Shown here: positions 1 through 64,000 of the stretch, one piece after another
Position numbering within the stretch: the stretch's first letter is position 1
Layout: every line of letters starts with the position of its first letter
Source: Chaetoderma sp. LZ-2023a
Taxonomy: Eukaryota > Mollusca > Caudofoveata > Chaetodermatida > Chaetodermatidae
Length of the DNA: 64,000 nt
Assembly: GCA_034401795.1 (NCBI GenBank)
Contig: CM067366.1
Span: 83,934,147 to 83,998,146 of the forward strand
Reading direction: 5' to 3'
The notes under the pieces: model-generated
Databases searched by the model: none
What the model was told of the DNA's origin: nothing
The model's input: only the letters and a program-made list of their open reading frames with translations
Made by a program: the position numbers and the translations under genes

Positions 1-673
1 GCTAAGGGTTAAGACAGATTCATATTCTGTTTCCTCTATCAGGATAACATGTCTTGGTCACATGACATTTTAAGATTTTTATTATCAAAGCAGTCAGAAC
101 GGGTCTCTGCAATGGTTTTCAGAAATGCCCACTTACATACTTGTATAGGTCATTCATGTGGCAAAATTTCAAGAATAGTCTTCTCTTGGGCTACAAATGG
201 ACATTCACTTCACAAAAAGCTATCTTGATAGTGCCCAATCTTGATCATTAAAGAAGTAATCTATTTGTCAAAGTTTTGATTCATTGAATCTTGAGCACAA
301 AGGAGTGTGACCAACAAACCTGCCTTGAGCAGTGAATGGAACAAAGTGTGCGATACAGATATACATGTAACTACATGTAAATGCAAGGCAGGTGATTATT
401 CTGAAAAGTGTTACGGAAAAATGTTGCTGCCCAATACATGTGGCAACAGCTTTCACAAACAGTACCTTACAAATGGGCACCTGCCTTTCTTCTACGTACA
501 ACATTTAAGTTGTATGTGGTGCACCACACCGTTGTCAAAATTTGTATCACAGAAATTTGACATCTGGCATCATAGAATTTACATGCATGTATGTGTACAT
601 TTTCAGACACATACTGGTATATATATATATATATATATATATTGTAACAGCAAGACATTTCAAATATGGAGAG

Positions 674-718
<45 letters not shown>

Positions 719-849
719 AGAGAGAGAGCAGTGCATAGCGAGAAATCGGTCCTTCCATTACATTGTACCGCAGTGGTAAACTTTTTTTAATATTCTTCAC
801 TATCTATATCAATTAAATTTGACATTACGTGGTCTCTCATTTAACTTAC
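1..849 (-). other. Intron 1 of the RNF14-like gene (inferred)
   Basis: This stretch follows the splice donor of the RNF14-like exon on the minus strand. I see no further exon in it. It holds a decayed half of the family P1 palindrome at about 60-230 (a block ending in ATAGTCTTCTCTTGG plus a 'tggacatt' end) and a compound microsatellite. Long open frames here come from the microsatellite and look non-coding. Confidence 0.6.
617..728. repeat. Compound microsatellite: (TA)n then (AG)n
   Basis: About 12 TA units at 617-642 and about 22 AG units at 678-728, the latter interrupted by CGAGCG. They lie in the inferred RNF14 intron. Confidence 0.95.
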
Positions 850-1033
850 AAGCATTAGGTCCATCAGTCGTCACATAAAATGGCTGTGGTAGCTCGAGAC
901 ATAGACGGAACTGTCCACCAGGATCATTGTCACCCAGATGCGCCTCACTGATTCCAATCGGTGTAAATATCTGTTCATCATATATACTTTCCAATGCCAA
1001 TAGTTCATCAGTTTGCTCCTCAACGTCGGTCAT
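850..1033 (-). CDS. RNF14: First coding exon of an RNF14-like E3 ubiquitin ligase (RWD domain, partial gene)
   Basis: Seen: an ATG at 1033 opens a 61-codon exon with the RWD-domain opening DELLALESIYD, followed by GGQFRLCLELPQPFYV. It ends at a strong splice donor (exon...GCTT, then GTAAGT) with the last exon base at 850. Known: RNF14 (ARA54) starts with an RWD domain having the same DELLALxSIYD block and a strand ending in LDLPQxF. It is an RBR-type E3 ligase that transfers ubiquitin through a RING2 cysteine. Inferred: this is the 5' end of the gene, and the rest of the RWD domain plus the RING-IBR-RING exons lie beyond the left edge. Other RWD proteins (RWDD1, GCN2) share the fold, but the GGxxRLxLELPQ block fits RNF14 best. 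No acceptor just upstream is clear, so a 5' UTR continuous with the exon is possible. Confidence 0.75.
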
Positions 1034-1240
1034 CGTGCCACCAAGTAGTTATCATGCATGTTTCACTATTACATGTAAAACAAAAACAGTACAAGCATAG
1101 CAGTTTGTACATTAATGGAATTGAAATGGTTTAGATTCAAAGAAGTTACGTGTATTAATATAGTTACTTAAACGACCAAAAATGTATGAGCGACCACCTG
1201 CCATGTCTGCAGAATAACACCTTTTTAGATCTTTTTTAAC

Positions 1241-1475
1241 CATTTAATGGTCATACCGGCCAAAACAGGCCTCTGTTATGGTCTAGTGGAATGTCCACTT
1301 ACAGGTCAAGAGAATACAATCTTTTTTAATTCACCACTGGAATAACTGGGTCAATAACCGAGCCAGTCATTAGTGATAAATTTTCAAAAATTTAACTCTC
1401 TTGACTTGTAAATGGACATTTAATTGGTAGATATTTAAATTTTCTTGAGTAAATTTTACCATTAAATGGTTAGCC
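1241..1475. repeat. Palindromic MITE, family P1 (copy 1)
   Basis: A hairpin element. The arm carrying 'aatgtccacttacaggtcaagagaa' features is mirrored by a later arm ending in 'cttgtaaatggacatt'. The centre holds CCACTGGAATAACTGG and its mirror around ACCGAGCCAGT. It is bounded by 'taaccatttaatggtc' and its inverted partner 'accattaaatggtta'. The same family recurs at 2719, 26171, 57524, 58300, 60663, 60950 and 63715, with decayed copies elsewhere. Confidence 0.85.
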
Positions 1476-1844
1476 TTATCTGTGGCTGCTTCACAAAGGT
1501 GAGTAGGCTACATCCTGTTGTAAAGTATACAACTGACCAATCAGAATGCTGTATTTGACACATATGCTGTAATTAAGTACCCTACATGTACTGTACTTTA
1601 GCCCCCTTTGTGAAACTGGTGTCTGAAGTATTTGAACATGCTGCTGCACTGTAACTTGAGCTAAAATGTTAATGTGGAAAAAACTAAGTTGTTACCAAGA
1701 TCACAATGACGTTGACATTTTGACTGAAAGGACATTGTATTACACTCATTAAAAGGGAACATGTCTCAAAGTTGACCTAAATGTAAAATGGTAATGATGA
1801 AAAAAGCTTTTACCAATTGATGTCACAATGACGTTGACCTTTTG
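1476..1844. other. Gene-free stretch
   Basis: It contains two diverged copies of a block reading 'accaa...tcacaatgacgttgac', near 1697 and 1812, about 115 bp apart, which suggests an old tandem duplication. I see no coding or RNA signal. Confidence 0.5.
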
Positions 1845-2237
1845 CAGGGTTCATACAGCCAGCCATCAGATGTTTTCATTCAAGGACTTTCATGCCCAAG
1901 ATTTTCAAGGTCCCGAAATAAAGGGAGGGGGCTGGGATGTGAAATCCCCTGACAATGCAGGAATGGCCTGATAATACAACTCATAAGGAGTTCCGAGAGG
2001 CTGCTAATGCCAAGGTTTTAATATTAGATGCTCTGAGAAGGCAATTCCTTCATTTTGATTCATGACAACAACTTTATGCTCAATCAAAATAATCTGGGCT
2101 GAAATGTTAAATTCAAGGGCTTTTCAATGCATTAAAGTAATTTTCAGGTACAGTACTTTTCAAGAGAATTCTCAAATTCAAGGCTTTTCAAGGTACATGT
2201 CAAAATTCAAGTACTTTTCAAGTTTGTATGAGCCCTG
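1845..2237. mobile_element. hAT-like MITE with CAGGGTTCATAC ends
   Basis: It starts CAGGGTTCATAC and ends GTATGAGCCCTG, a 12-bp terminal inverted repeat with one mismatch, typical of hAT-type non-autonomous elements. The interior has repeated 'ttcaaggcttttcaaggt' blocks. No exact 8-bp target duplication is visible, so the assignment rests on the ends. Confidence 0.7.
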
Positions 2238-2718
2238 TTTTAGGTTGTTATGTCCTCTCATTAAAAGGCAGTACATTGTCCAAGTTTGTGTCCAGTATGC
2301 TTAATCTTTTACCGACAAATCCCTAATAAAGTAATTTATTTTTTATTCATAGCATACATGTATTCTGTTGAATATTTTGAATTTAAAGGGAAATTCCAGT
2401 GAAAATCGGGAAAAAGTCAACTAAAAATATATTATAATCCGAAATAGTTGCCGCAAAAAAATATAAAATACACTGTTCCATTGCCGAGAAATAATAAAAT
2501 GAATATGCCCAAAACGCTCGAAAACGTGACTCCTGGGCGCATCCATTTTCTCGCAACGAGAGCGAGAAACCACGAGATTATGACGTCAACGACACACCAG
2601 CAAAATATCGCCAGCGCTTTTAGATTTACCTGTTTACTTCGCGTTATGAAGGCCGAATATTAATTAACCTTTTAATGACAAAATTCTGTCAGGAAAATCA
2701 GAATATTTCCTTATTGAA

Positions 2719-2840
2719 TGCCCATTTGCAGGCCAAGCGAAAACTATTTTTGAAAATTTACCACTGGAATGGCTGGTTCAGTTACTGAGACAGTCGTTTT
2801 AGTTGTAAATTCTCAAAATAGCCTTCTTTTGACCTGCGTC
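2719..2840. repeat. P1 palindrome inside the TTAA element
   Basis: It shows 'cccatttgcaggccaag', then TTTGAAAATTTACCACTGG, then the mirrored arm ending near 'cttttgacctgc'. The arms are diverged. Confidence 0.8.
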
Positions 2841-3597
2841 CTCAACTTGACGATTGCAGAGGCCAGTGCTGGCGTGAAATGGTTAAATCGCATCATGTCC
2901 GCATGGGCTTGCAGTAATAGAAACGATCATGGAAAGGGTACGGAAATTCACATTTTCAGAGACCGGATCCACAGAAGCATCCGCATGAAAAGGGGCTAAC
3001 TGAAAGATGGCTTCATAACATCGGCACTGGATGGATATCTTCCACATTTAAATTTGGATGACACAAGTTTAGAACATATAGTCTGTATAATTTTAAAATA
3101 ATGTGTCATGCATTTCAAAACAAAAGGCGCGGTAATTAATTTTAATATAACAGAATCAAACTCGACAATTAACGTCGTATTTGCTTGCATCAATTGTAAA
3201 ACGGGATTTGCAAACCAAAATGAAACGATGTCGCTGATTGCCCGGTCAGTCAATTATAGGCAACCGCTCAGCGGCTTACTTCGTAGACGATAGTAGGTGA
3301 CAGCTAGTAAATAATGACAAGTGTACGCTAGACATAATTAGTAGTTTAGTGCTTTCACACTATTGAAATCCAGCGTTATTAATCATTTACAACGTTTACT
3401 CCCAATTTTAAAATAACTATGCTGAGTGTTCAATATTCTGAATTAAATTTTCCTGGAATTATGTTGCAGTAGTTTCCAAACTAATTAGTTTCACACAATA
3501 GGCCTATGCAGGGTAAATTTTAAGCTTTCTGCTTTTCTGTCCTTGAAAGGGTTAACTAATTGATCCCAAATTTTTAAATGTTGACCCATATTTACTG

Positions 3598-3684
3598 CCT
3601 GTTGAATATTTTGAAACTGGAATTTGACTGGAAGCAGAAGTTGCAATAGCAACAGCTTTCAGAGAAATTACATTCAACATTTAT
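3598..3684. repeat. P2 palindrome inside the TTAA element
   Basis: It opens with GTTGAATATTTTGAAACTGG, then TTTGACTGGAAGCAG, a GTTGCaatAGCAAC centre and a decayed mirror arm ending in CATTCAAC. Confidence 0.75.
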
Positions 3685-4156
3685 TTAACTAACATATTTT
3701 TCAAGAATTTGCTGTAGCTAGGTTGATTGCAAACATGCTCCTGGCATAACCCTTCAATGTTTTTTAAAAATAGAAATTGCCCATAAGACAACAATTTTTG
3801 ACAATTTAGCACTACAATGACTGGCGCGATCATCGGGACACTAATTGCACTTTAATTTCCTCCAAACACTGTAGCAACGTGTCAGTTGTTTAGCCAGTAC
3901 GCTAATTATCCACGAGATGCAAGATTTACCTCCCCTGGTTACGGCTATCCTCGATCGGGCAAACAGAGTAGGTGTGTCGGTGACGTCAGCTGCTTGTCCA
4001 AAATGGCGCCTCTATCTACTGGTTACTTTAGCAATTTAAATTGAGGATATCTTTTTTATTTGTTGGCATAAAATTGTGCTCTTGGTCTCAAATTAATGCG
4101 GAAAATTAGTACTTTACGTCAGATGCATAAAATCCCCCAGTGGAACATCCCTTTAA

Positions 4157-4226
4157 TATGATTGGAAGCCCTTGCTGCCTAAGGACGCAATGGGTGCAAT
4201 CATTAATTTCAAAATATGCAACCGCT
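4157..4226. repeat. Right part of a P2 palindrome split by the TTAA element
   Basis: It reads 'tatgattggaagcccttgctgcc' features, then a mirrored end ATTTCAAAATATGCAAC. The missing left arm, GTTGAATATTTTGAA, is at 2366-2380 on the other side of the TTAA element. Removing 2383-4152 gives a continuous P2 hairpin. Confidence 0.75.
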
Positions 4227-5040
4227 TATTTGACCCCAAGGTCATTGAGAGATGCCCGGTAATTATAAGGAAGCATGGGTCAAACTGGTATACTTAACGG
4301 AACATGAGATATGAGCCGATAAGCTAATCTAAAGAGAAATTGAAAGGTGGCAACACCATCACCGCTGTTGGACGATGTGAAGGGTATCGTGATAGCCTGT
4401 TTTCCTTCGTAAGTACAGCTAAAATTAGTCTCTTGACTCCCATGGTCCGCAAATGGATATTTTTTCTTGAAATTTGATGGTTAAAGGTAAATAGATATAT
4501 GTAGGGCCATTGATCACACAGACAGTGTTAACAAGAGTAATCAGAGATTGTAGACCCTCGCTCTCCCAATTTTGCCACATTGTAAAAACATTTCAAATTT
4601 CCCATTCTGGATTTTCTTGGGATCCAGGCGTGTGTAGCCAGCATGGGAAATGGAGAACTTCTTATTTATGGACGGTGGAACATCATTTGGGGAGGGCCTG
4701 GGATGCGTTTACCCCTCCCACAGATGGGTGGGGTTCGATGTCTGCCCTCCAAAATTTTGAAAATTAGATGCGCTGAGAAGCAAACGATCAAGAAGTGATG
4801 TTTTAGTTGAATGGGTGGACAGAATCAGAGTATTTTTATTGTCTTAAAATCTACAAGAGATGAACAGATACAGCACCAGTCATAATAAACATATTATGTT
4901 TTTCGCTTACGTTAAACACGCTCATAGAAAAACCTAGACGAAGCATAAATGTGTTGCATAGTAAAACATATAGAGGAGATACGAGTTCATCACAAATTCT
5001 GAATGCATTTGAAGAAAATCCTAGTATGGGAACTTTTAGC
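4227..5040. other. Gene-free stretch with repeat debris
   Basis: It holds a half P1 arm near 4420-4485 ('tctcttgactcccatggtccgcaaatgga' features) and otherwise unrecognised AT-rich sequence. A frame at 4510-4767 has no recognisable protein. Confidence 0.45.
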
Positions 5041-5325
5041 TGGAAAATGATTCAAAATAGCGGCCAAACCGCTTAACCGACAGTTTCGAAAATGGCAGAT
5101 TTGAGATCAGAATACCCAAAAACCACACATATAAAACCGATTTCGGGCTCAAAATCCATCAAATAAAAAAATCCAATATGGCCACCAAATACGCTATATT
5201 TTGATTGTTTTTTGACGGTTCAACTTCCCTTGAACAAACTTTAATGGCCCTTAGTCCCTAATGATATCTGCCAAATTTCAACCCGACCCGTTCCGCGGTT
5301 CTGGAGAAGTTGTTTTCGCTAAAAC

Positions 5326-6378
5326 CAGGGTTCAAACACCATGAGCAGAATAAATTTCCATACTTTTTCCACACTAAATTTTATAATTTCCATATCCAAT
5401 GTGCAACATTGCCCGGTCATACCAATAGTTAATACTAAATGGAAAATAGAAAAATGTTCACGACAACCGTACAAAACTTAAATATTTTGAAATTAATTTG
5501 ACTGGAAGCAGTTGCTACACGAGACGGCGACGACTTCCAGTCAAATTAATTTCAAAATATTCCATAGAATAAGTTTTATATTGCGTCAAACTTTAAGAAA
5601 ATTTTAATTAATCCTTTCAGTGATTAATTCCCACATTTTTTTGGCACCCGTACAAAACTTAAATAGTTTGAAATTAATTTGACTGGAAATAGTTGCTGTA
5701 TCAGTTTTATATCTTGTCACACCCAAAAAAAATTTTTTTAGTTAAATAATATTTATGATTATACAAAATAAAGTTTGTTTTTTTGGACATTTAAAATAAA
5801 TTTATTAATTGTTCAATAATTATTTTTATTTTCAGCTTACAAATTCCGGTGCTATCCACTCTTTATACTTATCATTACATTGCCATATAGAAGAATATTT
5901 GCACTTTCCCATGATTGCGACGTTTGTTTAACTCAATCTACCATACAAACTTTATATAATTATAATTGCGCGGACATAACTTTCTTGATGGCTATCTAAA
6001 CACAACTGATTCAATGTTTACAAATTCGTAAAAACAATGGCTTCTTACAATTGACAAGTTCAAGCCGAAGTGTGTTCCCGGTATGGTTACCGTTAACAGC
6101 GCAGTTTAGCATACACCGGGAACCAATCTGATGTGGCCGACCCTAAACTCTCGCGCAATAACGGCGAGATTTTGAGAGACTGTCGAGAATTCGTGTTTGA
6201 TGACGATTACGAGAAAATGTCTGCCGGGAGAATTGCAATTGCTGATATTTTAATTTTCCATACCTTTTCCATAGCGGAAACGCAAAATATTGATTTTCCA
6301 TACTTTTTCAAGCCCTGGAAAAGGTTTTCTTAATTTTACATACTTTTTCCAGACATCCATACCTGCGTACAAACCCTG
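5326..6378. mobile_element. Non-autonomous hAT-like element (CAGGGTTC ends) nested in a repeat
   Basis: It starts CAGGGTTCAAACACC and ends GTACAAACCCTG. The hexamer TAAAAC flanks it on both sides (5320-5325 and 6379-6384), consistent with a target duplication shorter than the usual 8 bp or partly decayed. Subterminal blocks 'ttccatactttttcca' match those of the 8807-10177 element, so the two are relatives. A P2 palindrome (5480-5570) and a half P2 (about 5655-5710) lie inside. Confidence 0.7.
5480..5570. repeat. P2 palindrome
   Basis: Arm AATATTTTGAAATTAATTTG plus ACTGGAAGC is mirrored by GACTTCCAGTCAAATTAATT plus TCAAAATATT. The spacer is about 25 bp. Confidence 0.9.
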
Positions 6379-6722
6379 TAAAACTAGGTCAACCAACATG
6401 GCCACCAAACCATTTGACCAATCAAGTTTCCTTGAACAAACTTGGTTCAGGTCTTGCCCTAGATCATATATAGTTTTGTATCAATCCCCCAGCGGTTTCG
6501 GGGAAGATCCAAGATGGCCACCAGTCAAATTGACCGATCGGCTTCATTTGAACAAACTTGGATCCCTATGCCCTAAGGATGCTTCCTGCCAAATAAAATT
6601 GAAATCGGCCCACTGGTTCTTGAGAAGTCGTCTAAAGGAAAAGTTGACGGACGGACGACAGACACGTGACGGACGGTCGCCACGACATAAGCTCACTTGG
6701 CCTGTCAGGCCAGGTGAGCTAA

Positions 6723-7365
6723 AAACTAAAATTAATTTTAACGGTTTATAGTATGCATAACAATTCTTATTCTCATTTTAAACACCAGATTTACTACTTT
6801 ACAAGGCAAGGACACAGAATTTTGATTTTGAAAATGGGGTTGCTGCTGTCTATGTATACACCGGGTATTGCGAAAAATGGAATTTGACCAGGTCTAAATT
6901 TACTACAATAACTTAAATTGTGCTTCCTTTTTAGCGGCGTTTGTATTGTTATTTTTGCTGACAAACTCTCCTGTTGCCATATCATAGACAGTGATGGCAT
7001 ATCACCATCTCGTCGCTATAGAAATAATGAATTTACATCCCTGTTAGAAACTGGTACCTACACAAAAACCCTCTGAAAATGGATAATGGGTATTTACACA
7101 TGGTAAATTTATTTGGTGGAAATACAAAACTGTTAATGCATGTGTTATTTCACTGAACACTTGCACATTACTAAACAGACGGCATTTCTTGACAAAAGCT
7201 TTACATTCTGATGTAATCGGCAAAACTGTCTATACCCTGTTAGAAACCGATACTCGGACCATATAATTTATTTTTTTGTTCTATGTAGGGGTGAACCGTC
7301 AATATAGCCTCTGTGGACCACTTGTTGTGTAATTACAAATTGTACATTTTATATCAAAACAAGAG
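6723..7365. other. Gene-free stretch
   Basis: AT-rich sequence. A 68-codon frame on the minus strand (6794-7000) has no recognisable motif. Nothing else is supported. Confidence 0.4.
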
Positions 7366-7650
7366 GCCTAACGGCCTGTCACTCACCTGCAACATTAGCA
7401 TTTGAAATACTGGGTAGTTCATATCTCAGGAAAATATATTTCGTGAAACTTCTACAGGATGACAGATAGATTCTATGTTTTAATACGGAATAATCTTCGA
7501 AATAAGATCTTAGTAAATCTACCATGACAATTTGACCAAAGAATCATGTTTGTACTCCAATTTTGAATCCAAATATTTTACAATTTTTCAAGAACTTTAG
7601 TGAATAAATCTGACAATTTTTTCTCAAGAATTCAAGCGCATAACTGCAGC
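7366..7650 (+). mobile_element. Possible 5' end of the AGGTGAGCTAA-type repeat
   Basis: It begins with a GC-rich hairpin, AGGCCTAACGGCCT, followed by GTCACTCACCTG. I associate this opening with the same dispersed family whose 3' hairpin is at 6690-6720. The 3' part is missing, and the limits are approximate. Confidence 0.45.
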
Positions 7651-8806
7651 TGTATTTTAGCCAAACTGAATGCCAGTCAAGGCCTCATCTCTCATGTTCA
7701 AAATATGAAGTGAATCATCAAGTTTTCGAGTGGAAACAGAATTACACGCATGAAAATGATTTCTATAATCCCTGCCGATAACGATTGAGAGTAAAATCTC
7801 ATGACTTGATAGTTCCAATTATAGTGTTCACTAGGTGTATAAATTTGATAACAAACTGAATTTATAACTTTGATAGGTGCCAATTTTTTTTATCTGATTT
7901 GGCAAAAAATGTTAATTGAATAACAAAATTAACATTCTTAGATAAATGACTGTGTCGACTCGTATGACAGCCATGTTCTTTGGCATGTTTGGACATTAAT
8001 GACAATGACATGGTGTTAGGGTCAACTGAATTTCATGCTCATCCATGGGCAATTTTATGTTGGTAAGAGATGATGGACACATGAAGTACAGTTGAATAAG
8101 ACTAATTCTGTAATGATGGTTCGGATGAAGTATATGAAATGTGACACTCTGCGAAGTTGTACTTACATGTACTATACAACAACAGATGACATCGCTAAGT
8201 TACAGACAGCATTTACTTTTAAGTAATTACTGACCATGGATTACAAATTCTAACTGATATCATGATGCATGCCATTGAAAAATCTTGTCATTCCGTCTCC
8301 ACTACCTCTCACTATGTGCATGCTGTGAGTAAAGGGTTAACAAACGTGAACAAGAATATTTGATAACAGGTAACGTTATGTAATAATAGCATTTTATGCA
8401 ACACAAAATTACAATGACATTAGTGACAGAAATAAATGTATGGAAATCTTGAAAAGCACTTCTCAAACGTGGTCACTAGATCAACCTAGTCAATGAATTA
8501 CTGGTAAAGAAAGGAGAGTTCAACTTGTCATATGCTTTTTGGATTTAAAATAAGGCGCTTCATTAAAACATCTGGTCGGAAGATTACTAGCATTAAATAA
8601 GGAACCTAATTTGGACTCATATTAGTGCCAATTCAATGTTATTAAAAATGCAATTTTTTCATGTCTACAATTAGCTATTTAAGAGACACTATCTTCATTA
8701 CCTACTGCATGTGGTAAGCAATGGGTTAACAAACACGAACAATAATACTGTATATATGGTACCTATGTGTAATTGTAGAACTTTATGTAACTAAGAATTA
8801 TTAGTA
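7651..8806. other. Gene-free stretch with a diverged duplication
   Basis: Two related blocks, near 8295-8425 and 8690-8806, share 'gggttaacaaac..gaacaa.aatact' and 'tttatg.aac..a.aatta'. The spacing is about 390 bp, suggesting an old tandem duplication. No gene is seen. Confidence 0.5.
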
Positions 8807-10177
8807 CAGGGTTCCCACACCTTGGGGAGAATATTTTTCCATACCTTTTCCATACTTTTTCCAGACCAAATTAAAAAATTTCCATAGCCATTTAAAGACA
8901 TTTTAATAGTGGACATTTGGGGAAAATAAAAACTTAAAAAATTATTTTTAACATTTGAGGCTTTTAATTGGTTCTATTTTGTACATCATATCACAGTTAA
9001 ACATGAGAAAACAATGTATAAGTAAATTTCATAATTAAACTAGCAAACAGTTTTAACACTACCCGCTCTGATGGCATTGTGTACCTGGTGTAATCCACAG
9101 CTACCAATATTTATCATCCGCTTCTGAGTTTCATCCTCTATGCCCTTTGAAAGGCTATTCTTCTTCTTTTCGTTCGCTGATCATACCGCCAGTCCTGTAA
9201 GTGACTATCGACATGATCATAAGCTTGAAAGGCTATCATATGTCTTCCAATTGACATTGCGGCCATCCATTGACAGTTGGAACCTGCCACAAAGACCTAA
9301 CTTATCACAACATTCTTGGAATTTTTCATGAATATCTGTTGCTGTGACGTGGCCGAGGAATTCTGATGTGTAGAATCGAGTGGAAATCTGATCTGCTTGT
9401 CAGAACCGAACATGAACATCCATTTGTTTAGACTGAAGATACCCATTAAGGCTTTCGTTGAATAATAAAACATAATCCGTCTCAGCCTTCACCTTTGACA
9501 ATAACAGTGACTGAAAATATGGTGCACTGCCAAAAGTAAAAAGATAAGCACACTTCGTCTCTCCACAAGAGAATTTCGAGGCGATCATATTATCGGGAAA
9601 CATTATACGGAATAAATCTCCAACCTTCCCACAACTTTTGAATGAGAAATGATTCTGTATGACATTAAGGCACCAGTAAATCTCGGATGAGAGGACTTCA
9701 TTTGTTGCTATGAATGATCCTAACGAGGCTGATGGTGTAGAAACGACTATGGGTTGCTTGGGAGGAATGACTGCTGGAGTTCTGGATTTTTTCAAAATTT
9801 ACAACAAATTTATTTGACACAAATATTTATTTTCCTTTCTAAGGGGGAAACATAATTTAATTTGAAAATTTTTTATAAGTTTAAATTTTCTTTTTAAATT
9901 TAATTTTTTTTTTTTTTTACGTTCCCGGTAATCGCAATGTATTGGAGCTTGGCAGTTACCGGTACCCAATCCAGACTTGTGAAACCAGGAACAAGGAAGT
10001 GGTTGTTGACAAAATGGCTGCCGGAAAAAATTACAAATCCCGATATTTTAATTTTCCATACCTTTTCCATAGCGGTACCACGAAATATCAAATTTTCCAT
10101 AGCTTCTGCAGCCCTGGAAATGGTTTTCTTAAATTTCCATACTTTTTCCAGACTTCCATACCTGCGTTGGAACCCTG
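8807..10177 (-). mobile_element. hAT element, internally deleted (CAGGGTTCC ends)
   Basis: It starts CAGGGTTCCCACACC and ends GTTGGAACCCTG. Subterminal blocks 'ttccataccttttccata' occur near both ends. It keeps a piece of a hAT transposase on the minus strand (9200-9795). At about 1.37 kb it is far too short for an autonomous element. No clear 8-bp duplication is seen at the edges. Confidence 0.75.
9200..9795 (-). pseudogene. hAT transposase fragment
   Basis: Read on the minus strand, the first 131 codons contain MFPDNMIASKFSCGETK, SAPYFQSLLLSKVKA and YVLLFNESLN followed by KQMDVHVRF. After one in-frame TGA the same frame continues with STRFYTSEFLGHVTA and FQLSMDGRNVNWKTYD. These blocks match a hAT transposase lineage known from many animal genomes (recalled blocks: LLFDESLN, QMDxHVRxW, SMDGPNVNW). 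The LLFDES aspartate of the family is N here (LLFNES), which would probably damage catalysis. The BED finger and the C-terminal dimerisation region are missing. This is a dead remnant inside the 8807-10177 element. Confidence 0.8.
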
Positions 10178-10379
10178 TAAGATTTAATGACAGGGTAGGA
10201 AAACCTACCCTAGGCTGAACGCTCTCATGTATGCATAAATTCCTTAGAATTAACATAATTCACAAAGAAAACTAACATGATAAAGACCAAATTGTCAATT
10301 GAAAGGACCAGAGGAGACAAGAAAGAAGAATTAGAAGAGGAATGCAGGAAATGTCAATTTCCCTTTCTCCGAGAGCTAA

Positions 10380-10548
10380 CAATACTCACCATTCTGTTAC
10401 TTCTGATATACAGCTGGCCTTGACAGCGGCTCTAGGATTATAGACTTAGAAAGCTTTACCGACTCCTGGGAACCGGGTACCGGCTCCCAACTGCCGAGTA
10501 CCCGTTTACCATAGAGCTCATATTGTTTGCATAGCCACCAAACAAGAG
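10380..10548. repeat. DIRS left inverted terminal repeat
   Basis: From CAATACTCACCATTCTGTTA inward to the 'ccatagagctcat' block and a decayed 'ttgtttgcat' tail. It is nearly an exact reverse complement of 17224-17390. Confidence 0.93.
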
Positions 10549-10589
10549 AAAACTATGGCTTGCCTCCGTGGGGCTGGGAGGCTGGGTCC

Positions 10590-10691
10590 GTAACAGAATG
10601 GTGAGTATTGTTAGATCTCGGAGAAAGGGAAATTGACATTTCCTGCATTCTCCTTCGATCAATACTCACCATTCTGTTACTTCTGATATAC
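10590..10691. repeat. DIRS internal complementary region
   Basis: The first part (GTAACAGAATGGTGAGTATT through CATTTCCTGCATTC) is the complement of the left outer end (10340-10400). The second part (TCCTTCGATCAATACTCACC through CTGATATAC) is the complement of the right outer end (17358-17400). In DIRS elements such a region is thought to align the two ends of the RNA/cDNA to form a circular intermediate. Its place next to the recombinase end matches the family. Confidence 0.93.
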
Positions 10692-11191
10692 ACCAGATTT
10701 GATCAGTAACCTGGTGGGAAGGGGCAAGCCATACATGCTAATTTTGCCCCTTGGAGAAAGATTTTAGACTTCAAACTTGACTAACGGAGACCTAAAAGGA
10801 CCGTCAAGTTCACGGAACCGAATCACATTCGCGTCACAGTCCCCCCCCCCTTTTTTCTCCTAAGAAAAGGGAGAGAACTAACGAACATGTATCTCGCCTG
10901 AAAACACCAATATGCCAAGAGGGTTAACTACTCCCTGCATATTGCTTGTATTAGCCTGGGAATGAGCATGAATATATAAGATGAATGAACATGATACATA
11001 TACATAATACAAAAAACTCTCACTTATTGAATTACCTTATGATAACAGGACTTCAGACGTACCGCCTCCAACCATTCACCGGTTCGGCCATCAGTGACAC
11101 AATCTGGTTGACATCCTCTCGCTTGACCATGCCTGCTTTAGGTTCTTTTCTTACCAAAGTGAAAAAAGGGGAAAAGCAGTGTGGTCACTAA
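10692..11191. other. DIRS 3' untranslated region
   Basis: About 500 bp between the ICR and the recombinase stop on the minus strand. It has a C10 run near 10843 followed by T6. No open frame with a recognisable product. Confidence 0.7.
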
Positions 11192-12379
11192 CTATCGTTT
11201 CAAAACAGCTAAAGCGAGTGGATTGGCTGAGTCTGACACATCCCTCATATAGTAATCCGTAAATGAGGACTCACAGTGCCATTGTGCAACGGCCATGATG
11301 TCCTCTAACGGAACACCATTGTAAAGGGCGGTCGAGGCGGCTATTCCTCTAACATCGTGTGCCCTTACGCCCTGCACCTGGTGCCCAGTCGCCATCTCGT
11401 GAGTAGTCTGAATGCATTCGACCACCCAACGAGAGATAGTATCCATGGATGCGGCGCCATAAGGCTTTTTATGGCAGATCCACAGATGTCTATCATTCGA
11501 CCGTAACGAGTCAGTCCATTTCTTGTACTTAGTCAAAGCACGGACCGGGCACCAGACACTGGCATCACGATCAAACCTAGTTAACTTCGGTATAATGATC
11601 GGTTTGCCGGGATATCTTAAAGATTGGTTCTTTGACATAAACTCTGCTCTTGGCAGAAGACGCAGACCTTCTCCAGAAACAATAAATCGGTTCCTCTCTG
11701 CCGAAAGCGCATGGATCTCACTGCGCCTTCTAGCTGAGGAAGCTGCCAATAGAAAGACCGCCTTGAGAGTCAAATGCTTTAGACTAGCCGAACGCAACGG
11801 TTCGAAAGGGTGCTTGGCCAGTACATTAAGCACTAAAGATAGACTCCAGGCTGGAATGACTACCGGTTGTCTCGGGCGGAGATTGCTCATTCCCTTCAAC
11901 ATCACATTTAACTGGGCCACCTATGGACTATCCCTGTTGGCTAGACAAGGGATAACTGATGCCAAAGCTGACTTGTATCCAGCAACTGTGACGGGAGCTA
12001 GTCCTGCAAAGAACAGCTCACAGAGAAAGTCTGCTATTTGCTGAATAGTGGATTGAAAAGTATCAATACCTTTTTCTTCACACCAGTCTGCAAATCTGTT
12101 AACCTTGTTGTTATATGACTTGAAGGTTGACCTCCTTCTCGCAGCCGCGATGAAATCAGCAGCCTGTCGAGAAAAGCCTTCCAACGTGGAACGTTGTTTG
12201 ACAACATCCACGCAGTCAATTTGAACATTTCGGGACGCTCGTGTAGGAAGCGTCCCTTGGCCTGGGAGATTATGTTCGGAATCTCGGGCAACTGCACAGG
12301 ATTTTCCACCAGCAGATCTAGAAGATCCGTGAACCACGCCCTGCTCGGCCAATACGGCGCTATTAGCAGGACCAGACAC
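11192..12379 (-). pseudogene. DIRS tyrosine recombinase, one in-frame stop
   Basis: It integrates the circular DNA copy of the element by site-specific recombination. Seen: an N-terminal helical core-binding part (RRRSTFKSYNNKVNRFADWC through VAGYKSAL), then a TAG at 11921-11923, then the catalytic part. Catalytic residues are present in order: Arg in SSARRRSEIHAL, the His-x-x-Arg box HDVRGIA, Trp-His in VAQWHCES and the nucleophile Tyr in FTDYYMRD. The frame runs unbroken apart from the TAG (context SP-stop-VAQ). No ATG opens the N-terminal part, so the start is uncertain; the frame overlaps the upstream RNase H/methyltransferase frame by about 345 bp, as in other DIRS elements. Expected length is about 390 residues. 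Confidence 0.88.
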
Positions 12380-13262
12380 GGCTCCTCCCTGACCTTCACC
12401 AATACCTTCGGTAGAAGAATGGTGGGTGGGTACGCGTAAGCGTGCATCCCTCTCCAGCTTATCGCCAGAGCGTCTTTATCGACGGCATTTGGATCTGGAA
12501 TCGGCGAGACATATGTCATGATTTGAGCATTTTCCTTTGTGGCGAACAAGTCCACGTTGGGTTTGCCCCAATGCTCGAAGATCCGTCGAAGAACTGGAGG
12601 GTTGAGGGACCATTCTGTTGGCAAGATTCTCTGTCTGCGAGACAAAGCATCCGCCAGAATGTTCAATCGGCCAGGAATATGAGCTGCTTTCAAAACAACC
12701 GAGTAATTCCTGCACCATTGAATCAAGTGCCACACCCTGATGCACAGGGTGGGCGACCTGGTCCCGCCTTGGCGATTTATATATGATACTACTGTCGAAT
12801 TGTCCGACCGTATCAATATCACCTTGCCCCTGATCATCGGAAGGAACTCTTCCAACGCCAGTTCCACTGCCATCATTTCCAACAGATTGATATGCAGCTG
12901 ACTCTCCGGGAGAGTCCATGTGCCCGAGACCTGGTGTTCTCCCAGGCAGGCACCCCACCCCTCCAGCGATGCATCCGTGTAAACGGACAGCTGGGGGTGG
13001 GGTAGGTGCAGCGAAACCCCTATTAGGAGATTCTGACGCTGTTTCCACCATAGAAGATGCGATATTATCGGCTCCAAAACTGGCACCAGTTTTGACAGGG
13101 GTTCTGTTCTCTGTTTCCACAGAGACATCAGATACAACTGGATAGGTCTTCGCATTAGAGCAGCGTACGGGATAACCTGCTCCATGGAGACCATCATGCC
13201 CAGCATCTGAAGTAACCGCCTCGCCTGAATGTGGTTTCCCACTCGAAAACTCCTGAGGATGG
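12034..13262 (-). CDS. DIRS RNase H and methyltransferase-like region of the pol frame
   Basis: It continues the reverse transcriptase polyprotein after a frame change near 13262. RNase H residues are visible: Asp in VYTDASLEGWGACL, Glu in LLEMMAVELAL, Asp in RSDNSTVVSYI and Asp in NILADALSRR. It degrades the RNA strand during cDNA synthesis. Downstream, NVDLFATKENAQ, DALAISWRGMHAYAYPP and LLIAPYWPSRAWF form the block that DIRS elements carry between RNase H and recombinase, related to Dam-like N6-adenine methyltransferases; its role is not established. The frame is open to the stop at 12034. Confidence 0.87.
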
Positions 13263-14338
13263 CTAACAGACACCACTCTGGGCTCTGACGGATAAACCCT
13301 GCCCTCCTCGAGGTCGAATCGCATCCCCAAATAAACGAAATGTTGAGTGGGCGTCAACTCGGATTTCTCCTCGTTGACTATCCAGCCTAGATCTGAAAGT
13401 AACTTCAGAGTCAGAGCAGTATCCACGTTCAACCTGGCTGCCGAGTCTGCCTTGAGCAGCCAGTCGTCTATGTAGGTGTGTAGGGCCACGTTCTCTTTTC
13501 TGAGAAATGCTGTCACCGCAAGGACCACTCTTGTGAAAACCCTCGGAGCTGTCGACAGGCCAAATGGGAGAACTGTAAACTCCCATACTTGATTCTGAAA
13601 CGCAAATCTCAGAAACCTGTGCCAACTCCGATTCATCGGAATGTGGAAATATGCATCTTTCAGATCGATCGATACACACCACATTCCTTTCCTCAATCCC
13701 GCCATTACCGACCTCGGCATTTCCATCTGGAACCGAGGCGTATGGATAAACCAATTTAATGGCCTGAGATTGAGTATGGGTCTCCATCCCCCTGTGCTCT
13801 TGGGGACAAGGAACATGTTTGAATAGAAGCCTGGAGTGTTCCGGTTTGCTGGTTTTATTGCTCCCTTCAGAAGCAAACCCGACACTTCCTTTTGAACGGC
13901 TTCTAACTTGTCTGGCTCCCTTGGTACGGGTGTCCAGACAGGTGCCAAAGACAGATTTTGTGGCGGAAAGTCCCACCACTCCGGCATGTAACCCTGGGAT
14001 AACCATCCCAGGACCAGACTGTCTGACGTCACACCTCGCCAGGCCTCGACGAAACGCATGGGCCTTCCACCCACCATAGACGCCTCGACGTCTAACGGGG
14101 TTGTCTGGCTCGCAGTCCGCCCCCCCCCCCTCTTTCTTAACGAGAGAGAGTGAGAACCATTTCGTTCTAGGCACGACGGGTATAACTGGCACCGCTGTTC
14201 CTGTCGCACAGGCGCGGTCCAGGCGGATATGAAGGGAGCTTGCGTACCCTCAGGTACGCTTCGGCCCCTTCTGTCCGCCCTTTGAGGCCTTACCCTTACC
14301 CTTCCCCTTCCCGCCTCTAGGGCGGTCAGGAGAAACAT
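13262..14338 (-). CDS. DIRS reverse transcriptase
   Basis: It copies the element RNA into DNA. Motifs in order: RFVEAWRGVTSD and LSQGYMPEW (DIRS-type lead-in), NMFLVPKSTGGWRPILNLR (fingers), VSIDLKDAYFHIP (first catalytic Asp), LPFGLSTAPRVFT, and YIDDWLL (YxDD catalytic pair), then VYLGMRF. After about EEGRVYPSEP the frame must change to reach RNase H, so a one- or two-base lesion lies near 13262-13275. An ATG at 14338 overlaps the end of gag by about 90 bp. A run of G near 14118 (minus strand) is a place where sequencing could err. Frames in the opposite direction here are shadows of GC-rich coding sequence. Confidence 0.9.
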
Positions 14339-16329
14339 TGGGGAGGGTAGGCGCCTCTACAACCTTCCTGGGTTTCTTCGCCGGCGGCGGCTCCGAGAAC
14401 CCAGCTGAAACAGAAGTCGCAACAGGCCTGGCTTTCGCCTTGCTCTTATGCTTCTTCTGCTTCTTTGAAGGCTGCCCCGTTAGCGGTTTGCCCACAGCCC
14501 CTAGTGCGTGCGCTTGCCGCACTAGGTCTAGCTGTAGATTTACCGCTAACCGATTCTGCGCGATACTGGCGGTGTCCTCTAAGATGGCCCACGCTTGGCC
14601 ACCAAAGATGCTAGGCCCTGTCAGGGGCGTCCCAAGAAGACGCTCCCTGACTGCCGTAGCCGGACGCATATGGTCAATGACCATTTGCCTCCTGGACTTC
14701 GTCACTCGCGCTTGCACCCTTGCCAATGCGTCCATTGACAGCACCAAGCCGTCATTAACACATGAGAGTGCCACAGGTGGCACAGGGTGGCCTGCCCCCG
14801 CTTCAGCCCACACCGACTGAAGGAGACGATAAGAGTGATTGACAGCGCTCATCGCTGCCCTCACACCCTCATCGCATAGGGACAGGACTTCTTCCTGGTG
14901 TACCTGGGACTTATCCACTAGTGCCGGACCGGGGCCATCCGACCCAGCACCCTCCCAGTACCCATCGGTCATCCTCCGTGACCGACGGGACTACACCATA
15001 CCTGTCGTATTCACCCCGCGGAATACGACATCTTGCCCGCACCTCCCTGGAGGCCGCAGGGAGCTGACCCTTGGTCATTAGCTGTTTGCTATAAATAGCA
15101 TCCAACAAATCTATGAACCGTGGATCCAGTCCCACTGACTGGATCCGGGCCGCGGGCAAAATCCCGGTCCTAATCGACGCTACCGACGGACGGGGCGCAT
15201 CTTCATCGGCCGTGGCCGAAACCACAGACGGGTCGACCCTGGCTAGCCACGCCAGAGCATCTGACCAATCTACCTCCGATGCAGACACCCCCGCAAACAC
15301 GTCACCCGTTGACGTGCTCACGGGTCTGCCAGCCACGGCCACCCGGCAAGGAGCCACGGCTGACACGCCAGGCACTCCGCTACCACACGGTTCCGCCGCC
15401 ACCCCATGAAACACTCCGGTCCATGGGGTAGGTCCGCACGGAAAACCGTACGGACCCGTAACAGTCGCGGAACCATAGCCGGACACGGGCGCCAACGGCA
15501 CCCCACGTCCGGCTGCCGGACCAGGCGAGATAGGTGAGTACCACGCCTGGCCCGGCACACCCGTTCCCATGACGGCTGGTGACAAACCAAGCCGCGCGGA
15601 ACCGGTGCAAGGTAACGGATTGGCCTCAGCCGCTGACCTGGCTTGCGCCAAACCAGACAAATGGAGGCCGGTTCCGTCCAGGACGGAATCAACCTCCATA
15701 TTCTCCACCTGCGGCTTCACGGGCCGCAGCAACCTCTCCTCCTCAGCCTCCTCGTCTTCAGATTCCGAAGAGCCGTCACTAGACGAGTCAACCGTGGAGC
15801 CGTCCTGGCGGACGGCTCCCATACCTGACGGACCGGCCACCGCTACTGGACCACCCGGAGGTGGCCGCAGAGAGACAGAACCCGTCTGACCGAAGCCAGA
15901 CGTGCCTGCCAGGGGACCGTACCAGACGGCCCCCTCGGTAACCAGTCCAGAATCCTAAGGCATGGGGAGAAACTGCCCCCCAACCTTTGGTAGCAGGGAC
16001 GACACCAGCGTGGGCAGAACGCTATGCAGAAAACCCTGCATAGCCGGACCAAACCACGCCGGCGGTGCCATCTCCGCCACCTCCAGCTGGGGACGTGGAG
16101 CACCCCCACCGGCCGAACCGGGCGCTCCACGATTTCCTCTCGGACCGCCTGACCCCGCGTCAGACCCAGCCAAGTCCTTCTGGGCAAGGAACTTAACCAT
16201 CATTTCGACGGACCACACTGCACAAACATTACACCTATGATCTATATTACACCTAAAACAGACATGGTCCTTGAACATTACACGGACAAACTTATGGCAG
16301 TCGTCACATGATGGCGGGGCTGGCTTGGC
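14250..16329 (-). pseudogene. DIRS gag-like protein, one TAG stop and one frameshift
   Basis: Likely the structural RNA-binding protein of the element. The N-terminal part has paired cysteines (CDDCHKF, CFRCNID, HRCNVC) spaced like a zinc-binding fold, then a Gly/Pro-rich linker. After a TAG at 15955-15957 the same frame continues through a Ser/Glu/Asp-rich stretch (DSSSDGSSESEDEEAEEE) and a Gly/Ala/Pro-rich stretch to RFIDLLDAIYSKQL. Near 14955-14985 the frame shifts into an Ala-rich helical segment (SAVNHSYRLLQSVW, LVRQAHALGAV) and a basic Lys-rich tail ending in KGGQKGPKRT. The frame opens just after a TTTTATAG that could be an acceptor (exon start 16329); DIRS elements are known to carry spliceosomal introns, so a leader exon is possible but not shown. 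Confidence 0.75.
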
Positions 16330-17223
16330 CTATAAAATAAGCACAAACCTACAATAAACAAGCGGAACGAGACCCGGATGGAAGGCAGACAATTAATTTT
16401 CAAATAATTTTGACTCATAAATTAACCGTAACCTCCCCGCATCCCACCCGACACGTTACAACAACGATCGCATTGATTATGACGACAAGCACGCGGCGGG
16501 CACAAACACACCCATAATAGATCCTCCAGGATGTGTAACGGCTCCAGGAATCATATCGCATAGCATTCAGGGTATATTTACTAATCAATATAAATTATAC
16601 TCCTAACGAAAGCAGCACGATATGTGAAGAAAACAACAAAATGTATAACAAACTGCTGTCTCACACGGTAAAACCGCAGACCACGCATCTACTCAAGAAT
16701 TTTGAAACCACCGATCATTGCAAACCGATCGTGATCGCACGTAAACTTGATCATTCTAAAGTTTCCGGTACCATTTTTAGTACGCAGCACCCAGAATAAG
16801 ATGCGCGAATTAATGAAAAAAATTTTCTTCACATAAACATCCGAGCGACCGGGTGTGACGTCACCCGCTCGGATTCTACGGAGAACGACGTCAGCCGATA
16901 TTCGTGTTAGAAATACCGTAGCAAACACATATTTTCATATCTGCCGATCGCCTGTTGGGGGTTAAAGAAGGCGATCGTCTGGCATATATCGTTGTTAGCA
17001 CACGTCCCAGATTCTATGGGGTCAGAAATTGGAACATGCGACACAACGAAATTTAGAGACCTAAGTCTTTTAACTATGGATAATAAAGAACAATACAACC
17101 TGGTTGTCTTGGGCGGTATTCTCCATAGTCCTTAGTTAATCCTTTCAGAACACACAAACTATCACCGATTAAAGACTTAGATTATTTAAAACACTAAAAT
17201 CCCTAATGCAAAAAGCATGTATT
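16330..17223 (-). promoter_or_regulatory. DIRS 5' untranslated/promoter region with hairpins
   Basis: About 900 bp between the 5' inverted repeat and gag. It contains a hairpin with arms CCGAGCG / GCTCGG around TGTGACGTCACC (16841-16872), whose core TGACGTCA is a CRE/ATF site. A second hairpin has arms GCCGATCGCCT / AGGCGATCGTC (16941-16983). No recognisable product. The promoter role is inferred from position. Confidence 0.5.
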
Positions 17224-17390
17224 GCTCTTGTTGCCATGCAAACAAGAATGAGCTCTATGGTAAACAGGTACTCGGCAGTTGGGAGCCGGGTACCCGGTTC
17301 CCAGGAGTCGGTAAAGCTTTCTAAGTCTATAATCCTAGAGCCGCTGTCAAGGCCAGCTGTATATCAGAAGTAACAGAATGGTGAGTATTG
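17224..17390. repeat. DIRS right inverted terminal repeat
   Basis: It contains 'gagctctatggtaaacagg' and ends TAACAGAATGGTGAGTATTG. It is the reverse complement of 10380-10548 over about 165 bp with few differences. Confidence 0.93.
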
Positions 17391-17402
17391 ATCGAAGGAG
17401 AA

Positions 17403-18361
17403 AGAGCCAACACAAAAGAACTTGTCCTTAAAAGGAAGATAAAGAGTCTAAGCAATCCACCAGTGAGCCAGGGACCAGTCATCCGAAGAGACCCTGACTG
17501 GACAAAATCTCCTCAGCCCTGACCGACTAGGGAATAGAAGAAGGATTAGGAGATGGAAAAGAAAAAAGATGAGAAGTCACCAGAGGCCATAGATCAACAG
17601 TTCAAATGGAAAGAGGAGAGCAAGGCCTCTTGAAAGCTAGAAGAGAAGAAAACTGTAAAGAATCAGAAAAGGAAAAAGATTGATCAGAAGGAATGTGAAC
17701 AGATACAACATCCTGACCAGAGGACATGGAAAGAATCGAGAAAAAAGCTGACATGAAAGAACGAACAAGGGACGAATCCCTAAAAGCAGAAAACAATGAG
17801 AAAACCAGACCGTAATCAACAATTAGAAACTCAAGCTCAAAAGAGAGAACGACAGAAACAATCGGATCAAGATGATCAAAAGAGGAAGAGAGGAATTAAG
17901 AAGAATGGAAGATGAAGAGGAAAGAACAGGACCAGAAGATCCCAGGAGAGGATTGATAGAAGATGAAATACGGGAAAACCCCATAGGAGGGAAAAAAGAA
18001 GGAAGACAGAAAGAGAGATAGAGAAAGGAGACCATGACTAGAAGAAAACTTTAGAAGGAGAAGGGGCAGAGGATGGAGGAAGAGACCTATACTTATCTTA
18101 CTCATTATAATTATACTTAGAACCAATATTATCATCTTGTAAAGACGGAAGTCATTGAGCTTGATACACTAATAAAAAGGAATGATTGATAGAATGATAA
18201 TGGATCCCGGAAACAAGTGGATGTTAAATACACAAAACACTAATACTAGATTATGATTATCGGGAAACCGCCCAGCTCTAGGGAGGAGTGTATGCAAGCA
18301 TAAAAATCTTATTCAGGTAGCTAAATGCAGATAGTTGATTAGCAAGTAGTGATTGAACGGT
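17403..18361. other. Purine-rich, gene-free tract
   Basis: From the DIRS edge to about 18080 the plus strand is mostly A and G (for example AAGAAGGATTAGGAGATGG), with the complement nearly all pyrimidine. The left DIRS flank (10270-10339) has the same bias, so the DIRS entered a pre-existing purine-rich region. Stops occur in all frames. Confidence 0.6.
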
Positions 18362-18374
18362 AATGGATGTTTTT

Positions 18375-19061
18375 GTGGTGTAATAACAACAAAGATTTTC
18401 ACCCAAAAAATGTACCAATCAAAATTCTGAATAGAAGTTCTAGAGCCTACCACTATAGGATCCTTCCATCACAGGCCTTTGAATTTTCGTCCATCCATCC
18501 CTCTACCACATATCCCCCCTACTATATATACTATACACAAGGTATGAAACCTTCATCTGTGGCCACCATTGTCAGAAAGCTGATTGGTTGGTTTGTAGTC
18601 AGAACCGTGATGTCAGAGGATTTTGACAACAAACCAACCAATCAGCTTTCTGACAATGGTGCCCACGGATGAAGGTTTCACACCTTGTGTATATTATATA
18701 CAGTAGGGGGAATATGTTGTAGAGAGATGGAGTGACAAAAATTCAAACTCAAAGGCCTGTGCTTCCATGCAAATTTAGTTGAAATCTGTCAAGAAGCTGA
18801 GGAAATGCACTTTGACACTTTCCGGCAAATTTTTTACAAAATCTAAGATTTTCACCCAAAAAATTGATGAATCAAAAATCTGAATAGAAGTTCTAGAGCC
18901 TACCTTCTTAGGATCCTTCTAGCCAAATTTGATTAAAATCTGCCAAGCGGTATAGGAGGATACACTTTAAAGCAAAAGTTGATGGTCAGATGATGGACGG
19001 ATGGACGACGGACGGTCGCCATGGCATAAGCTCACTTGGACATTCTGGCCAGGTGAGCTAA
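18375..19061 (+). mobile_element. 3' part of the AGGTGAGCTAA-type repeat, interrupted
   Basis: It has two diverged tandem blocks beginning GATTTTCACCCAAAAAAT and containing GAATAGAAGTTCTAGAGCCT. It ends with GGACGGATGGACGACGGACG, then AAGCTCACTTGG...CCAGGTGAGCTA at 19028-19060. A MITE is inserted at 18470-18761. Confidence 0.7.
18470..18761. mobile_element. Palindromic MITE with 7-bp target duplication
   Basis: The ends CACAGGCCTTTGA and TCAAAGGCCTGTG are exact inverted repeats. Long arms include CATTGTCAGAAAGCTGATTG and its mirror CAATCAGCTTTCTGACAATG, with a loop of about 28 bp, so nearly the whole 292 bp is one hairpin. CTTCCAT flanks both sides (18463-18469 and 18762-18768). No coding capacity. 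Confidence 0.92.
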
Positions 19062-19776
19062 TAAATGAATCTGATCTTGAACTTGCTAAGGCCGGCACAG
19101 GGGTGTAACCCAATACGCCCATGCATTATCACGGAAACATAATAAGTATTTAAATTTATACTCACGGAGATATGTGTGTCCAGTTGTGTTGACTTGAAGA
19201 GAGTACAAATAATATTTAACGGAAATTTCTTCCTTTATAATCATTTACATTGCGCATTTATGAGGAAATACACTGCAAAGCAATTACACAATAATTTCAG
19301 ACAAAGTTTGGGTAACACTGTAAGTCGGATCTACATGCGGACGTTGACGGCAATGAAAAAACAAAAGTACACTTCAAAACTGCAACATTAAAGGCTTTTG
19401 TATTGGGAAATGCCATATATCTGTGAACCCTGTAGACAATGACAACAAGGATGTAAAACGTAGTGTCATTAAAGCCAGGCGTATCGCAGGAACCTGATTA
19501 CTATAGTGTATTGTATTTCGGAAGTCCCTCCTGTATTAGGAGAACTGCCCAGATTGACAACGTCAGTGCTCAGTGAGGTTCCTGGTACATATCTGCACCC
19601 CTTGGGATGTTTCTACATTTTTTGTAACGTATTTACAGACAGTCTAGATAGTGAACCATGGAGCCACCGACAGCGTTGCTGAGAGCTGTGGCATAGGTTG
19701 GTTATAACATGGTTATAAAGGAAGAAATTTCCATTAAATATTGTTTGTACACTCTTCAAGCCAATACTCAACATGC
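19062..19776. other. Gene-free stretch
   Basis: No gene, RNA or clear mobile element is seen. A 71-codon frame at 19176-19391 has no recognisable motif. Confidence 0.4.
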
Positions 19777-21185
19777 TATTGGTATGGTTGCTTTAAAATT
19801 AACATACTATTTCAGTGCTGAAAGAATTAATGTCTTAGGCACCAAACGCCCCACATATGCGTCTGTGAAACGTAATGTGATATGCCTGTGTGTTGAACAG
19901 CGTTGTCAATGTGTTTGTATCATTATGTACTCTGTATTAGTGTTGGGAATTGGTACTGTTTTTGTGATCGATGATTGGTTTTAGATACTAACCAATGATC
20001 AATTAATGATAACAGGTTCTCATTTTTTACCCATTTTGAATGTAGTAATTATAGCATGCTCAGGGATAATTACCCCTTTCATATCAAGTCGCAGGTATGA
20101 CAGATTCTTAATAATTTAAGAAATAATCTGTTGGGTATTTTGAAACTGATTTGAATGGAATCTGTTGCTGCCTACATCTTCCAGTCAGGTAAGTTTCAAA
20201 ATATTCAATATATGTTATTGATATGGCTGCTTTCAAATTAACGTAGTGTTTCAGTGCTGAAAGAATTAATGTATATTTCAGTGCTGAAAGAATTAATGTC
20301 TTAGACACCAAACGTCCCACATATGCGTCTGTGAAACGTAATGTCATATGCCTGTATGTTGAACAGCATTTGTCAATGTGCTTGTATCATTACGTACTCT
20401 GTATTAGTGTTGGGAATTAGTACTATTTTTGTGATCGATGATTGGTTTTATACACTAACCAATGATCAAATAATGATGGATGATTACAGGTTCTCATTTT
20501 TTGCCCATTTTGAATGCAGTAATTCTAGCATGCTCAAGGATAATTACCCCTTTCAAATCAAGTCGCAGGTATGACAGATTCTTAATAATTTAAGAAATAA
20601 TCTGTTTGGTATTTTGAAACTGGTTTGACTGGAAGCTGTTGCTGCCTTAGGCTTCCAGTCGGGTAAGTTGCAAATATATTCAACACATTATTGGTATGGT
20701 TGCTTTGGAATTAACATACTATTTCAGTGCTGAAAGAATTAATGTCTTAGACACCAAACGTCTCGCATGTGCGTCTGTGAAATGTAATGTCATACGCCTG
20801 TATGTTGAACAGCATTTGTCAATGTGTTTGTATCATGACGTACTCTGTATTAGTGTTGGGAATTAGTACTATTTTTGTGATCGATGATTGGTTCTATTTA
20901 CTAACCAATGATCATGATGATAACAGGCTCTCATTTTTTAACCAGTTTGAATGCAGTAATTACTGCATGCTCAAGGATAATTACCCCTTTTAAATCAACT
21001 CGCAGGTATGACAGATTCTTAATAATATAAGAAATAATCTGTTGGGTTTTTTGGACTGATTTGAATGAAAGCTGTTGCTGCCTTAGGCAGTAACGGCTTC
21101 CAGTTGGGTATATTTCAAAATATTCAACATGTTATTGGTATGGTTGCTTTGGAATTAACATACTATTTCAGTGCTGAAATCCGTC
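19777..21185. repeat. Tandem array of ~460-bp units (about 3.1 copies)
   Basis: Units start near 19777, 20213, 20690 and 21130 with 'ttggtatggttgctt', followed by ATTTCAGTGCTGAAAGAATT, 'gatcgatgattggtt' and 'cgcaggtatgacagattc'. Each complete unit carries one family P2 palindrome (20131-20210, 20608-20682, 21045-21130). Copy 2 has an extra short duplication of TTTCAGTGCTGAAAGAATTA near 20250-20290. Frames inside are short and shared among copies without a protein signature. Confidence 0.9.
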
Positions 21186-21640
21186 TATGGTCATGTCATG
21201 TCTATTACTAGGTAAACTTCTCCTACTCTGTAGTTTGTATGTGTGTTAGAATCGATCTGTATGCGTGGTGTAATCCGCTGGTATACTATGAACCCTGAAT
21301 TAACAGAACCCCAACCATGGCAGCAGGTCTCAATCAAGCTAGTAACAATGTTTTTCTTTTTTTCTCTGTTTTCCTACAAACCTAACAATATTCTACATGA
21401 CTGCATTCCAATTGCTAGTTTATGCCTGGCATGTTGATGCCCCAAATTACTTTTAATAATTCACTCACAATTCTTATTGGTTGCTATTGACACTTGACCC
21501 ATCTCATCCAGTCTATCCACTGGTTAGATGGGGTTAAATATAATTAAATCACGATAATAACCAATAGAGAAATCTATTCAGTCCTGCAAATGACCCCAAT
21601 AACCTCACTCTCTTAAGTAGTTCCCCTGCCTTATTTCCTC
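21186..21640. other. Gene-free stretch before a LINE
   Basis: No feature recognised. The last part may be 5' untranslated sequence of the LINE that follows. Confidence 0.4.
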
Positions 21641-21649
21641 CCTGTCCAT

Positions 21650-24290
21650 ATTCCCACTAACCTGATCCATGCCCGCTAAATTCCCTTGCTCATCCTGTAG
21701 GAAACCTGTTAAGAATAATCAGAGAGCACTACTATGTGACCTATGTAACACATGGATTCATCTAAGTTGCTCCAAATTCACAACATCTGACTATCGCAAC
21801 CTCGAAGCTGATGACACCTGCTGGTGGTGTATCAACTGCAACAAGTCACTTTTCCCTTACAATCATTACAATGACAATACAGACTTCACACTGGCGGTTC
21901 TAAAACCATACTACGACCCTACTACCACTGAGTCTACTGACGGCAAAACCCCCACTTTAAACCCATTCGAATTAATCCTCTCCCAATTTATCCATGCTGA
22001 CACTAGAAATGATCTAAATATATCTGCACCAACCTGTGAATACATCCTCCCAAAAACATTCAATGACAACTTAATATGAAACAAAGAACACATTGCCGTC
22101 TTACTTCTATTTATCAACATGCAATCTCGCATGGGGAACATCGACAAGTTACATCGTCTCCTAGATATGAGTGCGTATGAATTTGGAATTATTGGAACTA
22201 CAGAGACATTTATACACGAAAATTCACCTACTAACCTTATTGATATAAAGAACTACACATTTGTTGAAAAGCACAAAACCACGGGCAGGGGGAAGTGGTG
22301 TAGGCATGTATATTAAAGAAAATATCCAATACATTGAACTAGATAACATTTCTAATATTGAAGAACATATTCAAACAATGTTTATCGAAATTGAAACACT
22401 GAAAGGAAAAAACAAATTTGTAGGTACAATTTATAAATCACCTAAAGGTGATAAGGAACATCTTATTGAACTATTACGAAAAACTTTGGAAACTCTTCAA
22501 AAGGAAAACAACGAAACTTGCACGCACATCTTCGAAAACAGCTTTCCCATGAAAGAAAAGAAGAAATTTAAACACAACCCGACTAAACCATGGATAACGA
22601 CTGGACTGATAGCTGCAAGTCATAAAAAACATAAACTTTATTTCATGTTTATCAAATGTCAAACAAAGCATAGTGAACTGAAATTCAAGAAATACAGAAA
22701 CAAGTTGGACCAAATAATCAAAACAGCAAAAAACACTTACTACCATAACAAATTTGAACAATGCAAGAATGACATAAATGAAACATGGAAAATAATTAAA
22801 TCACTTTTGAATAAAAATAACCGCAAAGCGCAACAAACACAATTTCTTTATAATAACAAAATAATAACCTTTGATTTAGAAATTGCAAAAGGATTCAATG
22901 ACTATTTTGTTAATATAGGTCCAACACTTTCAGATAAAATCAGATAACATCCTCTAATAAATGTTGTGACTATCTCACAGGCGATTATCAATCCTCTTTT
23001 TTCGCTAACCCAGGCACCATTGAAGAAATTTTTAGCATTCTCAACAAACTAAACCCTGTAAAAAGTGCTGGCTTGGATGGTTTCAAGTAGAGTATTTTCA
23101 AACACTGCATGCTAGCGCTACTAACACCCCTTAACCACATCTGTAACTTATCTTTCATTCAAGGCATATTTCCATCAAAATTAAAAGCAACACAAGTAAC
23201 ACCTATATACAAAGCAAAGGATTCATCTAACTTGACAAACTATAGACCTGTCTCAATACTTCCACTTTTCTCCAAATTAATGGAACGACGTATGTACAAT
23301 CGGCCTATCAGCTACTTAGATAAAAAAAATCAATCCTCTATAAATCACAATACAGATTCTGTGAAAAAAATTCAACAATGCTAGTACTAATTGAAATGAC
23401 AGAAAAAATAATAGTCTCAGTTGAAAAGACATACTAGAAAAACTTGCCTATTACGGAATCTGACCAAGCGCACTCATCTGGTTTGAAGACACATTTACAT
23501 TACATAAAAACGTAAATAAGGAAATGGAAGAAATTGCTAACTGGTTTTCATTAAATAAATTATCATTAAATGTGGATAAAACAAGCTATATGTTATTTTC
23601 AAAATCCAGAGAATTAATAAATAAAGGGGTTCCAAAATTGTACATTAGCAATAAGGAAAGTGAAGAGGCCCCTTCATGCACAGTTCCTAAGAGTTTATTT
23701 TGATAAAAACTTGACCTGGGCCAAACAAATTGAAACAGTTACTGCTAAAGTAGCATGAGGAATAGGTGTCATCCAAAGACTAAAACCATATATGGCACAT
23801 GACACGGTTTAAACACTGTACAGCACCTTGATCCTCCCGCACCTCACTTACTGCAATGCTGTTTGGACCAATACCCACAAAAACGGAATATCCAAAATTC
23901 AAAGTCTCCAGAAAAAGACCATCAAACTATTTTCTAGGCCAGCAGAGGGCCAAAACATGTTCAAAGCAGAAAAATTACTTAAACTCACTGACATAGGAAA
24001 ATCCCAAATGCTAACTATTGTCAAAGAATTCCACTGCAACACTTTACCCAAATCTGTAGCCGCCTTCTTTATAAACAATATTAACATCCACCAACATAAC
24101 ATTGGAAGCAGACACAAACTACATGAACAATACACACGGACAGACATTGGAAAACACCGAATATCATTTGCATCCACTAAGTTATGGAACAAAACAAAAC
24201 AGGAAGCACGTGAGAAAATTCCATCAACAAAATTATGCAAGAAAACAATAAAAAAAAACCTACTTGATTAACACACACTAGTACTATCTA
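21650..24290 (+). pseudogene. Decayed LINE with PHD-like ORF1, endonuclease and reverse transcriptase
   Basis: From 21669 a 136-codon frame has a PHD-like zinc finger (CSSCRKPV, CDLCNTWIHLSC, CWWCINCN). Then come endonuclease pieces (EFGIIGTTETF near 22170, then GSGVGMYIKENI and FVGTIYKSP) and a connecting region rich in Lys (PWITTGLIAASHKKHKLY). Reverse transcriptase blocks follow: NKLNPVKSAGLDGFK, SKLKATQVTPIYKAKDS with NYRPVSILPLFSKLMER, then WFSLNKLSLNVDKT and LILPHLTYCNAVW, ending near 24271 with KLWNKTK. The stretch with the AFD and YxDD catalytic motifs is missing between about 23385 and 23510, so this copy cannot be active. The blocks fit a CR1/jockey-like LINE; the exact clade needs a tree. 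Confidence 0.85.
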
Positions 24291-24934
<644 letters not shown>

Positions 24935-24939
24935 AAGGT

Positions 24940-25038
24940 GTCTGCAATAACAATAGGCAATGCCTTCGGTGGACAACCTGGTATGACTCATGAATATTGT
25001 TTATTTGGAATCATTGAATAAATAATCTTGAATCTTAA
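24940..25038 (+). repeat. LINE-type 3' tail
   Basis: It contains GGACAACCTGGTATGACTCA then GAATAAATAATCTTGAATCTT. The same tail occurs inverted at 42835-42960, where it ends in several TTCAAGA units, so this is a shared 3' end of a LINE family. It probably terminates the LINE at 21650, with the microsatellite expanded inside the 3' region. Confidence 0.7.
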
Positions 25039-25302
25039 TTTTAGAGGGTTCCGGGACGGTTCGTACCAGGGATGTTTCATCCCAGGATGATTCGTCCGGG
25101 TCGGTTTGTCCAATTTTTCGATTCGTTCCCTTTTCACGGGACGGTTCATCCCATAGACGTTTCGTACCAGGGTTGTTTCGGCCCGGGACGATTCGTCCTA
25201 TTTAAATAGTCGCATCTTGTTCTGGATATAGACATTTTGTGCACCATTGCAGAGGCCTCTTTTAAGGGTTAAAGTCGCACATTCGCAACAAATACGAGAT
25301 TA

Positions 25303-25395
25303 TGTTGGATATTTTGAAGCTAATTTGTTTGGACGCTGTTGCTGCCTAAGCCAACAATAGCTTCCGGGTAAATTAGTTTCAAAATATTCAACAGC
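25303..25395. repeat. P2 palindrome
   Basis: It opens GTTGGATATTTTGAAGCTAA, has the loop-proximal GCTGTTGCTGCC and the mirror arm ATTAGTTTCAAAATATTCAAC. Confidence 0.9.
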
Positions 25396-25439
25396 TAGAC
25401 TATATGTAGGAATAATTACTACTTACATAAATATTTATC

Positions 25440-25814
25440 TTAAAGATGCATATTCACACCACAATGCTTGAAAATAAAATCGTTAACATTGTATACTTTT
25501 ATAGGCTTACCCTTACCACTCTGATGTCAACATTCTATCTTTTACTGTGTTAATAGCAAAGAAACTGTAGTACATTTTTCAACAATTTTGGTGGACGATG
25601 CTGCGGTCTATGACAGCACCATCTCTCACCAAATTTGTTGAAAAACGAAAACCGGTCTTAATTTAATTTGAAGATTTAACAATTTTGACACCAGAGTGGC
25701 AAGGGTTAAATTGTGTATCCCAATTCCCAATGCAATGCAAATAAATCAATCTTAACATTTGCTGGTTTCATTCTACATAAATTAAATCATTATGGTGTGA
25801 ATATACACCTTTAA
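25440..25814. mobile_element. TTAA-flanked palindromic MITE (375 bp)
   Basis: The ends are TTAAAGATGCATATTCACAC and, inverted, TTAAAGGTGTATATTCACAC, with TTAA at both edges. The arms continue inward with further matching blocks: 'ttacccttaccactctgatgtc' features against 'gacaccagagtggcaagggtta', and 'tttttcaacaa' against 'ttgttgaaaaa'. The whole element folds into one long interrupted hairpin. Confidence 0.85.
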
Positions 25815-26170
25815 CATGTTCTTCACAATTACTTTTAATGGTTCTCTAAATTAAGAAGGCCTATGTATGAGTTGCCGTCTGACAGTCTTATTAAGAAATA
25901 TATGACATAGACCTATTTATTGGATTATAAACTTGTTGATATAAGTTTCATATTAAAACTTATAATCTTTCGGTTCTAACGTGTTTCTGTTTACTTTTTA
26001 CTTAATTGTTCCCACCCAATTCTTCTTGATTTTTTTTATTGAAACATTTAACTCGTGATTGAAATTAGTAGTAATTTAAAACAACAGCAAATAGTTTCCA
26101 TAATTTACACTCTTAACTCTTTTAAGCCTCGCTTATCAGCCAAGAACGGCTCCTGTAGTGGTCTTGAGAA

Positions 26171-26290
26171 ATGTCCATTTACAAAGCAAAGAAAGGATTT
26201 TTTGACAATTTATCACTGAAATGACTGGCTCGATAACCGAAACAGTCATTCCAGTTGTAAATTTTCAAAATGTCTTCTTCTGGACCGCTG
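26171..26290. repeat. P1 palindrome
   Basis: It contains ATGACTGGCTCGATAACCGA and the mirrored 'aacagtcattccagttgtaaattttcaaaa' features. Outer 'tgtccatttac' is present on the left; the right arm is diverged. Confidence 0.8.
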
Positions 26291-26504
26291 ACGCTTAAAA
26301 TTCATAAAATTCATACAATGAAGACACCCGATCTGTCACTCAAGTATATAACATCATAAACAATTACGTCGCTAGTTTACTGATACCACAATCATGCATA
26401 TTGACGTATAGTCCCATCATAATGAAAAAGCCCCTCACCTGTGTACGAATTGGATGTCTTTGATGAATTTATGATTTGATCAGCATTCTGTTGAATATAT
26501 ATAT

Positions 26505-26700
26505 ATATATATACCCACGCCCATCTCTAGCTATGCTCCACCTACGCGTTGTCCATGTTGGGATCAATAGATCCCTGCAATCTCTGAATCCCATTTCCAG
26601 AAAACTATAAGGTAAGATGTTGAATATTTTGAAACTAATTTGACAGCAACAGCGCCCAGTCAAATTAGTTTCAAAATATTTAGCAACATGTTTATCACAT
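26505..26700. repeat. Part of the composite MITE carrying a P2 palindrome
   Basis: 'cccatctctagctatgctcc' and 'gttgggatcaatagatccctg' features match the copies at 60331 and 61574, followed by the P2 hairpin at 26619-26686 (GAATATTTTGAAACTAATTT and its mirror). The outer ends are lost. Confidence 0.75.
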
Positions 26701-26956
26701 AGTACAGACACTGACTAGTTGATTACGCCTTGCAGACGGCCTAAATCGAGCTGAACCAGGAAATACGCCATACACATAGTGTATAATTAGTAACTGGGAC
26801 GAATTGTCCCTCTATATAGTGACGAACCATCTCACTAATGGCACGAATCGACCCATTTAGAAAATTGGACGAACCGACCCGGACGAACAGTCCCTGGCAC
26901 GAAACAACACTGGGGCGAATCGTCCTAGGTACGAAATGTCCCGATACCTTTTAGAG

Positions 26957-27100
26957 CAGGCTGCCAGCTATTCCACACTGTGATGCCCAGTCTGCACACA
27001 TCTGCACCGCCTGCCTTTTTAAATAGGCGTCTTACAGGCTTCAGTTATGGCATCTTGGACACACTGCAGGGCTGACATCCGACATCTTCTATTTACACTA
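26957..27100. other. Gene-free spacer
   Basis: Short unrecognised sequence between the TIR element and the SINE. Confidence 0.4.
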
Positions 27101-27368
27101 TCAGAGCGTATTCACAACTGAGCTCCCGATACATGGCCTGGCACTCAGAGTGAGTTCTTTTACATCCACATTGGCACAGGCACCACACGCGACGGGACCG
27201 ACAGCTTTATGGCACCTCCGAAGGATGTGTCATTTGAATGACATATGGCAGGGCGCAAGTTTTTACACCTTGGTCACATGCCTGAACACGGAATCGAACC
27301 TGGCTCTTTGGATTGTAATTCCACACATATGTGGACAAGGGTTTTTGCCAACCGAGCCAATGCACCTA
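27101..27368 (-). mobile_element. tRNA-derived SINE (copy 1)
   Basis: On the minus strand it begins 'gcattggctcggttggc', giving a pol III A box (TGGCTCGGTTGG, 27348-27359) and a B box GGTTCGATTCC (27290-27300) at tRNA-like spacing. The body runs to GAGCTCAGTTGTGAATACGC near 27115. A second copy, in the opposite orientation, is at 37203-37455 and matches along the whole length. It is a SINE, not a tRNA gene: the acceptor and anticodon stems are not maintained. Confidence 0.85.
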
Positions 27369-27836
27369 GTGACGATAGATGAAGACGAAGTTGATGATAA
27401 TCGTGATTTCTCTGGTCCCCATCCTGTATCTGATTTCTAACAAAATTCTTGAAATTCATTGAAACACCATTCATCCTCAGGTAATAGCCCGTCTTCAATA
27501 AACATTAATGAAAGGATTATATGGTGATGAGCTTCAGCACTTCTCGCAGAAATCTTGGTTTATCCAATCTTGTTGAGGTCCATCTAGCACTTTCTGAAAA
27601 CCCTCTAAAAAGTATCTCCTAAATCATTGTCCAAATTTCGCCGCATGGCTCATGCAGTGGTGGGCTCCAGAACCTCATCAGATTTTTAAAGCTCTGAATC
27701 AATGACAGGTCTAGTCAATGTTAATTATAGTGATGGTTATCATAATAATCTTTAATGATAGTAATAGTTGTGATGCTACCTGTAAAATAGATATAAAAAT
27801 GATAATAATTATAATAGTGATGATCAAGATAATACT

Positions 27837-27838
<2 letters not shown>
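27369..27838. other. Gene-free stretch
   Basis: Unrecognised. The frames here are short and unsupported. Confidence 0.4.

Positions 27839-27901
<63 letters not shown>
27839..27901. repeat. (AAT)n microsatellite
   Basis: About 20 perfect AAT units, preceded by imperfect ATGATAATA repeats from 27720. Confidence 0.97.
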
Positions 27902-27902
<1 letters not shown>

Positions 27903-28139
27903 TGAAGCAGGAAGCCCCCACCCACCCCGATCCTTCCCTCCCCACAACGTGATGGGTAGAAAGCATATGATATAAATTGTCTATACTACTATACATTGTA
28001 ATGCATCAACTAATTGAAAGACACTAGGGGAAAGGTTCATGGTTTGTTAGTATGTCTGTATATGTTATAGTATCGACTGCCTGTTATATTGTTCTTTTGT
28101 CTTCTATGTATGATTACTGTATTCTGCGGCTGTAGTAGT

Positions 28140-30772
28140 AGAAATATCCTACAGCCAGTCCCTCTTCGCTTTTGCCCACTGTTTTTTGTCCTCCGCCAAA
28201 ATCCTTAGCTTCCTCAGGGCCATTCTTGACTTGAGTGTACCGTGTCCTGCTTTCTTGAGGTCACCTCGTAGCACGCTTAGCAGATTTATGCAATGACGTC
28301 CTCTCCTGGCTTTGTATTTGCTGGCTCTGAGTAGGGCAAATTCCAAGGCTCTCTGTGCTGGTGTCTCTTCTGTCATCCTTAGCACATGGTCAAACATGAA
28401 CCATCTTTGCTGGCGACCTTTACAGATAGCGGCGATGTATTACACATCTTGTATAGTGCATCATTGGAAATTTTGCTGTCTGGCCATCGGTGTCCAGTGA
28501 TGGTGCGTAAGTGTTTGTGGTGGCAGGCATCGAGTTTGTCTAGAGCTGCCTTTGGAGTTGCCCAGCTGTTACAGTTATACAGCATCAAGGATACGTAGGT
28601 TGCATTGTATAAACGTAGCCTCTTTATCAAGGGCATCTTTGATCTACGAATCCATAGCTTCCAGAAGGACTTGAAAGCTATGTTCTCCATGACGCAGCGT
28701 GCAGAAATGTCAGCAGTGCTGCAAAGCAGTGAGCCCCGGATTTTACTTTCCCTCCATGGCTCGCCACCACGAAGTGGGTCGTCATTTTCTATAGTTCCAT
28801 GCTTTGTGGATAGGGATATGTGGGTGAACTCTGTTTTGGATTCATTCATAAAGAGATTCTCAATTTTTAGTTGCTTGCAGCTATTGGGAGAAGTTCATCA
28901 AAGGGGTTTCTTTTCCTCGTCTATGGAGTCCACATCGTCAACATGTTCCATCTCTATCGGCATGCCCTGTACTGACAATTGGGGGGGGGGGTTGATCTTG
29001 TGGAACTTTCCTGCATAGATTTCAATGCGGCAGCATGGTAGCAGGTGAAAAGCACTAGAGATAGACCATCTCCATGTGGGGAGCCGATTGATGTCTCAAA
29101 CTCTACAGACTTCACTGACCTGACTCATACTCTCAGCTTGGTGTCTGCAAGCAGTAGTCTCACTAGTCGTAGCTCATCTTCATTGCAACTGGCCTGGCGT
29201 AGTACATCTAGGACCTTTGAGCGTTTAATTGTGTCAAAGGCTCGTGACATGCCAATGCCCATTTTGTGGAAGTCCCAGTGTTTGGACATGACTACCGGCA
29301 AAAGCATGCGTTGAGCCCATACAATGTCCGCACAGCTGCGTCCACGTTTGAAGCCACTTTGACATGATCCAGTGAAGTAATCGATCTTGTCTCGGATGCA
29401 GATGCAGCATAGAGTAACATTGGATAGTATTTTTCATATGCTGTTGAGGAGCACAATGGGCCGCAGATTGGCTGGGGGCCCAGGTTGCCTCTTGGGCTTG
29501 CATAGTGCGATAAGGGTGCCTTGGCCTACAGCGTCGATGGAAAGGTGGTGCATAAAAGCTGAATTGATTAGGTGGGTGATCGGTTTTGAGATAATATCAT
29601 TTGCATATTTGAATAGTTCATTGCTCATGCCATCAGGTTCAGATGCACGTCTATTTTTCAGGGCTTTAAATGCCTTCTCAACCTCTGCTGTTTTAATTGA
29701 TGTTAGTAATAGCCTGGTTTCTCCTGAGAACTGGTGGAAGGACTCATCATCGTTGTCAGTGAACTGTTCCTTGAACTATTCTTGGATCGCCTCATTTTTT
29801 CATGGTCAGTCCCGATAAAGTGTCCTTCAGAGTTGTGTACATGGTGAGTGGTGGTGTGTAGTCAGTCGCTCTCAGGGCTCGGGCTACCCGAAACATTTTG
29901 TGACAGTCGTCTGTGGCAGTGATTTCATCTGCTCTGGAGTCTGCCTGTTGAATAGCAAAATCTTTTAAGCATTCGCTAATGTGGCGCAGAATAATATTGT
30001 GCTCCTGGCGTAGCTTGGTGTGGTCTTCACTTTGGCCACTTTGATAGATGTTCAGCCATAATGCTTTCTGCTCTGCTGACAGTTTTACTACTAGAGGGTC
30101 GTCATTATACCTAGTTTGGTTGTTTTTAAGAACACCTATGGTGCTGGTAGCGGATGATTCCATGGATTTCAGTATTTTGGTTAGGGATTCGTTTGGATCA
30201 GAGCTGACATCGATGTTAGCTATCTGCTCCCCGAGGGCTTTTTGTATGACATTTGAGTGTCAGTGTCGCTGATGAGCTTGGATAGGTTATAGGTGACACT
30301 CTACCCTCTTGCCTGATATGGTGGTTAGATATTAGGTAGAGATCGTTCATTTGAAGGCGTGTAATGACTAGATTACAGTCAGAATTGAGGTCTGTGCCTC
30401 CATACGAACGAGCGTTCCGGAGTAAGGGTTTTGCTTCTGTCTTGCATAGTATGAAGTCTATTTGGTTGAAGACAGCTGTTGTAGCCTTAGAACCTTTAGG
30501 GGCTTTGCGATCAGTAATGTATCCAGTCCATGTTGTCCGGTGACGGCATGGGTGTTTTAATGCCATATTTGTGACAAATAGGCCATTGGAACTATGGAAT
30601 GCCACCAGTACATCTCCATTGCTGTTGCATGTGCCGTCGCCATAGGGTCCCATGCATTAGCCAAGTCCTGAACTTTTGTCCGCAGTTCCGAGTTTACCCA
30701 GCTTGGAATAGAAATATCCATACACGAACAGTTGCCATCTAGCTGGGATTGTAATGGCGGAGCCATATACAA
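28140..30772 (-). pseudogene. 5'-truncated LINE: endonuclease, reverse transcriptase and C-terminal region
   Basis: Read on the minus strand from 30772: endonuclease parts (DGTCNSNGDVLVAFHSSNGL, TTWTGYITDRKAPKGSKATT with NQIDFILC), a helical linker (SAEQKALWLNIYQSGQSEDHT) and reverse transcriptase blocks (GTLIALCKPKRQPGPPANLR with PIVLLNSI; RAFDTIKRSKVLDVLR; HVDDVDSI near 28925-28950 as the x-x-D-D catalytic motif). The C-terminal region follows (LYNATYVSLMLYNCNSW, HLRTITGHRWPDSKISNDAL), ending KAKRDWL. Several frameshifts separate the pieces. The clade is unresolved; the DEDELRL-type palm sequence is shared by a LINE lineage common in marine invertebrates. No intact ORF remains. Confidence 0.83.
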
Positions 30773-30789
30773 TATACTATTGTTTCATG

Positions 30790-31560
30790 TATGTTTATGT
30801 AAGGGGTCCACAGTACATGGATCTTCAAGCTCTCTTACTCTTGCTTGATCTTAGCGCCGCTTTCGACACAATCGACCACCAGAATCTCTTGACACGCTTG
30901 AAAAACGAGTTCGGAGTTACAGGTCTTGCATCGGACTGGTTTCAATCATAATATCTGTCTGATAGATTTCAATCAGTTTACGTAAACGGCGTATGTTCTC
31001 ACCCAGTAGAGCTTGTATGTGGCATGCCACAGGGATCCACTCAGCCCAGTCCTTTTTACACTTTACACGAAAACGTTGGGATCTGTTATCAAGAACCATA
31101 GCCTTGATCACCATTTCTATGCAGATGATACTCAACTCATACATAGCTTCCAGCCATCAGTGCCCGCAGCCGATGAAGCAATCAATCATATAGCAACCTG
31201 CTGTCGAGACATCAAAGCATGGATGTCATCAAACATGCTTAAATTAAACGATGATAAGACTGAACTATTGTTAGTGGGCCAATCGTCTAACCTGGCTAAA
31301 ACTGACCTCAATAATATCACTATAGGTTCTAGTCTCATTAAACTGTCGAGCAGCATAAGGACCTGTACTGTGTTGGATAGTGAGCTAAGCCTTGAGAAGC
31401 AAGCTAGACATCTTTGCAGTACTTGTTTCTTTCAGTTGAGGAACATCAGCAATATCAGAAAATACTTGACGAAAGAAGCAACTAGTACACTCGTTTGCTC
31501 GTTGGTGCTATCAAGACTGGACTACTGTAATAGTTTGCTCATGTAGCTTGCAGGGATACG
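30790..31560 (+). pseudogene. CR1-like LINE reverse transcriptase fragment
   Basis: [20 protein letters not shown] (first catalytic Asp) is followed, after frame breaks, by MPQGSTQPSP-like and SPVLFTLYTKTLG blocks. Then come HHFYADDTQLIHSF (YADD catalytic pair), MLKLNDDKTELLLVG and VCSLVLSRLDYCNSLL. These are standard CR1/L2-type blocks. The fingers and the C-terminus are missing. It lies head to head with the LINE at 28140-30772. Confidence 0.87.
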
Positions 31561-31839
31561 TGCTGGTCTGCCGATAAATATCCGCCCATCGCACCGCAAG
31601 TGCACGATGACCGGGATGGCTGGTTAGCTGTGGATCTCGGAGTTGCGGATCCCGTACAACGTCTCTCCACGGTGTACAAAGACCGACTTCTAGAGCTGGT
31701 GGAACATACTAATTTAGAGAATGGAATAATTAGAATAATATACTAGAAATATAAATAAGTACCATACAAACAAGGTGAATCGTTTGACAGTAGAATGAGC
31801 GCAATAATACACAATATAGGGCTAGCTGGTGTCCTTTCT
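31561..31839. other. Gene-free spacer
   Basis: LINE debris grading into unrecognised sequence; no feature supported. Confidence 0.4.
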
Positions 31840-32570
31840 ACGTGGTGTCGCCAGAGGTACCACACAGATCCTTGAATCTGCAGAGGTATCCCCGCAAGAG
31901 AAGCATCCGCATAAGAGATCACTGTGTAACTTAATATAAGATACTATACCTCTAACATACATAGATAGAACAATGTTGCTGCGAGAGGAAAATGCCTCGC
32001 GTGGGCGTCCGTCACCAAATGTTTCATGATGGTGTGAGAGGAAGGTGCCTCGCGCGAGCCTCCGTCACAGGAATTCTTGCTGTTGCGAGAGGCAAGTGCC
32101 TCGCACGAGCCTCTGTCACAGGAAAATGTCTTCGACACCGAAGTGGAGGAAAAGAGTTGGCAAAAACGGCTACTCTTTTGTTCAACAAAAAATGCTAAGT
32201 GCTAAAAATCCTAGTGAAGCCACAATTAACGTGATGTGTACTGGTTCATGTGAAGGTGGAGTGAGCAATTTCTGAAGAATTCCCACGTCACCATCTTATG
32301 TAGTTCCAAGATGCTCTATTGGTAGATGCCGCATTAGGCATGCGGGCCTTCTGCTACAATCTAACCTGCCAATTAGTTGTTAGAAACGAAAACTAGCTTT
32401 GGCCGCAAGTGGCAGGGATTCCTGCCCATCGTTAGATACAGCTGTCCAATGGGCACAGATGCTGAGCTTCCCGTAGATCACTTTGAAAGAGCATCTCCCT
32501 CCACAGACAGCATGCGTACATGTTACATCGCAACGCATCCGAATTTGATGAAAATCTGGCTATGAGTTCA
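31840..32570. repeat. Diverged half-copy of the giant palindromic element
   Basis: It is collinear with the right arm of the palindrome at about 41925-42620. Shared landmarks in order: AGGTACCACACAGA, GCAGAGGTATCC, TAACTTAATATAAG, 'tacctcta', GCAAGTGCCTCGC, 'catgcgggccttctgct' and 'tgttacat.gca'. Between 31980 and 32130 it has three tandem units of about 55 bp, each with a small inverted motif GAGGCAAGTGCCTC and GCCTCCGTCACAGG. It has only one arm. Frames inside (Arg/Ala/Ser rich) reflect the subrepeats. Confidence 0.8.
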
Positions 32571-33518
32571 GGGTACTTTTGTTAATATCGTGTCTTGTTT
32601 CAGTCTGGTTGGAAATGGATGTGCCTGGGTCAGATTCGTGTTGGGTAGGTACATGTATGTTGCGATATTGATTTTAAAACGGCAAGCATGTAGTCTGTAT
32701 TGCCATCATAGTGATTGTATGGCAAGAGTGATTTGTTGCAGTTAGTGCACCATCAGTGTGAGCTATCAGTTTCAAGGTTGTAGTAATCAGAGGTTGTTAG
32801 TTTGGAGCAGATCAAATGAATCAATTTGCTACAAAAGTCACATAATAGTGTTTTCTGATTAGTCTTAACAGGCTTTCTACAGGGTGAGTAGGGGAACCTA
32901 ACAGGCATGGGACAGGACAGGTGGACCAAGATAGGAACCGGCGAGGTGTTACATAACTGAGACTTGTCAGAAAACCACCAAGTTAGAGGGGGGATTTTGC
33001 AGTTGAAAGAGCATGTGGATTTGTTAGGTTTTTGGTGAGGGATTGCTATGCAAGAATCAAGGGATTATTTTAGGGTATATGGATGGAAAATATTAGAGTA
33101 AAGTATACAGATCGAATAAAAGACATTGACTGTGATGTTGGGAAAAATAAATTGACAATTAGTAAACGTATATGCATATGGGCTATGGTGTAAGTACATG
33201 CTTTCATGTTCGCTTGTTATGGATTAGCAGGCTAGGGCATGGTACTTTCCAGAAATTCATCTCTGGAATTCCAGACCTAATAAACGAGTCAGTCATTCCA
33301 CTGGTAACTTACTGAGAAGTGTACATACAAGCTGGCGTTAGTATTGCACAGTGAGCAAGTTTTGTGATTTTCCTGGCCATATTTGTCCATTAAAAGATTC
33401 GATTGTGGGATCAGGATTTTTTTATGCACAAACAGGTTTTAGGATATATGGGGGAGAAGTAAAGTACACTGGAAGAATAAAAGGCATTGACAGTTATGCT
33501 GGACAGTCAATGGCGAAT
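32571..33518. other. Gene-free stretch
   Basis: No gene seen. A P1 remnant lies at 33240-33330 ('ccagaaattcatctctggaatt', then 'gagtcagtcattccactggtaa' features). Confidence 0.45.
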
Positions 33519-34620
33519 AGTAAAGTTGCAGGCCTAGGGTGAATTTACATTCATGTTAGGTTCTAGAGTACATATAGAGCCAACATAAAGCATATAACTA
33601 AACAAAAAGTTGAACATGTACCATGTTTAAGTGCATTGACACATTGGTAAACTAGGAAACTACATTGACATTAGCGCAAGAAAAGCATTGACCATCCATA
33701 AATTTCAGGGCCTAATAGTGAAATACATGCATTCATAATTCTAGAGCATACTATCATGGTAGCAAGATTTAATGGTTATGGCAACAATATGTGGAACTTG
33801 AACACTCTAATGGATTAAGCCGATCTGTTGCTCAATTATATATGATGTCATAATGAACTACGTTACACATGGGATGATGTCACAATCATAATAGACAGCA
33901 ATACTTCGCCATGACCTTGATAGCCCGCCAGGTGTACGAATTGTATGTCTTTGACGGATTTACTATTTAACAAACATTCTGCTGAGAATTTTAAGACTAA
34001 CACGACTGGGCACCGTTGCTGCCATGGGCAGTAACAGCAACCACTCAATACAGTCTCAAAAAGCTTAGCAGCTTGCATGAACAGTTACTGTGATATTGGG
34101 TGGGATTTTTGGAATTCAGGATTTGATTGATCACAACATGATGAAGAAGAAAAACATGTACATATTCTAATGGATGAAGCTGATCTGTTGCTCAATTAGC
34201 CCAAGACAACCCTTGACAAATAGTAAAGTTGCATGCCTATGGTGAATGTGCATGCATGCTCGGTTCTAGAGTACATATAGAGGCAACATAACGCCTGTAA
34301 TTAAGCAAAAGGGTGGAACATGTAACTATTTAAGTGCGTTAGCACTGGGGTAACCTGGGAAACGCATTGGCATTGGCAGGAGAAAAGCATTAACAAATCA
34401 TAATCTTACAGACTTAATATGGAAATACATGCATTCATAATTCTATAGCATTAACATCAGTGTAGCAAGATTTAAAAGAAAAAAGAAAAAGTTATAAATG
34501 GTTGTGGCAATAATATATTAAACTGTAACCGTCTAATGGATGAAGCCGATCTGTTGCTTAAGTAAATGACGTCCTAATTAATTACATTAATATAGGATGA
34601 TGTCAAAATCATAAATGACA
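33519..34620. repeat. Diverged direct duplication, offset about 700 bp
   Basis: The block starting AGTAAAGTTGCAGGCCTA (33519) recurs at 34222 with TTCTAGAGTACATATAGAG, 'aaatacatgcattcataattcta' and 'atggatgaagccgatctgttgct' landmarks in the same order. A third 'ggatgaagctgatctgttgctcaatt' occurs near 34168. A P2-related hairpin sits between at 33981-34072. No coding content. Confidence 0.8.
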
Positions 34621-34689
34621 GAAATACTCCGTCATGGACGGAACAGTCCATGGAGTACAGTATATTATGACTTAGTGATGGGCTGGCAT

Positions 34690-37035
34690 GTATATGGCAT
34701 ATGCAGTCGAATTCGAATGTTCTTGCTTTGAAGTAGATATCTAGTTTATTCTTGATAGAAATTACTGTTTATGCTTCTGCTATTGTCGATGGCAGTGAAT
34801 TCCAATGTGGTACCACTCTGTTATCGAAAAAAGTGCTTGAGAATATCTTTGTTGCTGCGTTTTATTTTGAGCTTGAACTTATGCCCCCTGATCTGTACAC
34901 TGGATGGTTAAAATACTAGTCTTTATCAACATTATAAAGATCCCTGATGAGCTTGAATGTTTCGATTAAGTCTCCTCTAAACCGTCTATATTTCAGTGAA
35001 ATTAGGTTTAAGATTTCAAGTCTTATTTTGCAGCTGTACTCTCCAATTTGCGGGATGAGTTTTGTTACTCAGCGTTGAACTTTTTCTAATAGCTTTTATT
35101 GACTTTTCAGTCTTTGTGACCATACCGAGTTGCAGTATTCGAGAATATGTATAGAGACTTGTATAGGAATGTAGATGGATCAATATTGCTAAATGTTCTC
35201 TTGATTAGTCCTATTGTGCCGTTTGTCTTGGATACGATATTACCTATATGTATATCAAAAAAGAGGTTTCTGTCAATATGCACTCCCAAATCTTTTTCTA
35301 CCTCTGGTGTTGATACAAGAAGCCAGCCAGCGAGTCTGTCATATAGTATTTGGTTTGAGGGTTATTTCTTCCGAAGTGTAGGCCATGTGTTTTATCTATA
35401 TTGAAGGATAGTTGCCATGTCTGCGACAACTTACATACTGTTTCTATGTTATTTTGAATCTTACTGGTAGCTGGGTTGCCATATATCTTTGTGTCGTCTG
35501 CAAATATTTTGCAGTAGCAGGTTAGTCCATCAGGTAGGTCATTTATGTATATCAGAAATATTATGCTTACCTACAGGTTTACTTACAGGCCAGGCCCTCT
35601 TCTGACTGTAAGGTTATATAGTATACCCTCTTCTGTCAGCTCCGGGTCTTCTAATATATTTGATATGTTGCATGCGCTTTAAGTTGTGAATGACTTGTCT
35701 ATGTTAAATCTGATTGATTGGTCCATCCAGTATTTGTCCAGTCCACATTCAAATGCTTGGGTAGAAATGGCACTGATAACTGCTTCTGGTAAGTCATGCC
35801 AAATGTCCACAACCCTGTTAGTGAAGAAGTTCTTGCCGATGTTCAGTCTTGAACGCCCTTCGAAGGTTTTCATAGAATGGCCTCTGGTTCTACTCTTGGT
35901 GACTAATGGAATGTTTAGGCACACTGCATCTGGGTCGTATTTGTTGGTTAATATCTTAGGGAGTTCGCTCATGTCCCCCTCTTAGTCGACAATATGCAAG
36001 TGTTGGCAGGTTTATCAGTTTAAGTCTTTCTTCGTATGTATTTTCTTGTAGACCAGGTACAAGTCTTGTCGCCCTCCGCTGGACATTTTCCAGAGCTATA
36101 GTTTGTCTTCTGAGGAATGGGCTCCATACTTGTTTGGCATATTCGAGCTGGAGACGAACAAGTGCTGTATAGGTTAATTTGTCATTACTGCTTACTCCGA
36201 TGTCCTTTCCCTTTGTGCTGCTTTCCATAGCCTGTCTGCTTTCACGGAGTTTGTATTTCTGGTTGTCAAATTTGGATTTGCCAATTCTCATCGTTTTGCA
36301 TTTGTCCGGATGGAAGTGTAGTGGTCATGTGCCAGCCCATTCTTGGATGCTGTATATATCTCGTTGGAATTGTATGCAGTCTCCTTCAGTGGTGATTGAT
36401 CTGAAGGCTTTGGTGTCATCGGTGAATAGGCATGTTGGAGACAGTTATGTCCGGGCGATCCTAGAACTGATCCTTGGGGTAATCTGCTTGCGACATTTTT
36501 CCAGTCAGACTTTTTTCCATTAATTAATACTCATTGTTTTTTGTTGCTAAGGAACTCCTGGATCCAATTAAAGTACAAGGGGCCTATGTTGTATCATTCT
36601 AGCTTATGGACTAGTCTGCGGTGTGGCACATTGTCAAAGGCTGTCATGAAGTCACAGAAGATAATATCAATACACCCACATCTATGTCCATTTCTCTAGT
36701 ACGTAGAGTAGCTGTAGCATTGGATCGGCCATTTATGAAGCTATACTGCTGACTGCTGAAAAGCTTGTGGTCTTTCATGTGCTGCATGATCCTTTTTCTA
36801 ATGAAAGTTTCAAGTATCTTGCACAAAAAGTATGTTAGACTTATTAATTGGTAGTTATTTGGATTCTTACGGTCTCCTTTCTTGAACATGGCTGTGACAT
36901 TGGCTGTTTTCCATTCTGATCGGAGTTTCTTGGAAGTGATTGAAGCCTGGAATATATGATGTAGTGGGAGACTTAGTGTATGACTGAGCTCTTTGAGTAT
37001 ACGCATATAGTATAGGTATAGGTCCCAGGACACTT
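34690..37035 (-). pseudogene. Decayed LINE reverse transcriptase and C-terminal region
   Basis: On the minus strand from 37035: YYMRILKELSHTLSLPLHHI, SEWKTANVTAMFKKGDRKNP (fingers), LCKILETFIRKRIMQHMK and FSSQQYSFINGRS. After a frame change come DFMTAFDNVPHRRLVHKLE (first catalytic Asp) and NWIQEFLSN. The C-terminal blocks are YTALVRLQLEYAKQVWSPF, ENVQRRATRLVPGLQENTYE, EGRSRLNIGKNFFTNRVVDI with WHDLPEAV, and finally CGLDKYW. The YxDD part is too decayed to see; blocks of the C-terminal half appear out of order nearer 35100-35290 (MGVHIDRNLFFDIHIGNIVS). Resembles the CR1/jockey-type LINEs common in marine invertebrates. Confidence 0.83.
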
Positions 37036-37200
37036 CCTTGTGGCACCCCGCTGGCCACCGCTACCCAGTCTGATGTTGCGTCATTGATCCTTACTCTCTG
37101 GCTTCTGTTACGTAAGTAGTTTCCTATCTATTTTACCAAATTATCGCCAATTCCATAGCTTCTCAGTTGTTGTGGTACAGTATCGAATGCTTTTTAGAAG
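37036..37200 (-). pseudogene. Fragment of a second LINE reverse transcriptase
   Basis: Minus strand: KAFDTVPQQLRSYGIG, YLRNRSQRVRINDATSDW and VASGVPQGSVLGP. These are palm blocks that should follow, not precede, the fingers of the adjacent LINE, so a separate copy was joined at about 37035. It is cut by the SINE at 37203. Confidence 0.8.
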
Positions 37201-37202
37201 TC

Positions 37203-37455
37203 GGGCACATTGGCTCAGTTGGCAAAACCGTTGCGTCGCACATGTTTGGAATTCCAATCCAAAAAGAGACGGGTTAAATCCTGTATGTTATCAAGGTGTA
37301 AAAACCTGTGCCATTCCATACGTCATTCACACAACGTTTAGTCATTGGTCCCATCTCGTGTGGTGTCTGTGCCACGTGGGACGTAAAAGAACTCACTCTG
37401 AGTGTCAGGCCCTGAAACGGGAGCTCAGTTGTGAATATGCTCTGATAGCGTATCA
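37203..37455 (+). mobile_element. tRNA-derived SINE (copy 2)
   Basis: A box TGGCTCAGTTGG (37211-37222) and degraded B box GGGTTAAATCC (37271-37281), then the same body as copy 1 on the opposite strand, ending GAGCTCAGTTGTGAATATGC with 'tctgatagcgtatc'. Inserted between two LINE pieces. Confidence 0.85.
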
Positions 37456-39945
37456 ATGACGTCAGCTAAAGAGATTTGAAGGGACACAAAAAATCAAAAC
37501 ACTGCGATCCTGACTCAAATCCTCCTAGATATAAAACATCAAGGAGAGTAATGAGGTGCTGCATTGACAAGTGCGGGAGCTGCAGTCGTCGCAGAAAATG
37601 ACCAGTTTCCTACCATCAAAAGAAATTGACACCAAACAGTCATGCTACTAAGAGTAATCTAACTTACACATCCAATCCCCAAATCTTAAAACATCCAGAA
37701 AGAATATCATTAAACAGAACTACTAGTAACCTACCAACAAGAGAGTGCCATAATAGCAGTAGACAACAAACGACTTGCCACACAAAAAAGACTTTACTAA
37801 TTGGTAGTTCCACCCTCAGAAAGCTTAGTGGACACTGCATGTCAACAGATAACATCTGTATCATTGTTCGTTCTTTCAGTGGAGCTAGGATAAACGAAAT
37901 CTGTGATAGACTAGAGACGTTGCTAACAGATGACTATTATGATGCAGTAGTGGTCCATGTTGGCACAAACGACATTGGAAGGGGTAAACTAGAAGGCATG
38001 ATCACAGATTATGGAGAGTTTATTAAAATAATCCAAATCCATCTCGCCTAGTACAGAAATGTTCATTTCGTCACTTTTGCCAAGTCCCACTAGCAGATAT
38101 AATAACAACTTAACAGAAGCTTTTAATGGAATGCTCTGGTCGCTCACCAACTGGCTCGAAGTCAACTTCATTGGTAATACACAACTGTTTAGCAACACAT
38201 AAGGAGAACCCTATCAGGAACTGTTCCAGGAAGAAGTCCATCCAAACCACGAAGGGATCTGCTTATTATCCGACAAGATTAAAAATTATCTGCATTCATT
38301 GATGGATATCTTCAGGGACACAGAGGATTTTTATTATCCACAGACACAACCACGGAGGAGATAAAACAAGCAACAAACAGATCCAAAACAGTATCAAGAC
38401 CAATACAGCTATCAAACCACTTCAGCTTATTACACAATCCTCCTATAGCCGCACCACCAAATAAATGATTATGCATACGAAGACAGTGTAAATAACACAA
38501 CAAACATGAATACTGGAGCTGAACTGGAAAGGCTGGTACACGAGACTCATCCTGCCATCATATTGGTTACAGAAGTGCTACCTAAAAACAAAAACATGTG
38601 TTAGCGAACTACAGATTGCTGAATAAAACCTCTCTTTGAATAGTAACCCTTCACGAGGTGTCCTGATTTATGCTCATGAATCAATAGACGCCAAGGACTG
38701 TGATACACTAAATACTCATTGCTTCAACAAGTGAGTGTGAGCATCATGGATCTCACAACAAAAGGAAACAGTCATTGTTGGGAAAATCTGCTAAACATGG
38801 TAGGCGAGTTTTGCGCTGACCACGTTCTTATAATAGGGGACTTAAATTCCAATACAATTAACTGGAGCACTGGACTTTCAACTAATGGAGAGGAAAATGC
38901 ATTTCTGGATTCTACTAAGAATATTTTTCTACAACAACTAGTTACTAAACCAACTAAATCTGATAAGATAAATCAGAAATCAAATTTACTAGACCTCATC
39001 CTAGCAAAAAACAGGAACATTGTCCATGAAATAACCCACTCACTCCCTCTACATAAAAGCGATCACGACATTCTCAAAACTTCACTGCACCCAGACATTT
39101 TAAGCCATGCCAGACAGACAACATACCATTAATCAAAGGTAGGTATGCTGAAATGCGAACAGAGCTAGGAATGTTGGACTGGCAGCATCTAAACGAACTT
39201 GAAACAAACGAAGCATGGAACCTATTACACAGAAAATTAACTGCTATGAAAGAGCAATTTATTCCTATCTCTATGCAACAGGACAGAAACAAACATTTCT
39301 GAATTGACCAGACCACATCACAGTCACTTAAGCTAAAGAACGGAGCCTACAAAAAGCACAATATAACTAAGAAAACTTCAGATTATGAGCTTTTCAAGGA
39401 AGCCAGAAACAAAGCTACATCATCCATCCAAAGAACCAAACAGTCCTTTGAACAAAAAGTGGCGTCTGAAAGTAAAACTAACCATAATGCATTTTTGGAA
39501 CTATGTAAAAAGCAAAACAACTCTACACTAATCGATTAGTGATCTACGTAACCCAGCTACTGGCACCATTAGCACAGATGACAAAGAAAAAGCAAATATC
39601 CTCAACAACTTCTTCTCAAGTATCTTCACTTCCGAGGACTTGCATAATATACCAAGTATCAGCAATAGAGACACCAGCACTATTTTAGACAGTATAGTAA
39701 TAACACCCGTGGCTATTGAGAAAAATCAAATAAAAGCAATGGCCCAGACGAAATTCCAGTGAGAATACTAATCGTACTAGCCAAGGAAATCAATGAGCCG
39801 TTATGCATCATCTTTAGCAAATCTCTCTCGAAGAAGGTGTATTACCAAACATCTGCAAATTGGCTAATGTGTGTTGCATATACAAGAAAGGTTTTTAAAA
39901 AATGTGTTCTTCTAATTATATCGTACCCGTATAAACGGTCCCGAT
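37456..39945 (+). pseudogene. CR1-type LINE, 5' half: esterase-like ORF1, endonuclease, start of reverse transcriptase
   Basis: ORF1 (37626-38051) has SGNH-hydrolase-like blocks: KKTLLIGSSTLRKLSG (nucleophile region), SFSGARINEICDRLE and VVVHVGTNDIGRG (the GxND block). CR1-clade ORF1 proteins are known to carry such esterases. ORF2 starts after 38500. Endonuclease blocks are LIIGDLNSNTINWSTG and KSDHDILKTSLH (terminal Ser-Asp-His). A linker follows (YELFKEARNKATSSIQRTK, NHNAFLELCKKQNNS), then FFSSIFTSED. The reverse transcriptase is broken off near 39930, just before the NYRPVSL block, about 100 bp from the giant palindrome. Multiple stops and frameshifts. Confidence 0.85.
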
Positions 39946-40027
39946 GACTAAAAGGTACCATAACGGTCTTAGGACCGCTAGTTATAATTTCTGTATATGT
40001 TCATAGTTATTCTCATTTTCTGTAAGG

Positions 40028-43000
40028 TGTAGGAAAGCACTGCGAAAACATATCTTAATTATTATTTTATTTGCTGAACAATCCTCCCGAGCCACAGTGC
40101 AAAACTGGGCAACTTGTATTTAAACCTAACGACAGGTTAAACGGTTAGTTCCATAGGAGACAGTGGCGGGCGAGATACGCATCCCTACCGAATTCCATAA
40201 AAATGTCGGGGAATGATATTTAGATCTGCCACGCCCTCACGGGAAGGGCATTTACGGTGGGTATTCGTCTCTCTTATCCCCACCATAACGATAGATTAGT
40301 TGCCTAAAATGCTTTTGTGAAAAGTAACCAGTGTCTTGTGACGTTTTATGTGGTTACGGAGTGATATGTCAGGATTCTTATCCAGTTCGGAGATCTTACT
40401 AAGTAACATGTATGAGCGCTGTCTTCAGTATTGATGTCTTAGGGCATCCATTCTCAATGACAGCGGTGTCTAACAGCTAGGTAGACACCCGCCATTTGCG
40501 GCCTAAAAATAGTTCTTGTTTCTAAAAACTAAAAAGCTAGTTAAGCAGAGCAGAAGGCCCGCATAAATAAAGCGGCAACTACTAATTCAGCATACTAAGA
40601 ATTACATAAGACAGTGATGTGGGAATCCCTCGGCAATCGTTCATCCGGTCTTCACATAAAACAGCACGCAACCCTATAGTCATAATCTCACTAGGTATGG
40701 GCTTTTCTTTTCAGCATTTTGGTTAAATATTAGAGCGGGCCCATTTTTACCTACTACTCTTCTCCCGCTTTAAGCAGTGGCAACATTTTCGCCCAACGGA
40801 GGCCCGTGTGAGGCACTTACCGCTCGCAAGGATTCAACGACGACGGTCCACACGAGGATAATACTCCTCACCCATACTAGCACTAGGAGTAGCGCCCGTG
40901 TGAGGCACATGATTTTTCGTCCAAGATAATCTTCTTTCCTTTCAGCTTAGAGGTATAATAACTTATATTAAGTTAATTAGTTAAGTCTCGTGTACAGGAG
41001 CCTCCCTTGCGGGGATACCTCTGCGGACCTACGAGTCTGTGTGGTACCTCCGGGAGCCCCATGTTTAAAAGTTCATCCGGCTGTCTCTATGTCTTGTATT
41101 TTCGTATTCTCATTAGTTTTATCTAGCATACTCGACAGTCTGTTTAGATAAAATCATTGTATAGACTTATTTTAATTAGGTCACCAAAAATCCAATTTTG
41201 TAAGTCCATAGATCACGAAATTGCTATGGACAGGCATACTGATGACACAAACTCTTGGGATGAGACCGTTGTATTTAATGTTCGCGACAATGGTCGCACA
41301 GCCCCACTGGAACGATTGAGTTCCAACGGCCTTAGGAGCCAGTCTTTGTTGCCCGTAGGGCAGTCTCGTACAGGATCCGTCACCCCGAGACTGGATGCTA
41401 ACCAGCATCATCATTCGTTGTGCACTTGCGGTATGGCAAGTCGACATCACACACCGGAATGGCCCGACACTACCCCGCGAGCTACTGTAGCTCGCCGGGT
41501 AGTTTCGGGCCGTTCCGGTGTATCATGTCGACTTGCCGCGCCGCGAGTGCATGACGAGTGATGACGCTGGTTAGCATCCAGTCTCTGGGTGATGGACCTT
41601 GTACGAGACTGCCCTGCGGGAAACAAAAACCTGCTCCTAAGCCCAGTAGAACTCAATCATTCCGGTGGGGCCATGCGACCATTGTCGCGAACAGTAATCA
41701 CAACTGTCTCATAACACGAGTTTGTGTCACCAGTATGCCTGTCCATAGCAATTTCGTGATCTATGGACTTACAAGATTTGATTCGGTGGCCTAAAAATAC
41801 AAGTCTATACAATGAGTTTACCTAAACAATTAAAAATATGCTAGATAAAACTACAATAAGAGCATACGAAAATACGAGACATAGAGACAGGTAGACGAAC
41901 TTCTAAACATGGGGCTCCCGGAGGTACCAAACAGACCCGTAGGTCCGCAGAGGTATCCCTGCAAGGGAGGCTCCCATACACGAGACTTAATTATTTAACT
42001 TAATATAAGGTATTATACCTCTAAGCTGAAAGGAAGAAGGTTATATCAGACGAAAAGTGATGTGCCTCACGCGGGCACTACTCCTAGTGCTAGTTTGGGT
42101 GAGGAGTATTATCCTGGCGTGGACCTTCGTCGCTGAATCCTTGTGAGAGGCAAGTGCCTCGCGTGGGCCTCCATCTCAGGAAGGTGTCGCCACTGCTTAA
42201 AGCAGGAGAAGAATAGTGGGCAAAAATGGGTCTACTCTAATATTTCAATCAAAAATGCTTTTTAGAGAGAAAAGATCATACCTAGTGAGATTATGACTAT
42301 ATAGGAGTGCGTACTGTTTTACGTGAAGACGGGACGGGGAATTCCCGATGGATTACCTCATTACTGTCTTATGTGATTCTTGGTATGCTGAATTAGAAGT
42401 TGCCACTTTATTCATGCGGGCCTTCTGCTCTGCTTAATTCCTATTAGTTGTTTTCAGAACAAGAATTATTTGAGGCTGCAACTGGCTGATATCTACCTAG
42501 CTATTAGGCATGGCTGTTACGGAGAACAGATGCCCTAAGACATCAATACTAAAGACAGCGCTCATACATGTTATGTAGCAAGATCTCCGAACTGGATAAG
42601 AATCCGGACATCCCGCCCCGTAACCACATAAAACATTACAAGACATGGGTTACATTTCACGAAAGCATTACTAGGTCATTGTTCTATCGTTATGGTGGGG
42701 GTAAGAGAGACGAATACCCACCGTAAATATCCTTCCCGCAAGGGCGGCGCAGATCTAAATATCATGCCCAGACATTTTTAATGGAATTCGGTGGGGGTAC
42801 GTATCTCGCTTGTCACCGGGTCCTATAGAACTCAAGATTTCAAGATTCAAGATTCAAGATTCAAGATTATTTCTTCAATAATTCCAAGATAAACGTATTC
42901 ACGAATCATACCAGGTTGTCCGCCTAAGGCAGTGCCTAATAGTGAACTAACTATTTGACCTCTCGTTAGGTTTATATACAAGTTGCCCTAGTCGCACCTA

Positions 43001-43145
43001 GGCGTGATGTCCTTTAGGATTTTGCCTAGTATCAGTACAGATACAGATACAGATGCCCAGTTTTGCACTGCGGTGCGGGGGGGGGGGGATTGCTTAGTAA
43101 ATAAAATAATAATCAATACATATGTTTTTGCAGTGCTTTCCTACA
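40028..43145. repeat. Giant palindrome (3.1-kb inverted repeat, no spacer)
   Basis: The left arm (40028-41485) and right arm (41487-43145) are reverse complements along their whole length with moderate divergence. The centre is GCGAGCTACTGTAGCTCGC at 41477-41495, perfect except for the middle base. Matching outer tips are TGTAGGAAAGCACTGC and GCAGTGCTTTCCTACA. The right arm is longer by two insertions (42835-42960 and about 43000-43062). I find no protein-like frame: frames near the centre are shared by both arms and reflect the palindrome. No target duplication is visible. It could be a foldback element, an inverted duplication of an unknown element, or an unusual non-autonomous transposon. 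Confidence 0.93.
42835..42960 (-). mobile_element. LINE 3' tail inserted in the right palindrome arm
   Basis: Four or five TTCAAGA units, then 'ttatttcttcaataattccaag' and TCATACCAGGTTGTCC features. This is the reverse complement of the tail at 24940-25038. The left arm lacks it: its sequence passes straight through the same point (near 40160). Confidence 0.8.
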
Positions 43146-44270
43146 TTGGCTTAAAGTGCTAACTACTAAGTATCCGAAGATACGCGGGCAGGTGTATGTG
43201 ACACCACACCCTGGCCACCACCGTTCAGAAATCCCAATAGTTTCCCAGAGTCGAATTAGCCCGTGGTGCGGATAGGGACATCCAAGCAATTAAGAAGCCA
43301 CAAGGCTGAGTCTTTGGCTGACTGGAGCACGAAGAAGGACAAAATCTTACTTATGAGTCTTACCGGAGCTCGGGGCTAAATTATCACACTACCGGAAAAG
43401 AAGGAGCTTCAACTGCTAATGCTGCCACATATCTTCTTCTCGGTATCATCCCAATAGAAGGCCAACTGCACAAGAGAATCTTGACTCTATTTATAAACAT
43501 GGTGCGCAGACGAGATTCCATCGAGGCCCAGGTTATCCGACGTCAACTTGCCGTTAAGGACTCCGGTTCACACAGTTGGGTGATAATGGCTAGACAACTA
43601 CTCTCTCAGTATCAGCTCCCGTCGGCGTTTCAACTTGTGAAAACCCAGCCGTCAAAGTACATGTGGAAAAATCTATTGAAGCAGAGTGTCAATGCTTATT
43701 GGAGAGACCATCTAATTAGTGAAGCTACCTCTAAAGTAACACTATCATTCATCAACCTGAACTCCTGCACCATGAATAGATGTCATCCTATTTGGGAACT
43801 GACTAATACAGACACACTAACAGTCCTAAAAGCAGCAGTGAAAGTTAAATTAATCACACAGCGATATAACCTGTTTGGCGGATCTACGCGAGACCGATCT
43901 CAAAGCACTATCTGCCCAATGTGCAAGTCGACAGCTGAAACAATCACCCACTTTATCCTGCTGTGGCCGAGCTTAGAAGGTGTTCGTGTCACATAGCTCC
44001 GTAGAATAGATGACATCCTTCAGACAGCTGATGTACCAAGGCTGTGCGAGCTGACAGAGGAGGATGCCACTAGACTGATACTTGACGCTTCACATTTCAT
44101 TCCACTTAACAATCCACTGAGAATTCTCCTGGAACAAATATCACTAGACCTCTGTTTCAAGTTACACCACACTCGATCATCAAAACTTAGCGGAATATCT
44201 CGATAAACCGTACAAAGACGAGGTAAACCCCAAAAAACAACCAACAACAAAAGGCATACATGTAGTGATT
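43146..44270 (+). pseudogene. LINE C-terminal region with zinc-binding motif, 5'-truncated
   Basis: Frame 43481-43996 contains EAQVIRRQLAVKDSGSHSW, ARQLLSQYQLPSAFQLVKTQ and KYMWKNLLKQSVNAYWRDHL. The reverse-transcriptase zinc-binding end follows: STICPMCKSTAETITHFILL. After a stop at 43994 the sense continues with RRIDDILQTADVPRLCELTE to about 44200. Upstream, about 43380-43480 gives ASTANAATYLLLGIIPIEGQ. The catalytic domain is absent. A LINE lineage different from the CR1-like pieces, which lack this zinc motif. Confidence 0.83.
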
Positions 44271-45126
44271 AAGATAACGAAAATTCTGACTAGCAAATTT
44301 ACAGTCGTCACATCAGTCCAGTTCAGGGCTGATGGGTCTCCTAGAATTGGAGGTCACGCGAGTGGTCCACTTAACCATCATCAGGAAACCCCAAGTGGCC
44401 CTCACCTTAGATATTGGTGGTGCTATGCATGAGACTAATTATTCACTAATATTAAAAATACAACCAAATTTTTGAAATTTTTTCTTTAGAATGACTGTAC
44501 GGGTTTTCGGCTCAGTCATCCCAGTGGTAAATTTTCAAGAAATAATCTTCGCTTAGTTTTCTCATGCTTTAAAGATGGTACAGCTGATTGTGGATCTTAA
44601 AGGTGCGTGGTTCGATAATAAAGTTCATGCTGTTATAAGAACCACCATTACAGGCAACTTCTTCAGCGTGGTCTTTAAATGTCAGTGATATTTATGATTG
44701 TCAGTTGGTAGCGCTGATTGTGGTGCGATAAGCGGACATTAATAAACCGCATCAAGTAAGAACCACCATCTGCGCCCAAGAGTTGTAACCACCGCAGAAT
44801 GTTGGTGAAAGTTATTGCTGTGTTTCGGTGCCAAGTATAAGATAAAATCAGATTTTGCTTTAAGACAACACCTTGTTTTGTGGATTGTCTGCTGTAACAA
44901 CACCCGTGGTTAACTGGAATAATTGCACTCTATAATTACGGGAAGCCGTATTGTCACACACCCCACGGACAGACAGTTCCGTAAACACGTCGAATACAAC
45001 TGGGGCCAATGAGAACGCTTGACCAATGAGAAAGCATGTTACCTAGAAGGACGACGCAAGCACGTGCGTATGTCCCAGAGATGGAGCATTCTGCAACAAG
45101 CTCTTCACCATAGAAAAAGCAAAAAA
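44271..45126. other. Gene-free stretch with a P1 remnant
   Basis: P1 remnant at 44480-44560 ('agaatgactgtacgggttttcggctcagtcat' features). Otherwise unrecognised. Confidence 0.45.
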
Positions 45127-45360
45127 ATTCGTATTAGTAGCCTACTTTCATCATTTTGAGCGATTTTCTGAAACGTTAGCAGATTAGAACATTATTAATT
45201 CTATTCGGACATTGAATACAAATTCTCTTCATATATTCTAAATTCTAACTCAAAATTGTTAATTTTTCGTATTAGTAGCCTACTTTCACAAATTTTTGCG
45301 ATTTTCTGAAACGCTTGCAGATTAGAACATTATTAATTGGATTCGAACATTGAATAAGTG
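45127..45360. repeat. Tandem duplication, period about 137 bp
   Basis: Two copies of TTCGTATTAGTAGCCTACTT ... GCGATTTTCTGAAACG ... GCAGATTAGAACATTATTAA, separated by diverged AT-rich sequence. No coding signal. Confidence 0.88.
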
Positions 45361-46110
45361 TTCGATCTTGTCAAGAAATATAGGAAATAAACGAAACCTT
45401 TCTGAATTCTAAGAATTAAGATACAACAAAATATATTTTGTTCAAAAAATGTATTCTTACGGATTGGATTCATTTATATTTCAAAACGGTTTTTAATTTA
45501 AACACGGCTTTGCAAAATTAAATGATCACAGAATTTATGTAGTCTACATGTGTACAAAGTTACTTTTTTTAACCGCTAAACTTGTTTCGCCATTGCTACT
45601 TAAATTCCGTTGTTTTCGCCGATCCGGCTTTTAGTATCAATCAGCTTTATCGCTCAGCTGTCGCCGTCAGCTAGCTGTCAGTTAACTATTCAAGATTCAA
45701 TTACCTGAAACATAGGAAACAGATGTTAGAAAAGTTAGAAATAGGAACAACAGGTATATAGATATATCTGAAAGGTATATCGTCACCTAATCATAGGTAT
45801 AAATAAAACATAGATATATAGAATACTAGATAGACCAGGCGGCCAAGATCGGTATACTAGCGGCCAAGATCCTACGGCGGCCAAGATTGGTGTACACCGA
45901 ATTGGAGAGGCGGTATCTACAAGACAAGTAACAAGTAAGAAGAATATATTACACAGTGTGTAATGGAGACATTGTCTCTAATCGTTTGAACCTATTCTAT
46001 CGAGCTGAATAGAAAAGGTTAGTCGGTAGCATGCCGGGCTAAACAGAGTTATAGCATAGCACGGACAGCGACCTTAGTGAATAATTGTTGGTGGCGGGAG
46101 AAAGTGCTGC
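45361..46110. other. Gene-free stretch
   Basis: Contains three short copies of GGCGGCCAAGAT at 45838-45892 and nothing else recognised. Confidence 0.45.
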
Positions 46111-46114
46111 ATAT

Positions 46115-46790
46115 GGGTCATTCCGTGTCAAATCAGCAAATTTCCAGAAATGTCCCCACTTGACCGTCTCAGAATTGCTTAATATTTTGTTTACAGCTAC
46201 CTACACATATTTTAGGTGATTATACAAAATTATAGAGTCCAGTTTTACATACTTTTCAAAATATTGCAGTTTGAGTAACATAGGTGGCGAAAATGTTACA
46301 GGATTTTCGCACATGTTATTTTTTCCGCAACTTTCAAGTCCTAATATCTCCCTTATTATACATGCTAGCCATCTGAAATTTTTATCATTAATTCACTGCC
46401 ACGTGTCTTACTGGAAAATGCAAAGAAATGCCAAATACCTTTATAAATCTTTATTTAATGCTTTACCAAAAATGGCAAAATAATCTTCGACATTGTGCAT
46501 TTTGCAACTTTTATCTGAGAATAAAACACAAACTGTCTGCAGTTAGGGCTTGCCTTTTCACATGCTTTATGTATCCATATAGATGAACATGCACAGGTGT
46601 TTGTAACCTCCTAAGTTTATAACTTGCTGCAAATATTATTAAGAGGGACAGGTGGCACACACTATTGCTATATATCAAAAGAAAGCATATGGTCTAAGCT
46701 TAAAATTTGATACCTAGAACAACTTGCCCCTATGATTATTTCAGTGTGATATTAATTTAACAAAATAGGGTTATTTTGTCAATTCGCGAT
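46115..46790. repeat. Left terminal inverted repeat
   Basis: From GGGTCATTCC to CAATTCGCGA; mirrored at 53501-54221. It lacks a block of about 55 bp that the right copy has near 53663-53718. Confidence 0.93.
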
Positions 46791-47217
46791 TGATTAATTA
46801 TGCATAACTCAGTAATTACTTCGGAAATACTTCAAAGTGGATTGAATATTCAAGAACAAATTTAAAGTAATAAGTATGTAACACTGCTTCCATATAAATC
46901 TTTAGCACTAATGTCAAAATTTTCAAAAATTTCCAATTTAAAACAAGGTTAAATTGATGCCACTTTTGTAAACAACTTTCTCAGAAGATGCTGCTGCCTT
47001 AAACATCATCATCATCTAAGGAAATTGTTTTCCAAATCTGTTAATGCCAAAAACAAGAGAATGTTAATGCTAGTGTGCTCAGGATTAAAGCTGCATTAAG
47101 GTAACTTCACTAAATTATATGTAATTGTATCTTGTATATCAATCATGTTTAGGCTTTCTCTTTCTGTTGCTAACTATGTACAAGGAGGTAGTCAGCATAC
47201 TAGCATAGTACAGTTGC
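46791..47217. other. 3' noncoding part of the long-TIR transposon
   Basis: About 430 bp between the left TIR and the transposase stop. No feature recognised. Confidence 0.5.
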
Positions 47218-48270
47218 TTACATGTAACAGAAGTTATTTACGACAGAAACTTGGTAGCAGAAAATGTTCTGAAACACTGTAATTTGTGTCATTGTGTCCT
47301 GATCCAACTTATACTGACGACCAGTTATTGTGGTAAGGTTTGTCACTGCACAGAGAATATGATCAGTTGGAACAGCACATTCATCTCGTCTTCGTGGCCA
47401 AGAAAATGATCTTGCTGGACCTTTTGGCTGCATGAAGTTAATCAGAAGATCTTGATGCTCCTCCGATATCTCTACAATGTTTCCAAGATACCAGTTCTGA
47501 TCATAAACCGTGGCTACATACTGTCCTGGTTGAAAGTTTAGAGACGTTTCTGTGCCTGAGACGCTCACTTTCGTACTGGCACCGTTTTCATCAGCAGATA
47601 TTCTACTAATGCGTAACTCACTAGTACTGGTGGGAATGAAGCAGTGATGGCTCCTTGTTCCAGGAATCGTACCTGCATTTGCGAAACGCTTTAGTAGACT
47701 AGGGCGATGCTGTTCCACATCAGTGAGTGATACATAAAAGAAAGTGATACCATGAACATTAGATTGTGACCACTCATATAATTCTACCGGTGTAAGAATA
47801 TGATTGTCTGTGGTGTGTTGCAGACTGCTTCTTGCAGCAAGTCTCTTAACTGTTCCTCCAATTCCATCACAAACACTTTTACCGTGGCTTGTTGCAAAGA
47901 AATGCCACTCAGCTGATAAACCAAAATCTTGTGAATGTAGACACAGGTTGCGGAAATTCTTATGGTTTTTATATTGTCCTCCACATCCATCACTAAAGTA
48001 CTTTACATGCTTAACATGAGGCAGCATTTCTTTAAGGTATTTTACCACAACATTAATGAATGCATACCAGGGTTGATAAAAATCATGATTTTTTTTATAA
48101 AAATCAAAAAAATCGGATTTTTTTGATTTTAATCGATTTTTTTGATTTAAATCAGATTTTTATAACCATGTTTTTTATATTACTAATTAATGATAAGATA
48201 TGCAATTTTAAGTCAATTTAATTAATTTATTTCAAATCAGATCAATATAGTTATACATGTATATGATGAT

Positions 48271-50894
48271 TCATTTGTTAAGTAACTTGTAAACAAAAAC
48301 AAGCTTGCCAGCTTTCTCAGTACCAAGACGGTTTCTCACTTTTGAATGCACAAAACCAAAAGTTGAGAATATTCTCTCAACACCTGCACTAGAGGCAGTA
48401 GCACCAAGTATTGCATATATCATGTTTAGCACATGGTCACTGACTCTGTCTGATAGAGATTTCCACCAGGCAAAGGGAGACACAGATTCCAGAACAGATG
48501 AACTAAACAAGTAATCCTTAAATGGATCTGCTCTGGCCCGGTAGTTCATGATTATAGGTATCATGTCTGGGGATGACACAGACACATACTCCATCACACT
48601 GTCAGTTTCCTTGGTAGACAATCCTTTACCAGCAGTACGCGGATCCAAAATATAGGCGAGATAGTGGGCAGGAGTGAGTGCCTGCTTACATCGTTCGTGG
48701 AACTTCTTCATAATGCTTAATGATACCCCACCTTCTTCAAAGTCTTTTTCCAACTTCTTCCATACACTAACTGCATCACTGAGAAAACAGCTATCACTCT
48801 GTACTATATCCAGGGCAATGGAGATTGGCTTAAGGAGCCTCAAATAGTCCTCTGCTTGTCTCTTTATCCCAATATTTTGCACTTTACTAGCCACATTTGT
48901 GTCTATACTATCCCTATTTTCCTCACACACTTTCAAAATGATGGACCAGTTATCCAGGTAGCACTGAAGGCAGTCAGCTAGCGTATTCCAGCGGACATCT
49001 TGTGGTAGGACGAGTCGCTTGCCTCCCTCTGCCTTGTACCATGCTGCTGGTAAATGTGTATTGCGAAAGTACTTCACAATCTGTGTGACGTGTTCCTTAA
49101 CACCCTTGATCTCTATGTCATGAGCAAGTAGGTTCATGAGGTGGGCTGAACATCCATGGGCAATAATGTCTTTGTGGTCTTTCTTCAGTTCTTCACGCAT
49201 CTTACGCATGTTAGCCGCATTGTCAGTTACAATGCTACCTATGTTACATTTAAACTGTTCTTCGCAATGTTTAATAGCACTACTAGCAACCTGTTTCATG
49301 TACTCAGCAGTGTGACTGTGGCCTGACGTATCCACAGTCTCAGTAAGATAGGAATCACCATCCGAAGTGGTTACAGAGACACAAACTACAGGTTCATTAT
49401 GTATATTACTCCAACCATCTAAACACATGGAGACAGTCTTGCCTTCAAGCCTTTCTTTACACTCATCCTGCAGTGACTGCTGAACCTTGTCCAGTAAACT
49501 ACCGGCTACTTCATACCAACTTGGTGGGCAGTAGCCTGGTCTCAGCATCTGGACTAGTTTAATGAACTCTGGATGTGTGACTGCAGAGAATGGTGTGTTA
49601 GTAGCGTACACGTAGCGACCGACTTGCTCATCGATGGCGTCTTTCTCAATTTGGGATGTTCTCAAAACATAGTGGTCTAGACCTGCAAAATAAAATATTA
49701 CTGTATCAGCCAGGAAAGGTAGACACATGTGGGATAATGTTGACATTAGTGTGCTAAGGGTTAACTGGCTGACTGCTCTGAGCTACTTGAGAATAGTTTC
49801 AAGCTGCATTACTCAAAACCTGCTAAATAGTGTGAAAACAATATAACTCAAAGTTGTTGGTGATTTATTCACCAAGAAGTTTCAGTCAAATTGTTTTCAA
49901 AATATTCAAGTAAATTTTTTTAGTTATTAATTTAGCAATATTACTGTTTCAGCCAGGAAAGGTAGACACATGTGGGATAATGTTGACATTAGTGTGCTAA
50001 GGGTTAACTGGCTGACTGCTCTGAGCTACTTGAGAATAGTTTCAAGCTGCATTACTCAAAACCTGCTAAATAGTGTGAAAACAATTTGACTGAAAGTTGT
50101 TGGTGATTTACTCACCAAGAAGTTTCAGTCAAATTGTTTTCAAAATATTTAGTAGTTTTTAGATGAGTCTCACTATAGTTTTCTGACATAAATCTTTTTA
50201 GGAATTTGGGATTAAAATTACAGTACTATGCAGTGATAAGGTTAATGTGTCCAAATTAAGCCAATTAACTACCTGACTGCTTAACTGTTATGTAACACCA
50301 CAGGTGTTATCACCTCACACAATCAATAAAGGGGTCTGCTCTTGAACAACACTGCTGTCCTATAAAGATCTCACAGTAATAGACTAACTAAGGTGGTAAC
50401 CCTTTGATTGCCTTGTTTATTTAATTTATTTTTAAATAAGGCAGTGTATTTGTTTGCAAAATTATTTAACTGTAGAAAACATATAGACTGTAACTGAAGG
50501 ATTAGCTATTAATCAGTTTTAATTACTTGGTCAAGAGTTAGGCTGAGTTAGTGTGTGGTCTGTCGGTCAGATTATCAGTCTGTTTGTCAGTTAAATTTTT
50601 ATTCACAAAATATTATATTCTCTTACCTGCACTGATTTTGGTTCTCTTGGTAGGCGTACACAACGGTGATGACTCCCCTGCCTCTGGGGCAGGGCGCTTC
50701 CTAGGCGTAGAGACTGTTATTGCTGGTGTATCTTGTGTATCAGTCTTACATTCACTATGATGCTGCTTCATACGTGCTACTATGCCTTGCATAGATTTGC
50801 CACATTCTTTACACTTAGCCTTACAACCAGATTTACCAATCTCAACATCCTTATCAAAGTACATCCAAATGTGATCTTGCTTTCTTCCAGGCAT
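48271..50894 (-). CDS. hAT transposase, two exons (50894-50627 and 49682-48271)
   Basis: Exon 1 starts at the ATG at 50894 and encodes a BED-type zinc finger (CKECGKSMQGIVARMKQHH then C), then a basic Pro-rich linker (TPRKRPAPEAGESSP). The donor is GCAG|GTAAGA at 50627/50626 and the acceptor TTTTGCAG| at 49683; the joined frame reads through in phase 1 and gives 559 residues. Exon 2 has the hAT RNase H-like domain: first Asp in MCLDGWSNIHNEPVV, second Asp in SIVTDNAANMRKM, CSAHLMNLLAHDI (C-x-x-H block) and LPQDVRWNTLADC. The C-terminal hATC region is LGATASSAGVERIFSTFGFV (catalytic Glu) with SKVRNRL. It cuts and pastes the element by binding its ends. No stop or frameshift is seen, so it may be functional. 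Confidence 0.92.
49706..50150. repeat. 237-bp tandem duplication in the hAT intron
   Basis: Two nearly identical copies starting CAGCCAGGAAAGGTAGACAC (49708 and about 49953), each ending in a P2-like hairpin: ACAATTTGACTGAAAGTTGT, a GGTGATTTACTCACC loop, and the mirror arm. The copy nearer exon 2 spans the start of exon 2 and its acceptor side. Confidence 0.9.
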
Positions 50895-53500
50895 CTTAAC
50901 TTATTTTGAACAAATGATGAGTTAAGAAACATTCTATTTGCTTATATGTACTGTGGGATTCAATGTGTTTTCTTAACCTGGCTGCATGTAAACCAGATCT
51001 CTCTTACACGAGTGCTGTCTATGTTTTTTTATCCATCAATGTCCATCAGTTTACATACATTGTTTATCAAAGTCAGAGAAAGGAGTTAGCCTGAATGTTT
51101 TGATAATCTAGCAAAGTCTGGGCAGTAAATGGGGATAATGGGGTTATAGTATCAGGGACAGAAGCAACACCTATAAAACAACTGTGAGGCAAGGTCAAAA
51201 CAACAGTTTTTAAAGGTTATTGGGTGTATACAGATGAAATAAAGCAAGTAATACAATATGATGATTTTATTAAAAAAAACACTGACTTTTAAAAAAATCG
51301 CATCATGATTTTTTTGATTTTTTTGGACTGATTTTAATCATGATTTAAATCACTGATTTTAATCATTTGATTTAAATCAAACAACCCTGATGCATACACA
51401 CTTACTGTGTCATGTTGCATACAATCTCTGATTACACACAGAGATAAAGGCTTACACAGCATGCCGTCTTTGGAGTAATAAACAGCAAACGGATGCAACG
51501 TTGCTTGCTTGTTATCCCAATAAAATCCTTGAATGGAATCCTGAATTATAAAGGAGTAATTCTCTGCAAAGTCTAACAATACTAACATTGTATTATCATG
51601 TTCATGTAATGTCTCTTTGCAGCTAGAAAGGTATGCAGCTTGTGCTTTCGCAATGTAATGGTGGGTTGTCAGATTATCAAGTTGGTCACACAGCAGATTG
51701 ATGAAGTCTGGCACCCATTCCTGTCTAGTAACAATGGAAGTCCGATCAGTATGCCCCCACTGTTTAAAATTAATGACATCATCTTCATCCATTTCCATTT
51801 GATTGTGGATAAGCTCTGTTATATGTGTATGCAGGGCATCTTTTCCTGGGCACTGGCTACAGCGGTGTATCATACAGTCTCTGGAATGAATGTCACAAAC
51901 AACAAGCGACATTAATGAAGTGTATTCCAGTTTTAGTTCAGCAACTGCTGCTAACAAAAGTTTCACGTTTTGGTGGATCTCACAGATGCACACAGAATGG
52001 GTGCCTCTAGCCCCAACTGTTATACACCATGGTGGGCGCAGTTCACAGAATTTGGAAAAGCCTATTTTGCAGGATTCATACTTTTGTTTAAATGCTACGT
52101 ACAGTTCATTCAAATTTGCTAAGAGCAGGCGCTTTTGTTTGTGTATACGATTTCCATCAATTTTTATTGAAAGGTAGTCCTTTTTTCCAGGGCACAAACG
52201 AGAGTATTCATCACTTTCATAAAACACGGTCACTTGTTTCTTGACATCTTCTGTTAATTCATTTCCCTTCTTGGTTGAGGGTTCCGCAAGAATGCCATGG
52301 GTTTTTTTTTAACTCTCTGGCTTTCCTAACCACATACTTTGTCACATTAAATTCTGTAGCAGTCTTCTCAAGTGACCAGCTTGGAGGTGCCATTGTCAGT
52401 ATTTGTATTTGCTTTTGTCTATTTGACACACTACATTTTTGCTTCATACATAAAATAAGTTCTTTAAGATCTGTACATTGCTGACAAACTGGTGTCTTCT
52501 TTACCAAATCATCTGGCTCTACTTTCAAATTTTTGGCAAGCTGATATTTCATGGCAGTCTCTGCTTGGGCTAGTTTGCGTTTACCATAACCAACCATATC
52601 TCTCTGGCTGACCTTTATTTTAAGGGGAGAGCATCCAAGTGAGGTTATGCTGGTATTTAGTTGACTTGCATGCTTGCCATCACTCTGATCTGTGTCATAT
52701 GAATCACTTTCTAAATTATCATCATCTGTAAGTTCTGCAACAGGTTTAGTATCCAATGAAAATTTTATCATACACTTTGGACATAACTTTTGACCGGGTT
52801 TAATGTTATTCCCTGTGGTTTTATTTAGTTTCTCAGTTGCAGTGGTATTCAAGGTACGTAAGTTTCCTCTGACTGGCTGACCATGAACAGAATATGGATC
52901 ACAGCACTTCTTTTCTAAGAATTCATATTTGTCTAGGTACAACTTTTTATGATGCAAGCATACTGTACTTTGTTGAGTTACTGTCATATTCTGTGGTAAG
53001 TCACAACGTTTAAACATAAGGTCTTTATCTTGAAGTGATAAATCACATATTTTCACAAAGCCTGTCTTTTTGCAGTAAGTCAGTTTATGACAGTCATCTT
53101 TGCAGTTCATGCCAATAGTACAGGCAGCCATCTTAGATGCCATAGTCACTCAATCTGAAAAACAAACAAGAAAATATTAATGACCAGACAGTTAATAGTT
53201 TGATTTAAATTGAGTTTCCTTGGTAAGTGGGCTGCAGGTATGAAAATATAACACTGACACAAGAAAATTAGGTACAATTTTATTTCTTGAAATTTTCTAG
53301 TCAGTAGATATGTACATAATTGCTAAGCTATATTATGTTCATATACACTGTGTGCGTATCTACATGTATTAAATATAAATATTAATGTAAAAATAAGATA
53401 TATTAGCAACATGTCTCATTAGATATATCACCCTGTTTCTTAAACATTTTAAAGTAATATTTAAATTTATTTTACAGAATTAAGTCTAGGATGATAACCA

Positions 53501-54221
53501 TTCGCGAATTGACAAAATAACCCTATTTTGTTAAATTAGTATCACACTGAAATAATCATAGGGGCAAGTTGTTCTAGGTATCAAATTAAAGCCTAGACCA
53601 TATGCTTTCTTTTGATATATAGCAATAGTGTGTGCCACCTGTCCCTCTTAATAATATTTGCAGCTGAAACTTGACATGCGTGAAGATTTTCTTGTTTTCA
53701 ACAAGTCATATCTCTAAAAGTTATAAACTTAGGAGGTTACAAACACCTGTGCATGTTCATCTATATGGATACATAAAGCATGTGAAAAGGCAAGCCCTAA
53801 CTGCAGACAGTTTGTGTTTTATTCTCAGATAAAAGTTGCAAAATGCACAATGTCGAAGATTATTTTGCCATTTTTGGTAAAGTATTAAATAAGGATTTAT
53901 AAAGGTATTTGGCATTTCTTTGCATTTTCCAGTAAGACACATAGCAGTGAATTAATGATAGAAATTTCAGATGGCTAGCATGTATAATAAGGGAGATATT
54001 AGGACTTGAAAGTTGCGGAAAAAATAACATGTGCGAAAACCCTGTAACATTTTCGCCACCCCTATGTTATTCAGACTGCAATATTTTGAAAAGTATGTAA
54101 AACTGGACTCTATAATTTTGTATAATCGCCTAAAATATGTGTAGGTAGCTGTAAACAAAATATTAAGCAATTCTGAGATGGTCAGGTGGGGACCACTTGC
54201 TGATTTGAGATGGAATGACCC
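53501..54221. repeat. Right terminal inverted repeat
   Basis: From TTCGCGAATTGACAAAATAA to GGAATGACCC. It is the reverse complement of 46115-46790, with an extra segment containing TGAAGATTTTCTTGTTTTCA. Confidence 0.93.
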
Positions 54222-54225
54222 ATAT

Positions 54226-55089
54226 ATAAGTGTTGCTATATAGTGTTTCTGACCTATCATCCTATGTCACAGTATGTGCACTGCAGTCCTATATTCTATA
54301 AATAAGCAAAACATACGAACGGATGGCCACTGGCCATATATATACATAATCTAACCAGACCAAACAATACGGTGTCAAATGAATCCGCAAACAAGAGTTC
54401 CGCAAGAACACTCATGGTGGGAGTGCATCGCTTAGTGCTGTAGGCCTAATAGAATGCCTAACGAGCAGTCGGTAAAAGAGATGATAGTACTATGTGGTGA
54501 GGAAAGTTCCCGTACACCGATGGCACGGATGGAAGGTGTAAACAACCCGTCACAAGCGGGGGTTGTCCGAGGCAAATGACTATACAAAACAAAGCTTCAC
54601 GGTTTTAAACCAAATCAATTTCACTGACCCGCTCCGTCGCCAAAACAAGCCCCTAGACACACAATTTAAGCCTCTAAAAGTATAAAATTTTAACAATTTT
54701 ATTTTCAGGCATTTTAGTGTGAATATGCGTCTAAGACAGACTAAATCTAGTCATTCATGCTGTAATTGCTTATAACATCAACCTACATCTCACAGTTCAT
54801 TACAATGTCATATGATGGATGGATAAACTGGAAAGGTCCATTGGCCTAGTGGTTTAAATCTGTGATGGTGCATTGGCATAGTGAGTTTAACTTTCACTAA
54901 AATTGATAGACGATAGACAATAAAAGCGGGTTTTCATGGATATTGCGCATCTGGCTATATCCTTATTCTTACCCATCATGAAAAGTGGTAACTCAAGTTT
55001 ATTTCTGTTATTTAGTTTTACCGCTTTCTACCTATGACGAAAAAAGTATCATAGAAGTATAGTAACTACGTAAGTAAGTAAGTTTACAT
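54226..55089. other. Gene-free stretch with MITE remnant
   Basis: Near 54800-54840 the end GATGGATAAACTGGAAAGGT with CCATTG matches the right end of the composite MITE (60661, 61947). A TGGCCTAGTGG near 54843 resembles a pol III A box, with no B box seen. Confidence 0.45.
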
Positions 55090-55375
55090 TTTACAGTCTA
55101 TCGTTCATTGATGTGCTCAGCGACTTTATGTATCTCTTGCCCCTGGTCATTCATTCATTGGGTCTTTTCTGCCTTAGGGAGCTTTCAGCTCGGTTGCCCG
55201 TAAGTTATGCATTTACGTTACCTATACTGCCCTCGAGGGTACCTATTTACAGCTAGGTGAACTGGAGAAATGCAGAGTGAAGCGCCTTGCTCAAGGACAA
55301 GACGGCGGCCCCACCGGGAGGAGAACTATCAACCTTTGAGTTACCAGCACTCGCTGCTAACCACTCTGTATAGCC
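55090..55375 (+). mobile_element. SINE-like repeat
   Basis: It contains GGTACCTATTTACAGCTAGG, 'gtgaagcgccttgctcaaggaca' features and a tail CGGCGGCCCCACCGGGAGGA ending in 'accagcactcgctgctaacca'. From memory this phrase set is a widespread SINE-type repeat in marine invertebrates. No clear A/B boxes remain. Confidence 0.55.
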
Positions 55376-55399
55376 TTATTTATTAAAATCTTGCAGACA

Positions 55400-55800
55400 T
55401 TGAACACATAGATAATTTTATTTATTGTGTTTTAACCAGATTTTGTGGTAAACTGAAAGCCCATAACAAGCATATGGGAGGGGGTAGAATCAAGATATAG
55501 CCTCGCATCTTATGGAAATATGATCTTCCATCCATACATGAACTTCTAGCAACACCTAGAAAAGACGACTGAAAAAACTGTGTTAACCGTGCCATCACTC
55601 TGTTTTGGTCTGAACATCTGCGATATCAAGCCAAAGAACTTAACTCACTGCATTGAATGTCCGACGGCCAATTTGACCTGTCAGCTGTTTCTCCAGTCTA
55701 TCATGTGTACAGATGTCTACAAAGAAAGCCACATATAAGACCATGATTCTAGCGGGCATTCTGATTCTCCAGACATCCTATGGTAATCCCAGCCCTTACA
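55400..55800 (+). pseudogene. LINE C-terminal remnant
   Basis: In frame pieces: HIDNFILLCFNQIL, then RILWKYDLPSIHELLATPRK, VNRAITLFWSEHLRYQAKEL and PVYHVYRCLQRKP. Several stops and frame changes. This pattern belongs to the end of a LINE ORF2, in the same sense as GTF2F2. Confidence 0.65.
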
Positions 55801-55831
55801 CTAATTTCTAAGCACAGGAAGTCTAGAACCT

Positions 55832-56344
55832 GGGTCAAGTTCGACTGGCCGACCATAGTCAAGTTTGCTAGTTTACTGAACATGCGCAGTTGCTATGCCC
55901 AGCCGAATGCTGGATAGTTAACTATAGTTCATTGGTACCCAATTCCCCATTGAATTACTATTGAAGAAAATTTGTAGTCTGGTACCAGTCTCCATTAACA
56001 CTTTCTGTTGTCTGTTTTGATGGCCTACGAGCGCTAAGATGTCAAAATGCATCCATATGAAATAAAATGGGAAGGAATAGGGGCTTGGGAACATTGATAT
56101 ACAATGGGAAAGTATAATTTCATTAAACCTATGTTATTAATAGTGAAATATTGACACTTAAATTATGTGCATTTATTCGAGACAAACAGTACATGTAGGC
56201 GTCCGTCATTTTGTTTTTGCGGAAATTTCGTACTAACCATTTGCGAGCGAGCTCAGGCGGTCGACTATAGTTGACTAGCTAGTTAACTATTTCAAGTTCG
56301 ACTGGGATTTATTTAGCGATAGCTAACTATGTCGAACTTGACCC
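55832..56344. mobile_element. TIR-bounded segment at the GTF2F2 5' side
   Basis: GGGTCAAGTTCGAC (55832-55845) and its exact inverse GTCGAACTTGACCC (56331-56344) enclose about 513 bp. Inner inverted pieces TAGTTAACTATAGTT and TAGCTAGTTAACTA occur, and a further TCAAGTTCGACTGG lies at 56293-56306. No target duplication is seen. The segment also contains ACATGCGCAG (NRF1-like half site) and GCGAGCGAGCTCAGGCGG, so it may overlap the GTF2F2 promoter or first noncoding exon. Confidence 0.5.
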
Positions 56345-56552
56345 CGGGTAATAGTTTTTTTAGTCCAACCAGTAAAAATGGAAGTTAAAAGTGCTCATAT
56401 GCTTAAGATTTGTTTAAAATCAGAGTTTATGTGGTGTACATTGTGTAAGGGCAAACAAATAGGATGTCCAGGAATCCCTGAGTCCCAATCTTTTTTTTAA
56501 AGATTTTTTCCTTTGACCTCACTGGTTTGCTTGGTTCTTCTGTTACAGGAAA

Positions 56553-59500
56553 ATGTCTTCTCAGATGAGCGTTGAAAAAGCACATGAGCCTAAAGATTTG
56601 GATGTGACCGCTGCAAGGCGTGGAGTTTGGTTGGTCAAGGTTAGTGAACTGTAAGGCATGGAGTTTGGTATGCTAGTTGGTTTAGCTTAAGTCAGCTGTC
56701 TGATGGGGAGGTTGGTTTAGCTTAAGTCAGCTGTCTGATGGGGAGGTTGGTTTAGCTTAAGTCAGCTGTCTGATGGGGAGGTTGGTTTAGCTTAAGTCAG
56801 CTGTCTGATAGGGATGTTGGTTTAGCTTAAATCAGCTGTCTGATGGGGAGGTTGGTTTAGCTTAAGTCAGCTGTCTGATGGGGAGGTTGGTTTAGCTTAA
56901 GTCAGCTGTCTGATGGGGAGGTTGGTTTAGCTTAAGTCAGCTGTCTGATGGGGAGGTTGGTTTAGCTTAAGTCAGCTGTCTGATGGGGAGGTTGGTTTAG
57001 CTTAAGTCAGCTGTCTGATGGGGAGGTTGGTTTAGCTTAAGTCAGCTGTCTGATGGGGAGGTTGGTTACATCAGGGCATAATTTATCTGGTATCGCATCT
57101 CAATTTGCTCCATGCATAGCTGTAACTGCTTTGCAAAATTTGTATGCGATTGCAATTTATCACTGATTTTCTTAAGTTGTATCATCATTAACCATTTCAA
57201 CAACAAATCCCTGAAAAAGTAAACTCTTTACAGTGTAAAGCATATTCTGTTTTGAAATTAATATGACTGGAAGCCATTGCTGCCTAAAATATTCTACAGC
57301 TATCCTGTCTCTCTGAGAATGAGATACAGGAATTTATCGGTAAAAGAGTAAATTGCTATATATATTTCTGCGGACAACTACATGTATACAATGTATAATT
57401 TCTATAGCAATATATGCTATGCAAATATCAAATTCTAAATTATGCCTTGTACATGTAGTTAACATGGTTAACCCGTTAACACTCATATCAGCCAAAAAGC
57501 GGCTTCTGCAGTGGTCTTGAGAAATGTCCATTTGCAGACCAACATGATCAAGACAAGACTATTTTGGAAAATTTACCTCAGGACTGACTGGCTCGGTTAT
57601 CGAGCCAGTCATTCCAGTGGTAAAATTAGAAACAAATAGACTTCTTGGTCTGCAAAATGGGATTTTCTATGAGAAAATTGAAATTTTATTGAACAAATTC
57701 AAGGGTTAAAGGGCTAATCCTTTCACGTATAAATTCTCCATACCTCATTTTCAACCCTACCATACATGCCATACTGGAAAAGTGAACCGATTTATTTGAA
57801 ATTATTTGACTGGAGGTTGTTGCTGCCTAACTATTCAACGGAGTAAGTTTTATATTGTAAAGGCTATACTTTTTCAGAGATTTGTCCTTGACAGCGTTGA
57901 GGTAACTTGACTGGACGATGAGGAGTTTGTGTTATTTTGAACAGTAAGTTAGTTGGCTGCGGGATGGATCTACTGTTTTGTTTGGTTAAGCTACGTGTAG
58001 GCCAGCTGCAGGGTGATGGATTTGGTTGGTTAAGGTAATGGAGGAATCCAGTTTTAGCTATGTCCTGTGTATCTTTACAAGCCTGCAAATAAGGTGCCTG
58101 TCAAGGACATTGTCAGGCAGCAAACTAGCAAATGTTTGTTGGATTCCATCACACTTTTTTCACAAAAGTTATTTCAGTTCCGGAGCTGCAGAATGGATTG
58201 TATTGAAACCGAGCAGAATTCATCGATGACTAAAAGTTTGTTCAATTGAAATCAATATGTGAAAAGACATTCCAGGCATGGATCATGCAAGCAAAATTTA
58301 GCATTTAGTGGTCAAGCTGGTTTAAACCCGCCTTTGCAGTGTTCTTGAGGAATGCCCATTTGCAGGCCAAGAGAAGACTATTTTTGAAAATTTGGCACTG
58401 GAATAACTTGCTCGGTTATCAGGTGTCCTGTCATGGCCTGCAAATGGACATTCAATAAGCAAGTATTTTAATTTTCATGACTAAATTTTACCATTAAAGG
58501 TTATTCCAGTGGCAAATTTTCAAAAATAGTCTTCTCTTGGCCTGCAAATGGGCATTCCTCACGACCATTGCAAAGGCTGGTTTAAGCCAGCTTGACCACT
58601 AAATGCTAAGTGGTAAATATATATGTATATATATAGATACATGTATCTATTCTTGTTTGCCAGGTACCTAAGTATTTATCTGAGAAATGGCACAAAGCTA
58701 CAGGTACATGTGATGTCGGAAAACTAAGAATTAGCCAGCCCAGGTACATTTCATTTCATTTAATACTGATGATGATTATAATCTTCATTATCTGCATTCG
58801 TTTGCTTTCCTCACCTGGCTTAAATAAACAGCAGTGTTTCTCAAACATTGTTTGATTTAACATGGGCTTATTTAACCCTTTGCTGCCAGTAACGGCTCAG
58901 GCCATCCTGCTCACTCCAGACTGTAACAGCTTAAGCACACACCCCCCCCCCCCCCCCATGCATTACCAATGACATTGATAACAAAACTTTTCCTGAAAGA
59001 ATGCTCTCCCTTTAGCTGGTAATTGTCTGTGTTTTGCAGGCATATTAGTGTGGTGAAATACAGTACCGGTATATGCGTTGAAGTTATTTTAAGAAGATTG
59101 GCAGCTTGCCCACCAGCCAGATGCTGTAATATCGCAAATAACTCGTCACAGGGTATATGGAGATTTAATATGTAATCGCATAGCATTGTCAGACAGGCGT
59201 GTGGGCGGCAGAGTGGTTTCCGGATGATAACTCTGTTACCATTTGTCAGATCGCATTGAAACTTCATAGGGTAGTTGGACTAGGTCTTGGGAAGAAACCT
59301 ATCGAAATTGACAATGATCTGAAATCCAAGATGGTCAGCAGCCCTCTTGAAAATTGGTTTACAGATGATAACTCTGTTACTGTTTATCAGATCACTTAGA
59401 AACTTCATAGAGTGGTTGACTAGGTCTGGGTCAGAAACCTCTTTAAATTGATGATGATTCGAAAGCCAAGATGGCCACCAGCAGCCATCTTGAAAATTTG

Positions 59501-62153
59501 TTTCTGGATGATAACTCTGTTACCGTTTATCGGATCGCTTTGAAACTTCATAGAGTGGTTGGACTAGGTCTGGGGAAGAAACCTATCAACATTGACGATG
59601 TTCCTAAATCCAAGATGGCCACCAGCCACTGGCCATCTTGAAAATTGGTTTCCGGATGATATTTCCTTTACCATTTATCGGATCGCTTTATAGGGTAGTT
59701 GGAATATGTCTGGTGAAGAAACTTATAGAAATTGATGATAATCGGCGGCCATCTTGAAAACTGGTTTCCAGACGATGCCTCCTTAACAGTTTAACTGATC
59801 GCTTTGATCGTAAGGATGACTGGTCTGGGCCTGAGGAAGAAATATATATTTTATGATAGCTCTCATTCATTGGTTTGTCGTCATGCTGGTGTATTATGCG
59901 CCATTTGCGGAGCTCTTGTTTGAAATTAGTTTGAATTGAAGTCATTTCTGCGTTAGGCAGCAACAGCTTTCACTGTTAGTCAAATTAATTTCAAAATATT
60001 CAACATAATAAGTTTTACATCCTAAAGAATATATTTTTTCAGAAATTCCTCGTTGAATGCGTTAAAGTTTGTGCCTTAGATTTTACTTGTTTTAGGGGCC
60101 ATTTCATTTAGCAATGACACATATGATTTCAGCAAAGTTTACACATTGTTCTGAGCAACCTGGGTCATGAGATATTTGAATTCTTTAACTCTTGAAATAC
60201 CAATGTCTCCATATCAAAGCAACAATACCAGAAATATGTTGAATACTTTGAAACGAAAATGACTAACCATATTGCTGCTGTAGGCAGCAACACTTCAAAG
60301 TCAAGTTAGTTTCAAGATATTTAACAGAATGGACCTTTCCAGTTTTAGCTATGCCCCACCCATCTCTAACTAAGATCCACCCGCGCTTCATGTTGGGATC
60401 AATCGATCCCTGAACTGCCTGACCATTAATTTCCAGAAAAACTACAGGTAAGCTGTCTGGCAGCAACACTGGCAAGTCAAATTAGTTTCAAAATATTCAA
60501 CAGCATGTTTATTAAATAGTAAAGACATACAATTCGTACATTAATGCGAATAGTCCGTCACCAATTATGCGTCCGTGACATACTTATCTATTATAAGGTT
60601 ATCCTACACATCATGCAGTTGATTATGACATCATAAGATAGATGGATGAACTGGAAAGGTACATTAACCCTCTAATGGTCATGCCAGCCAAAACCGGCCT
60701 CTGTTATAGTCTTGTGGAATGTCCATTTACGGTCCAAAAGAATACAATTTTTGAAAATCTACCACTGGAATGACTGGCTCGATAACCTAGCCAGTCATTC
60801 CAGTGATAAATTTAAAAGAAATTGTATTCTCATGCCTGTAAATGGACATTCAATAGGTTAATAATTTAATTTTCTTGACCAAATTCTACCATACGGGTTA
60901 ATTCATAACATCATAAAGAATTTGTATCTCTGGTATGTATGCCTTTAACCATTTAACCCTCATATCAGCCAAAATGGTTTCTGAAGTGGTCTTGGGAAAT
61001 GTCCATTTCCAGACCAAGAGAAGACTATTTTTGAAAATTTACCACTGGAATGACTGGCTCCATAACCGAGCCAGTCATTCCAGTGGTACATTTTGAAAAA
61101 TAGTCTTCTCTTGGTCTGCAAATGGACATTTTCTATGAGAAAACTAAATTTGAACAAATTTGAGAGTTAAGAGTTAAATAGTTAAAATAATAACTGATTA
61201 GTCATCTGAAAATAACTTGAAGGATTATCTCAGACAGATTCATAGAGGATCTCACACGAGATGGCATTTCATATAAAATTTATGACATGAGTTTAGTAAT
61301 AGCTCATTTGGAACGAGCTTGATAAATTTGAATCTTGGGTTTTAACATATTTTAATTGATCGTTTTAAAACTTTCAAGTTTTCTATTAAAATTAATCATT
61401 CTACAACATTCCAGCAGGAATAAAATAATGCCACAAGCAGTATTATTACATCATTGCTGCCAGGCAACAACAGCGTAATAATATATTTCTCTCGAAGTAC
61501 GTCATAGTGTGTGACTTTATTACACTAGTGGGATATAAAAAGATATGTAATGGTTTAGTAAATGTTATGCAATGGACCTTTCCAGTTTTAGCTATGCCCC
61601 ACCCATCTCTAGCTAAGCTTCACCCACACCACGCTAGTGTTGGGATCATTCGATCTCTGAACTCCCAGACTATCAATTTCCAGAAAACTATACAGGTAAG
61701 CTGTTAAATATTTTAAAACTAATTTGACTTGTCGCTGTTGCTGCCTATGGTAGCAACAACATCCAGTCAAATTAGTTTCAAAATTTTCAACAGAATGTTT
61801 ATTAAATATTAAAGACATGCAATTCGTACAATGTGTCAGACTATTAAAAGTTAAAGACGGGCCATATAGTATCATTTATGACATCATCCTACACCCCGCT
61901 TAGCCGATTATGACATCATATGATAGATGAATACTCTGAAAGGGTCCATTGGTTACAAGCTTGCCTATGTGATAAATTACAACTGTCTCACTATCTAGGT
62001 TTCCTGGATCCAAACCAGAGGTTCTCTTTACATTAGCTGAACAGCCAGATGAGAAGAACACTACTGGTGTGCATTGTCCGAAAGACCACAAATTTGTTTT
62101 GACTGGTACAGGATCACAGAACTTGATAGTCATGTCACAGACACCTGTCATAG
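56553..62153 (+). CDS. GTF2F2: GTF2F2 (TFIIF beta subunit, RAP30), coding exons 1-3, partial
   Basis: The small subunit of TFIIF binds RNA polymerase II and helps place it in the initiation complex in the nucleus. Exon 1 is 56553-56639 (29 codons from the ATG, ending RRGVWLVK). Exon 2 is 58664-58743 (VPKYLSEKWHKA, then VGKLRISQP). Exon 3 is 61999-62153 (PEVLFTLAEQPDEKN, CPKDHKFVLTGTGSQNLIVM). Together they follow the RAP30 N-terminal dimerisation barrel (family blocks GVWLVKVPKYLSQQW, GKVGKLRI-like, VSFTLNEDLA, HPFVL). Splice phases agree: 0 between exons 1 and 2, 2 between 2 and 3, and 1 after exon 3. A good acceptor (TTCTGTTACAG, 56538-56548) lies 4 bases before the ATG, so a noncoding first exon lies upstream. 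The winged-helix exons lie beyond the right edge. Confidence 0.93.
56675..57066. repeat. 36-bp minisatellite in GTF2F2 intron 1 (11 copies)
   Basis: The unit contains GGTTGGTTTAGCTTAAGTCA then GCTGTCTGATGGGGAG. Eleven nearly identical copies start about 35 bp after the exon-1 donor. The segment between exon and array ('ctgtaaggcatggagtttggt') echoes exon-1 sequence GGCGTGGAGTTTGGTTGG, so the array seems to have grown from a local duplication of exon-end sequence. Confidence 0.97.
57067..58663 (+). other. GTF2F2 intron 1, rest, with palindromic MITEs
   Basis: P2 half at 57245-57300, P1 copy with boundaries 57481-57720 (core 57524-57675), P2 half at about 57795-57850, and a larger P1-type hairpin at 58300-58625 whose ends are TTAGCATTTAGTGGTCAAGC and its inverse. 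No exon seen between 56640 and 58663. Confidence 0.7.
58300..58625. mobile_element. Extended P1-type palindromic MITE
   Basis: The outer arms TAGCATTTAGTGGTCAAGCT and AGCTTGACCACTAAATGCTA are exact inverses. Inner arms are CCCATTTGCAGGCCAAGAGA and TCTCTTGGCCTGCAAATGGG. The middle contains a second P1-like piece, so a P1 copy may have entered another P1 copy. Confidence 0.85.
58744..59200 (+). other. GTF2F2 intron 2, first part
   Basis: A C18 run near 58940-58957 and unrecognised sequence. No exon. Confidence 0.5.
59205..59800. repeat. ~142-bp degenerate tandem repeat (about 4.5 copies)
   Basis: 'tggtttccggatgataactctgtta' blocks recur at about 59223, 59364, 59507, 59655 and 59771. Each is followed by GATCGCTTTGAAACTTCATA-like and 'ccaagatggccaccag' blocks. 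It resembles the internal repeats of the AGGTGAGCTAA-type family (same 'aagatggccacc' phrase). Confidence 0.85.
59919..60003. repeat. P2 palindrome
   Basis: TTTGAAATTAGTTTGAATTG, a GGCAGCAACAGC centre and the mirror TCAAATTAATTTCAAAATATT. Confidence 0.9.
60238..60327. repeat. P2 palindrome
   Basis: GTTGAATACTTTGAAACGAA, the centre TTGCTGCTGTAGGCAGCAA and the mirror AGTTTCAAGATATTTAAC. It directly abuts the composite MITE at 60331. Confidence 0.88.
60331..60661. mobile_element. Composite MITE with GGACCTTTCCAGTT ends (copy 1)
   Basis: It starts GGACCTTTCCAGTT and ends AACTGGAAAGGTAC, an inverted repeat with one or two differences. It contains GTTGGGATCAATCGATCCCT (itself palindromic around GATCAATCGATC) and half of a P2 hairpin. 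Copy 2 is at 61574; a fragment is at 26505. Confidence 0.8.
60663..60905. repeat. P1 palindromic MITE
   Basis: The core 60721-60850 has CCACTGGAATGACTGGCTCG mirrored by 'ctagccagtcattccagtg'. Outer ends 'ttaaccctctaatggtca' and 'accatacgggttaa' are decayed inverses. Confidence 0.9.
60950..61190. repeat. P1 palindromic MITE
   Basis: The best-preserved copy: CAGACCAAGAGAAGACTATT and TTTGAAAATTTACCACTGGA, mirrored by TCCAGTGGTACATTTTGAAA and AATAGTCTTCTCTTGGTCTG (61010-61120). Confidence 0.93.
61574..61947. mobile_element. Composite MITE (copy 2) next to GTF2F2 exon 3
   Basis: It starts GGACCTTTCCAGTTTTAGCT and ends CTGAAAGGGTCC. It has the same internal order as copy 1 and a complete P2 hairpin at 61702-61792. 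Its right end lies about 50 bp before the exon-3 acceptor (61998), within the range where branch point and polypyrimidine signals normally lie. Confidence 0.8.
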
Positions 62154-62880
62154 GTAATATATTACTGACGTAAATCATAGGTAACATATCACTGACGCAG
62201 GTCATAGGTAATATATCACAGATGTAGGTCATAGGTAATATATCAATGATGCAAGTCATACATGTAGGTAATGTATCACTGATGCAGGTCATAGGTAATA
62301 TATCACTGATGCAGGTCATAGGTAATGTATCACTGATGCAGGTCATAGGTAATGTATCACTGATGCAGGTTATAGGTAATATATCACTGATGCAGGCCAT
62401 AGGTAATATATCACTGATGCAGGCCATAGGTAATATATCACTGATGCAGGCCATAGGTACTATATCACTGATGCAGGCCATAGGTAATATATCACTGATG
62501 TAGGTCATAGGTAATATATCACTGATGCAGGTCATAGGTAATATATCATAGGTAATATTTCACTGATGCAGGTCATAGGTAATATATCACTGATGCAGGT
62601 CATAGGTAATATATCATGTAGGTAATATTTCACTGCTCCAGGTCATAGGTAATATATCACTGATGTAGGTCATAGGTAATATATCACTGATGCAGGTCAT
62701 AGGTAATATATCACTGATGCAGGTCATAGGTAATATATCACTGATGCAGGTCATAGGTAATATATCACTGATGCAGGTCATAGGTAATATATCGCTGATC
62801 CAGCTCATAGGTAATATATCAGTGACACCAGTAATAGGTAATATTTATCAGACACTGTTCATAGGTAATATATCATAAAC
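62140..62880. repeat. 27-bp minisatellite seeded at the GTF2F2 exon-3 splice donor (~25 copies)
   Basis: The unit contains GTCATAGGTAATATATCACT then GATGCAG. The first unit overlaps the end of exon 3: the exon ends GTCATAG at 62153 and the intron starts GTAATATAT. Nearly every unit therefore repeats the CATAG|GTAATA donor, a TCACTGAT branch-like string and a GCAG|GT acceptor-like string. It is open on both strands because the period is a multiple of three, giving spurious repetitive frames. Confidence 0.97.
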
Positions 62881-64000
62881 ATTGGTCATAGAGAACTTGA
62901 TAGTTGGTCATAGGTAGATACATGTATAACAACACCATTAATGCTTACATGTATACATCACAAACACTGAGCATAGGTAATAGATTAACAACTGTCGACG
63001 CAACACTAAAAAGCTAGATAAAAGAGAAATTTCTACATGTACAAGTGCAGAGATTCTCATAGGGATCCTTTGATGGTATATACCTCCAAAATGCAATTTG
63101 GGTCCCCAAAAAAGTTGTGGCAGTGGGTCCCAAAGGCCATCTGTCCCCTGAAAATCTTGTGGGATTGTTAAATATTAATTAGTTTTATAGAGTTTGTGCA
63201 AAAATACTCCCAAAAACTAGCATATAATTCATAGCTGTTAGTCCATGACTCTCTAATTTTAGCATGGATGCGAAAAAACTGCGTTTAAACCCCAGAGTTT
63301 TAGTTTGAGACCCACAAATTTTAGTTAGTAGGGTCTCTGTGAGCCCCCAAAGGTGGAGTCCATGCATGACATGGGAAATACTATACACATGGTGCCGCTA
63401 TGTACTTTGACCCATATAATACTGATGTCACAAAGTTAATTATAATTGTTACAGTCAGTAGAACAAAGAATGGTGTACATATTTGAATCATTGTTGTTAA
63501 AATCTGTACCACGGGTTAGAGCAATCTTGTTTCTAGGCTTTGGCGATTACGTGATTAAATTGAAAATCGCGATTATTTTTTAAATCATGAATTTATATAA
63601 TTAAAGATTAAATAATCGAATAATCATAAAAAAATATCTACTGTGTAAATATTTTGAAATCTATGTTTTAATTTGGTCTTTAATGCGATAGGTCAAGAAG
63701 GGTAAAAATTTTCTTAGCGAATGTATGTCAAATCGGAGGGCAAGAAAAACTGTTTTTGAAAATGTATCACTGGAATGACTGCCTCGAGAATCGAGCCAGA
63801 TATTCCAGAGATACATTTTCAAAAATAGTTGTCTCTTGGCCTGCAAATGCACATTTCTAAATACCATTGCAGTGGTCATTGCTATGCTTTTGTAGGTTGA
63901 TTAATCGAGTAATCACGATTATTGTTAAATAATCGATCGTGATCACTGAAATCAATAATCGCGCAAGCGTACTTGTTTCCAAAATTAGCGCCAGAAACCA
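62881..64000 (+). other. GTF2F2 intron 3 (to the window end)
   Basis: No exon of RAP30 is seen. It holds a P1 palindrome (63715-63860) and AT-rich TTAAATAATCG-like runs near 63540-63630 and 63895-63960, which are inverted with respect to each other and may be the ends of another MITE around the P1 copy. Confidence 0.6.

Follow-up and report, generated by a model that had tools for sequence, protein, structure and literature searches.

A 3.1-kb, almost spacerless palindrome in a Chaetoderma genome is probably a tail-to-tail pair of decayed LTR copies

Foldback elements are transposons with long inverted arms. Long quasi-palindromes are also formed by closely spaced inverted transposon pairs, such as inverted Alu pairs and the inverted Ty pair of yeast fragile site 2, and inverted repeats are described as riskier when they are longer, more similar and separated by a short spacer or none (PMC7999016). 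The locus described here resembles those pairs in that two opposite copies of one element make up a long quasi-palindrome, but differs from them in that the spacers of those examples are 12 bp or more, whereas here the spacer is 0-1 bp, the copies meet at their natural 3' ends and the arms are ~15% diverged (PMC7999016). It differs from foldback elements in having no palindromic family among the copies examined, in tips that are not conserved as ends, and in arms that appear to be separate LTR copies. Among the papers listed in searches for palindromic, inverted or self-inserted LTR joins, no such case was evident by title or the start of the abstract, and we do not claim that such joins are unreported.

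The window, by which we mean the whole 64,000-nucleotide stretch of Chaetoderma sp. LZ-2023a DNA that was analyzed, lies on a contig of 107.7 Mb in a genome assembly of 2.44 Gb. We read the palindrome within it, with a probability of roughly 0.85, as two independently inserted and since decayed LTR copies, probably of Ty3/gypsy type, arranged tail to tail so that their U5 ends meet at position 41486. The features on which this reading draws are as follows.

39900 to 40030, plus strand: upstream piece of the left LTR copy, corresponding to positions 756-886 of copy L011 (BLAST).
40028 to 40030, plus strand: deletion junction in the left copy, with ~614 bp absent relative to L011 (886 to 1501) and a 3-bp overlap, TGT.
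40028 to 41485, plus strand: left arm, comprising the 3' (U5) portion of the left LTR copy, whose last bases are ...GCGAGCTAC (genome matches, 20 copies compared).
41486, no strand: centre base T of the U5-U5 join, which is one base short of a join between two complete ...CTACA ends.
41486 to 43403, minus strand: right arm and its continuation, the 3' part of the right LTR copy (homology to family copies).
42833 to 43050, minus strand: part of the right copy that holds both unpaired stretches (self-comparison of the arms).

The innermost parts of the arms, 41189-41485 and 41487-41783, are 87% complementary over the 297 bases that flank the centre on either side, with a single base between them, and further paired blocks of 80-96% continue out to the tips at 40028-40053 and 43120-43145. 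Self-BLAST of the 3118-bp stretch agrees with this pairing, giving 83.9% over 2711 aligned columns, far above chance, and the inverted repeat with one mismatched central base that the original prediction placed at 40028..43145 is thus borne out. The centre reads GCGAGCTAC-T-GTAGCTCGC; the unpaired T lies at 41486, where the arms meet. Their identity to each other is 84-87%. The right arm is longer mainly through two repeat-bearing stretches that lack a left-arm partner, ~42833-42929, with a (TCAAGAT)5 run at 42832-42868, and 42989-43050; the segment between them, 42930-42988, pairs with 40107-40165. An artefact of assembly, whether a fold-back read or a mis-join, is very unlikely given arms that are ~15% diverged and differ in their insertions and deletions, and given a join at the element's own end, a position that a mis-join would not much favor.

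To place the unit in the host genome, we used the left arm as a query. Of the 45 matches obtained, one is the window itself and 37 are other places; the rest are partial or split and include the right arm of the window. At least 37 other places match at least 1300 of the 1453 bases at 89-92%; this copy number is a lower bound, as 40 of 11,804 first-look candidates were scored, and it includes some unplaced contigs whose scores are identical in pairs, which may reflect duplicate haplotypes. For comparison with their flanks we took the best-scoring 20 of the 37, which are therefore copies chosen by likeness to the left arm.

The unit is single in all 20 copies, where the second long BLAST match is the right arm of the query aligned to one and the same unit. 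No opposite-strand piece of the 1.46-kb unit was found in any of the 20 within the 3165-3300 bases examined 3' of the unit end, and among the 45 matches the sole opposite-strand neighbor within 100 kb of another match is the right arm of the window. Copy L012 has a 58-bp same-strand piece of the unit downstream, adjoining a further same-strand piece of LTR. In L023, a short inverted duplication of LTR sequence is present (~973-1157 versus 1206 onward), and the other 19 copies have the normal orientation only. Within the window itself, a distant relative of the LTR (66-72% identity) lies on the minus strand at 31593-32462 and carries a 51-bp tandem repeat at 31973-32119.

Upstream of TGTAGG, homology goes on in all 20 copies and in the right copy of the window (to 43403), and in most copies it spans the upstream sequence examined. 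The same holds for the left copy once its deletion is allowed for: the piece at 39900-40030 is matched at 91-97% in 17 of the 20 copies (in L015 over 69 bp only) and in none of L012, L017 and L027. The apparent TGTAGG left tip is therefore a consequence of the ~614-bp deletion, with TGT as microhomology at the junction, and the sequences TGTAGG...CCTACA cannot be kept as the tips of an element, as had been proposed. The 5' end of the LTR was recognized for neither copy within the window. These observations also bear on the suggestion that the locus is a DNA transposon of foldback type, whose inverted ends of 1.4 kb adjoin without a spacer. Such an element would explain the long inverted arms and the matching tips, but no opposite-strand partner is present in any of the 20 copies over the span given above, homology passes the supposed tips in every one of them, three copies run into a retrotransposon-like interior, and a deletion junction accounts for the left tip. 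A single unit and homology beyond the tips lead us to reject a foldback element, which we regard as the least credible of the explanations considered. The host-genome search that had been recommended thus did find many dispersed copies with the left-arm query, but of a single unit whose ends are not the predicted tips.

What the dispersed unit represents is indicated by its 3' boundary. Downstream homology ends at or within ~8 bases of ...GAGCTAC(A) in 17 of the 20 copies; ...AC followed by A is kept in 16, with L010, L011, L021 and L028 stopping a few bases short. No shared sequence starting at this U5 junction was found in 17 of the 20, some of which have other repeats in common farther off. 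L012, L023 and L025, alone among the 20, have downstream sequence in common, with first pieces of 620-758 aligned columns; in L012 the common part starts ~520 bases farther downstream, after a second piece of the LTR end. In copies with this interior, the ...CTACA end is followed by AG and a TGGCGCC-type sequence resembling a primer site, which lies directly at the end in 3 of the 20 copies, as ACAAGTGGCGCCC in L012 and L025 and as the one-base variant ACAAGTGGTGCCC in L023. This primer-site-like sequence may correspond to a lysine tRNA.

One of the three interior copies, L023, has Pfam matches in the same orientation as the unit to Integrase_H2C2 (2.8e-15), rve (4.9e-9) and then Integrase_p58_C (1.5e-12). 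The nearest solved chain to this integrase is the Ty3 Gag-Pol polyprotein (E 7.4e-15), with the PFV integrase nearly level (1.5e-14). By eye, L012 and L023 have similar proline-rich, gag-like frames downstream; Pfam gave no match for these frames or for a frame of L025, no reverse transcriptase was recognized in the interior stretches examined downstream of the copies, and none of the copies showed an LTR on both sides of an interior. Because the ~2.95 kb upstream of the primer-like site in L025 is common to copies without an interior, the LTR would be ~2.9 kb or longer. In the window and in several copies, open frames of ~110-150 amino acids extend across the LTR 3' end, and three of them (window, L010 and L014) had no Pfam match up to an E value of 0.1.

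On the simplest reading of these data, the dispersed unit represents the U5 portion of an LTR that is ~2.9 kb or more in length and precedes a primer site and an interior of Ty3/gypsy type. An LTR is suggested by the U5 end together with the primer-like site and the gag- and integrase-like downstream sequence, and Ty3/gypsy is the likely, though not proven, superfamily. As in Ty3/gypsy LTRs, the unit is dispersed, has a fixed ...CTACA end, and is followed in some copies by a primer-site-like sequence and a gag-like open frame and in one by an integrase for which Ty3 is the nearest solved chain, by a narrow margin; unlike them, it is long, at about 2.9 kb or more. The original prediction had offered, as a second possibility, two head-to-head copies of an unknown element. 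The two copies stand, but in tail-to-tail orientation, and at family level the element can be named as a probable Ty3/gypsy-type LTR.

We next consider how the two arms are related. A tree of 22 rows is a star, in which the end branch of the right arm is 0.14 and that of the left arm 0.044, the latter equal to the median of the others (0.044). Over 41486-42832, the right arm is 82.7-86.2% identical to the 20 copies, and the left arm has a mean identity of 92% to those copies and 85% to the right arm. The right arm has 85 unique letters of 1300, the left arm 28 of 1290, and the other copies 13-32. Among 136 rare letters of the right arm, 3 also occur in the left arm; the 20 other copies have 1-9 of 133-138. 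With so few rare letters in common, and with insertions and a deletion confined to one arm or the other, the earlier claim of diverged arms that are no simple fold-back is supported.

One explanation of such a pair is that a single LTR was duplicated in inverted orientation, by template switching or repair of a broken end, followed by divergence of the two arms. Fold-back synthesis would be expected to leave an almost spacerless join. A tree constrained to group the arms is worse by 14.7 log-likelihood units, but sister arms are not rejected in the AU test (p 0.17). Arms of equal age, however, should match in their amount of private change, which at 85 versus 28 unique letters they do not; the 3 of 136 rare letters in common, the closer identity of the left arm to other copies than to its partner, and a join that falls on the natural U5 end speak against it as well. 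Because a duplication predicts change that is equal and common, and the private change is unequal with little in common, the arms do not appear to be one duplicated unit. We consider an inverted duplication highly improbable, and disfavor it on the private changes. Most likely, judging from these comparisons, the arms are independent copies. The right copy would be the older, as it carries two nested insertions and about three times as many unique letters as the left copy, but its divergence could instead mean that it belongs to another subfamily, given that the copies compared were chosen by likeness to the left arm.

The remainder of the right copy was traced through the following features.

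43404 to 45937, plus strand: later insertion of 2534 bp in the right LTR (AGAAG on both sides; empty-site alignment).
45938 to 46114, minus strand: right LTR, continued (L011 1258-1084; matched in whole or part by 20 of 20 copies, inverted in L023).
46115 to 54220, no strand: DNA transposon of 8.1 kb that entered the right LTR later (inverted ends GGGTCATTCC..., flanked on each side by host (C)ATAT).
54221 to 54382, minus strand: right LTR, continued (L011 1088-945).
54385 to 54603, minus strand: right LTR, last piece recognized in the window (L011 602-379).

Relative to L011, the right copy lacks ~340 bp near 54383. The 2534-bp insertion is probably a 5'-truncated LINE, as suggested by the frame at 43322-43996 and a repeated tail; that frame had no Pfam match. 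The 8.1-kb transposon has terminal inverted repeat blocks of 343, 133, 93 and 82 nt that are 96-98% complementary, and an open frame at 48271-49782 with hAT C-terminal and DUF659 domains, and a second frame of 313 amino acids (47218-48159) had no Pfam match. Its near-identical ends suggest that it moved recently.

Across the window, several open frames match reverse-transcriptase, endonuclease and hAT domains in Pfam, and the region appears to be transposon-rich. Rfam and tRNA scans of the window gave no match. On the minus strand at 11192-15954, an RVT_1 frame (2.1e-22) lies beside a frame with a weak match to a phage-integrase N-terminal domain (PF02899, E 0.00028, just under the cut-off), next to which the frame at 11192-11920 had no Pfam match; this segment looks like a DIRS-type tyrosine-recombinase retrotransposon. 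Two tandem arrays are also present, one at 56676-57067 (35-bp unit, 11 copies, 98% matches) and one at 62147-62875 (27-bp unit, 27 copies, 81% matches).

Returning to the join, two complete ...CTACA ends would read CTACATGTAG, and the window reads CTACTGTAG, one base fewer. No target-site duplication was readable for either copy. Under the order that we slightly favor, because the right copy looks older, the right copy was there first and the left copy then integrated in the opposite direction, at the right U5 terminus or no more than one or two bases from it. This order would require that one base was lost or changed. The reverse, in which the right copy went into the last bases of the left copy, needs no loss but seems to us distinctly less probable, and some form of end-joining a little less so again. 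One version of the last is that two different cDNAs were joined U5 to U5, by end-joining or strand transfer, before or during insertion, so that both entered in one event. Both U5 ends are exact at the join to within one base, as this would predict, and RNAs from different subfamilies could account for the unequal divergence. Against it, unique letters are three times as numerous in the right arm as in the left, the closest to the right arm of the 20 copies (chosen by left-arm likeness) is about 87% identical to it, and no such pair occurs in those 20 other copies. We hold this single-entry route to be unlikely.

Under the preferred reading of two separate insertions, each arm would later have acquired its own insertions and deletions. 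It is improbable that two random insertions should meet exactly end to end in a given pair of copies, but the window was singled out for holding such a pair. It is a doubtful proposition, to which we attach little weight, that the integrase favors its own LTR terminus, which would make U5-U5 tail-to-tail joins recurrent and this LTR family a source of kilobase palindromes. The arrangement is best seen as a by-product of dense transposon insertion, and we ascribe no function to it. The divergence of the arms probably makes a long, almost spacerless palindrome tolerable, and a divergence of 15% is consistent with helping the structure to persist.

The structure is thus ordinary in kind, a product of transposon build-up, and its one mildly odd feature is the almost exact end-to-end join. 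A candidate for an unknown giant palindrome is removed, being accounted for by two LTRs placed end to end, and the case illustrates that inverted transposon pairs can mimic a new class of element. Exact U5-U5 joins such as this one may be a record of self-targeted integration.
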